Below are positions 1 through 44,230 of a stretch of 44,230 nt of DNA, one piece after another. A program made the translations under genes and the position numbers. The first letter of the stretch is position 1. Each line of letters starts with the position of its first letter. Source of the DNA: a virus; IMG/VR virus record IMGVR_UViG_3300027967_000013, positions 1 to 44,230 of that record; one strand, 5' to 3'. The notes below the pieces were generated by a model that saw only the letters and a list, made by a program, of their open reading frames with translations, ran no database searches and was not told where the DNA came from.

Positions 1-298
1 TTGCAGTTTCATAGATGACCTTTTTCCTTTGTTGGTTGATCTGCTTTTGTTGTTCCAGGTCCTTTACCAACCCCGCAACAAGATCTTGTTCGAACTGAAC
101 GGCCGATGTGAGATCGGTCATTTTTTCACGTTCGGCGTTCAAGTCTGCCGCGTATTGATTGTTGCTTTGCTCTAGCTGGCCTATGCGTTCATTGGCTTTC
201 TGAAAATCATCAGTAATGACGTTTAAGCGCCACAGCAAAACACCCGCGATGATGGCAAGAGCCATCAACGCAGCGATTAAAATTTTGTTTACCACCAT
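1..298 (-). CDS. Rz: Rz-like i-spanin, first copy, cut by window edge
   Basis: Inner-membrane spanin subunit, needed for outer-membrane disruption in lysis. The start ATG at 298 overlaps the stop of the upstream transglycosylase (ATGGTGGTAA). An N-terminal membrane anchor (residues ~5-22) is followed by a Gln/Glu/Asn-rich coiled coil. It is almost identical to the complete Rz at 42628-43002; I count four base differences over 306 bp. The reading frame is open to the window edge, so the C-terminus is missing from the window. The first four codons of a nested Rz1 (ATG at 12) are also present. If the window is a circle opened here, this copy would stop soon after the junction and its Rz1 would be degenerate (inference). 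Confidence 0.85.
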   Translation of the reverse strand, partial: MVVNKILIAALMALAIIAGVLLWRLNVITDDFQKANERIGQLEQSNNQYAADLNAEREKMTDLTSAVQFEQDLVAGLVKDLEQQKQINQQRKKVIYETA

Positions 299-900
299 AA
301 GGCACCACCGAATCGACGTTCGTAAAAGTGATGTATCTTTTCGACATAATCGAGGGTTTCGGCTGAATGGTGCCCCGTGACTTGGGGCAAACACGCGACA
401 ATATCGGAATATTCCATTTCGCCATTGCACAGCTTTTGTGAACGATACAAATGACCGCGACCCGCGTTATAACCTGCGGCGGCCAAATCGTAACGACTGC
501 CTGACGTTCGACCGTTAGCATTCCACCCGTTAAGGTTTTGGCGCATATAGTAAGCGGCGGCTTGAATGCTAAAACGAGCATCGCGGGGACTGGTCCCCAC
601 GGGAACGACTCCTTGTTTTTGCATATCGCCCCAAGTACCAGGCATAAACTGCCCGACTCCCGTCGCACCAACGGGGCTAACGGCGTTTGGGTTTAATCGT
701 GACTCTTGCCACAATTGAGCCCAACCTAGCCCCCAGTGATACTCTGGGATGTAACGGCGCCAAGCGGATTTGATTTGGCTATCGTATTTGTCAACCGACG
801 CCGAGCATAGAACCGGCGAGGTAACACACGCCAACAGCCCAAAGGCCGTAATAAAGCGCCGCACTAAGCGGTTCGCTTTTAATGGTTGGTAGGATTTCAT
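289..900 (-). CDS. Lytic transglycosylase (SLT-type) endolysin
   Basis: Peptidoglycan-cleaving enzyme of lysis cassette 1. The SLT/goose-lysozyme fold is seen in WQESRLNPNAVSPVGATGVG with likely catalytic Glu about residue 67, then GQFMPGTW and AAGYNAGRG. The N-terminus (basic, then LVRRFITAFGLLAC) is a signal or signal-anchor segment and could also be a lipobox. I prefer the ATG at 900, with AAAGGTAAAG upstream, over the adjoining GTG at 903. It overlaps the upstream membrane-protein gene by about 110 bp and the downstream Rz by 10 bp. The enzyme is unrelated to the GH24 lysozyme in the same position of the other cassette. Confidence 0.9.
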   Translation of the reverse strand: MKSYQPLKANRLVRRFITAFGLLACVTSPVLCSASVDKYDSQIKSAWRRYIPEYHWGLGWAQLWQESRLNPNAVSPVGATGVGQFMPGTWGDMQKQGVVPVGTSPRDARFSIQAAAYYMRQNLNGWNANGRTSGSRYDLAAAGYNAGRGHLYRSQKLCNGEMEYSDIVACLPQVTGHHSAETLDYVEKIHHFYERRFGGALWW

Positions 901-1006
901 CACGAAACTTTACCTTTGATAGCCAGTCACGGATCCGAAGCGCCAGAAAGACGGTGATCACCGCGACTACAAGATAAATAAGATTGAACAAAGTAACGTT
1001 GAGCAT
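791..1006 (-). CDS. Small two-TM membrane protein, possible holin or antiholin
   Basis: 71 aa with a hydrophobic segment at residues ~5-24, a charged middle and a second hydrophobic segment at ~48-68. Its ATG overlaps the stop of the upstream holin-like gene (TAATG). Its 3' third overlaps the transglycosylase gene in another frame. Size, topology and place between holin and endolysin suggest a lysis accessory such as a second holin or antiholin, but no family is recognised. Long overlap with the downstream start suggests translational coupling. Confidence 0.7.
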   Translation of the reverse strand: MLNVTLFNLIYLVVAVITVFLALRIRDWLSKVKFRDEILPTIKSEPLSAALYYGLWAVGVCYLAGSMLGVG

Positions 1007-1302
1007 TAAGCGGCCTCGTTAATAGGTCGGCGCTTTCTTTGATCGAAGTATTTCCATACGTCAAAAACGAGACGTACAACGACGACAGCGGCGCCGATTA
1101 TGGTAATGGCAGACCCAAAGGTCACACCGGGGAAAATATAGATAGACAAAATATCTATCGCTTGATGGGCAGTCGCTTCGGGTATGGATTGAGCTTGCGC
1201 GGTAGATTTAGCACTATAGGCAGATACGCCCGAACCGCCCCCATACGCAATAAGCCGACCTTTAAGTTCTGAAAACTTGTCGAATACTTTTTGCATAGGC
1301 AT
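1006..1302 (-). CDS. Putative holin of lysis cassette 1
   Basis: 98 aa. A polar N-terminal half precedes a hydrophobic stretch at residues ~50-82 (one long or two short TM segments), then a basic tail (FDQRKRR), a layout common among phage holins. There are two candidate starts, ATG at 1302 and at 1296. Neither has a clear Shine-Dalgarno, because the U-run of an intrinsic terminator lies directly before them. The gene is first in the cassette, followed by the 71-aa membrane protein, transglycosylase and Rz. Holin function is inferred from topology and position. Confidence 0.65.
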   Translation of the reverse strand: MPMQKVFDKFSELKGRLIAYGGGSGVSAYSAKSTAQAQSIPEATAHQAIDILSIYIFPGVTFGSAITIIGAAVVVVRLVFDVWKYFDQRKRRPINEAA

Positions 1303-1331
1303 AAAAAAAGCCCACTAATTGCTTAGTGGGC
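1303..1331 (-). terminator. Intrinsic terminator abutting the holin start
   Basis: On the minus strand GCCCACTAA, loop GCAA and TTAGTGGGC form a 9-bp perfect stem followed by seven T. The T-run ends exactly at the holin ATG. Expression of the cassette therefore probably needs read-through or antitermination. The second cassette has the same arrangement at 43924-43957. Confidence 0.85.
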
Positions 1332-1380
1332 GTCAAAATAGTTGGCTAGGTTTTGTGGCTTTAGGCTATTGGGGACGCAC

Positions 1381-1538
1381 TAAAACCACGTTATAAAAAA
1401 CAATAAAGCAATAGCTCAGAAAAAACAACATAAAGTTGTAAATATTTTCTTTATGTTGTTAGAAAGCCATTTTACATCACATTAAAAGGGCGTGACGTGT
1501 CCGCCTTTTGATTTTTCGCTATCGTGACACGTCACGCT
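1381..1538. repeat. 158-bp direct repeat R1 (partner at 44033-44190)
   Basis: Aligned by eye with 44033-44190, with five differences over 158 bp. It contains two long dyads. One has 12-bp arms AACAACATAAAG / CTTTATGTTGTT, followed on the minus strand by a T-run, so it is terminator-like. The other has arms GCGTGACGTGTC / GACACGTCACGC, perfect here and imperfect in R2. The repeat precedes a lysis cassette in both places. With the hairpin terminator at 1303-1331 it fills the gene-free stretch 1303-1531. It could hold a late promoter, regulatory sites or a recombination site; I cannot tell which. Confidence 0.9.
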
Positions 1539-1876
1539 GAACGATGCCGAGCATTAAACAAACCGGACAGCTTACCAGGACAAAGATCCCGAAGCGCTTT
1601 CCTGACTTTCTCTAAGCCACGTTGAAACGCCGAACTGTCTGCAGAAGAAATCACCGTGATTTTTTTCTCTCCAGACCGCAACCATGAATCCATCATGGCC
1701 TGATCGATCATGGATGATTTAGATACTCTTTGACGAGAGCCAATAAAACAAACTACCTTTTCACCAGGCTTTAATTGCATGACCGAATCCGAAGCAAATC
1801 GGCGGGGTAAGCGTTTTAGTCTCGGAATCATCCCCGCTTTCTTAGCGGCCACTTTTCGCTTATGACTTAATCTCAT
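1532..1876 (-). CDS. Hypothetical basic protein
   Basis: 114 aa, rich in Lys/Arg at the N-terminus (MRLSHKRKVAAKKAG). No family recognised. The middle (EKVVCFIGSRQRVSKSSMID) looks globular. The start at 1876 overlaps the upstream stop (ATGA), so it is probably translationally coupled to the RHH-like gene. Its stop codon lies inside repeat R1. It belongs to the run of small genes between the metallopeptidase and lysis cassette 1. Confidence 0.65.
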   Translation of the reverse strand: MRLSHKRKVAAKKAGMIPRLKRLPRRFASDSVMQLKPGEKVVCFIGSRQRVSKSSMIDQAMMDSWLRSGEKKITVISSADSSAFQRGLEKVRKALRDLCPGKLSGLFNARHRSA

Positions 1877-2241
1877 AGTAATAGCTCCTTGCTCTGACGG
1901 GTACGCCAACATTCGCTATCCCCTTCGAACGTTCCTTCGCACCCTTCTGGTAATGGTGATTTGCACTTACCACAACAACCTAATGCGGCCACTTGCTCCT
2001 GGTATCGCTTCGCGTCGTTTTGAATAAGTTCGCTTATGTATTCGCTTTCGCTGTAGGGCTCCCCCGATACCACTCGCGCACGGCGAAGGTGGTCCAACTG
2101 ATCACGCACGGATTGGGGAAGTTCGATTTCTAGTCGGCTTATACCAAGCGCGGCGCGACGGTCGGCCGCGGCTTTACGAGAACGACGCTTCCTTTCGGTG
2201 GCGGCCTTGGTTTTCTTATCATCACTCGAAGTCTTAGCCAT
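1873..2241 (-). CDS. Ribbon-helix-helix-like protein with Cys cluster
   Basis: 122 aa from MAKTSSDDKK. A basic N-terminus is followed by a segment fitting an RHH fold (SRLEIELPQSVRDQLDHLRR, residues ~34-53), then a helical stretch and a C-terminal Cys cluster (CCGKCK, CEGTFEGDSEC) that could bind zinc. It is probably a small DNA-binding regulator; its target is unknown. It overlaps the holin-like gene upstream by 8 bp and the next gene by 4 bp. Confidence 0.65.
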   Translation of the reverse strand: MAKTSSDDKKTKAATERKRRSRKAAADRRAALGISRLEIELPQSVRDQLDHLRRARVVSGEPYSESEYISELIQNDAKRYQEQVAALGCCGKCKSPLPEGCEGTFEGDSECWRTRQSKELLL

Positions 2242-2464
2242 TGCGCCCACTCTTAGCCAATAGCTGATCTTTCGGGATTTGGGACAGCACACGAAACACG
2301 GTCACTAATCCCGCTAACACAGCATTCAAGGCCGCGTAAACCGTAACGCTCATGTAATCCTGCAGCGCGGGCAAGGTCGCAATCAAAACATTCACCAAGG
2401 CGATAGCCATCGCACACTGAACACTCCACAGTTTCCACGCTTCTTTCCAATTACTGATCAACAT
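2234..2464 (-). CDS. Putative holin (DUF7940-like)
   Basis: 76 aa with an amphipathic start (SNWKEAWKLWSVQCAM) and two hydrophobic segments (residues ~17-33 and ~40-60), ending in a polar tail. The Trp-rich start followed by two TM helices resembles small phage holins annotated DUF7940. It overlaps the metallopeptidase gene by 14 bp. It would be a third holin-like gene in this element, separate from the two in the lysis cassettes. Family assignment is from memory of the pattern, not a search. Confidence 0.65.
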   Translation of the reverse strand: MLISNWKEAWKLWSVQCAMAIALVNVLIATLPALQDYMSVTVYAALNAVLAGLVTVFRVLSQIPKDQLLAKSGRNG

Positions 2465-3158
2465 GTTTTTCCTCCGCTTGATTTTTATCTCCTAAGCGCG
2501 CACGACCAAGCGGACCCTGATCCGGTCCGATTTGTGACATGACAACAAAGGATTGACGCTGTAAGGCTTCGATTTGCATCAATAGCCCAATGATCTGAAA
2601 GTTGTTATTCGTAACACTTTGAGCGGCGAACGACGGATCACCGGCAATATTGAGAGACTTACGATTGATTTCTTCGCGTAACTTTTCAGTAAGCGATTCC
2701 AGTTTCCAGCCACTCGGATTTTCTCGGGACATCAGAACCGATTTTCCGCAAGGTTCACCCATCGCTTTGAAAGCAAAATCCAACGCCGAACGAGCAACAT
2801 ACCCAAAGTCTTCAGCGCGCATTTCCTCGGCAAAGTGATCATCAAGAGCGGTCCCGGTCTTATGGCCTATTTCATGGGCGAAAAAATGCACTGCCATAGA
2901 TAATTCAACATCTGGTGCCGCCCAGAAATGAATGCAACGATCGCCATCAATAAAACCCCAAACCTTTTGCAGCTCGATCCCTTCAAGCATATTTTCGGCG
3001 CTCAGATTCTCGACCGCTTCACCTTGACCATTCAAACCACCGAACTCGCTATCAGCTAATTCTTTCACTGGGATTTCCCAATGCGCGGCCAATACCTCCG
3101 CTGCAGTGGAATAGCGCTTTGTTGTGAACGGGTTGTCGGGTTGTGTGTTCTTTTCCAT
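2451..3158 (-). CDS. ImmA/IrrE-like zinc metallopeptidase
   Basis: 235 aa. HEIGH at residues 95-99 is the zincin motif, and EEMRAEDFGYVA about 12 residues on resembles the ExxAxxFA helix that supplies the third ligand in ImmA/IrrE-type peptidases. The C-terminal ~80 residues (after WKLESLTEKLREEI) look helical and unrelated. ImmA enzymes cleave repressors in some mobile elements; here the substrate is unknown. The gene lies downstream of the integrase and small HTH genes and overlaps the holin-like gene, so it is probably expressed only after repression is lifted. Confidence 0.7.
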   Translation of the reverse strand: MEKNTQPDNPFTTKRYSTAAEVLAAHWEIPVKELADSEFGGLNGQGEAVENLSAENMLEGIELQKVWGFIDGDRCIHFWAAPDVELSMAVHFFAHEIGHKTGTALDDHFAEEMRAEDFGYVARSALDFAFKAMGEPCGKSVLMSRENPSGWKLESLTEKLREEINRKSLNIAGDPSFAAQSVTNNNFQIIGLLMQIEALQRQSFVVMSQIGPDQGPLGRARLGDKNQAEEKHVDQ

Positions 3159-3193
3159 TTTAATCCTTATTCACCTCAAGGGTGATTAGTTAA

Positions 3194-3355
3194 TTATCCA
3201 AACAAGGCAGGGCCAACCTGGGCCATGTCATACAGATCTTCGCGCTTTCTTCCCTTCATGGCCGAACGCACGTTCGCCGCCCGAAGGCGCTTTCTTACCG
3301 TGTCGCGACTTAGGTCGAACGTGACGGCTATTTGGGTAATGTTCATGTATCGCAT
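3194..3355 (-). CDS. Stand-alone Nu1-like HTH domain (terminase small subunit paralogue)
   Basis: 53 aa that is almost only a winged-HTH. Its NITQIAVTFDLSRDTVRKRL and DLYDMAQVGPALF match NITRIAEAFGLHRDTVRKRL and DLYALADIGPALF of the terminase small subunit at 41848-42351, about 26 identities over ~49 positions by eye. It stops where the small subunit continues into its large-subunit-binding part. ATG at 3355 has GGAAAG seven bases upstream. A second ATG at 3346 overlaps the stop of the 36-aa ORF. It could bind cos-like sites, compete with TerS or regulate transcription (inference). Confidence 0.75.
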   Translation of the reverse strand: MRYMNITQIAVTFDLSRDTVRKRLRAANVRSAMKGRKREDLYDMAQVGPALFG

Positions 3356-3453
3356 CGGCGTTCTTTCCAGTAAAAAAGGATCATTTCGGCACCTCTAAAG
3401 CCTTGCTGGATCTGGGATTCGTCAGTGATGTGGCTAGAGTGCTGACGGCGCAT
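3343..3453 (-). CDS. Small hypothetical ORF (36 aa)
   Basis: Encodes MRRQHSSHITDESQIQQGFR followed by a Trp/Arg-containing end. Its TGA overlaps the internal ATG (3346) of the HTH gene as ATGA. That and its position in a tight series of small genes suggest it may be translated. No recognisable domain and no strong ribosome-binding site. Confidence 0.35.
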   Translation of the reverse strand: MRRQHSSHITDESQIQQGFRGAEMILFYWKERRCDT

Positions 3454-3476
3454 AGGAAATCCGAAAATTTCTGAAA

Positions 3477-3503
3477 TACCGCGGGCCTCGCACCCGTGGT
3501 ATC
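3477..3503. other. Hairpin between small ORFs
   Basis: ATACCGCGGG and CCCGTGGTAT form a ten-position stem with one wobble around CCTCGCA. It lies just after the stop of the 58-aa gene. It has no T-run, so it is more likely an RNA-processing or stability structure than an intrinsic terminator. Confidence 0.4.
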
Positions 3504-3506
3504 ACT

Positions 3507-3683
3507 TTATTTCCCCAGGGTCCCCGGCTTTTCGGGAATTACTACGGGCTCAACCATGCTCTTGAAACGCTTTAATTCCTTATCTCTCAATGAGTTATCA
3601 AACCCAAGCCCACGCGATATTCGGACGTGAATCACCAGGCTAACCGCCCACGCGACCTCTGTTACTTCAATGATTTTTTCCAT
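3507..3683 (-). CDS. Small hypothetical protein (58 aa)
   Basis: Starts MEKIIEVTEVAWAVSLVIHV, with a short hydrophobic segment at residues ~8-20, then a basic middle (RDKELKRFK) and a Pro-rich tail. It lies between the integrase and the HTH gene on the same strand. No family recognised. Codon use and the open frame filling the gap between neighbours support a real gene. Confidence 0.5.
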   Translation of the reverse strand: MEKIIEVTEVAWAVSLVIHVRISRGLGFDNSLRDKELKRFKSMVEPVVIPEKPGTLGK

Positions 3684-3722
3684 GTTGTTTATTCCTCTGT
3701 GATAGATGCCCGCTTTGTTGGC

Positions 3723-4964
3723 TCACGCCGCGCAGACTCTTGGTTCATCTTGTTTGAATGATCTTGTCGATCTCGTCTCTGTCTCGTCGCGTAATTGCTG
3801 GAAACCTCGTTCATCTAACCACGCGTGATAACGGGCTAAGGCGTCGCGCATTGGACCCATGAATAACGATTGGTTATAGGCTTTGTCTTGTTTGCTCTGG
3901 GCATGGTTTAACAGGCGCTCACTAACGGAATTGTCTATCCCTAAATCGGTGCAAATGGTCTTTAAGGCTTTGCGGCAATCGTGGGCGCTCCACTCTTTAT
4001 CACTGACGGTCTGAATGTGTTTTCTTGATGTGCTGTAACTTAAGGATCGAGCGTGACCGTGCCCAGGGAACAGGAACACCCCGCGATAACCGGTTTCGAT
4101 TTGCCAGGTCCGATAATCCTGTAACCATTGTGCTACTGGGTCCGTGATGGGTAGAACGTGCCAATCCCCTGTTTTGGTGTCCGCCATTGGTAAACGCCAT
4201 TGACGGCCCACCATGTCGATGTGGCTCCACTTCGCGGCTAAGGTTTCGGTGATACGGGTGCCATGACACAGCAACATGACAACCAAGCATTGCGTGACCG
4301 GATCACTTCCTAAGAGGGCTTTAAACAGTGGTTCGATGGCCGTGGCCAACAATCGCCCGTCTTTGGGTTCAATCGATACGGAAATGAAATCCGAAAACAC
4401 CACGCCCGCCAATGGGTTGGACTCGATGCGCCCTAACTTATCGGCTTGGTTAAATGCTTGTTTTAATACGGATAACACCGACTTAACGGTCGCTAATGAA
4501 TGGCTTTCTTGCAGTGGCCAGATCAATGCGTCGTCCAATACTTGACGGTTCAGCGCTTCGATGGCCAAGTCGCCCAGGTGTGGCAATAGGTGGCACTTGA
4601 TGGCGCTTTTGATGGTGGCTTTACGGGTTTTCGAACGGTGGGCGTCTTTCTCGATGCGGCCTTGATACCAGTTCAGCACATCGCTCACGCTCTCGAACTC
4701 GGTGTGTAATAGATTGCTTTTGGTGTTAATAGCCAGCATGGCCAGCTTTTCGGGTAAGACTTTCTTCACGGCTTTGACGGTTAACACGGGCCAGTAACCG
4801 AGCAGATACCAGCGATCACGACGCACCACATACCAAGAGCCCGTTTCACGATTTTGATGAAAGCGAAAGCGCAGCGGGAACGCCGGATCGCGCAAGGTTC
4901 GCACGGTGCCGGTGATTTCGCTTTTGATGTTCGTTTCTGAAAAAGTAATGACTTTGGTTTTCAT
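3723..4964 (-). CDS. int: Tyrosine recombinase (phage integrase)
   Basis: About 413 aa from MKTKVITFSE; a longer reading from 4994 is possible but lacks a better start. The catalytic set is visible in the C-terminal domain: Arg in CHGTRITE, Lys in ADTKTGD, HxxR in AHDCRKAL, His in LLNHA and the Tyr nucleophile in KAYNQS. The N-terminal ~100 residues form an arm-binding region and a core-binding domain follows (~residues 95-185). It could integrate the element or resolve plasmid dimers; co-existence with RepA/ParA leaves both open. It lies within the leftward early operon downstream of the Q-like gene. I could not identify attP. Confidence 0.93.
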   Translation of the reverse strand: MKTKVITFSETNIKSEITGTVRTLRDPAFPLRFRFHQNRETGSWYVVRRDRWYLLGYWPVLTVKAVKKVLPEKLAMLAINTKSNLLHTEFESVSDVLNWYQGRIEKDAHRSKTRKATIKSAIKCHLLPHLGDLAIEALNRQVLDDALIWPLQESHSLATVKSVLSVLKQAFNQADKLGRIESNPLAGVVFSDFISVSIEPKDGRLLATAIEPLFKALLGSDPVTQCLVVMLLCHGTRITETLAAKWSHIDMVGRQWRLPMADTKTGDWHVLPITDPVAQWLQDYRTWQIETGYRGVFLFPGHGHARSLSYSTSRKHIQTVSDKEWSAHDCRKALKTICTDLGIDNSVSERLLNHAQSKQDKAYNQSLFMGPMRDALARYHAWLDERGFQQLRDETETRSTRSFKQDEPRVCAA

Positions 4965-4974
4965 GGTGCCCCGT

Positions 4975-5055
4975 TTAAGGCGCCAACCACTCAAACAACC
5001 AGTACACGGTGGGGAAGCTGACGCCTAATAAAATGAACTCTTGGATTTTTATCAC
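4975..5055 (-). CDS. Possible 26-aa membrane peptide
   Basis: GTG-initiated ORF encoding MIKIQEFILLGVSFPTVYWL followed by a short Trp-containing end. It is hydrophobic throughout, like many tiny phage membrane peptides. There is no clear Shine-Dalgarno and it overlaps the 5' extension of the integrase frame, so it may be chance. Otherwise 4965-5083 holds only AT-rich spacer. Confidence 0.25.
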   Translation of the reverse strand: MIKIQEFILLGVSFPTVYWLFEWLAP

Positions 5056-5083
5056 TTCATTATTTCTTTAAATCTTTATTTCT

Positions 5084-5245
5084 TTAAAGGTCGAATAACT
5101 CACGCAAACGGCGGCGTTCTTGAATGTCTTCAATCTGGCGGCGCGTTGATACGGCGTTGTTGTCTACTTTAAAGCGTTGTTTCACGCGCTCAGGTTCGCG
5201 GATTTGATGGTTATGCACATGGCGCGGATCAGACGTTTTAAACAT
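5084..5245 (-). CDS. Small hypothetical charged protein (53 aa)
   Basis: Begins MFKTSDPRHVHNHQIREPER and ends in an Arg/Glu-rich helix (STRRQIEDIQERRRLREL). GAAGGAAATAACC before the ATG gives a ribosome-binding site. It directly follows the Q-like gene with a 2-bp gap. No family recognised; a small regulatory or DNA-binding role is possible. Confidence 0.55.
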   Translation of the reverse strand: MFKTSDPRHVHNHQIREPERVKQRFKVDNNAVSTRRQIEDIQERRRLRELFDL

Positions 5246-5247
5246 GG

Positions 5248-5616
5248 TTATTTCCTTCTCTTACTCACGGACTCAATCACATGATTGCGGGCCGTCTTTA
5301 AACGGCGTTTATAGGTGGGCAAGCTGATACCCTGACGATGGGCGCGTTTCAGTTGCGTGTTGTCGAGTGGGTTGCCTTGCGCGCCGTATTCGACCCGAAA
5401 GACCGTCGCCGCCGCTTGATTCTCTGCCGCCAAACGTAACACCGCCGATTCGACATCGGCTTCGATGCAATCTAAAGCAGGACCCCCGCCGCTCCCGTAA
5501 TTCATCACCCCTTGACACTCGATCAGCTTGCCCAAAATCGATTGGCCACCGGGCACCAATGAACCGCTATGCACCCAGCGCGCCCATTGGTCAAAGATGT
5601 CGTCCCAGTTGCCCAT
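5248..5616 (-). CDS. Q-like antitermination protein
   Basis: 122 aa. The overall pattern, WDDIFDQWARWVHSG at the start, a middle helix (ALDCIEADVESAVLRLAAEN) and a C-terminal HTH-like end (LKRAHRQGISLPTYKRRLKT), resembles the short Q-type antiterminators of lambdoid and related phages. Such proteins let RNA polymerase read through terminators into late genes. It lies just upstream, in transcription order, of the lysis and morphogenesis genes, which contain many terminators placed before gene starts. Assignment is by pattern; another small sigma-like regulator remains possible. Confidence 0.6.
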   Translation of the reverse strand: MGNWDDIFDQWARWVHSGSLVPGGQSILGKLIECQGVMNYGSGGGPALDCIEADVESAVLRLAAENQAAATVFRVEYGAQGNPLDNTQLKRAHRQGISLPTYKRRLKTARNHVIESVSKRRK

Positions 5617-5623
5617 ATTCGGA

Positions 5624-5830
5624 TCACCTTACTTCAACGATATACATCGGTTGATTGTTGCCATTGCGATGGTGGCTTGCCTTCGCCATTTGGGCGTTAT
5701 GGTTTTTCACATACCAGGTGATATGGGTTTTCGTTGCACCGGTGCGGATTGGCTTTTTGCCATATAACGCTTCAAGTTGTTGTGCCGCGTCTTGTTCGTT
5801 CAGTGCGACGAAACGGTTTTTAATGGTCAT
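5624..5830 (-). CDS. Hypothetical small protein
   Basis: 68 aa, starting MTIKNRFVALNEQDAAQQLE, with an aromatic/basic C-terminal half (HITWYVKNHNAQMAKASHH). The start has AAGGACC upstream and overlaps the preceding gene by 11 bp. No family recognised. It is part of the leftward early operon between the Cro-like gene and the Q-like gene. Confidence 0.65.
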   Translation of the reverse strand: MTIKNRFVALNEQDAAQQLEALYGKKPIRTGATKTHITWYVKNHNAQMAKASHHRNGNNQPMYIVEVR

Positions 5831-6062
5831 TCGCTGGGTCCTTTTTATTCATCCAGTCATTGAACTGACGGATCAGGTGTTGATAACGCTTGCCCGCTTC
5901 TGGGTTGGTGTTCAACTCACGACGGGATTGAATTTGGCACTGGGTTCGCAGCGCGACCGCGGCTTGGTTGGCGTCTTGAACGGCTTGATTGGTTAGCCAC
6001 GCTAAAAAGCGTTGGAAGTTCGGACGTTGACAAAGGCGGGCGGCGCCTTGGGTGTATCTCAT
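5820..6062 (-). CDS. Hypothetical small protein
   Basis: 80 aa, helical and Gln/Arg/Asn-rich (FQRFLAWLTNQAVQDANQAA). Its start overlaps the upstream stop (ATGA), showing translational coupling. No recognised domain. Its place in the early leftward operon suggests a role after loss of repression. Confidence 0.65.
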   Translation of the reverse strand: MRYTQGAARLCQRPNFQRFLAWLTNQAVQDANQAAVALRTQCQIQSRRELNTNPEAGKRYQHLIRQFNDWMNKKDPANDH

Positions 6063-6478
6063 GCGGCCCCCTTGGTTCGACGGTCACGCTTACGGGTGTA
6101 ACATTCGGAATAGGCGTCGAGCGCATCCAGCACATGATCGGGACGACCATCGGCTTGGCTGATCATCAAATCCACCGGCTTAATGTCGAATTGGTGATAC
6201 CCCCCCGACAACGGGCCGTATTGATGGCACACGAACGCGCCCATTTGGCGCAGCATGGCCAGTTCTTCGGCGCTATTGACGCCCACAACCAACGTGACCA
6301 CTTCATCCGACCAACGACCTGACGTTTCGAGCTTGAGGCGACGAAGGCGTTCGGTTATGTCTGAAATGAAGCCCAGGTACACGCGGCGCACTCGGCTGGC
6401 TCCCAATTCATTGACCATTGCAAAGTGGAACGCGTCCGCTTCGCTTTCTTTCTCGCCCATCACCGCCATTAAAATCAT
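6059..6478 (-). CDS. Hypothetical protein, mixed alpha/beta
   Basis: 139 aa. Alternating hydrophobic strands and helices (RRVYLGFISDITERLRRLKL, VVTLVVGVNSAEELAMLRQM) suggest a small alpha/beta fold; no catalytic motif recognised. It is coupled to both neighbours by 4-bp ATGA overlaps, upstream with the Cro-like gene and downstream with the 80-aa gene. Confidence 0.65.
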   Translation of the reverse strand: MILMAVMGEKESEADAFHFAMVNELGASRVRRVYLGFISDITERLRRLKLETSGRWSDEVVTLVVGVNSAEELAMLRQMGAFVCHQYGPLSGGYHQFDIKPVDLMISQADGRPDHVLDALDAYSECYTRKRDRRTKGAA

Positions 6479-6696
6479 GCCGCTCTCTCCGCTTGTTTCT
6501 GTTCGTATTCCAAATCGAACAAACTAAAGTCCACTTTTCCGCGTGATACACGGCGGATCTTGTTGCGGCTTTTGGCTTTTGGAGATCGGCGAAAGTGAAC
6601 CCATTCGTTCACTGACTTTGGACTGACGTCGAGCTGCCTAGCGAGCCATGTTTGGCCGCCAAAACCCAACGTTTTGATCCAGTCTTGAAACCTCAT
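6475..6696 (-). CDS. Cro-like HTH regulator
   Basis: 73 aa with an HTH in TWLARQLDVSPKSVNEWVHF (residues ~16-35) and a basic following stretch (RRSPKAKSRNKIRR). It is divergent from the CI-like repressor across a 197-bp intergenic region and is the first gene of the leftward operon, which is the classical Cro position. Likely represses the shared promoters early after induction. The operator sites are probably the repeats in 6697-6893. Confidence 0.75.
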   Translation of the reverse strand: MRFQDWIKTLGFGGQTWLARQLDVSPKSVNEWVHFRRSPKAKSRNKIRRVSRGKVDFSLFDLEYEQKQAERAA

Positions 6697-6893
6697 TTAG
6701 TTGTCCTTTCCGCGATTTGCGACACAGATTAACAACAAAACGTTGTGAAAACAATGATCGGGATGTGGCAATTTCCGCAAATTGTGGTATTTTGTGGTAT
6801 TATTACCTTTAACTATGATGATTTAGGCATTTAGGCACGGTTCAAAAGTGTTAAGCGCCTAACAAAAAAAGGCTCATAAATAGGGCGTTAAAG
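6697..6893. promoter_or_regulatory. Divergent immunity promoters and operators
   Basis: The gap between the Cro-like and CI-like genes holds a perfect tandem 10-bp repeat TTGTGGTATT (6782-6801), a tandem TTTAGGCA (6822-6837) and a palindrome TGTTAAGCGCCTAACA (6849-6864). It also has a short dyad ACAACaaaacGTTGT near 6732-6746. A plausible rightward repressor promoter is TTAAGC (6851-6856) and TCATAA (6874-6879) with a 17-bp spacer, the palindrome overlapping its -35. The leftward promoter is less clear. The repeats are the likely CI/Cro operators. Confidence 0.55.
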
Positions 6894-7541
6894 ATGAGAC
6901 AAGAGATAAAAGAAATCATTGGCGACCGACTTCGCTCACAACGATTAAGCAAGGGTTGGACCGCAAAAGAAGCCGCTCGGGCCGCTACCGCTGTAGCCGG
7001 TACAAACATATCACCAGGACGCTGGCAAAACTGGGAATGCGCTTCCCGTGCGCCTAGTTTGGAATTATTCCCTTACCTGGCGAAAACCCTCGATACCACG
7101 CCGGAATACTTGGCGGGTTGGAAAAATGAGCCAGGGATAGGCGTCGAAACCAATAAATACATACTGGCCAACCTTGAGCCAGGCGGCAGCAACGACGACA
7201 TTGCATTTAATGTCGAAGCGTTAAACCGTCACGGATTACATGAGCACAAGCTCAAACTGATCACCGTTAATGATGACGCCATGAGCAAACACTTTAGTCG
7301 TGGCAATCTGGTATTAGTTGACCGCTCAGATACCGACATCAAGGGCGCCGGTATTTACGCCCTAGAAAGTGATGGCGCGGTGTTCTTGCGTTATGTTCGT
7401 CGTGAACCTGGCATCGGCTTTGTGATGTATGCCGACGATGACAAACACGCCCCAGAACGCACGTTCACCAGTGATGACTTTGAACGCATTCAGGTGATAG
7501 GCCGTTACGTGTTTAAAGCCTCTTGGGCCACCATAAACTGA
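6894..7541 (+). CDS. CI-like phage repressor with degenerate S24 domain
   Basis: 215 aa. An N-terminal HTH (residues ~8-75, AKEAARAATAVAGTNISPGR) precedes a LexA/CI-type C-terminal domain (residues ~118-210). In active S24 domains the nucleophile lies in a GDSM-type motif. Here it is NDDAM, with Ala129 at the Ser position and Arg166 (FLRYV) where Lys is expected, and I see no Ala-Gly or Cys-Gly cleavage site. It should therefore bind DNA and oligomerise but not self-cleave with RecA (inference). It is divergent from the Cro-like gene and followed by a terminator. Confidence 0.85.
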   Translation: MRQEIKEIIGDRLRSQRLSKGWTAKEAARAATAVAGTNISPGRWQNWECASRAPSLELFPYLAKTLDTTPEYLAGWKNEPGIGVETNKYILANLEPGGSNDDIAFNVEALNRHGLHEHKLKLITVNDDAMSKHFSRGNLVLVDRSDTDIKGAGIYALESDGAVFLRYVRREPGIGFVMYADDDKHAPERTFTSDDFERIQVIGRYVFKASWATIN

Positions 7542-7554
7542 TTAAAAACCCATC

Positions 7555-7581
7555 AAAAAGCGCGGCTTTCCGCGTTTTTTT
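7555..7581 (+). terminator. Terminator after the repressor gene
   Basis: CGCGG-CTTT-CCGCG stem followed by seven T, with a matching A-run upstream, so it may act on both strands. It separates the repressor from the rightward operon starting at 7659. Confidence 0.85.
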
Positions 7582-7632
7582 AGCAAAAACTTAACAACAT
7601 TTTGCAGTAGCTAAAGACAACGAATGCAAAGG

Positions 7633-7647
7633 TTAGACAACGTCTAA
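7633..7647. promoter_or_regulatory. Palindromic operator before the rightward operon
   Basis: TTAGAC-AAC-GTCTAA, a perfect 6-bp dyad 12 bp before the ATG at 7659. It is likely a regulator site controlling the rightward genes; it does not match the repeats of the immunity region. AAGGGAAAG between it and the ATG is the ribosome-binding site. Confidence 0.5.
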
Positions 7648-7658
7648 GGGAAAGCACC

Positions 7659-7934
7659 ATGAAAACTGGCGAAGTAGCAACCATCACCATCCAGGGGCCG
7701 AATGATTTACGCGCCGCCCAACGGCAACAAATTCGCGCCTTAAACCAAACCCAAGCTTTTCTTATTGGCGCGGGTTGTACCCTAGAAAAAGCCTTAGAAA
7801 GTGCCGAAATGGACGACGAAGCGCGGCGCCTTGTCAATTCTGCCTTTTTCCAACTGCAGCGAGTTGAAACGGAATGCGAAAAACTTCATGCACACATTGA
7901 CGCCTTAACCTTTATTGGACACGGCCATGACTAA
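7659..7934 (+). CDS. Hypothetical helical protein
   Basis: 91 aa, mostly helical (RAAQRQQIRALNQTQAFLIG; FFQLQRVETECEKLHAHIDA). First gene of the rightward operon, directly after a palindromic operator. Its last codons overlap the start of the LuxR-type gene. No family recognised. Confidence 0.7.
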   Translation: MKTGEVATITIQGPNDLRAAQRQQIRALNQTQAFLIGAGCTLEKALESAEMDDEARRLVNSAFFQLQRVETECEKLHAHIDALTFIGHGHD

Positions 7935-8280
7935 CGGAATATTGACCGCCCCAGGGATGGGGCTTAATTCCGACGAACTGGCCATCTTGGAAGGTCACGC
8001 CAACGGAAAACGCCCGAAAGAAATTTGTAACGAGCTCGATCTCACCCCACCGGAACTAAGCCTTGCGGAACAAGACATCCGGTACAAGCTCGATGCGAAA
8101 ACCACACCGCACATGATCAGCCGAGGCTTTCAACTCGGTTTATTACGCGTGCTGTGTTTAGTGCTCTGCTTCTGCAGCGTCATGGACCTTGACGATCAAG
8201 CTGTACGAACCCGAGTAAGGACAAGAACTCAACAAAGCCGAACCGTCCGAACTGGACGAAGAGACACGGACCTATGCTAA
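7927..8280 (+). CDS. LuxR-type HTH protein with hydrophobic segment
   Basis: 117 aa from MTNGILTAPG; the ATG at 7927 overlaps the upstream gene. GLNSDELAILEGHANGKRPK and the following EICNELDLTPPEL resemble the GerE/LuxR HTH (residues ~12-65). A hydrophobic, Cys-rich segment (LLRVLCLVLCFCSVM, ~74-88) may insert into the membrane, and the tail is Arg/Thr-rich. It is probably a transcriptional regulator of phage genes; the target is unknown. The next gene starts at its stop codon (TAATG). Confidence 0.65.
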   Translation: MTNGILTAPGMGLNSDELAILEGHANGKRPKEICNELDLTPPELSLAEQDIRYKLDAKTTPHMISRGFQLGLLRVLCLVLCFCSVMDLDDQAVRTRVRTRTQQSRTVRTGRRDTDLC

Positions 8281-8516
8281 TGAAAAATAAACTAACAGAT
8301 CTCAATAACCACTTATTCGCTCAACTCGAACGCTTATCCGATGAAAGCTTAAAAGGCGATGCCCTAAAAGAAGAAATTAACCGTTCAAAAGCCGTTTCCG
8401 GCGTATCTAAAGATATTGTCGCCAACGCTAGGTTGGCTTTAGACGCTCAAATCGCGGTTGGTACTTCCATTCGTGAAGGCGACCTTCCTCAAATGATAGA
8501 AGGTCCAAAAGCATGA
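8280..8516 (+). CDS. Conserved small phage protein
   Basis: 78 aa. Helical, with KLTDLNNHLFAQLERLSDES at the start. It resembles a widespread small phage protein family found near HNH and regulator genes, with no known function. The ATG at 8280 shares a base with the upstream stop (TAATG) and its own stop overlaps the HNH gene by 4 bp. Confidence 0.7.
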   Translation: MKNKLTDLNNHLFAQLERLSDESLKGDALKEEINRSKAVSGVSKDIVANARLALDAQIAVGTSIREGDLPQMIEGPKA

Positions 8517-9295
8517 GTCGTTTTATCGTGACCCACGACATGAAGTCATTCTTAAAAGCAGAATACCCAAAGCTGGACATCGAGGCGTTAACAGTGGCGT
8601 TTAATCATCGCTTTCATACAGAAAAAACACCTCAGCAAGTTAAAGCTATGGTTAAAAACCACCGCATTCGATGTGGACGAAAACAAGGTGAACTCACCAA
8701 AGGAAAGTATTTCAGCTATACGCCAGAACAAGCCGACTTTATCAAAACTGGTTATAAAAAATGGGCGTTAGCTGAACTCACCATCCGATTCAATCAGCAT
8801 TTCGATACCGATAAGACAGAAAACCAAATTCGAAGTTTTACCCGCAATCACGGCATTAAATCAGGGCGAACCGGTTATTTTGCCAAAGGTCAAAAGCCGC
8901 ATAACGCCGGAACTAAAGGCGTTATGAAGCCTAATAGCGGCAGCTTTAAAAAAGGGGCGAAACCCCACAATCACAAGCCCGTTGGGTCCGAGCGTACTAA
9001 TGTCGAAGGCTACATCGAGATAAAGACTGCTGAACCAAATATCTGGGAACTTAAACAGCGCGTCATTTACGAACAACATCACGGCGCGATCCCGACTGGC
9101 CACAATGTCCGCTTTCGTAACGGTGATCGCCAGGACTGCAGCCCAGACAATTTATTCCTAGTCGATAACCATGAAAACGCCCTATTGAATCAACGCTACA
9201 AACTGAATCACCAACCTTTAGAGCTTCGCGACACCCTCGTTTTGATGGCTCGTATTGATGTAAAAACGCAACGCTTGACGGAGAAAAACGCATGA
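8513..9295 (+). CDS. HNH endonuclease
   Basis: 260 aa. The N-terminal half has two related HTH-like repeats (FHTEKTPQQVKAMVKNHRIR and FDTDKTENQIRSFTRNHGIK), probably for DNA binding. A Gly/Lys/Asn-rich linker follows. The C-terminal HNH domain (~residues 175-220) has RVIYEQHHGAIPTGHNVRF and NGDRQDCSPDNLFLV. It may be a homing-type nuclease, or a fixed gene given its tight 4-bp coupling to both neighbours. Confidence 0.85.
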   Translation: MSRFIVTHDMKSFLKAEYPKLDIEALTVAFNHRFHTEKTPQQVKAMVKNHRIRCGRKQGELTKGKYFSYTPEQADFIKTGYKKWALAELTIRFNQHFDTDKTENQIRSFTRNHGIKSGRTGYFAKGQKPHNAGTKGVMKPNSGSFKKGAKPHNHKPVGSERTNVEGYIEIKTAEPNIWELKQRVIYEQHHGAIPTGHNVRFRNGDRQDCSPDNLFLVDNHENALLNQRYKLNHQPLELRDTLVLMARIDVKTQRLTEKNA

Positions 9296-9906
9296 CGACC
9301 GCCACCGCTAAAAACCCCTCTCAACTGGTCAATCAATCCAGTGGTGCCGTGGAATATTACACCCCAAAAGTATGGACCGACGCCGCGCGTGAAGTTATGG
9401 GAAGCATTGAACTCGATCCGGCAAGTTCACTTGCAGCAAACTTTATCGTGATGGCGGATCGCTTTTATAGCCGGGAAGATGACGGGTTAAGTAAAGAATG
9501 GCAAGCCAATACGTTATGGATGAATCACCCATTCCATCGAGGCGAAAAAGCCTGTCCGACTAACCGCGACAAATGCAAGAAAAAAGCATGTGAAAAACGA
9601 GGCTACCACATCGACGAAGACATTCCGAACAATCTCGATTGGGTCGAAAAGCTCATCAGCGAATACCAAAACGGGAACGTCAAAGAAGCCATTTGTATCA
9701 CGTTCGCTAATACGTCCGAAACCTGGTTTAGAAAACTGCTTCCTTACCCTCAGTGTTACCCAAACGGACGCGTTCAATACTACAAACCGGACGGCACCAT
9801 CGACAACAACGTCACTAAGGGAAGTTGTATCACCTACTTAGGCCCAAACCTCGACAAATTTAACGCCGTATTTAAGCACCTCGGCACTGTGAAAGTTTCA
9901 ATGTAA
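9292..9906 (+). CDS. dam: Phage Dam-like DNA N6-adenine methyltransferase
   Basis: 204 aa. EYYTPKVWTDAA and ELDPASS match the start of the phage Dam family, with DPA at residues 42-44 near the cofactor site. The usual NPPY/DPPY catalytic motif is read as NHPF (residues 78-81). A Cys/Lys insertion follows (CPTNRDKCKKKACEKRGYH), probably a zinc-binding element. It likely methylates element DNA to escape restriction or to regulate sites. It is translationally coupled to the HNH gene. Confidence 0.85.
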   Translation: MTTATAKNPSQLVNQSSGAVEYYTPKVWTDAAREVMGSIELDPASSLAANFIVMADRFYSREDDGLSKEWQANTLWMNHPFHRGEKACPTNRDKCKKKACEKRGYHIDEDIPNNLDWVEKLISEYQNGNVKEAICITFANTSETWFRKLLPYPQCYPNGRVQYYKPDGTIDNNVTKGSCITYLGPNLDKFNAVFKHLGTVKVSM

Positions 9907-9917
9907 GGACCCCGATA

Positions 9918-10787
9918 ATGGATAGCACCACTCAAGAACTAAAACAACTCAGCACATTAAACGCCCTTGCTCAATATGGCAGTGACGACCTGTTAGCGGC
10001 GTTCCTGGCTGCATACAACCAACAAAACGCCGATTGGGATGAAATGGTCAGCGAAAATCAACGTCTGCAGCAAGAACGCGACGGATATAAACGCCAATGT
10101 GCCACCCAGAACGACGAGATCACCCAACTTAAAGAAGAAAACGATTTTTGTCGTGGTATGGCATTGAAAGCCGAAGACATTGCGAACAAGTCCACCGGAT
10201 TACAGCAAGAACTTAACCGCTCTAAAGCAATGGTTCAAAGCCTACAAAATGAGCTTAAAGAGCTTAAAAAGCTCAACCCTAAGAAGCTGAAAGAACAGAA
10301 CAAACGCCAGCAAGCAAAAGCACTAGAAAACCAAAAACGTATTAGTCAGCAAGAACAAGCATTAAAAGACGCGGGTAAAGCTCTCAAAGAATCCAAAGCT
10401 GAAACAAACAAAGCCATTGGTAAGATCGCACAACTTCAAAAACAACTATCACACGATACGGGAAGCGGTCTATATCACAACGATGCTCATCACCTCATCA
10501 TTTGGCCACAGAAAACCAAGATGCAACGACCAGACGGCAGCATCTTCGAAGGGCGTTCGTTGCTGTATCTACACCAATCTGGCCGCGGCGGCTTAATTAC
10601 TCACGATCCAGAAAACGGTTCTAAATTATGCGCCGCACCGAAAGGCGGCTTACGCCCGAGCACCGAAACAATCGAATTTGCTCAAGATTGGCTATACAAG
10701 GTTAACGAACTGCAGGAAGGCATAGTCAAAGAAGAAGATATGATCCCGGTGAACTACAACGGTAATTTTGACGGTAAGGCGGCTTAA
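9918..10787 (+). CDS. Hypothetical coiled-coil protein
   Basis: 289 aa. A helical N-terminus is followed by a long coiled coil (residues ~40-180, rich in Gln/Lys/Glu) and a compact C-terminal domain (~185-275) with HHLIIWPQKTKMQRPDGSIF and an aromatic/Gly-rich core. No known family recognised. It follows the methylase with an 11-bp gap in the same operon. Confidence 0.7.
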   Translation: MDSTTQELKQLSTLNALAQYGSDDLLAAFLAAYNQQNADWDEMVSENQRLQQERDGYKRQCATQNDEITQLKEENDFCRGMALKAEDIANKSTGLQQELNRSKAMVQSLQNELKELKKLNPKKLKEQNKRQQAKALENQKRISQQEQALKDAGKALKESKAETNKAIGKIAQLQKQLSHDTGSGLYHNDAHHLIIWPQKTKMQRPDGSIFEGRSLLYLHQSGRGGLITHDPENGSKLCAAPKGGLRPSTETIEFAQDWLYKVNELQEGIVKEEDMIPVNYNGNFDGKAA

Positions 10788-10991
10788 ATGAAAATTCACA
10801 AATCCAGCCTAATAACCAAAATTAAACATCATCACTCAGGATTTTGCTTTTATCGTGAGAAGTTAAGCGAAGTGGTTAACAACATTAAATCAGCCGTTCT
10901 CACAGAAAACGATAAACGGCGCGTGCTTGTTTGCATTAAAGAAATGCGCGAAGAAATCGAGCAAATAGAAAACTATGTGAACGACAAATAA
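10788..10991 (+). CDS. Hypothetical small protein
   Basis: 67 aa, basic N-terminus (MKIHKSSLITKIKHHH) and an acidic helical C-terminus. It starts on the base after the preceding stop codon. No family recognised. Confidence 0.6.
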   Translation: MKIHKSSLITKIKHHHSGFCFYREKLSEVVNNIKSAVLTENDKRRVLVCIKEMREEIEQIENYVNDK

Positions 10992-11001
10992 GGATTTTAT
11001 T

Positions 11002-11346
11002 ATGTGTGATTATCAAGGCCATGAGTTTGGGGCTCATTATGAAGACGCTTGTTGTATTGATGGTTTTCTTTGGGACTTGGATAGCGGCGGCATCGATGAT
11101 AATGGAAATTCATATTTAGATGCTGGCGGTGATCTCCCTTGCCCTAAGTGCAACCCAAAAAAACGCGTTAAATACCTAGCCGATGATTTAATCAATGATG
11201 GCTATGATTCTTTGGATCACCCTTTGACCACAAAAATGGTTAAAAATGTACTGGCAAAACTACCATCAAACCAACGTCGAATGGCAATGCGATACTGGCG
11301 GGCTGGGCGAAATGAAGCCATAAAAGAAGCAATGAAAGAAGGTTAA
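11002..11346 (+). CDS. Conserved phage protein with Cys pairs
   Basis: 114 aa. GHEFGAHYEDACCIDGFLWD and GGDLPCPKCN belong to a pattern I recognise from uncharacterised phage proteins. CC and CPKC could coordinate zinc. The second half is helical and basic (NQRRMAMRYWRAGRNEAIKE). Function unknown. Ribosome-binding site AAGGA upstream. Confidence 0.7.
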   Translation: MCDYQGHEFGAHYEDACCIDGFLWDLDSGGIDDNGNSYLDAGGDLPCPKCNPKKRVKYLADDLINDGYDSLDHPLTTKMVKNVLAKLPSNQRRMAMRYWRAGRNEAIKEAMKEG

Positions 11347-11349
11347 CAA

Positions 11350-11685
11350 ATGAAAACATACACCCCCGAAATAAAACAGTCATTCGAACGCTTAAGCAAA
11401 TCCGCGTTATGCTCTGGCGAACATGACACAACATGCGAAGTAAGCCGAAATGACCTTAGTTCGATGTTACTGGCCTATCAATTAGAGCTTGGTAACAACC
11501 AGGACAAAGAAAAGGAATTTGCAGTCATAGCGGGAAAATACGACCCAGCTTTTGATGATGGCGAAAACATCAAGGTCGCTTTGGATGAATTAACGTTCGT
11601 TGAGGCACTAGAGAAAGCCGCCGATCTTAATAGCTACCCGTTTTGCTACATCGTTTATAAGGAGCACCGCCTAAACCTCAATTAG
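11350..11685 (+). CDS. Hypothetical protein
   Basis: 111 aa, acidic. It begins MKTYTPEIKQSFERLSKSAL and ends with an aromatic strand (YPFCYIVYKEHR). No family recognised. Last gene of the rightward operon; a terminator follows at 11708. Confidence 0.65.
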   Translation: MKTYTPEIKQSFERLSKSALCSGEHDTTCEVSRNDLSSMLLAYQLELGNNQDKEKEFAVIAGKYDPAFDDGENIKVALDELTFVEALEKAADLNSYPFCYIVYKEHRLNLN

Positions 11686-11707
11686 CCGCAAGCATGACCC
11701 GTCACAC

Positions 11708-11736
11708 AAAGCGAGATTCTTATCTCGCTTTTTCTT
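11708..11736 (+). terminator. Terminator of the rightward operon
   Basis: AAGCGAGAT-TCTT-ATCTCGCTT stem followed by TTTCTTT. It insulates the parA promoter at 11767 from the upstream operon. Confidence 0.85.
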
Positions 11737-11766
11737 TATTTCTTTAATTATTTAATTCATTACCCA

Positions 11767-11795
11767 TTTACAATAAGGACTTTTCGTCCTATTAT
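11767..11795 (+). promoter_or_regulatory. parA promoter with embedded palindromic operator
   Basis: TTTACA, a 17-bp spacer and TATTAT form a near-consensus sigma-70 promoter. The spacer contains AGGACTTTTCGTCCT, a dyad with arms AGGAC/GTCCT. The same operator in the same promoter position occurs on the minus strand at 17971, 18642 and 19189. In short-ParA systems the RHH partner protein usually autorepresses its operon, so it is a candidate ligand (inference). Confidence 0.75.
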
Positions 11796-11844
11796 CACTT
11801 TCAAGAATTAACGATTTCTTTAATTAATGAAAGGACGCCAACCA

Positions 11845-12486
11845 ATGGGAAAAAAAATAGGTGTAGTTTCGCAAAAAGGCGGCGTGGGTAAATCCACGGT
11901 TGCGCGCGCCCTCGCGACCGCTTACGCAAAATTCGAATGGGATGTAAAGATCGCAGATTTAGACATCAACCAATCAACCAGCTACATGTGGCAAAAACGC
12001 CGCCTAGCTTCTGAAATTGAGCCGGTTGTTTCTGTTGAATGTTTCGGCAACGTTGGCCAAGCACTTAAACAAGCGGACAACTACGATGTGTATATCTTCG
12101 ACGGCGCCCCACACGCTACCAAAGCAACATTAGAGATCGCCCATGCTTCGGACATGGTCATCATTCCTACGGGTCTTGCGCTCGATGATATGGAACCTTG
12201 CGTCATCCTAGCGAACGACTTAGTCAAACAAGGCGTCAATAGAGATAAGATTGTCTTTGTATTCTGCCGAACCGGTGACAGCAAAGCCGAACTACAAGAT
12301 TCATTTGATTACATGGCCCAAACACCCTACAAGGCGATCGAGGCTCCATTACAAGAGAAAACCGCTTTAAGACGCGCAAGCGATAAAGGTCAAGCCGCTA
12401 TCGAATGCCAATACAAAGGCCCACGCGAACAAGCGGAAAGCATGGTCCAGGCTTTAATTGACAACCTTAACGAATTAACGAAATAA
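11845..12486 (+). CDS. parA: ParA-type partition ATPase (short, type Ib)
   Basis: 213 aa from MGKKIGVVSQ. The deviant Walker A is KGGVGKST (residues 11-18), the A' motif has DLD (38-40) and Walker B lies in YDVYIFDGAP. It lacks the N-terminal HTH of long ParA proteins, as in type Ib systems with a small RHH partner. SD AAAGGA lies nine bases before the chosen ATG. It should drive segregation of the plasmid prophage together with the RHH gene 22 bp downstream. Confidence 0.92.
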   Translation: MGKKIGVVSQKGGVGKSTVARALATAYAKFEWDVKIADLDINQSTSYMWQKRRLASEIEPVVSVECFGNVGQALKQADNYDVYIFDGAPHATKATLEIAHASDMVIIPTGLALDDMEPCVILANDLVKQGVNRDKIVFVFCRTGDSKAELQDSFDYMAQTPYKAIEAPLQEKTALRRASDKGQAAIECQYKGPREQAESMVQALIDNLNELTK

Positions 12487-12507
12487 AGAATTAAAGAGAG
12501 CTAAGAA

Positions 12508-12756
12508 ATGACTTTGAACCCAGGCAAACCACCAAAGAAAAACCAAGGTAAAGGCGCGCCACCTGTCACCACAGAAGCGCCACACGGCCAAGAGAACACG
12601 CAGAAACCAGAAGGAGGTGCAAAGGCGCCGCTTAACTTTAAAACTGACGAGGATTTCGTACACGAATGGAAAATCTATTGCGTCACACATAAAGTTTCGC
12701 AAATTGACCAATTTAAAAAGATGTTTGAGTTCTGGAAAGAACATCATGGCGGCTAA
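12508..12756 (+). CDS. ParG-like RHH centromere-binding protein
   Basis: 82 aa. A disordered N-terminal half rich in Pro/Gly/Lys (residues 1-42) precedes a compact C-terminal domain (PLNFKTDEDFVHEWKIYCVT, then a helix to the end) that fits a ribbon-helix-helix. The flexible tail plus RHH organisation and its place after a short parA match ParG/Omega-type partners. It is likely to bind the centromere and repress the parA promoter. Confidence 0.7.
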   Translation: MTLNPGKPPKKNQGKGAPPVTTEAPHGQENTQKPEGGAKAPLNFKTDEDFVHEWKIYCVTHKVSQIDQFKKMFEFWKEHHGG

Positions 12757-12773
12757 AAGCCGTTAGGTAGGAC

Positions 12774-12813
12774 GCCCGGCGGTTGAAGTATCTCACCCCT
12801 ACAACCGCCCGGC
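12774..12813. other. Hairpin after the partition operon
   Basis: GCCCGGCGGTTG and CAACCGCCCGGC are 12-base arms with a single mismatch around a 16-base loop. A smaller CGGCT/AGCCG hairpin at 12750-12762 covers the RHH gene stop codon. There is no long T-run. They may act as terminator, processing site or part of a centromere. Confidence 0.4.
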
Positions 12814-12843
12814 ACTCAACAACACAACCAATGGGAATTAACT

Positions 12844-13011
12844 ATGCTGCAAGGTAATCATAACCTTTCGGGCGCTCTGCGTCTATCTGACCTTATGTTT
12901 CAACCCGTAGACCAAGTGATCGAGTATCTAAAAGACAAACCCGACGCAATGGGCGAAGCTATCGCAAAAATGTGTTATCAGCACATCACCAACCACGGGG
13001 CGAATCAATGA
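12844..13011 (+). CDS. Hypothetical small protein (55 aa)
   Basis: Starts MLQGNHNLSGALRLSDLMFQ; helical, with QPVDQVIEYLKDKPDAMGEA. Stop overlaps the next start (ATGA). GGGAATTAACT precedes the ATG. No family recognised. Confidence 0.6.
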   Translation: MLQGNHNLSGALRLSDLMFQPVDQVIEYLKDKPDAMGEAIAKMCYQHITNHGANQ

Positions 13012-13283
13012 AAATAGATTGCTTATCGCTACCGGATACATGCTTTAGTTGCCAGCACTATCAACAAAAAGGATGGAAACACGACCAGTTCGCCCGAACA
13101 GTTGACCAGTGGGGTTTAAGTATCGAGCCAAGAAAGCAACGCTTTGGCCACTGCAAGAAAAATTGTTCGGATGTGTTTTGGAATGAAAAATGCGGGCAGT
13201 ATCTACAAGATGAAGGGATCCACGTTCACCCCTGCCCTAAACGGCCCGAGCCGCTAGAACCGAGACAAGAACATTTATTCTAA
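13008..13283 (+). CDS. Cys-rich small protein
   Basis: 91 aa with CFSC, GHCKKNC, EKCGQ and HPCPKR, suggesting a metal site. The start at 13008 is set by overlap with the upstream stop; a longer frame from 12972 would cover that gene. Function unknown; a strong bidirectional terminator follows. Confidence 0.6.
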   Translation: MKIDCLSLPDTCFSCQHYQQKGWKHDQFARTVDQWGLSIEPRKQRFGHCKKNCSDVFWNEKCGQYLQDEGIHVHPCPKRPEPLEPRQEHLF

Positions 13284-13284
13284 T

Positions 13285-13316
13285 AAAAAGGCCGCTATGA
13301 TAGCGGCCTCTCTTTT
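13285..13316. terminator. Bidirectional terminator between convergent genes
   Basis: GGCCGCTA-TGA-TAGCGGCC stem, with TCTCTTTT on one side and an A-run on the other. It serves both the Cys-rich gene (+) and the lipoprotein gene (-). Confidence 0.85.
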
Positions 13317-13662
13317 ATGACTTTTGCGCGCCCCAGCCCATAGTTTGAACACAAGAAGCGACTAAATGGTTCGTTTCTGCTTTCGATACACTGATCGAGC
13401 TATCCAGGCAATCAACCAGCATTTGGGCGTTCTGCTTAAACTCTGGACCTTCTACTAAAGCCCCATCATTTAACCACCCATCTTTATTTAGATTTCTAAG
13501 CCAAAAACCTGCAGTCCCTAATTTTCGCCCTGGTTGCGCTTCGCTCCATTGCTGGCGATCGAGCCCTACCGAGCTCCCATCATAAAGCCAATCACTATCA
13601 GGATCGCTACACCCAGACACAGCCCCAACTAACACCAGGGCGGCGATCATTCTTTTTATCAT
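13315..13662 (-). CDS. Small lipoprotein
   Basis: 115 aa. A signal peptide ends in lipobox AVSGC (Cys18); the mature part has a Trp-rich region and Cys residues near VDCLDSS and ASCVQTMGW. It is probably anchored in a membrane facing the periplasm. A small lipoprotein expressed from a prophage could act in superinfection or entry exclusion (inference). SD TAGGTGA. Confidence 0.75.
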   Translation of the reverse strand: MIKRMIAALVLVGAVSGCSDPDSDWLYDGSSVGLDRQQWSEAQPGRKLGTAGFWLRNLNKDGWLNDGALVEGPEFKQNAQMLVDCLDSSISVSKAETNHLVASCVQTMGWGAQKS

Positions 13663-13679
13663 CTTATCACCTAACCAAT

Positions 13680-13853
13680 TTAAGCTACTTCTAGTAACTC
13701 TTTAATTTCAACCATTAGCCCTTTATTCAACAAGTTCGCCGCGCGAATCTCGTCGATGACATTATCATCGTTCTTGGTTAGGTTGTCCGCTACTGCCAAA
13801 ATATTTAAAACCTGATCACACTTAGCCAAAACGGCCGCTTTGTTATTGCTCAT
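13680..13853 (-). CDS. Small paralogous protein, copy 1
   Basis: 57 aa from MSNNKAAVLAKC; AAGGG precedes the ATG. The body (KCDQVLNILAVADNLTKNDD, then DEIRAANLLNKGLMVEIKEL) is clearly related to the gene at 13997-14173. Helical and acidic; function unknown. It lies 17 bp upstream of the lipoprotein gene, so the two are probably co-transcribed. Confidence 0.65.
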   Translation of the reverse strand: MSNNKAAVLAKCDQVLNILAVADNLTKNDDNVIDEIRAANLLNKGLMVEIKELLEVA

Positions 13854-13996
13854 ATCAAACCCTTTAGTGGTAACAATCATTTGTTATGACCATTATATCC
13901 AGATTCCCAAACGCGCAAGTGATCACAGGTGTAGATCAGAAACCCCCGATAATGGTCCCTGATCCAAACCATAAAGACCAAACTATCAGACTTTGC

Positions 13997-14173
13997 CTAG
14001 TCCGTTTCTATTAGGCTTTCCACCTCCACAACTAGACCTTTTATCAGTAAATTGGCGGCTAATACCTCATCGCAAATATTGTCACCTGATTTCGCTAAAT
14101 CATTCTCAACTTGCAAGATCGCTAATATTTGCTCACATTTTGAATGAATAGAATTTTTATTGCCTTTAGCCAT
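13997..14173 (-). CDS. Small paralogous protein, copy 2
   Basis: 58 aa. KCEQILAILQVENDLAKSGD and DEVLAANLLIKGLVVEVESL align without gaps to copy 1 at 13680-13853. It is a diverged tandem duplicate with different flanks. Function unknown. Confidence 0.6.
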   Translation of the reverse strand: MAKGNKNSIHSKCEQILAILQVENDLAKSGDNICDEVLAANLLIKGLVVEVESLIETD

Positions 14174-14270
14174 TGTTACTACTCCAACTAACGTTATTTA
14201 TTGTATTTATATGATTTTTAAGGGCAATTTAACCACATAAGAAACAGCGTCAATAGGCTAGGACAAAATG

Positions 14271-14307
14271 GTCACTTTCTTGCAAGAAAGTGACAAAACT
14301 GTCACTT
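14271..14307. promoter_or_regulatory. Operator of the XRE-type regulator
   Basis: A perfect 24-bp palindrome with arms GTCACTTTCTTG / CAAGAAAGTGAC (14271-14294), plus a third half site GTCACTT at 14301-14307. It ends 13 bp before the start of the HTH gene, whose SD is GAGGTGA. Likely autoregulation. Confidence 0.75.
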
Positions 14308-14319
14308 ATGAGGTGAACT

Positions 14320-14664
14320 ATGTCACATGAGCCTATAATCGAAGCGCTGAAAGTGCGCCGAGAAATGGCCGGGTTATCGCAACAAGAGATCGCGGACCTG
14401 GCCGGAATGAGTAAACGAACGTACCAAAGAATCGAACAAGGCGATTCAGACATGAAGTTCAGCCAATATCGGTCAATTATTCGTGTTCTAAAAACAACCG
14501 ATCTTGATATTTCACTCGATATGCTTGGACTCGATACCATAACAAGCTGGGACGTCGCCACCGCGGCGAGGGTTTTATCCCCTATGTTACGACGACACTT
14601 TGTCACCTTACTGATCGAGTTGTATCGAGAATTCGAGGAACTGAAAGAGGGAAAGCCAAAATAG
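14320..14664 (+). CDS. XRE-family HTH regulator
   Basis: 114 aa. The N-terminal HTH is clear (RREMAGLSQQEIADLAGMSK, residues ~13-32, then RTYQRIEQGDSD). A helical C-terminal half (LSPMLRRHFVTLLIELYREF) probably mediates dimerisation. It is preceded by a palindromic operator, so it is probably self-regulated. It is transcribed opposite to its neighbours; targets outside its own promoter are unknown. Confidence 0.8.
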   Translation: MSHEPIIEALKVRREMAGLSQQEIADLAGMSKRTYQRIEQGDSDMKFSQYRSIIRVLKTTDLDISLDMLGLDTITSWDVATAARVLSPMLRRHFVTLLIELYREFEELKEGKPK

Positions 14665-14939
14665 AAAACTGAATCAATGAGCCCCAAAATTTGGTGCGTC
14701 ATATGGTCATTATGGTAAATAGCTAAGTTTGGCCACTTTTTTGACAACTTGAACACGAAAAACAGTACAAGCACGAAAAAGTTTAAGTTTTGTTTCTTTA
14801 ACCGGTGATTTTTACTGGTTGTAAATTTGTTACAAAAAGACGTGTTTTTAGACAGGAAAATAAGCGGGGGTATTTGGCGGCCGATTCACATCGAAACCGC
14901 CAAAAGATCAGGTTTTGCCAACAATAGAAATTTATCACC
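14665..14939. other. AT-rich non-coding stretch between convergent genes
   Basis: No gene seen. It has a weak hairpin AACCGGT/ACTGGTT near 14800 and a perfect 8-bp stem TTTGGCGG / CCGCCAAA at 14873-14904 with a 16-base loop. Either may help end the convergent transcripts. Confidence 0.45.
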
Positions 14940-15161
14940 TTATTTTTGGGCGTCATATGGCCGAAACCAATTTTCCCAGCCGATCCCCATTAGATGCCAA
15001 TAGTCATCTAAATGACCTTGTTCGCCAGCTTTCCAAAGTATAAATTCAACTCTACCGGTGTCTTTAACTAATCGAGCATGGTTCCTTGATGTACCATCGG
15101 GATGAACAATTTCCCCATACACATGCTTTTCTTTATGCTTCCTCGCTCGATACCAAGTCAT
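14940..15161 (-). CDS. Hypothetical small protein
   Basis: 73 aa from MTWYRARKHKEKH; a GTG at 15167 is an alternative. The body resembles a small beta-rich domain (YGEIVHPDGTSRNHARLVKD) with a Trp-rich end. It is the last gene of the DnaB operon. No family recognised. Confidence 0.6.
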   Translation of the reverse strand: MTWYRARKHKEKHVYGEIVHPDGTSRNHARLVKDTGRVEFILWKAGEQGHLDDYWHLMGIGWENWFRPYDAQK

Positions 15162-15167
15162 TATCAC

Positions 15168-15584
15168 TTACGAAGCGACTCCCATTTTATCTAAACAATA
15201 TTGTTCAAATTGATATAACGCCTCATCATCAAAACGCCCAGAATCGCGCAAGCTCATCATTTCCATAAACAGATGGCGGTTCTTAAGGTCCAGGTTAATG
15301 TAATCATGCAAGTGTGCTACGCGCGGCGTTTCAGTGCGTCGATACCAATTACTAAACGCTGCAGTGAAAAACATTTCGGCGCGGCCACCGTCTTCGATAG
15401 CCTCGCGAATATCCGCAAGCACATCTTCTAACGGGCGAGCTTTCGCGATCTTCTTCGGCTCAACAACAAGAGAACGCACAGACTCTAAAATCTTTTGTTG
15501 CTCAATCTTGCTGTATTGGGGAAATTGCGTCACTAACTGTTCGATGTATTCGTTTAACATAGATTGTTCAAATGTCATGCTCAT
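15168..15584 (-). CDS. Hypothetical helical protein downstream of dnaB
   Basis: 138 aa, mostly helical (MSMTFEQSMLNEYIEQLVTQ; RPLEDVLADIREAIEDGGRA). No family recognised. It follows the DnaB gene by 53 bp in the same direction, so a replication-accessory role is possible but unproven. Confidence 0.65.
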   Translation of the reverse strand: MSMTFEQSMLNEYIEQLVTQFPQYSKIEQQKILESVRSLVVEPKKIAKARPLEDVLADIREAIEDGGRAEMFFTAAFSNWYRRTETPRVAHLHDYINLDLKNRHLFMEMMSLRDSGRFDDEALYQFEQYCLDKMGVAS

Positions 15585-15637
15585 ATACTAGCCTTACTAT
15601 CTGTTGTTAATCGGCCTATGACGGCCGACAAGAGGAT

Positions 15638-17002
15638 TTAATATTCGTCGTATGACGGCCCGGCAAAGTTATCGAATCGGGAATACTGACCTTGGAATGT
15701 CAGCCTTACATTACCGATCGGACCATTCCTTTGCTTACCGATGATGATTTCAGCCGTTCCTTTATCTTTGCTATCTTCGTGATAAACCTCATCGCGGTAA
15801 ATAAACATAATAAGATCGGCATCTTGCTCAATCGATCCCGACTCTCTCAAGTCTGAATTGATAGGACGCTTATCGGGGCGGTTCTCCAACGTTCGATTTA
15901 ACTGGGATAACGCCACAACGGGCACATTAAGTTCTTTTGCCAAAGCTTTTAATGAACGGCTTATCTCGGCAATCTCTAACGTTCTGTTACCCTGCAAGCC
16001 TGGTACTTGCATCAATTGAAGGTAATCAACCATTATCATCGATAGACCGCCATGTTCGCGGGCCATGCGGCGCGCTTTAACTCTTAGTTCTGTTGGGGTA
16101 ATCCCTGATCTATCGTCAATGAAAATATTATCTCGCTCCATTAACATGCCAGTCGCGCCCGATATTTTCGCCCAATCTTCATCATCAAGCTGGCTCGTTC
16201 TAATTTTGGTCAAATCAACACGAGACAAAGAAGAAAGCATTCTCATCATTAACTGTTCAGACGGCATTTCAAGAGAAAAAATCAATACAGGCTTATCGTT
16301 CTCCATTGCCGCGTTTTCACACAAGTTCATTGCAAAGGTTGTTTTTCCCATCGATGGACGGGCGGCGACGATAATCAGATCAGAATTTTGTAGCCCTGCC
16401 GTTTTCTTGTTTAGATCAGTGAAGCCCGTTGATAAGCCGGTTACACCATCCTGGGCCGTGTGAAGTAATTCTTCCATTCGCCCTAACGTCTTTTCGAGCA
16501 CATTGCCTAAGCTCTGCATACTATCGACGCTAACAGAATGTTGGTTCGAAATTGCCAACACCTTGCTTTCAATTGAATCGATCAACTCAGTTGATGAAAC
16601 CTCTTTCGAGTCATAAGCAGAAGAAACGATTTCATTACCGACGGATATAACGTTTCTTAATACGGCTTTCTCTCTCACGATTTCAGAATAAGCGGTAATA
16701 TTCGCGGCGCTTGGTGTGTTCTTGGCTAAATCTGCCAAGTAAGCAAAGCCGCCGACGTCTTCTAGCTTTTCCTGCTTTTCTAGCAACTCAGAAAGTGTGA
16801 TAAGGTCCAAAGGTTGACCCGCTTCTAATAACTTCCTAGACGCATCAAAAATCACGCGGTGGTAACGTAAATAGAAATCAGATCCCGACACTTTGTCGGA
16901 CACGTCATCCCACCTACTATTATCCAGCAACAAACCACCCAAGACAGATTGTTCGGCTTCTTGTGAATAAGGAACTTTTTTCAATAATTCTTCGTTTTGC
17001 AT
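15638..17002 (-). CDS. dnaB: Replicative DNA helicase, DnaB family
   Basis: 454 aa, the usual DnaB length. The N-terminal domain begins YSQEAEQSVLGGLLLDN. The RecA-like domain has Walker A ARPSMGKTT (about residue 215), Walker B SMIMVDYLQLM and SQLNRTLENR/DLRESGSIEQDADL motifs, ending GKQRNGPIGNVRLTF. The ATG at 17002 is preferred over a TTG at 17026. It unwinds the fork during element replication. No DnaC-like loader is evident; the wHTH gene upstream may take part. Confidence 0.95.
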   Translation of the reverse strand: MQNEELLKKVPYSQEAEQSVLGGLLLDNSRWDDVSDKVSGSDFYLRYHRVIFDASRKLLEAGQPLDLITLSELLEKQEKLEDVGGFAYLADLAKNTPSAANITAYSEIVREKAVLRNVISVGNEIVSSAYDSKEVSSTELIDSIESKVLAISNQHSVSVDSMQSLGNVLEKTLGRMEELLHTAQDGVTGLSTGFTDLNKKTAGLQNSDLIIVAARPSMGKTTFAMNLCENAAMENDKPVLIFSLEMPSEQLMMRMLSSLSRVDLTKIRTSQLDDEDWAKISGATGMLMERDNIFIDDRSGITPTELRVKARRMAREHGGLSMIMVDYLQLMQVPGLQGNRTLEIAEISRSLKALAKELNVPVVALSQLNRTLENRPDKRPINSDLRESGSIEQDADLIMFIYRDEVYHEDSKDKGTAEIIIGKQRNGPIGNVRLTFQGQYSRFDNFAGPSYDEY

Positions 17003-17018
17003 CTCTAATTCACAGCCT

Positions 17019-17357
17019 CTAATCAAAAATTGTTATTTGTTCATCGTCTTCGGTTTGAATGTCGAGCTCCGCGCCGGTGCGTTCTCGATAAATCTTTGCA
17101 GCATCGTGACGGCCTAGCCTGGTTAATTGCATTGCTAAACTTAAATTTCGATAGCGACCCATTTCAATCAATCCACGACTTGCCAGAACATGAAGCCCTT
17201 TTCGAAAATTCGACGGGTCCAAAATGCCATCACGCGAACTTTCCACCATAGCCCGAACCTTTGACACACCAATCGGACCCACTTTGTTTTTGCTTTCCAG
17301 AATAGCTAACACAAATAACGCATCTTTCTGGTTTTTAGATAATCGGTTTTTCTTCAT
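17019..17357 (-). CDS. Winged-HTH protein upstream of dnaB
   Basis: 112 aa. LSKNQKDALFVLAILESKNK and the following GPIGVSKVRAMVESSRDG, FRKGLHVLASRGLIEMGRYR fit a winged helix-turn-helix. It ends 16 bp before dnaB. It may be a replication-initiation or helicase-loading accessory, or a regulator; no specific family recognised. Confidence 0.6.
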   Translation of the reverse strand: MKKNRLSKNQKDALFVLAILESKNKVGPIGVSKVRAMVESSRDGILDPSNFRKGLHVLASRGLIEMGRYRNLSLAMQLTRLGRHDAAKIYRERTGAELDIQTEDDEQITIFD

Positions 17358-17394
17358 TTCTTAATCACCTTTCGAGTGAATAACAAAATAACAC

Positions 17395-17550
17395 TTAATC
17401 TATCGATCGCGTATCACTCAATTCTAAATCTGGGCACTTATCCACCATTTCGGTGGATGGATTGGGGGTAACTTCCGCGGCGCAATCACATAAATAATTA
17501 AACTCAGCCAGGGAAACAGGGGCGCCCAATACATTCGAGTTATCATCCAT
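17395..17550 (-). CDS. Small acidic hypothetical protein
   Basis: 51 aa from MDDNSNVLGAPVS, chosen because ACGGAGGG lies seven bases upstream. The sequence has two Cys in YLCDCAAE and an acidic tail. A short GCCC-GAGA-GGGC hairpin lies in the 47-bp gap to the upstream gene. Function unknown. Confidence 0.55.
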   Translation of the reverse strand: MDDNSNVLGAPVSLAEFNYLCDCAAEVTPNPSTEMVDKCPDLELSDTRSID

Positions 17551-17597
17551 TTTCAACCCTCCGTAAATAGCCGCCCTCTCGGGCGACTTATTCAGCA

Positions 17598-17921
17598 TTA
17601 AAATAAACGAGTATTTAAGCCGGTCATTTCGGTAAAGGTGCGCTGCAGCATATCGGCATAGATGCCCTGTTCGTTGGCCAGTTCGTTACATTCAAACTTA
17701 CGAGGCATATATTTAAGGCCGCGGACCGTGTAAGTGTCAGATGGGTTCAAGATGATTTGAATTTTATTGATGCCATCTTTTACATAGTGACGAGTGCGAG
17801 GAAGGTCAAACTGTAGGCCGCTTTCAATAGCAACCATGTTTTTCGCGCCGGTCATAGCCACAAAGCGACCGCCGCCAAGCTGTTCAAGAATGGTTTTTGC
17901 AATGATTTGATTGTTAGTCAT
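17598..17921 (-). CDS. Conserved mobile-element protein (unknown function)
   Basis: 107 aa. ILEQLGGGRFVAMTGAKNMV and LNPSDTYTVRGLKY match a pattern I know from many uncharacterised plasmid and phage proteins. The start is at MTNNQ; the frame runs further upstream only because the conserved leader is open. It is expressed from promoter/leader cassette A. Confidence 0.7.
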   Translation of the reverse strand: MTNNQIIAKTILEQLGGGRFVAMTGAKNMVAIESGLQFDLPRTRHYVKDGINKIQIILNPSDTYTVRGLKYMPRKFECNELANEQGIYADMLQRTFTEMTGLNTRLF

Positions 17922-17999
17922 CGTGTTATCTCGGTTTTGGCCTTGGCACCTTGCCCGGCCTTCGAGATAAATAATAGGACTTTTCGTCCTATCTTGCAA
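17922..17999 (-). promoter_or_regulatory. Promoter/operator/leader cassette A
   Basis: On the minus strand TTGCAA, a 17-bp spacer and TATTAT form a strong sigma-70 promoter. The spacer carries the operator AGGACGAAAAGTCCT. The transcript should begin at or near a hairpin with arms TTATCTCG / CGAGATAA (17926-17970) enclosing GGCC...GGCC. GAGA in the 3' arm, eight bases before the ATG, is the only Shine-Dalgarno candidate and would be paired. Confidence 0.75.
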
Positions 18000-18012
18000 G
18001 TATTTTCTTTCT

Positions 18013-18321
18013 TTAATTCTTTATTTCTTTATCCCAAATAAGCCCAAATCCGGCACGCTCTGCCAGAATAGCCCACGCCGCGAAAGGGATTCGCTGCATG
18101 TTCGTTTTACGCCCTTCGGCTTTTGCTTTCTCAACCTCTACAGGATCAAAAGCGCACCATTTACGAACGCTTCTACCATCTGAAACCCCAACCAATGCCG
18201 CGGCCTGACTTCCCGTTAAACCGCAAAGCCTTAAGATTTCGCGAACTTCTTCGCCTGTCGGTTGCGCCCAATCTAAACCAAAAGGGGTTAGTGTTTCTGG
18301 GCGAATAATAGCATTTTTCAT
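18013..18321 (-). CDS. XRE-like HTH protein of plasmid type
   Basis: 102 aa. EVREILRLCGLTGSQAAALV and GVSDGRSVRKW form an HTH-like core, and PFAAWAILAERAGFGLIW is a conserved C-terminal signature in related plasmid proteins I recognise. It is probably a small DNA-binding regulator. It lies between two promoter/leader cassettes and is read from cassette B. Confidence 0.65.
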   Translation of the reverse strand: MKNAIIRPETLTPFGLDWAQPTGEEVREILRLCGLTGSQAAALVGVSDGRSVRKWCAFDPVEVEKAKAEGRKTNMQRIPFAAWAILAERAGFGLIWDKEIKN

Positions 18322-18361
18322 AATGGCACCATTTGGGGCGGCACTGCCGCCCTCTTTATCG

Positions 18362-18592
18362 TTAGTTGGCCAACAAGGTGCTTACGCCTCGCCAGCTTTT
18401 ATATTGTTTTTCGACGGCTTCAAGGCTGGCGAACTGTTTAATCCCCAGGCCACGATAAGCGCGACGACTGGCATTATCAGTAAACATTTCCCAATATTCA
18501 CCCAAAGCATCCTCTTTGTGGCTAAGAGTCATCTTATTACCACGCGTTTCTAAATAGAATGTTTTGCTGTCTAACTGAATGATTGCTTTCAT
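18362..18592 (-). CDS. Small conserved plasmid-type protein
   Basis: 76 aa, with LETRGNKMTLSHKEDALGEY and a conserved-looking RRAYRGLGIKQFASLEAVEK. Function unknown. Its ATG follows cassette B directly. Related small proteins occur on many proteobacterial plasmids as far as I recall. Confidence 0.65.
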   Translation of the reverse strand: MKAIIQLDSKTFYLETRGNKMTLSHKEDALGEYWEMFTDNASRRAYRGLGIKQFASLEAVEKQYKSWRGVSTLLAN

Positions 18593-18670
18593 CGATTTAT
18601 CTCGGTTTTGGCCTTGGCACCCTGCCCGGCCTTCGAGATAAATAATAGGACTTTTCGTCCTAAATTACAA
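18593..18670 (-). promoter_or_regulatory. Promoter/operator/leader cassette B
   Basis: TTGTAA, 17 bp, TATTAT, with the same AGGACGAAAAGTCCT operator in the spacer. The leader (18597-18641) has arms TTATCTCG / CGAGATAA and is nearly identical to cassette A. Spacing from leader to ATG is preserved. Confidence 0.75.
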
Positions 18671-18731
18671 GCAATTACTTTCTTTAATTCTTTATTTCGT
18701 TAATTAAAGCCGAACAAGTCGGCTTTTTAAC

Positions 18732-19139
18732 TTATGCAGATAAGCGAACACGGCGCGTAAAATCCACCGCAATCACATTAGATTCCGCCCTGACCACCTC
18801 TAATGGCTCTTGAGGCGCATTAATGGACTCAGCCAAGCCGTAACACTCTAAAGCCTCGTTAAGCGCTTCCTGATTGAAATAAGCCGTAAAATGGTCGCAA
18901 AAATGATAAGGGCCACTAACGTTAAACTCATCATCACGATAAAAGCACGTAGCATCGTGATAATTGTTTTCATCTTTAAGCCATGCGATCACTTCTTCTG
19001 CAGTGGCCAGGTGATAGTCGTTCTCGTAGCTATCATCAATTTGCATTGATGATACGCGGCCAATAATGCCAACGGCACTATTTAAAATAGATTGGATCTT
19101 CTTGGTAGCATTTTTACGAATCGTTTTGTAAGCAGTCAT
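18732..19139 (-). CDS. Hypothetical plasmid-type protein
   Basis: 135 aa from MTAYKTIRKNATKK. The middle (ATAEEVIAWLKDENNYHDAT, then FYRDDEFNVSGPYHF) suggests a small globular domain, and the C-terminus has a basic tail. No family recognised. It is transcribed from cassette C and is the first gene of the leftward replication/accessory operon. Confidence 0.65.
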   Translation of the reverse strand: MTAYKTIRKNATKKIQSILNSAVGIIGRVSSMQIDDSYENDYHLATAEEVIAWLKDENNYHDATCFYRDDEFNVSGPYHFCDHFTAYFNQEALNEALECYGLAESINAPQEPLEVVRAESNVIAVDFTRRVRLSA

Positions 19140-19217
19140 CGAATTATCTCGGTTTTGGCCTTGGCACCTTGCCCGGCCTTTGAGATAAATAATAGGACTT
19201 TTCGTCCTAACTTGCAA
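19140..19217 (-). promoter_or_regulatory. Promoter/operator/leader cassette C
   Basis: TTGCAA (19212-19217), 17 bp, TATTAT (19189-19194), with the AGGACGAAAAGTCCT operator in the spacer. Leader 19144-19188 matches cassettes A and B except that one base of the outer stem differs. Confidence 0.75.
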
Positions 19218-19667
19218 CTATTCTTTTTTGCGCCCAGAAGCGCACCCACAGAACTTACGTTCAAATGCGGACTAGCCCCGCAGGGATAAGCAAAGCACGA
19301 AGTGCAAGCGAAGCACCAAGCCGCTCGATGCGGTTCGATAGACCACGATACTTAATCGGCGCGGTTAGTTACACAGGACGCCGTTAAATCTCGCCTTACC
19401 CTTCTGCTAGACCTCGCGAAGCGAAAGAAGGCTAGGTGATAGGTTTAAATTAAATACGAAAGGTTAAGGATTGGTTCCACTAGATAATCGTAATACTCGA
19501 AAGGATGACGGTCGGATGACAAAAGGAATGTTCAGCGCAGCCAGCTATTGCGATAAGTTGAATTGAGAGTGATTGATTAAAGCTGGCTGTTGGGGCCCGT
19601 TAAATTGTGCCCACAATGGCTTAAGTGATCGTTGTAGCTTAATCACAATTTAATGGGAGGTATTTTT

Positions 19668-19688
19668 ATGAGCGAAGCGAAAGACTAA
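19668..19688 (+). CDS. Possible 6-aa leader peptide MSEAKD
   Basis: ATG seven bases after a strong GGGAGG, just beyond the TTAAATTGTG/CACAATTTAA dyad, and stopped at the foot of a terminator-like hairpin. The arrangement resembles an attenuator or a regulated small RNA, but no downstream plus-strand gene is present. Confidence 0.3.
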   Translation: MSEAKD

Positions 19689-19727
19689 AACCCGTCGCCT
19701 TTATGGCGTGGGTTTATCCTTCTTTTT
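19688..19727 (+). terminator. Terminator-like hairpin
   Basis: AAACCC..CGCC-TTTAT-GGCG..GGGTTT forms a bulged stem at 19688-19715, followed by ATCCTTCTTTTT. It would end a plus-strand transcript covering the structured region. Confidence 0.5.
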
Positions 19728-19927
19728 AAAGAAGCGGTATGTTCATGGGTAACTTTCGAGGTTATTTCTTATTCCCAGGATGAAAGTTAACTCTAACGTC
19801 GGTGATCGAGGGCGTGATGGGGTAGAAAAGGGATCGAGAGAAACAAAGTTGCTGTCTTTTTATACAGTCTTTTTGTCTGGATGTGCGAAAGCCTCCGCAG
19901 TTAAGCAGATGACAGAAAGTGACAGGG

Positions 19928-20971
19928 TTACGTGTAGGTTTCGAGCATGGCCAAAAGCAACTCATCAAACTGTTTGTTAGTGCCCAGATCTGGAACACTA
20001 GCAAGGTTTAATTCATCTTTAACTTTCATCTTGGCCGCACGGATTTGATAAGGCGGTAATTGTGAAATTGCGATTTGACGAAGCTTTATCTCCGTCGGTG
20101 AGCGGTCATCCTTTGGCTTGCTGGCTTTCTCTACCGCTTCCTTTAAGCGATGTTCCGCATCCATCACTTGCTTAGTCTGTTTATTGGCGCCTGTAAACTC
20201 ACGCTTAAGGCGGCCTAATAAGTTGCGTAACGATGGGCGGTCCAACGAAGCAATACGATCAGACTCGGATTGGCGAAGCACTTCCGCTTGGCGTTTTTGC
20301 TTCGCGGACTTGATTAACCCTTCTTTCTCTTGCCATTTTCTCGCAGAATTCAGCATTTTGCGCGTATCTTCCATCGTTAAACCAAACCCTTTAAATAGAT
20401 TCGGTTTAAAAAATATACGCTTGGCCTTGTTCGTTTTGCTTTCCTTGTCAAATTCACGCACAACCACAACCAGATCGGCGGCTTCCATATCTTCAAGGGC
20501 ACCATGTACCGGATCACAAGCCAAACGACCATGACGATACTTACCATTTTCGCCATCATAACCAGGTTCGTATTCGTGAAGCTGGCCAATCATGCGCGCC
20601 AGTTCTTCGACGCTGGCTTTCACTTCAAACAAAAACGGCGCTTCGGGATCGTAATCAGCACGGTAAATCATTGCACGGGTAAGGGCATCGAGCGTTTGCT
20701 CTCGCTCTAAGCGGATCGAAGCTCTACGAGGGGGAAGGGTTTTCGTTTTCCAAGTGCCATCTTTTAGCTTTTGACGGTTAATCACTTTGCCTTCTACGCG
20801 CATTTTGCGCATAAAGCTGTTTTTGTTCCAGTTGTGAGCTGAAAGGATCGCATCTAAACGGCGAGCAATTGCGTGCTCAACCATAGGAAGATCGAATTTT
20901 GGAATGTATCTTCGCGCACCGGATTGGTTCTCGGATGGTGCCAAAGGTGCAATTGCGCCTACTATACTCAT
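19928..20971 (-). CDS. repA: Plasmid replication initiator, IncFII RepA-like
   Basis: 347 aa. The middle segment with DALTRAMIYRADYDPEAPFL, HGALEDMEAADLVVVVREFD and FKGFGLTMEDTRKMLNSARK follows the order of winged-helix motifs in IncFII-type RepA, and a basic helical C-terminus follows. It should bind the origin and start replication of the plasmid prophage. The start ATG overlaps the stop of a 15-aa leader ORF (ATGA), as in tap-repA coupling. The structured region downstream may hold the origin. Family assignment is by pattern. Confidence 0.75.
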   Translation of the reverse strand: MSIVGAIAPLAPSENQSGARRYIPKFDLPMVEHAIARRLDAILSAHNWNKNSFMRKMRVEGKVINRQKLKDGTWKTKTLPPRRASIRLEREQTLDALTRAMIYRADYDPEAPFLFEVKASVEELARMIGQLHEYEPGYDGENGKYRHGRLACDPVHGALEDMEAADLVVVVREFDKESKTNKAKRIFFKPNLFKGFGLTMEDTRKMLNSARKWQEKEGLIKSAKQKRQAEVLRQSESDRIASLDRPSLRNLLGRLKREFTGANKQTKQVMDAEHRLKEAVEKASKPKDDRSPTEIKLRQIAISQLPPYQIRAAKMKVKDELNLASVPDLGTNKQFDELLLAMLETYT

Positions 20972-21015
20972 TTTTGTCTAATAACTGTCCGTATAGGCTT
21001 GCAGTCATCAGTCAT
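20968..21015 (-). CDS. RepA leader peptide (15 aa)
   Basis: MTDDCKPIRTVIRQK, with TGA overlapping the repA ATG. A 19-aa ORF upstream (21008-21067, MFGGINTNPKCKLEFTCND) overlaps its start. Such a chain would couple repA translation to leader translation, as known for IncFII replicons. No strong ribosome-binding site is seen, so translation is unproven. Confidence 0.45.
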   Translation of the reverse strand: MTDDCKPIRTVIRQK

Positions 21016-21097
21016 TACAAGTAAACTCTAATTTGCACTTAGGGTTTGTGTTTATGCCGCCAAACATTACACACTTGTTATTTCTAATAACTGCCCG
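20977..21097. repeat. Two TCTAATAACTGYCCG repeats upstream of repA
   Basis: 15-bp direct repeats at 20977-20991 (T at the variable base) and 21083-21097 (C), 106 bp apart, flanking the RepA leader. They could be RepA or copy-control binding sites. Confidence 0.55.
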
Positions 21098-21104
21098 ATT
21101 TAAG

Positions 21105-21129
21105 AACCCCGCTTTTTAGCGGGGTTTTG
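21105..21129. terminator. Terminator between the SOS gene and repA
   Basis: AACCCCGC-TTTTTA-GCGGGGTT, an 8-bp perfect stem followed by TTG on the plus side. The T-run is short in both directions. It insulates the repA leader from upstream leftward transcription. Confidence 0.7.
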
Positions 21130-21264
21130 TCTATCTAAGCCTTTGTAAATCTTCATCTTGCCCGCCTAAGTCGCCAAACCATAAGCCAACAAGCACTAAA
21201 ACAACATTTCGCAATAAGCCTACCACACGATGCGGAAAGGATCACGCAGAAATGATCTGATTTT

Positions 21265-21468
21265 TTAACCGGCTTGCTCTGGACCTTCCGTTTTCTTGTC
21301 AAAGTCCTGCAATTCGCGCGCGGTCGCACTCGCCATTTTTATTACTAGATGCAATCCAGGATCGCAAACTTCACTATCATCGCTAACTGACTCGATATGA
21401 CGTAACAATGACGCCAAATTATCAAATGTACCGCTTTTAGTTCCGTCGTTTAAAGGATTCAAGCTCAA
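21265..21468 (-). CDS. Small SOS-controlled protein, candidate antirepressor
   Basis: 67 aa, acidic, with TTG start and GGAG eight bases upstream. Sequence includes NLASLLRHIESVSDDSEVCD and VIKMASATARELQDFDKK. No family recognised. A near-consensus LexA box lies 28 bp before the start. In 186 and related phages a small LexA-controlled protein inactivates a non-cleavable repressor; the repressor here lacks its cleavage residues. The antirepressor role is an inference from that context. Other SOS functions such as cell-division inhibition are possible. Confidence 0.6.
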   Translation of the reverse strand: MSLNPLNDGTKSGTFDNLASLLRHIESVSDDSEVCDPGLHLVIKMASATARELQDFDKKTEGPEQAG

Positions 21469-21495
21469 AATCTGTACTCCGATCGACTTTTATAA

Positions 21496-21515
21496 TACTG
21501 TGTATTTATACAGGT
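21496..21515 (-). promoter_or_regulatory. LexA box
   Basis: TACTGTGTATTTATACAGGT. The core CTGT-N8-ACAG matches the E. coli SOS box, with the inner eight bases differing from TA alternation at only two positions. TATTAT and TATAAA on the minus strand overlap and follow it. It should control the gene at 21265-21468. Confidence 0.85.
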
Positions 21516-21575
21516 GATTATGCACGTAAACCCTAAACCCATCAATACTATAATGTTTTGTGTTGATAGCCCGCG

Positions 21576-22547
21576 TTACTGCTTCATTGAGCAACAGGCC
21601 GATGTGGTCGCCGCACGGCCTGGTTCTATCGAGTGGTCGACACTTTCGACCAGCCATTCACCATTGGCGCTTTGTTTGTGATTTTTCAATATAAGAACCC
21701 CTTCGGGCATGATGCTCGTATCGAGGGGACGCGTTATCGATAACGTTCCATTACCGCGCTTAAGCTCGGCTAACTTGGCTTGTGCTGCAGTTTGGGCCGC
21801 TTGTTGGTTGGTGTGGTTCTTCCTGATCACAAACTGGGGTTCCCCACTGCCCGCCGTTTCGGCCACTTTCTCCTGGGCGTCTTCATCAAACCAATACGCA
21901 ACCACTGATTGATAGTCGTCTTTGTCTTTAATGGTCACGCGGCCCGTGCTGTTCTCTGGGTCGCTTAACGTGACCGCGGGAAGCTCTTTCCCACTGACTG
22001 ACTTTCCCGACTCCTTAGAGACGATAACAAAGCGATTCGCGGCCATCTTAAACAACCCGTTACTTTCTTTAGCCAGGCGAGTTAATAGATTTACATCCGA
22101 CTCACCTCGCTGATCGATATGCTCAAAGTGAACCGCGCCCATTTCATCCGACACCGCCGCTTGATAGCCATGTGACTGGGCCAATTGACCCGCTAAGGCG
22201 CCTAACGTTATATCGTCATAACTGGCGTCTCTTGGGGCTTTCAGTGAGCTTTTCATCTGGGCAGATTGGGCTTTGATGATCAACACATCAAATTCGAGTG
22301 GTTCCTCGATTTCATCCACCGTGTAAGTACCTCGATAAGACAGTTTGTCGTGATAGCCGATGTAAATATCCAGTTCAGCGCCCGTGGGCGGGACAGCGAC
22401 CGCACCGCCACGGTTATCGAGTTCTATCTCAGCGGTATCGTTCTCAAACCCTGCCGCATCATGGAGGGACAAACGAATAAGACGATCGGCCATTTTTGCG
22501 GTCACGTCTTGCTGATTGGCAATTATTTTGTACGCGGCTTGTTCCAT
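21576..22547 (-). CDS. D: P2 D-like baseplate hub / late tail protein
   Basis: 323 aa. Contractile-tail hub protein of the VgrG/gp27-related family. HFEHIDQRGESDVNLLTRLA and GLFKMAANRFVIVSKESGKS are typical. It is the last tail gene, following T, U and X in the P2 order. It connects the spike to the tube. The next gene to the left is the SOS-controlled gene; no terminator is seen between. Confidence 0.9.
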   Translation of the reverse strand: MEQAAYKIIANQQDVTAKMADRLIRLSLHDAAGFENDTAEIELDNRGGAVAVPPTGAELDIYIGYHDKLSYRGTYTVDEIEEPLEFDVLIIKAQSAQMKSSLKAPRDASYDDITLGALAGQLAQSHGYQAAVSDEMGAVHFEHIDQRGESDVNLLTRLAKESNGLFKMAANRFVIVSKESGKSVSGKELPAVTLSDPENSTGRVTIKDKDDYQSVVAYWFDEDAQEKVAETAGSGEPQFVIRKNHTNQQAAQTAAQAKLAELKRGNGTLSITRPLDTSIMPEGVLILKNHKQSANGEWLVESVDHSIEPGRAATTSACCSMKQ

Positions 22548-22603
22548 TTTTCCCCCGCTTCCGTTTGTTGTTGGTTGGGTATCTTAGCGATTTCAAAAAC
22601 ACC

Positions 22604-22631
22604 AGGTAACAACATAAAAATGTTGTTACCT
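22604..22631. other. Perfect hairpin between X and D
   Basis: AGGTAACAACAT-AAAA-ATGTTGTTACCT, a 12-bp perfect stem. On the minus strand a T-run follows only after GGTG, so it is either a weak terminator or an RNA-processing site. Its core resembles the AACAACATAAAG dyad in R1 and R2. Confidence 0.6.
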
Positions 22632-22641
22632 GTGACGGACG

Positions 22642-22851
22642 TTAATCCCATAGCGAGACAGTGCTTTGATTTTCAGCGGGACCGAGATCGGGCAACTGAA
22701 TCACTAAGCCAGCGGGCAAAATCGCCCCTAACTTGGCCAAGCGCGGATTGGCTTGTAATACCGCCTCAGTGGCACCAGGGCGACCGCTATAATATCGATG
22801 ACAAATCGCATCGAGCATATCGCCTTGAGTCGTTCGATATTTGGTCGTCAT
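22642..22851 (-). CDS. X: P2 X-like tail protein (LysM-like)
   Basis: 69 aa. YRTTQGDMLDAICHRYYS is a LysM-like start, and AILPAGLVIQLPDL is typical of gpX. The start overlaps the U stop (ATGA). It works with U and D at the tail tip. Confidence 0.9.
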   Translation of the reverse strand: MTTKYRTTQGDMLDAICHRYYSGRPGATEAVLQANPRLAKLGAILPAGLVIQLPDLGPAENQSTVSLWD

Positions 22852-23276
22852 TTGATTTCATCGTCTCCATAATCGCTAATCGTGATCGTACCTTTGATTT
22901 CAAGCGGTACACCGTTATCGAGAAATTCCCCTTCATCCGTATCGAGCTTTTCAAGGACCCACAAACCCAGATCAAGGCCCGAGCCTTTCGCTTGACCATT
23001 TACCCGCTTAAGGGCGCCCGCAATCAAACGTTGCGGCTTTCCTTGGTTGCCAATGGATTTAATATTGTCGATGATTTCTAAATCACTCGATGATTGCGGA
23101 TAAATCGCAATATCAAAGGTTTTTGAATCACTGCCAGGGCCTTGGTATTGCTTGCCCGGTTTACGGCCGTAACGGTCGTATTGTCCCCATCGCCAGGACG
23201 AAGACGTTTTTAATCGTTGGTATTGGGTGGTTGACATGCTGAATTGAAAATCACCCCACGCCATCATTACCGACAT
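22848..23276 (-). CDS. U: P2 U-like tail protein
   Basis: 142 aa; WGDFQFSMSTTQYQRLKTSS and ITISDYGDDE are typical of gpU. GGGGG lies four bases before the ATG. It follows the tape measure gene, as in P2. Confidence 0.9.
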   Translation of the reverse strand: MSVMMAWGDFQFSMSTTQYQRLKTSSSWRWGQYDRYGRKPGKQYQGPGSDSKTFDIAIYPQSSSDLEIIDNIKSIGNQGKPQRLIAGALKRVNGQAKGSGLDLGLWVLEKLDTDEGEFLDNGVPLEIKGTITISDYGDDEIK

Positions 23277-23280
23277 AAAA

Positions 23281-23306
23281 CCCCCAAAACCGCCCGAAAG
23301 CGGTCT
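23281..23306 (-). terminator. Weak terminator before U
   Basis: On the minus strand ACCGC-TTTCGG-GCGGT followed by TTTGGGGG. The T-run is short, so it may be only a hairpin. It sits between T and U, a few bases before the U start. Confidence 0.35.
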
Positions 23307-23330
23307 TTAATTCTTTATTTCATTAAATCA

Positions 23331-26021
23331 TTAAGTATCAAATGCAAGCGTTCGACCACGACGGGAAGCTTGACGGTCTCGCTCATCCAATTGACGACGA
23401 ACCTCAAGCGCAACGGCTTCGGCATCCATACCAGGCGCTGCGTGAACAATAATGTCACCGTACTGAATGGATGGGGCCACCGATGCCTTACCCGAGGCCG
23501 CGACCACTGTCGGCGTAGACGTTCGGGAAGATGGGGAACCAATTGGGGCTTGTTCAGTGACCGCCGCGGGATTCTTAACCGCGGGCACTTGCTCCGCGAC
23601 TTTCTTCACATTGGCGGCGACTTCAACATCACCGCCACCGAACAACATATCCCAAGCCGAACCCAGCGTGTTTTTAATGGTTTCAATCGGCGACAAGATC
23701 ACCGACTTAATCCAATCCATCGCCCCGCCAAACATCGATTTAACGCCATCCCAAAGCCCAGAAAAGAACCCGGTTAGCGGCTCCCAAGCTTGCATGACCA
23801 AACCAATGGGCGAGAACATCAAGATAGATTTAACGAACTCCCATCCAGACGAGAAAACCGACTTCATTCGATCCCAAAGTCCCGAAAAGAACGTCCCTAA
23901 CGGCTCCCAATACTTCACTACCAAAGCAACCACGGCAATTAAAGCCATGATACCCGCAATCACTAAACCGATAGGGTTAGCCAGGAAAGCGGCATTTAAC
24001 GCCCATTGGGCGGTGGTCATTACTGCAGTACCCGCGGCAAGGGCTTTTTGTGTACCAGTGAACAACACCAACGCCGACATGGTCGCCAAGGTTCTAACCC
24101 GTGACATCGCCATTAAGGCATTCGCGCGCAGCGTGGCCGATGATGTTAGGTTCGTAGCAATGGCTTGCGCCTTTTGTGCTGCAGTCATCGCCACCGTGGC
24201 CACGGTAGACGCTAACGTCTTCACTCGGTTCGCCACCATTAACGTGGTGTTTTTTACTTGCTCACTGTTGAGCCAGGTTAACGCCTTTCGACCACCGATT
24301 AACGCATCCGAAAAGCTTGCAAAGGCGAATCGAGACGCTATCGAGGCGGTTTTAAAGGCGATTAGCCCCACCACCGCAAACGCGATAACCTGGGACAAGA
24401 ACGGGAACGCCTCGATCAAGTGGCGCAAACCAATCGCCGCTTGGCCAAGTACATCAACCACCATGATCGCCGCCGGTGCGAACAAGTCACCAACCGCCGC
24501 CGATGTTGTGGCCACACGCTGGCTTAAGATCTGGAATGATTCCGATGTGCCCTTACCAATGGATTCGGCCATTTCCTTGGTGGTGCCCATTCCGCCTTTA
24601 AGGTTCTTATCCATTGCGGATATATTGCCGTTTAGCGTGTCTATTTCTGGATAAAGCAATTGGATCATGCTGACCGCTTCATCCGTACCGAACGCCTTTT
24701 TCAACTCTTGCGCTTCGACGGCATCAATCGTTTCGCCGTACTTGTTTCGCAACTGGCCGAGAATGTCCGGCATCGATAACAGCTGATCATTCGCGTCGGT
24801 AAAGCTTAGGCCCAACTTATCGCCCGCCTCGGCTGCTTTGCCTAAAAACGCGCGGTATTTGGTGGCGGATTCACTGCCCGACATCGTGGCTTGAAGTTGA
24901 CCCAAGATCGATAACTGTTCAGAAAAGGGGACGTTTGCCGACGTAGCGGTCGCGCCTAAGTTCGAGATCGCCGCACTCATTTGGGCACCGTCGGTCTTAA
25001 ATTGGCGCACACTGTTGGAAATACCCGACGAAAAGTACTCACCAAATTTGATGTTTCGTTCTTCTTCGGACAGCTTGTCCCACCCTTCGATGGTCCCTGC
25101 AGCAAACTGATTAAATTGCTTGCGATAAATACCGTAACCGGTGGCAAACAATGACGTCATTTCGCTTGTTGTCGATTTTGTGCCGGTTGCGGTTAATGCG
25201 GCGATCTTGGTGAACTCACCGACGGCCGCATCCGACAAAGAAGAAATACCCGACTTAATGTCGTATGACGCTTTGATAAAGTCTGACGTGGTCGTTCCCG
25301 CCCATTCGTCGGAAAACTCTTTCGCCTTTTTCGTGATGGCATCAATACCCGCCGCATCGATACCAAGGGACCCAATTTCCCCTTGAGCACTGCCGATCTC
25401 GCCGCTGGCATCCACAAGCTTTTTAATACCGAACATCGCCGCACCCACGCCCACAGCGTCGGCGGTCGCGGTCATTTTCATGTTGCTATTGCGTTCGGAT
25501 AGCTTAGACATTTTTTCTTGACGGGCGACCACACCGTCGAGTTCTTTTTGTTGGGCTTTTAACTGGGCGTTATAGCGTTCGGTTTCCTTGCGGATCTTAC
25601 TGGTCGCCCCGTTTAGGTTTTTGGTCGAAACACCGGCTTGCTGCAGATTCGTTCTCATCTTCTGCAGTTGGACGCTTTCGGCTTCATGCTGATTTTTGAG
25701 TTTTAACGCTTCTTTTTGCGCCGCTTTAAATTCGCGGGTCATCTTTGCGGTGGGCTTTTCTGCCGCTTGCATTTCTGCCGCCAGGCGTGAGACGCGAGAT
25801 TGAGCTTTATCTAGTGCCTGGCTTGTTTGGGTGCTCTCTGTTTTCAGCTTGCGAAAGTGCTCGATGTCTTTCGACATGGCGCCTAACTTCTTAAGCTCCG
25901 CGCCGGTGGCTTTGATTTTGTCACCGGCTTTTGTGGTTTGGGTCGTCACCTTCTGAATGGGGGCGGTCAGTTTGTCCACCATGCCCATTACAAGATTAAG
26001 GCGCATATTGGTATCAGCCAT
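23331..26021 (-). CDS. T: Tail tape measure protein (P2 T-like)
   Basis: 896 aa. An N-terminal coiled coil (residues ~20-190) is followed by the phage tape-measure core (ASYDIKSGISSLSDAAVGEF). Hydrophobic segments follow (FLSQVIAFAVVGLIAFKTAS; FLANPIGLVIAGIMALIAVV), then repeated Trp-rich units (WEPLGTFFSGLWDRMKSVFS, WEPLTGFFSGLWDGVKSMFG). It sets tail length and is ejected at infection. GAGGTG lies five bases before the ATG. It is directly preceded by a strong terminator, unusual for an essential late gene. Confidence 0.95.
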   Translation of the reverse strand: MADTNMRLNLVMGMVDKLTAPIQKVTTQTTKAGDKIKATGAELKKLGAMSKDIEHFRKLKTESTQTSQALDKAQSRVSRLAAEMQAAEKPTAKMTREFKAAQKEALKLKNQHEAESVQLQKMRTNLQQAGVSTKNLNGATSKIRKETERYNAQLKAQQKELDGVVARQEKMSKLSERNSNMKMTATADAVGVGAAMFGIKKLVDASGEIGSAQGEIGSLGIDAAGIDAITKKAKEFSDEWAGTTTSDFIKASYDIKSGISSLSDAAVGEFTKIAALTATGTKSTTSEMTSLFATGYGIYRKQFNQFAAGTIEGWDKLSEEERNIKFGEYFSSGISNSVRQFKTDGAQMSAAISNLGATATSANVPFSEQLSILGQLQATMSGSESATKYRAFLGKAAEAGDKLGLSFTDANDQLLSMPDILGQLRNKYGETIDAVEAQELKKAFGTDEAVSMIQLLYPEIDTLNGNISAMDKNLKGGMGTTKEMAESIGKGTSESFQILSQRVATTSAAVGDLFAPAAIMVVDVLGQAAIGLRHLIEAFPFLSQVIAFAVVGLIAFKTASIASRFAFASFSDALIGGRKALTWLNSEQVKNTTLMVANRVKTLASTVATVAMTAAQKAQAIATNLTSSATLRANALMAMSRVRTLATMSALVLFTGTQKALAAGTAVMTTAQWALNAAFLANPIGLVIAGIMALIAVVALVVKYWEPLGTFFSGLWDRMKSVFSSGWEFVKSILMFSPIGLVMQAWEPLTGFFSGLWDGVKSMFGGAMDWIKSVILSPIETIKNTLGSAWDMLFGGGDVEVAANVKKVAEQVPAVKNPAAVTEQAPIGSPSSRTSTPTVVAASGKASVAPSIQYGDIIVHAAPGMDAEAVALEVRRQLDERDRQASRRGRTLAFDT

Positions 26022-26038
26022 TGCAACACCTCATAAAC

Positions 26039-26083
26039 AAAAAAAAAGCCCAGCAACGCCATGTTGTTATGGCGCGCTGGGCT
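26039..26083 (-). terminator. Strong terminator between E' and tape measure
   Basis: On the minus strand AGCCCAGC..GCCAT-AACAAC-ATGGC..GCTGGGCT followed by nine T. The stem overlaps the E' stop codon. Transcription of T, U, X and D must pass it, which fits antitermination. Confidence 0.85.
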
Positions 26084-26494
26084 ATTGTTCTTCGTTGGCC
26101 TTATTGTGGCGCTCGATGGCGATCTTGTGCCATCGCATCAATTCAACCAGCGACATGTTAGCGGTCGTCAAAGCGTCCCAACCGGTGAATATGAGATAAA
26201 GATCCGCTTCGAGCTCCATCACATCCGGCGGGGTGCTTATTCCATGAAAAAAGCGCACACCTCGTTCATCACCTTAACCAGATCGCTAGGTGACAACGTG
26301 TCGAACTCGTTCGCGGTCATGTTGGAAATACGAGGGACCAGCGTTCGCTGGGCGGTCACATCCATACGCAAGACAGAAAACAACTCAAGGCCGCGCAGTT
26401 CGCCCGATTTCGGTTCACGTAGTTCGATTTGGCTGATTTCTTCTTCGCCGCGTTTAAGGGGTGTATTTAGGATGACAGGGACAGTTTTAGACAT
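26082..26494 (-). CDS. E': E+E' frameshift product (tail assembly chaperone)
   Basis: Read as E to residue ~85, then a -1 shift on T-TTT-TTC (26246-26252) into a second frame ending at the TAG at 26082. The shifted frame encodes VMELEADLYLIFTGWDALTT and SLVELMRWHKIAIER, typical of P2 E'. The -1 geometry was checked by codon alignment. The longer chaperone coats the tape measure during assembly. Confidence 0.8.
26237..26494 (-). CDS. E: P2 E-like tail assembly protein
   Basis: 85 aa from MSKTVPVILNTPLKRG. The body (ELREPKSGELRGLELFSVLR, LSPSDLVKVMNEVCAFF) is typical of gpE. It is the unshifted product; the slippery heptamer lies four codons before its stop. Confidence 0.88.
   Translation of the reverse strand: MSKTVPVILNTPLKRGEEEISQIELREPKSGELRGLELFSVLRMDVTAQRTLVPRISNMTANEFDTLSPSDLVKVMNEVCAFFME
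26246..26252 (-). promoter_or_regulatory. Programmed -1 frameshift site T-TTT-TTC
   Basis: A canonical X-XXY-YYZ heptamer in the last codons of E. It is followed by the E' frame. The same strategy is known for P2 E/E' and lambda G/T. Confidence 0.82.
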
Positions 26495-26507
26495 GTTCAA
26501 TTCTCAC

Positions 26508-26536
26508 AAAAAAGCCCCGACCATATGGCCAGGGCT
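26508..26536 (-). terminator. Terminator between FII and E
   Basis: On the minus strand AGCCCTGGCC-ATAT-GGTCGGGGCT followed by six T, ending 14 bp before the E start. Confidence 0.8.
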
Positions 26537-26565
26537 GAATCTATTTAAAACCCTTTCGGGCGGGA

Positions 26566-27078
26566 TTATTGGGCGAGGGCTTCGCGGATCGCTTGGTTGC
26601 GGTCTTTGCCGTTCACGCGGAAAATGTTGTTCGGCTTATCGATGAAAACGACTTCTTTCCCGTCGATTTCAAGCCCGTACACTTCCACCGCAATGGCAAA
26701 TTTAAGCGCGGCTTCTTCTTCCGCTTTAAAGTCGCCACCGTGTTCGTATGACTTCCAAAAGCCTTGTTGACGCACGACAACGCTTTTAATCGCGCCATCA
26801 ACATCAAGGGCACCACGAACGATAAACTGTTCATCACGGCTTTCACGGTTGCCGACAAGGTCAATCACTTTCGAGTTGTATTCCGAAACGGTGACTTCAC
26901 TTTCCAGTTTTTCCAACTTGCCCAAATCGCGCTCGATGTCGCCCGCGTAACCGGCTAACACCATATCCGTGGTTTTCACCACCACTTTCGGCAATGTAAG
27001 CGTGTTACACACACCGGCGAAACTCTCGTCCTTAAAAAAGGCGTTAGTGTCTACAATGACACTTGGTAATCTAGCCAC
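26566..27078 (-). CDS. FII: Tail tube protein (P2 FII-like)
   Basis: 170 aa with GTG start and AAGGGGGCC upstream. LPSVIVDTNAFFKDESFAGV and the C-terminal EVYGLEIDGKEVVFIDKPNN match the major tail tube family. It forms the inner tube. Followed by a terminator, suiting a highly expressed gene. Confidence 0.92.
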   Translation of the reverse strand: MARLPSVIVDTNAFFKDESFAGVCNTLTLPKVVVKTTDMVLAGYAGDIERDLGKLEKLESEVTVSEYNSKVIDLVGNRESRDEQFIVRGALDVDGAIKSVVVRQQGFWKSYEHGGDFKAEEEAALKFAIAVEVYGLEIDGKEVVFIDKPNNIFRVNGKDRNQAIREALAQ

Positions 27079-27090
27079 AAGGCCCCCTTA

Positions 27091-28227
27091 TTAGCTGAAA
27101 ATGGCTTCGTTATAGCGGTCGGTGACGTGCTGACGGAAAGTCAGACGTTCAGCGACATCGTAGAACCCGAGATCGTAATCCCAGTACACTTGGGCCGTAC
27201 CAATCGCGGCAATGTTGAGCTCTTTATCAAGCCAGCATTCGCCACCGCTGATCACTTCGCGAGACTTCAAGCGACGCAATAAGCTATTTACGCGACCTTT
27301 CACGCCGTCCACGTAGGATTTAGTGACGTTGCGGTCCACCATTTCTTGGTGGGCGTACATGATGGAATCGCCGACGATATAGCGAATACGTTGATGCGGT
27401 AGCATGGTGCCATTCGCGAGACGGTTGCCGTACAAGTACCAACCACCTTGTTGATTGACGATCACGCTGACGCGTTCCGAGTTGTAAAGGTTCGCTTTAC
27501 TGGTTTTAGAACCAATCGCGTGATCAATCGGCTCTGACGTGCCCAGAATGCCGTAAATCTTGCGACTCGATGGCGAATGCCAATAGCCTTCTTCGTTATC
27601 CACACGAACGATGTGGCCCGCCACGGTAGCCGAGGCTTTGCGAGTGACTTCTTTTCCAGCTTCATCGAGTAGCTTAATGCCACAATTGACAAAGAATGCC
27701 TGGTCGTAGTTCTTCACTTCATTGATCACATCGGAATAACCGTTCTCGGTGCCATCGATGATTGGGATCGCGTTTAGCTTCTTGGCCACCGCTTCCATTT
27801 CGGCGCCCACGCCCACTTTGTGCGAGAACTCAGGCGCAATAATCAAGCGCGGGCGGGTGCCTAATTGGCTTTCGGCAAACAGTAGGGCTTTCAAACCGCC
27901 GTAACTGTTTGTGTCGTTGTCTAGCTGTCCGATCACGTTGGCGATTTCGACGCCTTCGTCCGCATCTTCGGCTACACGCACCACAATGACGATCGCGCCC
28001 GTTTGGCGATAGACGTCTTCAAGGGCATGTTTTAACGTGCCCGTGGTGCCCGCCTTGGCGATTTGCTTATCACTGTTGACCAGTGCCGGCTTATTCAGTG
28101 GGAACATATCAGCGTCGGCGTCGTCCGCCGTGGCCACCAAACCGATGACCGAAGCGGCAAGCACTTCGATCGGGCGGTTCATGTTCTCAAGGAAATACTG
28201 TTCCACGCCGTGTAAGTAGTCGGCCAT
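27091..28227 (-). CDS. FI: Contractile tail sheath protein (P2 FI-like)
   Basis: 378 aa. YLHGVEQYFLENMNRPIEVL, VSVIVNQQGGWYLYGNRLAN and the C-terminal YNEAIFS are typical of P2-type sheath. It contracts at infection. Two terminators lie between it and the fibre genes. Confidence 0.95.
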   Translation of the reverse strand: MADYLHGVEQYFLENMNRPIEVLAASVIGLVATADDADADMFPLNKPALVNSDKQIAKAGTTGTLKHALEDVYRQTGAIVIVVRVAEDADEGVEIANVIGQLDNDTNSYGGLKALLFAESQLGTRPRLIIAPEFSHKVGVGAEMEAVAKKLNAIPIIDGTENGYSDVINEVKNYDQAFFVNCGIKLLDEAGKEVTRKASATVAGHIVRVDNEEGYWHSPSSRKIYGILGTSEPIDHAIGSKTSKANLYNSERVSVIVNQQGGWYLYGNRLANGTMLPHQRIRYIVGDSIMYAHQEMVDRNVTKSYVDGVKGRVNSLLRRLKSREVISGGECWLDKELNIAAIGTAQVYWDYDLGFYDVAERLTFRQHVTDRYNEAIFS

Positions 28228-28241
28228 GTATTAACTCCCAT

Positions 28242-28267
28242 AAAAAAGCCCCAGCGAATGCCGGGGC
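28242..28267 (-). terminator. Terminator before the sheath gene
   Basis: On the minus strand GCCCCGGC-ATTC-GCTGGGGC with one wobble, then six T, ending 14 bp before the sheath ATG. Confidence 0.85.
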
Positions 28268-28288
28268 GTGGTTTCAAAATTTGGGCAC

Positions 28289-28308
28289 AAAAAAACCGCT
28301 TACGCGGC
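28289..28308 (-). terminator. Terminator after the fibre region
   Basis: CCGC-GTAA-GCGG followed by seven T on the minus strand. It is the first of two tandem terminators before the sheath gene. Confidence 0.75.
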
Positions 28309-28336
28309 GTCTTTATTTCGTGCTTTCTTTAAATAT

Positions 28337-28606
28337 TTACGCGTCGCTTGGTAGCGGGTAACGGGCTTTAATCTCGGCGACCTTATCGCGCCATGTTTGT
28401 TCTTTTTTAGCGGTCTGGTCGTATTGCCACTCCATATATAGAGGGTCAGATTCAGATAAATAAGCGGTTCGACGATTCGATTCCACTTCCTTTTTTTGTT
28501 CTTCTTTTACGGCGGCTTGATATTCACTTAATAGCCCCTTAGCTGTCGCCGTACTCTCGTCAATACCGTAATAACCAATATCGCCTATTTTAAAATCAAC
28601 CTGCAT
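28337..28606 (-). CDS. Putative tail fibre assembly or accessory protein
   Basis: 89 aa, acidic and aromatic. DIGYYGIDESTATAKGLLSE and KKEQTWRDKVAEIKARYPLP are like short fibre-assembly chaperones. It follows the variable fibre gene by 3 bp. Role inferred from position and composition. Confidence 0.6.
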   Translation of the reverse strand: MQVDFKIGDIGYYGIDESTATAKGLLSEYQAAVKEEQKKEVESNRRTAYLSESDPLYMEWQYDQTAKKEQTWRDKVAEIKARYPLPSDA

Positions 28607-28609
28607 ATG

Positions 28610-29410
28610 TTATTGCTCCCAAGATGAACTTACATTTTGCTGCTTCACTGTAATCTCATCAGCGATAGCATTATTACAAGTTCGTTTTATCTTACCTGTA
28701 CCTGTTAATGTGACATTTCGCATATGACAATCAAAGCCCATGGAACCCCAGTTATCTAGACCAAATAGACCTACATCCAAAATTGTTGAATCTATTGATA
28801 TTTGAGATAACTGAGTACGACTTGAGTCATTGTTAAAGACACTACTATGTATGGTGTGAAAATATAAATTCTTACCTTCATCTCCAGGCTGTGGTAATAA
28901 CTTTATCGCACCGTTATACATATCAAAAAAACCATTAGCAGCAACACCAATAACTTTATCTAGAGACGGATTAACTTCATTGGTCCCTGTCCAACCGTTG
29001 TATTGAGTTGTCTTGATGATGTATTGATAACCATTTAAATCTACATAAATAGACTTTCCGTTAGAGATGGTTATTACTTGATTTTTCCTAGCTAGACCAG
29101 TCCAGTTACTCCAGCCATAGATGTTAGTTAAATCAGACTTCATAACTATGCTAGTTTTCCCACCAAATGGGGTACTAGAAACCGCTTTACCTAACGTTTT
29201 AAAAGGTGAACTCGAACTACCCGAGTTACTATCTGAACCTGAATTTTCATCAACGTAGAATTTTTGATCGAACATATCAAAAACTGTCTGAGGCACTGCG
29301 CTAGTTGCCTCATCAACTTTTGCATCAATCTCCACTATTTTTTTATCAACCGCCGAGGTCAAGTTATTCGAGGCTTCTACCAGATTCGCGACCTGTTGCT
29401 CTAAACTCAT
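28610..29410 (-). CDS. Tail fibre / receptor-binding protein
   Basis: 266 aa. The N-terminus is helical (MSLEQQVANLVEASNNLTSA). FYVDENSGSDSNSGSSSSPF and the following segment resemble the entry to beta-helix pectate-lyase-like domains. The body is Ser/Asn/Gly-rich with repeated beta strands and ends in QQNVSSSWEQ. It is visibly more AT-rich than its neighbours, as expected for a horizontally exchanged host-range gene. It may bind or degrade a surface polysaccharide; no catalytic residues identified. Confidence 0.75.
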   Translation of the reverse strand: MSLEQQVANLVEASNNLTSAVDKKIVEIDAKVDEATSAVPQTVFDMFDQKFYVDENSGSDSNSGSSSSPFKTLGKAVSSTPFGGKTSIVMKSDLTNIYGWSNWTGLARKNQVITISNGKSIYVDLNGYQYIIKTTQYNGWTGTNEVNPSLDKVIGVAANGFFDMYNGAIKLLPQPGDEGKNLYFHTIHSSVFNNDSSRTQLSQISIDSTILDVGLFGLDNWGSMGFDCHMRNVTLTGTGKIKRTCNNAIADEITVKQQNVSSSWEQ

Positions 29411-29424
29411 AGCGTGTTAGCTCC

Positions 29425-29772
29425 TTATTGCTGCGGGGTTCCGCTAATTAAATCGGCGCCAGCGTTAAAACTGTCTGCCAATTGTTGAAAGGCGTCGCCG
29501 ACTTCGGTGTCTAAATCTGTCACCGATTGGGCGGTCGCGTAGTGGCTTGGGGCTTGATTGCCCAATTTCGACGCGTTCGGGGCCGTGTCGGTCTTCTTTG
29601 CGAAGGTTTCGTCGGCCGTTGTGCTGTCCATCTTGGCGCCTAACTTGGTATCAAGCTGGGTCGTTGTGTAAACATCGGCTTTATCAGCCTTGTTTCTTAA
29701 CTTGCCATCCGTCGCCGACATGTAGCGGTTTAAGGCGCTGATCATATCGGTGATTTTCTGCGATAAACTCAT
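29425..29772 (-). CDS. Short tail fibre / collar segment
   Basis: 115 aa. The coiled-coil N-terminus (SLSQKITDMISALNRYMSAT) is followed by short repeated motifs (NKADKADVYTT, NASKLGNQAPSHYATAQ) of the kind found in trimeric fibre shafts. The start overlaps the upstream stop (ATGA). It probably joins the distal fibre to the baseplate. Confidence 0.7.
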   Translation of the reverse strand: MSLSQKITDMISALNRYMSATDGKLRNKADKADVYTTTQLDTKLGAKMDSTTADETFAKKTDTAPNASKLGNQAPSHYATAQSVTDLDTEVGDAFQQLADSFNAGADLISGTPQQ

Positions 29773-30080
29773 TGTGTTATCCCGTTGATTATCCCGGTCT
29801 GAAAGGCAAACGCTTCGGTCATTTCGTCCAGCATTAGGTTTAGTGAATCACTGTTTTCAGTGGCGAGGCTCTTAGCTTCGTTGGCGGCTTTCTCTGCCGC
29901 TTCGGCGCGGTTAAGCACTTCTTCGGCAACGGTGCCAACGGGGCCTTGAACGCCCACTTTCACAACGCTAAGTTTGGGCGGACCTTGACGTTCGATAATG
30001 GTGGTTTGATTGCCTTGGGTTAATTTGACCACCTGGCGAACCACTTTGACTTGGGTAACGTGACTTAATCCGTCAATCAT
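29769..30080 (-). CDS. Tail fibre-associated protein
   Basis: 103 aa from MIDGLSHVTQ, coupled to the upstream gene by 8-bp overlap. VVKVGVQGPVGTVAEEVLNR is a Gly/Pro turn before a heptad coiled coil (AEAAEKAANEAKSLATENSD), typical of a fibre neck. No specific family known to me. Confidence 0.65.
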   Translation of the reverse strand: MIDGLSHVTQVKVVRQVVKLTQGNQTTIIERQGPPKLSVVKVGVQGPVGTVAEEVLNRAEAAEKAANEAKSLATENSDSLNLMLDEMTEAFAFQTGIINGITQ

Positions 30081-30438
30081 CAAACTTTCCCTCAATGATG
30101 GCCACATAACCCATCACCAAGGAATAGACGTCGCCGGATGGGAAATAAATCCGCAATTCATAAGCCACATCCCCGATCTGGGCGGCTTTTAAGCCGGTGG
30201 TTTTGTCTGGGGACAAACTGACTATCACTTCCCCTGTTGTACCATCGGGGATCGTAATGCCGTCGCTTGTGCTGGCTTCAACTAACTTTTGCCCTGTTTG
30301 CTCATCGCGCATAACAAAACGGGCGGTGCATCCGGTAATATCAACCGGTTTAAGTTCACCCGCTTCGTTTTCTTGCTCCCAAACATTACTAAAGCCGAAC
30401 GTTGTGCCGGACACTAGGCGCAAATCACTTGCCGCCAT
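30073..30438 (-). CDS. Putative baseplate/fibre connector
   Basis: 121 aa of beta-rich sequence (VDITGCTARFVMRDEQTGQK; YELRIYFPSGDVYSLVMGYV), like the Ig-like BppU-type N-terminal domains that bind baseplates. Start ATG with AGGGGG upstream. Its place after the H-like gene supports a fibre attachment role. Confidence 0.6.
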   Translation of the reverse strand: MAASDLRLVSGTTFGFSNVWEQENEAGELKPVDITGCTARFVMRDEQTGQKLVEASTSDGITIPDGTTGEVIVSLSPDKTTGLKAAQIGDVAYELRIYFPSGDVYSLVMGYVAIIEGKFDD

Positions 30439-30447
30439 TTGGCCCCC

Positions 30448-30972
30448 TTAGCCTTTCTCGATGTCGTTAACACGGAAAAGCAATTGAACATGACGAGCCA
30501 TGTTATCCACATTCGCTGCAGCGACGGCGGCTAATTGCTCCCCCCAAGCGGCTAACGACAAATTCGCACCGGTGGATTTGATGATCACCGAATCCGCGGG
30601 TAACGCTTCCAAAGCCAAATCAAAGGCCAATAAAAGCGGCACCTCTGCCGATTTGTAGGCTAACGGGTCCGTATCTGACCACACAGCCAACATGGTGCCG
30701 TCTGCCAGAATGAAGCCGATTTCATGCACCCAAAATTCTTTGTCACCATCGGCTAGGCCCGTGACGTGAATTTGATGCTCATCGATGCGTTCACCATCAG
30801 CGATGGGGATACGCATCTTTTCACTGACTAAGCCCACTTCGTTTTTGCTGGGCGTTCGCCCGTGGTCCCCTAGGGCTATATGGGTAATCTCCGCGTTCAC
30901 ACCCGTATTTTGGCCATTGAAGACAGCGGCCAAGCCCCGAGTGGTGATCACTGGAATTAGCGCATTACTCAC
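30448..30972 (-). CDS. H: P2 H-like N-terminal tail fibre (collar) protein
   Basis: 174 aa corresponding to the conserved N-terminal domain of gpH. PVITTRGLAAVFNGQNTGVN, EITHIALGDHGRTPS and EFWVHEIGFILADGTMLAVW are characteristic. The distal part of a standard gpH is absent and replaced by the separate small genes downstream, so the fibre is split over several genes. GTG start overlaps I (GTGA). Confidence 0.85.
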   Translation of the reverse strand: MSNALIPVITTRGLAAVFNGQNTGVNAEITHIALGDHGRTPSKNEVGLVSEKMRIPIADGERIDEHQIHVTGLADGDKEFWVHEIGFILADGTMLAVWSDTDPLAYKSAEVPLLLAFDLALEALPADSVIIKSTGANLSLAAWGEQLAAVAAANVDNMARHVQLLFRVNDIEKG

Positions 30973-31712
30973 GCGATCGCCTCCATTTGTCGATAAATAA
31001 CTGCAGCACCATTCACCAGGCTGACAATGCCAACTTTACTGGGTCTTGGTGCGGCGTCGATTTCCGCTTGTGCGCTTCGTTGGGAAAGATTCACCCCACT
31101 AAACGACGAAGCCGCCCCAATGCTGGCACGGCTTTCTAACGGTTCTTGTATGCTTTCGGCACTTCGCCGAGCTAACGCCCCCATTCCGGTGATGGCATCA
31201 GCAACGCCTATATTGTTCGGTCCAAACCTTGCGCCCACCTTAAAGGTGTAATGACTGCGGGTATTCTTGGCATTGTTGATCGCCATTTTTAGCTGATCAT
31301 AAAGTGCCTGGTTTAGATAACCGGGTTCGGACGTGATGTTTTCGTTTGCCCAAGCTGTCACGTCAAACGTGCCGCGTTCGGCCATTGGTGCCGCTTGGAA
31401 CCACTCGACTAAATCCACCGTAACGCCCAGATCTTTTAATGCCTGGTCTACCGCGGCGCGAGTGCCTTTTTTACGGTGAACCGATAGCGATGACGCCACA
31501 ATTCGACGCTTGACCGTTTCCGGCCAATCGGTGCGCCACATATCCACCGACACCGCCCACGCTAAGAAGGGCAGCACATCAAGCGGACATTTCCACGGGT
31601 CCCATAAGGTCGAGATAGGAATTTCAACGTCTTCGATTCGCGCTAAGGCTATATCGAGATCACGCTCAAGATCGGACACGTTAGCGGGCAGTATCGAGAC
31701 TTTATCCGTCAT
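30969..31712 (-). CDS. I: P2 I-like baseplate protein
   Basis: 247 aa from MTDKVSILPANVSDLERDL. STLWDPWKCPLDVLPFLAWA and RRIVASSLSVHRKKGTRAAV are the gpI signature. It joins the wedge to the fibres. The start overlaps the J stop (ATGA). Confidence 0.92.
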   Translation of the reverse strand: MTDKVSILPANVSDLERDLDIALARIEDVEIPISTLWDPWKCPLDVLPFLAWAVSVDMWRTDWPETVKRRIVASSLSVHRKKGTRAAVDQALKDLGVTVDLVEWFQAAPMAERGTFDVTAWANENITSEPGYLNQALYDQLKMAINNAKNTRSHYTFKVGARFGPNNIGVADAITGMGALARRSAESIQEPLESRASIGAASSFSGVNLSQRSAQAEIDAAPRPSKVGIVSLVNGAAVIYRQMEAIA

Positions 31713-32548
31713 ACATAGCCCCCAATCACCACACTCACGCCCGTACAATAGGGCGCTTGTTGCTTGGTGCATTTGATGTCTTGCCAGTCGGTCAATACCA
31801 CTTCTTCGACCCCTTCCAGGGTTAGCGCGTTATGGACGCCTGATTCAACCACCCGGCCTTTTAATTGATGCTGGGTTTCAACGTATTCTAATAAACGCTT
31901 TTCAGCGTTTGCCCGAACCAACTCAGGATCAGGGCCTTGCTTCATGTAAAGCGACGCGGTCACGCTGTAGGTTTGCACTGACGCGCCCACCACCGACAAT
32001 AAGTCGGTCATTGGTCTAAACGGCTCTAAGTAGGCTTTCACGGCGTCTAATACGCTTTGGGATGGCTCTCCCGTACCGCTATGGCTCAAAATAGACAACA
32101 CCACTTCAACCGGTGCCGGACTGTCTACCGCGACCCCTTTCACATCAGGATGGGCGCTTTTCGCGTGGAACTCATAAGCACCATCGGGACCCGCAACGGA
32201 TAACCCTTCCGGCGACTTCTGCAGCCTGGCACGGTAATCATCGTTTGATTCGCCCTCAAGGCGAACAACGGGGGTCCCGTCTGGGTGGTGATAGTAGGTC
32301 ACGCCGATATGGTCTAATTCGGCATCTTTGGCATACGCTAGGGTTAACCCTAGTGCTTGTTCGTTGGCATCCTGGCGAAGTAACACTTCTCGATAGGTAT
32401 TCGCTAGGGTGTTTCTGAATGCGGGATCCGATGGACTGGCGTTTTCTAAGCCCGCCCGTTCGACCACATCCGCGATAATTTCTTCGTGATCAACTTGCTT
32501 CACCACATCAAGCGGCGGTAACAAGGCTAAATTGATGCCCTCAGCCAT
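31709..32548 (-). CDS. J: P2 J-like baseplate wedge protein
   Basis: 279 aa from MAEGINLALL. NTYREVLLRQDANEQALGLT, AKDAELDHIGVTYY and PEGLSVAGPDGAYEFHAKSA are the gpJ/gp6-like wedge signature. Overlaps W by 8 bp. Confidence 0.92.
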   Translation of the reverse strand: MAEGINLALLPPLDVVKQVDHEEIIADVVERAGLENASPSDPAFRNTLANTYREVLLRQDANEQALGLTLAYAKDAELDHIGVTYYHHPDGTPVVRLEGESNDDYRARLQKSPEGLSVAGPDGAYEFHAKSAHPDVKGVAVDSPAPVEVVLSILSHSGTGEPSQSVLDAVKAYLEPFRPMTDLLSVVGASVQTYSVTASLYMKQGPDPELVRANAEKRLLEYVETQHQLKGRVVESGVHNALTLEGVEEVVLTDWQDIKCTKQQAPYCTGVSVVIGGYV

Positions 32549-32888
32549 AAATAATCCCGTCCATTTCGACTGTTTCACCGTCTGCAGTGGTGCCGCTTAC
32601 GGTAATAGAAAAGTGGTTCGGACCTTCTCGTTCGACGAGCATTTCCGTTAATTTAAAATCGTCTAAGCCGTTTGCGGGGTTGTTGATGGCCTCAGATAAT
32701 CGAATGTAAGCGTCCATATGGAACCGAGCGTCTACATTGCGATCGACCAATTCATATAATCGGGACCCAAATTCGCGACGGCCAACCAATGATCCCAACG
32801 GCGTGTTGATCACGTCATAAAGGCGCTGGCGCAAATACGGAATGCCGCCAATTTCCGCGCCGGTTAAACGGTCGGTGCCTGTCTTCAT
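32541..32888 (-). CDS. W: P2 W-like baseplate protein (gp25-like)
   Basis: 115 aa. RLYDVINTPLGSLVGRREFG is the gp25-type motif (TP.GS...R..FG). It forms part of the inner baseplate wedge, followed by J and I in the usual order. Confidence 0.92.
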   Translation of the reverse strand: MKTGTDRLTGAEIGGIPYLRQRLYDVINTPLGSLVGRREFGSRLYELVDRNVDARFHMDAYIRLSEAINNPANGLDDFKLTEMLVEREGPNHFSITVSGTTADGETVEMDGIIYG

Positions 32889-32912
32889 TTCGTGCTTTCC
32901 GTTTTTCGTGCT

Positions 32913-33110
32913 TTATACAATCGGATGTTGTCCAGAACTGGACCCACCGGACACATTCGCTTTTGCGTTTGATGTGATTTCATCGACCACCGCGTTCGCA
33001 ATGGCTTCGGCGAACTCATTCACCCAAGAATGCTCACCATCTGCCACGGCGCCAAGTTTGACGAACTCGGTTACTATTTTGCTTTTCAGCGAAGATTTAC
33101 TTAACGCCAT
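32913..33110 (-). CDS. Small hypothetical protein in baseplate cluster
   Basis: 65 aa; helical with an Ala/Asn/Ser-rich end (SNAKANVSGGSSSGQHPIV). It sits between the spike V and W genes. Function unknown. It could be a spike or wedge accessory. Confidence 0.65.
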   Translation of the reverse strand: MALSKSSLKSKIVTEFVKLGAVADGEHSWVNEFAEAIANAVVDEITSNAKANVSGGSSSGQHPIV

Positions 33111-33119
33111 ATAAGCCCC

Positions 33120-33767
33120 TTATTTTCCGGCCGTCACCTTGCTTGATATGTCGCTATGAGGCTTGCCCGTGAATTGGCAAATACAATCACCTGTCACCAC
33201 GCCTTTACCGCCGTTTAGCTTGATTTTGCTACCGTTGGCGATGATGTCGCCGTCGGCGTTTACCGTGGCTTTTCCGCTACATTTGACGTTTACATCGGCT
33301 TGAGAATCCACCGTGGCGGTGCCGGTACTGGTCACAGTAATATTTTGATGGGTCGTGATGTCCACATCGCCCACGTTCACCACTTCTAGCTTATGGCTTT
33401 CTCGGTTATGACTGACTTTTGAGCCATCACCGAACAAGACTAAAAATTCGTTAGGATCTTGGCTTGGGGCGGTAAAGTCTTTGTGGTAACTCCCTGGGAA
33501 GATTTCCCCGAGGGTTAAATCACCATCGCTGATCACCGTGACCCCTTCGCCTATTTCTGGCACCCACCACACAATGGCTTTGCCCGTTCGTTGTGGTTTC
33601 CACTGCAGCCAACCGGTGAATTGTTGTTTGCCTCTTGGGCCATACGCCACCCGTGCAACGTGCTTAACAGGATCCACAGCGTGAATTTTGCCGCGTATAA
33701 CCATTTGCGCGACACGGCGTTCGAGCTCTTCCACTCGCTTCATTAAATTGTTGATAGTGGCGTTCAT
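33120..33767 (-). CDS. V: P2 V-like baseplate spike
   Basis: 215 aa from MNATINNLMKRVEELERRVA, set by an ATGA overlap with the upstream stop. RGKIHAVDPVKHVARVAYGP is the OB-fold start, and a beta-prism follows (VDITTHQNITVTSTGTATVD). It pierces the outer membrane. The C-terminal tip has PHSDISSK and Cys residues rather than an obvious HxH iron motif. Confidence 0.92.
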   Translation of the reverse strand: MNATINNLMKRVEELERRVAQMVIRGKIHAVDPVKHVARVAYGPRGKQQFTGWLQWKPQRTGKAIVWWVPEIGEGVTVISDGDLTLGEIFPGSYHKDFTAPSQDPNEFLVLFGDGSKVSHNRESHKLEVVNVGDVDITTHQNITVTSTGTATVDSQADVNVKCSGKATVNADGDIIANGSKIKLNGGKGVVTGDCICQFTGKPHSDISSKVTAGK

Positions 33768-34291
33768 GGCGTGGCTTTCTCGTAATCGTCTTTGTGATCG
33801 GCGCCAATGTTCGGCGCTTCGCCGATATACACTTCGGACGGCAACCAATCATCACCCAAATCAACCTCGCCCAAATGGAACTCTTGTTCCCAGGACACGA
33901 CCCAACTTTCAAACCCTAGCTTTTCGCTAAACATGCCAGGATAAGCGGACAGTTGGTCCGGCAATTGCGCGTTATCAAGTCCCCACCGGTTCTTATGAAT
34001 GATTTGTAAGGTTCGCGCGGCTAGGTTTCTGACTTCCAATTGAATACGGTCAGTTTTCAGGCTCAGAATGCAATGGGCCGCAAATTCAACCACCAACGCC
34101 AAGCGACCGCCCGAAACGGTCTTTCCTGGCTTAATGTTGACAGCCTCGATCAATATTGACGGCGTGGTAATGGATGCGTGGCCCGTTAATAGCTCCGGGG
34201 CGTAATCAGACACTTGTTTAAGCATCGGCATCGCCTTTTTAAAGGCGGCGACTTGGGCATCGTGGATCGCGGTAAAGTCATCGTCTCGCAC
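33764..34291 (-). CDS. Putative tail completion / connector protein
   Basis: 175 aa with GTG start and GGGGGTAAGG upstream. SYAPELLTGHASITTPSILI... and RTLQIIHKNRWGL look like the tail-terminator-type proteins found at this position. No precise family. It lies between the Z-like gene and the spike. Confidence 0.6.
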   Translation of the reverse strand: MRDDDFTAIHDAQVAAFKKAMPMLKQVSDYAPELLTGHASITTPSILIEAVNIKPGKTVSGGRLALVVEFAAHCILSLKTDRIQLEVRNLAARTLQIIHKNRWGLDNAQLPDQLSAYPGMFSEKLGFESWVVSWEQEFHLGEVDLGDDWLPSEVYIGEAPNIGADHKDDYEKATP

Positions 34292-34300
34292 CCTTACCCC

Positions 34301-34924
34301 CTATTTTTTGGCTTTTTCGTGATTAACGGCGTAATTCAATTCTTGTTCGAATAAGGTGTTAAACCTATCGATCGCGCGGCGGTCTAACCGTCGGAATATT
34401 TCCGCCGCAATGGTTTCGATTTCAACGCCTAAACGCTGAACGGGGAACCGACCCGCATATTCTGGCGCCAATTGGCGACTGGATGGCTTTCGTGAAGATT
34501 GGCTTAATGTGGTATAGCCTTGGTTTCGGCTCGACCGGATCCAAACGTTCTCATCAGCGTTATAGATAGAGCGATAAAACGCCCCTTCATATTTACGCTG
34601 GCCAACCGTGACCCCTTTTCGGGTTTGACGGGCTTTGCCCGCTTGTTCCGCCGCTAATGGCATCGCCCCGAGCCAAAGAATATGGACTTGATCCATGCCC
34701 TTGCCCGCGGTGCGAACTAGTAATCGTTTTTTGAGATATTTTTGAGTTATGCCCAACTGTTGGGATAACTCTCGCGCTACGCGACCAGATAGCCAGCGAA
34801 TGGTTTTTTTCATTGCCCTATCGCTGGCTTTGCTTAATTGCTGGGGTGTTGCTTCAATCCGTGCGGTAATGTCTCTTATCGCACGGGAAAAGTTCATTTC
34901 AACACTAACGCCACTTTCCGCCAT
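34301..34924 (-). CDS. Minor tail protein Z-like
   Basis: 207 aa from MAESGVSVEM. SKASDRAMKKTIRWLSGRVA and QQLGITQKYLKKRLLVR resemble the prophage minor tail protein Z family (lambda gpZ-related), which connects head and tail. It is Arg/Lys-rich. It overlaps the upstream gene by 20 bp. Confidence 0.75.
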   Translation of the reverse strand: MAESGVSVEMNFSRAIRDITARIEATPQQLSKASDRAMKKTIRWLSGRVARELSQQLGITQKYLKKRLLVRTAGKGMDQVHILWLGAMPLAAEQAGKARQTRKGVTVGQRKYEGAFYRSIYNADENVWIRSSRNQGYTTLSQSSRKPSSRQLAPEYAGRFPVQRLGVEIETIAAEIFRRLDRRAIDRFNTLFEQELNYAVNHEKAKK

Positions 34925-35282
34925 CTTCCTGTTCGTCCTCATAACTTTGGTCTGGGACGGCATCAGCTAAGACAATGACCGTGCAGCCGTCACCGTCGGA
35001 ATGGCTTTGTGATGGCACAGGGAAATATTCCCGATCATCGATCAGGATGCGAATGTCTTTGCTTAAGCTCGGACAATCATCATCAAGCACGGTTAACGTG
35101 GGAACATCGGCTTTTAGCGTCAATTCGCCGCGTTTCCCTTTGGTAATGACCTCTTTTTCGGGATGCGTGAAAACACCCCGTAAATCGACCGTTACCCCGT
35201 TCGCCGTGACCATTTTCACCATACGGCCAAGCCGTCGAACAATTCGACGACTGGCACGTTTAAACGGGTCACGTTCGCGCAT
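34905..35282 (-). CDS. Head-tail joining protein, lambda FII-like
   Basis: 125 aa. The beta-rich pattern with VTVDLRGVFTHPEKEV, DCPSLSKDIRILIDDREYFP and an acidic end matches the position and likely fold of lambda gpFII. It is directly downstream of the capsid gene. Confidence 0.6.
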   Translation of the reverse strand: MRERDPFKRASRRIVRRLGRMVKMVTANGVTVDLRGVFTHPEKEVITKGKRGELTLKADVPTLTVLDDDCPSLSKDIRILIDDREYFPVPSQSHSDGDGCTVIVLADAVPDQSYEDEQEDGGKWR

Positions 35283-35284
35283 GA

Positions 35285-36304
35285 TTACGCGCCCGCAGGT
35301 TCAGTTTTTGGTGTGAATTTGATGCGACGCACTGCCAGCGGGGAAGTACAAAGGTTCATCGGGTTTGATTGACCTTCCATATCGACGCCTTTGTCGAAGT
35401 CCTTCGCTTTCGACTTCACGTAATACGGCAAACCTTTGGTATTGACCGTTTCGTTATAGTTCGCTGGAGCAAATCGAGTTAAAAACAAACCAGGCTTCCC
35501 TTCTGGCACCATCACGGCGCCATATTTCGCTGGCATTGGGTCTTTATCACCGAATTTCTCGTCGTATTCTTCCCAGAATGCACCTTGCCAAGAAACGCCA
35601 CGGCGAACATCTTCGCGTAATGCTTCGCCGTTGTTGTAACGGTCGAACGCCTTATAAAAACTTTCGTTTTTCAGCATTTCATTAAAGAATTCGGGACGGC
35701 AGAACACACGATGCGCTTTTGCTTTTGGACCTTTGAGGTGTTTCTCTGAATCGCGCTTCACATCCAACATTTGGGTTGGAAGATCATCGTTAAAATCAAT
35801 GGTGTTTTCACCATCGGTTTCTTTCAGTTCAAAGACTTTGAACAGATCCAGAACCACCACGCCTTTTTTGTTGTAGACCTTGCCGAAGATGGCACCAAAT
35901 CGGAAATATTCGATAGTCATATCGATACTTTGGCGAATAATCTCCGCTTTCTCATCGATCACGTCTTGCAGCGATTCAAGTTCGTCTTCTTCGCCGAACG
36001 CGCGGCTATTTTGGATTTCATCGGCAAAAATGCTCGCCGGTACTGGTAGGTGCAAAGCTTTAAACGTCACCAGTTTACGATCGGGATCATCCAACGGTTC
36101 GCCATCATCGCCGCGTGGTACGTCTTGAACCAATTGGATTTGGCCGTCTTTGTATTCAATTTCTACCGATGTCGTGCTGATACCTTTTTCTTCAAACAGT
36201 TTCAGCTCTGCCAGGCGGTTTTTTGGCACCGTGACGTTATTGATGGCCGCGGTCAGTTCGCGCAATGTGAACTTTTCAGACTCAAGCGCTTGTTGCATTT
36301 CCAT
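35285..36304 (-). CDS. E: Major capsid protein, lambda E-like
   Basis: 339 aa. FTLRELTAAINNVTVPKNRL, FGEEDELESLQDVIDEKAEI and the C-terminal TSPLAVRRIKF match the lambda E family. It forms the head shell. AGAGAG upstream of the ATG. Not to be confused with the tail gene E at 26.2 kb. Confidence 0.95.
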   Translation of the reverse strand: MEMQQALESEKFTLRELTAAINNVTVPKNRLAELKLFEEKGISTTSVEIEYKDGQIQLVQDVPRGDDGEPLDDPDRKLVTFKALHLPVPASIFADEIQNSRAFGEEDELESLQDVIDEKAEIIRQSIDMTIEYFRFGAIFGKVYNKKGVVVLDLFKVFELKETDGENTIDFNDDLPTQMLDVKRDSEKHLKGPKAKAHRVFCRPEFFNEMLKNESFYKAFDRYNNGEALREDVRRGVSWQGAFWEEYDEKFGDKDPMPAKYGAVMVPEGKPGLFLTRFAPANYNETVNTKGLPYYVKSKAKDFDKGVDMEGQSNPMNLCTSPLAVRRIKFTPKTEPAGA

Positions 36305-36346
36305 GTTGTTCTCTCTTTAAAAAATGGGAAAGAAAATATCCCGCGC

Positions 36347-36703
36347 TTAACGCAGGACGATCTGTTTTTCAGCCAGTGCTGAAACGGCCGCTTCTTTTTG
36401 CACTTGCGTAATGCCTTCGGGCCACGTCATTTTGCTGTCGTACAGCGCACAAACACGAGCATGAGCCACCGCTTCGGTCGCTTCTACGCTATCAATGTGA
36501 CCATATAGCACCAGTTCCGCCGTTTCTGCTTCTGTTGCGTCTGCTGCAATATCGAGTTGGGTGTAGGTGCCATCATCTTTTTTAGCGAGCACGGTGCCTG
36601 AAACATACGGACCGCCTACAACGACGATCCCATCTCGGGATACACGGTCGAGCTCACCGGCTACGTGGGCGCCGATACGGGCGCGCATATGTGTGACTGT
36701 CAT
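36347..36703 (-). CDS. D: Head decoration protein, lambda D-like
   Basis: 118 aa. VVVGGPYVSGTVLAKKDDGT and EAVAHARVCALYDSKMTWPE match the D family that stabilises expanded heads. AAGGAT before the ATG. Confidence 0.93.
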   Translation of the reverse strand: MTVTHMRARIGAHVAGELDRVSRDGIVVVGGPYVSGTVLAKKDDGTYTQLDIAADATEAETAELVLYGHIDSVEATEAVAHARVCALYDSKMTWPEGITQVQKEAAVSALAEKQIVLR

Positions 36704-36744
36704 AATTTATCCTTACAGTGAAAGAGAAAGGGGAACGCCGATTG

Positions 36745-37239
36745 TTATCGATTGGCGTAAATGGCTTTAGTGTTAAGAGACGCGGTTTTCTTGACCTTGT
36801 CCGTCACATGGCGAGTTTGGTCGCCACTTTCATCACTTGAGGCTTTCGCTTCATGGATGGCTTGACCGACCATCTTGATTGGGTCGTTCATATGAGCGGC
36901 CAACGTGTCGTAACTGCCTGACAAGCCCGAAGCGGCTAAGGTATCTTTCAGGCTCTTAGCCATCTTGATTTGACTTTCGGCACTCTCTAGCGTGACACCG
37001 TCACCAAGTAGCGAAGCCGATAGCGAAGGAATGCCCGCTTCCTGGCATTGTTGAACCAGACTTGCCGCATTATCGACGGCCATCGCTGGCGACTCTTGTA
37101 ACGCTTCAAGCACATCAGGGCGATGCTCTGTTAATGCGCCTACAATCACCTGGGCGCTCACTTCTTCCGAAGCTGGTAACGAGAATGTCACTTCGTTATC
37201 GCTACCACCTTGCGCCGCGGCATTGGTATTTGTTGTCAT
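36745..37239 (-). CDS. Internal-start scaffold, Nu3-like
   Basis: 164 aa from MTTNTNAAAQGGSDN, in the same frame as the protease. AAGAGGA lies 12 bases before the ATG. In lambda the scaffold Nu3 is made from an internal start of C; the position here corresponds. Expression of the separate product is inferred. Confidence 0.6.
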   Translation of the reverse strand: MTTNTNAAAQGGSDNEVTFSLPASEEVSAQVIVGALTEHRPDVLEALQESPAMAVDNAASLVQQCQEAGIPSLSASLLGDGVTLESAESQIKMAKSLKDTLAASGLSGSYDTLAAHMNDPIKMVGQAIHEAKASSDESGDQTRHVTDKVKKTASLNTKAIYANR

Positions 37240-38082
37240 GGCGGGTGTTTTCCTCTTACTTAGTTCGGCGATAACGCCTTCCAGACTCCCAAGTTCGTGA
37301 GCCATACCTTTATCGACTGCAGACTGACCAATCAGGACAAAGCCACAACCGAAATCGTTAAGCACCTTTTCACGGGTGACATTCATGTTTCGAGCAACAC
37401 GATCGATAAACACATCGGATAGCTGATCAAGGTGTTGCTGATAAGCTTTTCGACCTTTATCGGTCGTTGGGTCTAAACGCTTATCCGGCGACTGACTCGA
37501 TACGATTTCAATCGTTTCGTAACGGTCATCTTCTGACGCCTTACGGATTTGCATACTTAGCACCGTACCAATCGAGCCCACATCGCCCGTTGCATCGATG
37601 ACAATCTTGTCGGCAGCCGAGGCGGACCAATACGCGGCGGAACATGCCGAACCGCCCACATAAGACACAATCGGCTTTTGGCCGCGCGCTTTGTAGATCA
37701 TTTCGGCGAATTCGTGGGTCCCTTTTACATGACCGCCACCGCTGTCATACACCAAAACAATCCCTTTCACTTTTGGCGAGTCCAATGCTTGATTGAACTC
37801 TTTCGCAAGTGTTTGGGTTGACGTTCCGCCGCATATGTCTTCAAACATGCCCGCGTAACGGGTGATCACGCCATTAACATGGATAAGAGCGACACCATTT
37901 CGGATTTCCATCCCTGGGGTGATTTTCTTCCCATTCCGAGCCGCGACCGCTTCAATCAATGATTCGGACAACTCAAGGGTTGCGCGATCACGCCCTGCAA
38001 TATTCCCCATCACCGTTAACGTGCGCGAATCCATCGCCCACGCTTCGGCCATCAAGAAATCAAGCATGAATTTCTTAGCCAT
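36745..38082 (-). CDS. C: Head maturation protease with scaffold (lambda C/Nu3-like)
   Basis: 445 aa. The N-terminal S49/SppA-like domain has VALIHVNGVITRYAGMFEDI and SYVGGSACSAAYWSASAADK, the nucleophile probably Ser148. A C-terminal scaffold part (from ~residue 282) is helical with a basic end. It removes scaffold and matures the portal in the prohead. Its first codons overlap the portal end by 8 bp. Confidence 0.93.
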   Translation of the reverse strand: MAKKFMLDFLMAEAWAMDSRTLTVMGNIAGRDRATLELSESLIEAVAARNGKKITPGMEIRNGVALIHVNGVITRYAGMFEDICGGTSTQTLAKEFNQALDSPKVKGIVLVYDSGGGHVKGTHEFAEMIYKARGQKPIVSYVGGSACSAAYWSASAADKIVIDATGDVGSIGTVLSMQIRKASEDDRYETIEIVSSQSPDKRLDPTTDKGRKAYQQHLDQLSDVFIDRVARNMNVTREKVLNDFGCGFVLIGQSAVDKGMAHELGSLEGVIAELSKRKTPAMTTNTNAAAQGGSDNEVTFSLPASEEVSAQVIVGALTEHRPDVLEALQESPAMAVDNAASLVQQCQEAGIPSLSASLLGDGVTLESAESQIKMAKSLKDTLAASGLSGSYDTLAAHMNDPIKMVGQAIHEAKASSDESGDQTRHVTDKVKKTASLNTKAIYANR

Positions 38083-39571
38083 CTTTAATGGTCCCCTCTA
38101 GTGAATGACTGGCACTAAAAAGCCCGGCTAATTTGCCGGGCTCCTCAACACCGTGTTTCTTTAAAATCTTCTGCCATTTGGCCAACACCCGAGCGTTAAT
38201 TTCCATGTTGTCATCGATGTCGGTACCATACTCAGCCGCTTCTCTTTCCGCGTTCGAGTTATTTGACGCGACCGCCTTGTTACGGGCGTTAATGTCTTGC
38301 TCTGGGTGTAAGTGACGCCAAGCATCTGGGCGAATATCCAAAGCCAAATATGGCCAAGGGTTATCCGCAAAGCCTGGGGCCGACAACAAACCAACTGACA
38401 CCGCCGTTTCAACCACCCAACGCCAGATCCCAAAAGCAACTTGGAACCCTGACAGGTTCGTTTGGTCGAATGTGATCCCGCGGCGGTACTCATTCAAGAA
38501 CGCGCGAACTAAGCGGTCATTCAATCCCGACCAATCGCCGGTTAACAGTGGATAAGGGATTTCTAGCCCGGCCGACATCATCAGCGATTGCCAACGAACA
38601 AAATCGGCATAGCCTTGACCCGTATCATCACCATCAAACAGATTCAATTTTTCGCCAGGTACACCGCGTAATATGGTGCCCGCACTGACGGATTCGGTTG
38701 TCGCCGCCGGATCCGCTTCGTCTGGGTACATTTCGCGGCCCGTGGCTGGGTCATATTCCCAGTCAGACTCACCGAATGATTCACGGTACAAAAAGCCAGT
38801 AAACGCACTACGTTGACGCTTTCGCACCAATTCAGAATCATCGTATTCGTGAAAGGTTCGGTCTTTCAGTAGCGCGGCGGCCGTTTCTGGCTCTCCACGA
38901 ACTTGACCAGGACGAGTGGGTTTATAGTGATGAATCACATCACGCGCCGGCACTCGAATAAGCTGATTTAGGCTCACCGACTCTAAACCATCATCAGGAT
39001 GTGACTTGTAAAACCAATACGCGACTTTGACTTTGCCTTCGAACTCGACCCCTTGAATGATTCGACGGGTCGCGCTAATGCGCTTATTCAGTTCGTGCGG
39101 GCAAAAATCCGCCTCTAACAATTCTACTTGCATCGGTAAACGCAGCCCCGACGACAAACGGCGGCGGACACGACGAATAAACACTTCCCCCGACATTCGT
39201 CGAGATAAGACCGATAAATTCACGATCCCGCCGAAGTTCATATCCCCCCAAGGATCCAACTGCATGGCGACAATTTTCCAAAGCTGATTAAGCTCAGACC
39301 GGAAATCATCATCCTTAGCGGTAGACAGTAAAGTAAACCCCTTACCGACTTCGTTTGTGGTGTTTTTATTGATACCCGAACGCATTAACAGGCTATTTCG
39401 ATAGCCCGCACGGGTTCGGTTTCGTAATGGTTTTGCTGCAGAACTTAACGCGCGATTGGGTCCCATCGATGGCGCGGCCCAACCTACCGCCCTCGGGGCT
39501 TTGGTCGCCCCTTCATAGGGTTGCGAAGCGCGTAGCGGTTGACCATCAAGACCAACGATAGAACTTTTCAT
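38075..39571 (-). CDS. B: Portal protein, lambda B-like
   Basis: 498 aa. RAVGWAAPSMGPNRALSSAA, RNTRAGYR-type and GLNDRLVRAFLNEYRRG segments match the lambda B portal family. It forms the dodecameric DNA gate. Its last ~25 codons contain a terminator hairpin. Confidence 0.94.
   Translation of the reverse strand: MKSSIVGLDGQPLRASQPYEGATKAPRAVGWAAPSMGPNRALSSAAKPLRNRTRAGYRNSLLMRSGINKNTTNEVGKGFTLLSTAKDDDFRSELNQLWKIVAMQLDPWGDMNFGGIVNLSVLSRRMSGEVFIRRVRRRLSSGLRLPMQVELLEADFCPHELNKRISATRRIIQGVEFEGKVKVAYWFYKSHPDDGLESVSLNQLIRVPARDVIHHYKPTRPGQVRGEPETAAALLKDRTFHEYDDSELVRKRQRSAFTGFLYRESFGESDWEYDPATGREMYPDEADPAATTESVSAGTILRGVPGEKLNLFDGDDTGQGYADFVRWQSLMMSAGLEIPYPLLTGDWSGLNDRLVRAFLNEYRRGITFDQTNLSGFQVAFGIWRWVVETAVSVGLLSAPGFADNPWPYLALDIRPDAWRHLHPEQDINARNKAVASNNSNAEREAAEYGTDIDDNMEINARVLAKWQKILKKHGVEEPGKLAGLFSASHSLEGTIKDG
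38117..38142 (-). terminator. Terminator inside the portal 3' end
   Basis: On the minus strand AGCCCGGC-AAATTA-GCCGGGCT followed by TTTT, within portal codons for EPGKLAGLFS. Coding and terminator functions overlap. Confidence 0.7.
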
Positions 39572-39787
39572 TTATCGGATCCCTCTGTCAACTCTTGCCA
39601 CCATGCCCGCTAACGGGTTCATTCGGCGGCCATTGTTAGCGTTAATCACTCGGTTAACATGGCGGCGGGCTTCCCGTAGCTCGGCAATAGAACGATATGT
39701 CACCTCGCGGCCGTCCATTTTGACGGTCAATTCACCCGTGGCGATGGCTTCGTCTAAAATGTCTAAGTCTTCTTTTGTTAAGGCCAT
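39572..39787 (-). CDS. W: Head-tail connector, lambda W-like
   Basis: 71 aa. KEDLDILDEAIATGELTVKM and YRSIAELREARRHVN are typical of gpW. It sits between terminase and portal as in lambda and finishes the head after packaging. Confidence 0.92.
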   Translation of the reverse strand: MALTKEDLDILDEAIATGELTVKMDGREVTYRSIAELREARRHVNRVINANNGRRMNPLAGMVARVDRGIR

Positions 39788-39797
39788 ATATCACTCT

Positions 39798-41858
39798 TTA
39801 GATGCTGGCACGACGACGACGGCGCTTTGGTGGCGCGACCGTTTCGCCGTGACTGGTTATCAATTCCGCACTTTCAGCGATTGGCACCGCCCAAGCGGGT
39901 GGGTTATCCCAGTCGATCCGTTCGGCTTTCTTCTCGTAAATACACGCCCAGTTATAAACAAACAGATCGAGCGATTCGTTTCGCTTAGATATTTTGCGCC
40001 ACTTGCCATCACTGCCCCGTTCTTCGGCGGTTAATTCGTCAAAGAACGATTCCGGCAACCAATCAGGAAAACGAACATAACGGCGCCCTGGTTGCTCACG
40101 TTCTAGCGAGGCGGACACCGTGTCCTTTATCCGGTCGGTATTCAGCAAGTAAACCGGAACATCACCGGCAACCGTTGTTTTTCGGTCGCTTCGTTTGGTG
40201 TTGTCTGGATACGATTTTAAAATCATGGGACCAGTACCGCGGCCCTTGATCAGCATGAATTTACGGGCTAACCCTTCTCGCTTAATTAGGCGATAAAATT
40301 CATATGCGTTATCGGTTACGCCATCCTCACCGCCAGAATCACAAGAGGTCAGCATTACGGGCATTCGGCGACCGCTTCCATCTTCAAGTTCGTATGACTT
40401 GGTGATGACCTTGTCGATCAGCAATTCCCAATCTTCCAAGTAAGCAGCCGGATTAACCCGAACGAATTTATCCGGGTCATCCGAGTGCAACCGCTTCGAT
40501 TTTTGAATCGAAAAACGGTCAATGACTTGGTGTTCCAAATCGGGACCCCAAGCCAATACCGCAACATCAAAACGGGCCGTTTTTGCACCCGCCTGGACAT
40601 CCACGGCAGCGGTTAAGAACCGCGCCCAATCTGGCACAACACGCACACCTAAATCGGTGCGGCGCTCCATCAGCTTGGAACTGCTGCGGTCCTGGTTACG
40701 CGGCGGCGTAAACGGTTTGCCTTGGTCGGTGTTGACCGTAGCTTGAAGATCTTCGAGATTGCCGGTTTGCTCATATTGAGCCAACGCAGCCAAGTATTTA
40801 TAAACAAGTTCGTTCCAGGTCTGGAACGCAGCCGTGGGGCCTTTTTGCCAAAAACTGGCGATATGGGTATCACGGCGCTCACCGGTGACGGTGCCGTTTT
40901 GGTCTATTTGGCAGCCTTCGGGCAACCAAATACCGGACTTGTTTTTCGCAAACTTTAACGAGTCGCCTTTATAGGGCGTCGTTTCAAGCATCATTGATCC
41001 GCAATGCGGACACCCCATAAACACCTCTTTCGAGGCTTTCGCTGGGTCGGGTTCGTCACGGTCCCAATGCAATAACGGGAAATCCGGTTCGAACCACTCA
41101 CCACAATCGAAGCATTGCCAGTGAAACAAACGGCGATCACCTTGATTAAACAAGGATAAAATCCCCTGTGTCGGGGGCGCTTCGTGGGGCGACGATGGGC
41201 GATAATTGGGATCGGTTATGTGAAAGCCTGGCGACCCTTCCGCTAGTGTCATGCCTGACGACATAAACGTTTGGGTTCGCTTTGAGGCCAGCAAGAACCC
41301 CGAACCTTCGCCATCAACATCGAGCGGCATTCGGTCATAGTCGGTTAGTGCGACATATTTCCAGTCGGACGATGCAAAGACGTTCTTTGATGGCCAGCCA
41401 ATTTTTAAAAAGTTACCGGCTCTAAATAGCTTGTCGTGTACGTTGTTATCATGCGCCCTTGGCGACATGGCCGCGCGTATTTCAGCACTGGCATTAAACT
41501 CACGCGACAAACGTTTTTTTGAATATTCCGCGGCTTTCTCTTGGGTGATTTGCACTAAGAGAAAATCAGCCGGGTTATTAACAATCGTGTCGCAAACCCA
41601 GCCATCGACTAGACTCACGGTTTTAGACGTTCGCGCCGGACCGACAAAGACCACCGCGCGATATTTACGCGACTTTAGGCAATCCATAGGCTCATGGATA
41701 TACGGCACTAGATCCCCATCCCAAGGGACCATCGAGCCGCCTTGATCAACGTGCAATAAACGGCGGGCGCTTTGGGATACGGGCTCACGATTGGGCGGCC
41801 GAACTAAACTAGCGACATCACGGCGGACTTTGCCCGGCTGTGCATAGCTAAGTTGCAT
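39798..41858 (-). CDS. A: Terminase large subunit, lambda A-like
   Basis: 686 aa from MQLSYAQPGK, chosen because GAGGTT lies eight bases upstream. The ATPase domain has the Walker A-like GPARTSKT (residues 73-80) and the C-terminal part holds the nuclease domain (TSCDSGGEDGVTDNAYEFYR). It cuts and translocates DNA into proheads. It overlaps the TerS stop. Confidence 0.95.
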   Translation of the reverse strand: MQLSYAQPGKVRRDVASLVRPPNREPVSQSARRLLHVDQGGSMVPWDGDLVPYIHEPMDCLKSRKYRAVVFVGPARTSKTVSLVDGWVCDTIVNNPADFLLVQITQEKAAEYSKKRLSREFNASAEIRAAMSPRAHDNNVHDKLFRAGNFLKIGWPSKNVFASSDWKYVALTDYDRMPLDVDGEGSGFLLASKRTQTFMSSGMTLAEGSPGFHITDPNYRPSSPHEAPPTQGILSLFNQGDRRLFHWQCFDCGEWFEPDFPLLHWDRDEPDPAKASKEVFMGCPHCGSMMLETTPYKGDSLKFAKNKSGIWLPEGCQIDQNGTVTGERRDTHIASFWQKGPTAAFQTWNELVYKYLAALAQYEQTGNLEDLQATVNTDQGKPFTPPRNQDRSSSKLMERRTDLGVRVVPDWARFLTAAVDVQAGAKTARFDVAVLAWGPDLEHQVIDRFSIQKSKRLHSDDPDKFVRVNPAAYLEDWELLIDKVITKSYELEDGSGRRMPVMLTSCDSGGEDGVTDNAYEFYRLIKREGLARKFMLIKGRGTGPMILKSYPDNTKRSDRKTTVAGDVPVYLLNTDRIKDTVSASLEREQPGRRYVRFPDWLPESFFDELTAEERGSDGKWRKISKRNESLDLFVYNWACIYEKKAERIDWDNPPAWAVPIAESAELITSHGETVAPPKRRRRRASI

Positions 41859-42351
41859 CGGGTTCAACCTCTAATAATTTGATGTAGAGTTGAGCGCGTA
41901 GCTCATCACTGACCCGTTCCAATTGTTCTAACTGGTCGGCGGTAAATAATCGGCGGCGTTCCATGTTGTCGGGCAATGACTCACACCAACTGACCACCGC
42001 TTTTAGGGTTTCCGCCAGATCAAGACGATAATCACTATCTGGGATTAACTCGCCGATCTCCGTTTGGAACTTTAAGCGTTCGCGTTCGGACTGGAAAAAA
42101 TCTTTCCTATCCTTGGGCGCCATCTTATTGGGATTGTAATCATCCTCGCTTTTATTGGTGGCTTCGGCTGAAAACAGCGCCGGACCAATATCCGCTAGGG
42201 CGTACAAATCCACACCTTTGGATTTTTTAACGGGCTTAACTTGGTTTTCTTTTAAACGCTTGCGAACCGTGTCGCGGTGCAAGCCGAACGCCTCCGCTAT
42301 CCGAGTAATATTCCAAGCGTAGGCGTCATTGATTGAACTCACGGTCCCCAC
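41848..42351 (-). CDS. nu1: Terminase small subunit, Nu1-like
   Basis: 167 aa with GTG start and GAGGTG upstream. The N-terminal wHTH (NITRIAEAFGLHRDTVRKRL, residues ~14-33, to GPALF at ~58) binds cos. The C-terminal helical part (ERERLKFQTEIGELIPDSDY, LFTADQLEQLERVSDELRAQ) would bind the large subunit. Its DNA-binding domain is duplicated at 3194-3355. Confidence 0.92.
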   Translation of the reverse strand: MGTVSSINDAYAWNITRIAEAFGLHRDTVRKRLKENQVKPVKKSKGVDLYALADIGPALFSAEATNKSEDDYNPNKMAPKDRKDFFQSERERLKFQTEIGELIPDSDYRLDLAETLKAVVSWCESLPDNMERRRLFTADQLEQLERVSDELRAQLYIKLLEVEPDAT

Positions 42352-42422
42352 AAAAACACCTCTTAAGATAAGGTGATCCGAAGCGTGAAGGGCAGCGGTT
42401 AAAGGTTAACGTTTGTGGTCCC

Positions 42423-42716
42423 CTATTGCTTCGGATCAAATTGGTTTGGCTGGATGTGCTTTTCTTTCCAAGCGCGAATAAGTTTGAATCGCTTGTCACA
42501 TTGAATAATGACGTCGATTAAGTTGTCGTTATCGACGGCCAGTTCGGGATAACTGGTCCCTTTGAATGGGGGAACCAAGCAATCCACGGTTAAGGCTTCG
42601 GGCGGATAACGATAAATGATTTCGGTTTTAACGGGGGGCGGTAGTTCTTTGCTGGCGCAACCGAATAAGCTCATCAGGCAAAGACAAATCACACTCGCTT
42701 TGGCTTGCAGTTTCAT
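42423..42716 (-). CDS. Rz1: Rz1-like o-spanin lipoprotein
   Basis: 97 aa. A signal peptide ends at lipobox SLFGC, and a Pro-rich stretch (ELPPPVKTEIIYRYPPEAL) follows, typical of Rz1. It starts inside Rz in another frame and extends beyond it. It is the outer-membrane partner of the Rz at 42628. The 71 bp between it and terS hold no gene. Confidence 0.88.
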   Translation of the reverse strand: MKLQAKASVICLCLMSLFGCASKELPPPVKTEIIYRYPPEALTVDCLVPPFKGTSYPELAVDNDNLIDVIIQCDKRFKLIRAWKEKHIQPNQFDPKQ

Positions 42717-43002
42717 AGATGACCTTTTTCCTTTGTTGGTTGATCTGCTTTTGTTGTTCCAGGTCCTTTACCAACCCCGCAACAAGATCTTGTTCGAACT
42801 GAACGGCCGATGTGAGATCGGTCATTTTTTCGCGTTCGGCGTTCAAGTCTGCCGCGTATTGATTGTTGCTTTGCTCTAGCTGGCCTATACGTTCATTGGC
42901 TTTCTGATAATCATCAGTAATGACGTTTAAGCGCCACAGCAAAACACCCGCGATGATGGCAAAAGCCATCAACGCAGCGATTAAAATTTTGTTTACCACC
43001 AT
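42628..43002 (-). CDS. Rz: Rz-like i-spanin, second (complete) copy
   Basis: 124 aa from MVVNKILIAALMAFAIIAG, SD AGGTG. N-terminal anchor and coiled coil (RIGQLEQSNNQYAADLNAER), ending RLRQQRTTAPR. Nearly identical to the truncated copy at 1-298. Works with Rz1 downstream. Confidence 0.9.
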   Translation of the reverse strand: MVVNKILIAALMAFAIIAGVLLWRLNVITDDYQKANERIGQLEQSNNQYAADLNAEREKMTDLTSAVQFEQDLVAGLVKDLEQQKQINQQRKKVIYETASQSECDLSLPDELIRLRQQRTTAPR

Positions 43003-43010
43003 AAGGCACC
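42705..43010. repeat. 306-bp direct repeat covering Rz (partner at 1-306)
   Basis: By eye only four mismatches to 1-306. Identity ends just upstream of the Rz ribosome-binding region, exactly where the two different endolysin genes begin. Confidence 0.9.
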
Positions 43011-43600
43011 TACGAACCATTACTAGAAAGGCAAATTTCCGTTTCTTTTTCACGGCGAGAAATCAAGCCAGGCAGTTTCACACCGCCACCGTAAACCCAA
43101 CGGTTTAATTGGTGACAGGCAAGATCATAATGACCCGTTCGGATTAAATGCCCGATGCGGGTTTCGGTCTTGTCTCGGTTATATCGAAACCGAGTGCAGC
43201 CGGTATTAAAAATAAACGAGGTGAACGCGTCGATTTGACCTTGTGACAATTCAGGCTTTCCCTTCGTGTCATAAAGGCAACGCTCGGACGCTTGAATATT
43301 TTTAATCCAGTCCTTAGCGATTTGCTCATCACTGGCGGGGGATTGAATGACCCCGTGAGTGTTCCCGATCCCGTTCGTAATCAAACCCGAAGGGCAACGG
43401 TACGGATCGCGGCGACATCCCTCAGCGTTCCCAATCAAATCAAGCGCGCGGGGGGAAATCTGAACATCTGCAATCAATTGGCCGTCAATTTCAACGGCGC
43501 CAATTGATGAGGTGTAAGCAGGATCGGTGACAGACACGCCACCGGTGATCAATGCGGCGATGGCTGTCACCGAACATAGCAATTTTTTAAACTTACTCAT
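43010..43600 (-). CDS. GH24 lysozyme-type endolysin
   Basis: 196 aa. An N-terminal hydrophobic stretch (residues ~5-22) acts as signal or signal-anchor. The catalytic segment is NAEGCRRDPYRCPSGLITNG. Glu60 and Thr75 fit the T4 lysozyme E-D-T spacing, but the Asp position is Cys69. GIGNTHG follows. It is the muralytic enzyme of cassette 2. Confidence 0.92.
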   Translation of the reverse strand: MSKFKKLLCSVTAIAALITGGVSVTDPAYTSSIGAVEIDGQLIADVQISPRALDLIGNAEGCRRDPYRCPSGLITNGIGNTHGVIQSPASDEQIAKDWIKNIQASERCLYDTKGKPELSQGQIDAFTSFIFNTGCTRFRYNRDKTETRIGHLIRTGHYDLACHQLNRWVYGGGVKLPGLISRREKETEICLSSNGS

Positions 43601-43878
43601 TAACGGTCATCCTCAGCAAGAAGGGCAGACACCGAAGTTCGACCTTTTAGCTTTGTTTCAAGTAAGCGGTGATTTTTCTCTTTGTAGTACCAGGTCAGAA
43701 TAAAAGAAAAGATACCGAGAATAATGCCGACAATGACACCAAGCTCATTCACTGAAAAAGCACCAAAGAAGGCAGCAATACCACCAAAAAAAGCGGTTAG
43801 GCGATCACCTTTAAAAGCAAAGAATGAGGCGAACACCCCCGCTAAGGCTGTAAGCCATAATCGTTTTTTTTCAAGCAT
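43600..43878 (-). CDS. Putative holin of lysis cassette 2
   Basis: 92 aa from MLEKKRLWLTALAGVFASFF. Two to three hydrophobic segments (FASFFAFKGDRLTAFFGGIA; LGVIVGIILGIFSFILTWYY), basic C-terminus. An alternative ATG at 43923 lies at the foot of the terminator. The next gene, the lysozyme, starts at its stop. Unrelated in sequence to the cassette 1 holin. Confidence 0.75.
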   Translation of the reverse strand: MLEKKRLWLTALAGVFASFFAFKGDRLTAFFGGIAAFFGAFSVNELGVIVGIILGIFSFILTWYYKEKNHRLLETKLKGRTSVSALLAEDDR

Positions 43879-43923
43879 TTTTGCACCATTGAATAGGCTT
43901 CCAAAGAGGCGGGCTTTAGGCAT

Positions 43924-43957
43924 AAAAAAAAGCCAATCGCAAAAAAGCAATTGGCTT
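43924..43957 (-). terminator. Terminator before lysis cassette 2
   Basis: On the minus strand AAGCCAA..TTGGCTT stem followed by eight T, whose end abuts an ATG of the holin frame, as in cassette 1. Confidence 0.8.
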
Positions 43958-44032
43958 ATAGGTGTGAAAATTGGGATTCACTAACAACGTCAGTTGGCTA
44001 GGCATAGTCTTAATGGGTCACTTCAAACGCAA

Positions 44033-44190
44033 TAAAACCACGTTATAAAAAACAATAAAGCAATGGCTCATGAAAAACAACATAAAGTTGTAAATATTTT
44101 CTTTATGTTGTTGGAAAGCCATTTTACATCACATTAAAAGGGCGTGACGTGTCCGCCTTTTGATTTTTCGCTATCGTGACCCGTCACGCT
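44033..44190. repeat. 158-bp direct repeat R2 (partner at 1381-1538)
   Basis: Same dyads as R1: AACAACATAAAG/CTTTATGTTGTT intact, and the GCGTGACG dyad slightly degenerate (one base change in an arm). It precedes lysis cassette 2. With the terminator it fills 43924-44230, where no gene is seen. Confidence 0.9.
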
Positions 44191-44230
44191 TGGGCGGTTC
44201 AATTTTTCGCTTAGGAAGCCAACTAGGGCG

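Follow-up and report, generated by a model that had tools for sequence, protein, structure and literature searches.

The apparent duplication of the lysis module in this virus contig, whose whole length of 44,230 bases is referred to below as the window, is almost certainly a product of the assembly, as judged from sequence comparison. Very probably, the two ends of the window represent alternative versions of one locus in closely related phages, which the assembler would have strung together. The variation itself is real and is ordinary lysis-module mosaicism within a phage-plasmid family of the Vibrionaceae type, but it does not constitute a two-enzyme phage. The finding removes a false duplication from which the contig would be annotated as a phage with two endolysins, and it describes a family of phage-plasmids where endolysins of unrelated chemistry take each other's place at one locus.

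Both cassettes of the original prediction are found in the record, one near each end and close to where they had been placed, the one with the GH23 transglycosylase at 289–1538 and the one with the GH24 lysozyme at 43010–44190 (Table 1). Their flanks are near-identical, as had been claimed (306/312 positions or 98% between 1–312 and 42705–43016, and 158/164 or 96% between 1375–1538 and 44027–44190). Comparison of the cassette cores reveals no protein similarity and a DNA likeness limited to chance 11–14-mers, which confirms that enzymes and holins are unrelated. Holin, endolysin, Rz and Rz1 are arranged in this order on one strand, as in modules of the lambdoid type, the holin of cassette 1 (H1) being assigned by position; its PHROGs matches involve only families of unknown function. 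The GH23 enzyme is 77–82% identical in the relatives L006, L007 and L011, and 79% identical in the Vibrio campbellii plasmid NZ_CP050481. The predicted content of cassette 1 holds for leader, terminator, putative holin, membrane protein and transglycosylase, but not for Rz, which is cut at the contig end: because the contig starts within this gene, cassette 1 has neither a complete Rz nor an Rz1 in the window.

Table 1. Features of the two lysis cassettes, their neighbours and the contig ends (window coordinates).
Feature	Position	Strand	Evidence or remark
Assembly-fork 127-mer, left contig end, inside Rz	1..127	-	exact match to 42705-42831
Cassette 1 Rz, 5' part	1..298	-	protein 96% identical to 42628-43053; cut at contig end, complete once joined to L004
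Cassette 1 endolysin, GH23/SLT lytic transglycosylase	289..903	-	Pfam PF01464 E=1.2e-14
Cassette 1 small membrane protein, 71 aa	791..1006	-	79-89% identical, between H1 and GH23 in L006, L007, L011
Cassette 1 putative holin H1, 98 aa	1006..1302	-	position and conservation; phrog_27892 E=2e-21
Cassette 1 intrinsic terminator	1310..1331	-	T-run adjoins holin start codon
Cassette 1 conserved leader, promoter/antitermination-like	1375..1538	-	96% identical to 44027-44190; block kept in all 11 aligned leaders
Variable upstream gene, type I allele	1532..1912	-	L007 about 70% identical; L005, L006, L026 have other types
phrog_536 'transcriptional regulator', conserved neighbour, candidate late regulator	1873..2292	-	PHROG E=4e-30; syntenic in relatives
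Terminase small subunit (TerS), conserved neighbour, other side of locus	41848..42351	-	phrog_141 E=8e-51
Rz1 spanin lipoprotein (LysC/Rz1)	42423..42716	-	Pfam PF23793 E=1e-14
Rz spanin, complete copy, likely start 43002	42628..43053	-	phrog_214 E=2.5e-7
Second occurrence of fork 127-mer	42705..42831	-	L004 ends at 42831
Cassette 2 endolysin, GH24 phage lysozyme	43010..43600	-	Pfam Phage_lysozyme PF00959 E=3e-24; 100% identical in L005
Cassette 2 holin, HP1 family	43600..43923	-	PF16080 E=7e-10 (match over 43600-43950); start at conserved ATGCCT (codon context)
Cassette 2 intrinsic terminator	43930..43957	-	
Cassette 2 conserved leader	44027..44190	-	96% identical to 1375-1538
Different upstream gene (type II allele), 3' part, cut by contig end	44191..44230	-	identical to L005 4122-4161, within L005 ORF 3832-4218

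The left end of the contig points to a fork in the assembly. Bases 1–127 match 42705–42831 exactly and the first mismatch occurs at position 128; given the observed divergence of 2%, a first mismatch at exactly this base has a probability of about 0.0016. A separate contig, L004, is 99.95% identical to window positions 37088–42831 and has its own end at 42831. Contigs of metaSPAdes that are broken at multi-path points share ends of the length of the maximal k, and in COBRA the largest k applied to real data is 127 (PMC10914622). The window resembles such de Bruijn breaks in that its end shares exactly k (127) bases with the alternative path and then departs from it, and differs from them in that one contig contains both branches of the fork, hence the appearance of an internal duplication (PMC10914622). 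This argues strongly that the left contig end is a de Bruijn fork at k = 127, a usual maximum for metaSPAdes (PMC10914622). The right end (44230) shows no 127-base self-fork, the longest exact repeat of its last 127 bases being 67. When cassette 1 is connected to L004 via the common 127-mer, a full Rz results, with the C-terminus of the other copy, together with an intact Rz1. L004 may originate from another sample, because long exact stretches are common to it and the window; near its position 2519 (window 40311–40312) a two-base deletion relative to the window affects the terminase large subunit gene, corresponding either to a frameshift or to an assembly error. As a simple diagnostic, a repeat at a contig end that has precisely the length of the assembler's k and then breaks off in a mismatch indicates alternative alleles and not paralogues.

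The same succession of genes recurs in relatives (integrase, small HTH gene, regulator, upstream gene, leader, lysis genes, Rz, Rz1 and TerS), where alternative alleles are found at the syntenic position, as for a single exchangeable locus. The nine relatives with either enzyme at this locus, surveyed for one or two cassettes, each have one: GH23 only in four (L006, L007, L011 and the closed V. campbellii plasmid NZ_CP050481) and GH24 only in five (L005, L008, which is a 13.7-kb fragment, L009, L010 and the Aliivibrio phage vB_Alvi_H905, PP986400), with both enzymes in none. Three of the nine are closed circular records from isolates, and the H905 record, with GH24 only, is complete and circular. 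L009 gives the same hit as NZ_CP049915, a closed plasmid of Vibrio sp. HDW18 (GH24), which was also the sole match in a scan of genome contigs for relatives; the HDW18 genome shows two weak GH23-like matches on its contig C1, the phage match being on C3. H905, NZ_CP049915 and NZ_CP050481 share with the window the syntenic locus and a TerS 74–86% identical, and differ from it by their single cassette (GH24, GH24 and GH23, respectively). A further fragment, L026, has GH24 at the syntenic locus, and neither enzyme was found, at the search sensitivity used, in Vibrio phage PE002A or in three Aeromonas/Edwardsiella plasmids that are more distant. In L005 (about 97% identical), a search of all 40,225 bases recovered cassette 2 alone and no GH23. 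Past the equivalent of window position 44230, its sequence continues into a 128-codon upstream gene and, 214 bases further, meets the window region 1837–2044; since L005 thereby links 44230 to this region, its GH24 cassette occupies the place of the GH23 cassette in the window. In NZ_CP050481, the region just upstream of the GH23 cassette has genes on the opposite strand (L061 966–2724) with annotations as polymorphic toxin type 15 and GAD-like domain proteins; they are accessory cargo at the same place.

The proposal that homologous ends permit cassette exchange is supported by these alternating alleles and by recombinant combinations of the enzymes with the upstream gene. The product of the latter (1532–1912) has an N-terminus common to the compared relatives (M-R/K-L/I-SH-K/R-RK...), the remainder being variable; a scan for relatives with this protein gave no matches, though homologues are present in the loci of relatives examined separately. 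The upstream type of the window accompanies GH23 at the left end of the window and in L007, and a 40% identical relative of it accompanies GH24 in L008. The nearly identical pair of L011 and H905 (94%) is split between GH23 and GH24, as are L006 and L026, which have another upstream type in common (47%). Because all upstream-type/enzyme combinations occur across the relatives, the comparison indicates recombination between upstream gene and lysis genes, probably running through the conserved leader. Moreover, L010 pairs an H1-type holin with GH24; this combination may be non-functional because of the in-frame TAA in its lysozyme gene (4755–5339). All four upstream-type/enzyme combinations and the holin pairing of L010 would also fit ongoing cassette exchange in a single population, with recombinants formed in the sample itself, in place of two stable strains. 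We regard this as unlikely, since the relatives differ by 3–30%, which makes the observed exchanges old and carries no timing within the sample.

In lambdoid phages the lysis module consists of holin, endolysin and Rz/Rz1 behind a late promoter and a terminator. The mosaicism of this module in temperate lambdoid phages resembles the present case in its one locus with exchangeable, unrelated holin/endolysin sets, conserved flanks and adjoining terminase genes; here, in contrast, the alleles are GH23 and GH24, the setting is a Vibrionaceae phage-plasmid family, and holin and endolysin are separable, as in L010. In lactococcal phages, the swapping of endolysins by homologous recombination was shown experimentally (PMC9371310). 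The likeness lies in unrelated endolysins exchanged via homologous flanks with the holin carried along, whereas that work was experimental and concerned a Gram-positive host, the exchange proposed here being deduced by comparison (PMC9371310).

A true tandem duplication, in which a circular or circularly permuted phage would possess two full modules with different enzymes, could account for the presence of both cassettes on one contig and for their near-identical ends, and was the core of the original prediction. We consider it highly improbable: the contig starts with the exact 127-mer of a fork, none of the nine relatives with either enzyme has both, which also speaks against the supposed attack on the cell wall by two chemistries in one element, and the sequence of L005 beyond 44230 is the upstream gene, next to cassette 1, and not Rz. 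Treating the window as a circle was rejected, as closure of 44230 to 1 truncates Rz two residues past the junction (ending ...YETATP) and loses Rz1. The two modules are thus very probably not contiguous on one molecule, and the alternative already named in the original prediction, that the ends do not join or that one cassette is an artefact, is what was found, as far as the letters alone can tell. There is likewise only a very slim chance that some source genomes carry both cassettes transiently, as intermediates of exchange via leader and Rz, in which case GH23 and GH24 would briefly be made by one phage. That cassette 1 is a decaying inserted copy, as its lack of Rz1 and of the end of Rz could suggest, is hardly credible, the absent parts being cut exactly at the contig end and existing in L004 beyond the same 127-mer, and H1, the small membrane protein and GH23 being intact and 75–89% conserved at the same locus in other phages.

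Under the preferred reading, namely alternative alleles of one locus joined in assembly, each phage would have a single lysis locus between the regulator gene (1873–2292) and the terminase small subunit, built from a variable upstream gene, the conserved leader, a terminator, holin and endolysin, and Rz/Rz1. It would hold either the GH23 allele (H1, small membrane protein and transglycosylase) or the GH24 allele (HP1-type holin and lysozyme), and recombination within Rz and the conserved leader presumably swaps these alleles. The sample would have contained two or more strains that differ in their allele, the left end of the contig stemming from the GH23 allele of one, with its first base at the fork (k = 127) inside Rz, and the right end from the GH24 allele of the other.

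Alignment of the leaders bears on the possible control of this locus. A block ending TATAACGTGGTTTTA is conserved in 11 of 11 aligned leaders, and in ten of them a predicted hairpin and T-run directly precede the holin ATG; in L008, the remaining one, GCCAATCGCACTTGTGTGGTTGGC precedes a T-run and ATT. A simple scan of the leaders gave no match to the sigma-70 consensus, and Pfam yielded no Q family, the upstream gene at 1873–2292 matching only the phrog_536 'transcriptional regulator'. As a working model, leader and terminator would form a lambda-like pR'-tR' arrangement for late control under a Q-like antiterminator, and lysis would follow the customary sequence of holin, endolysin and spanins.

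Further features concern the family as a whole. Beside the integrase, the window encodes a 53-residue protein (3194–3355) that most relatives also have at this position and that resembles only the N-terminal HTH part of TerS (54% identical; phrog_141 E=1e-11); it may be a TerS-related regulator or excisionase. An S24 CI-like repressor (6894–7541), a ParA-like partition protein (11827–12486) and a DnaB-like helicase (15638–17026) are also encoded; because of these genes and of the circular Vibrio plasmids among the closest relatives, the family appears to consist of phage-plasmids that have an integrase as well. Finally, within 17926–19220, short direct repeats of 25–40 bases are shared among approximately 17926–17991, 18597–18663 and 19145–19210.
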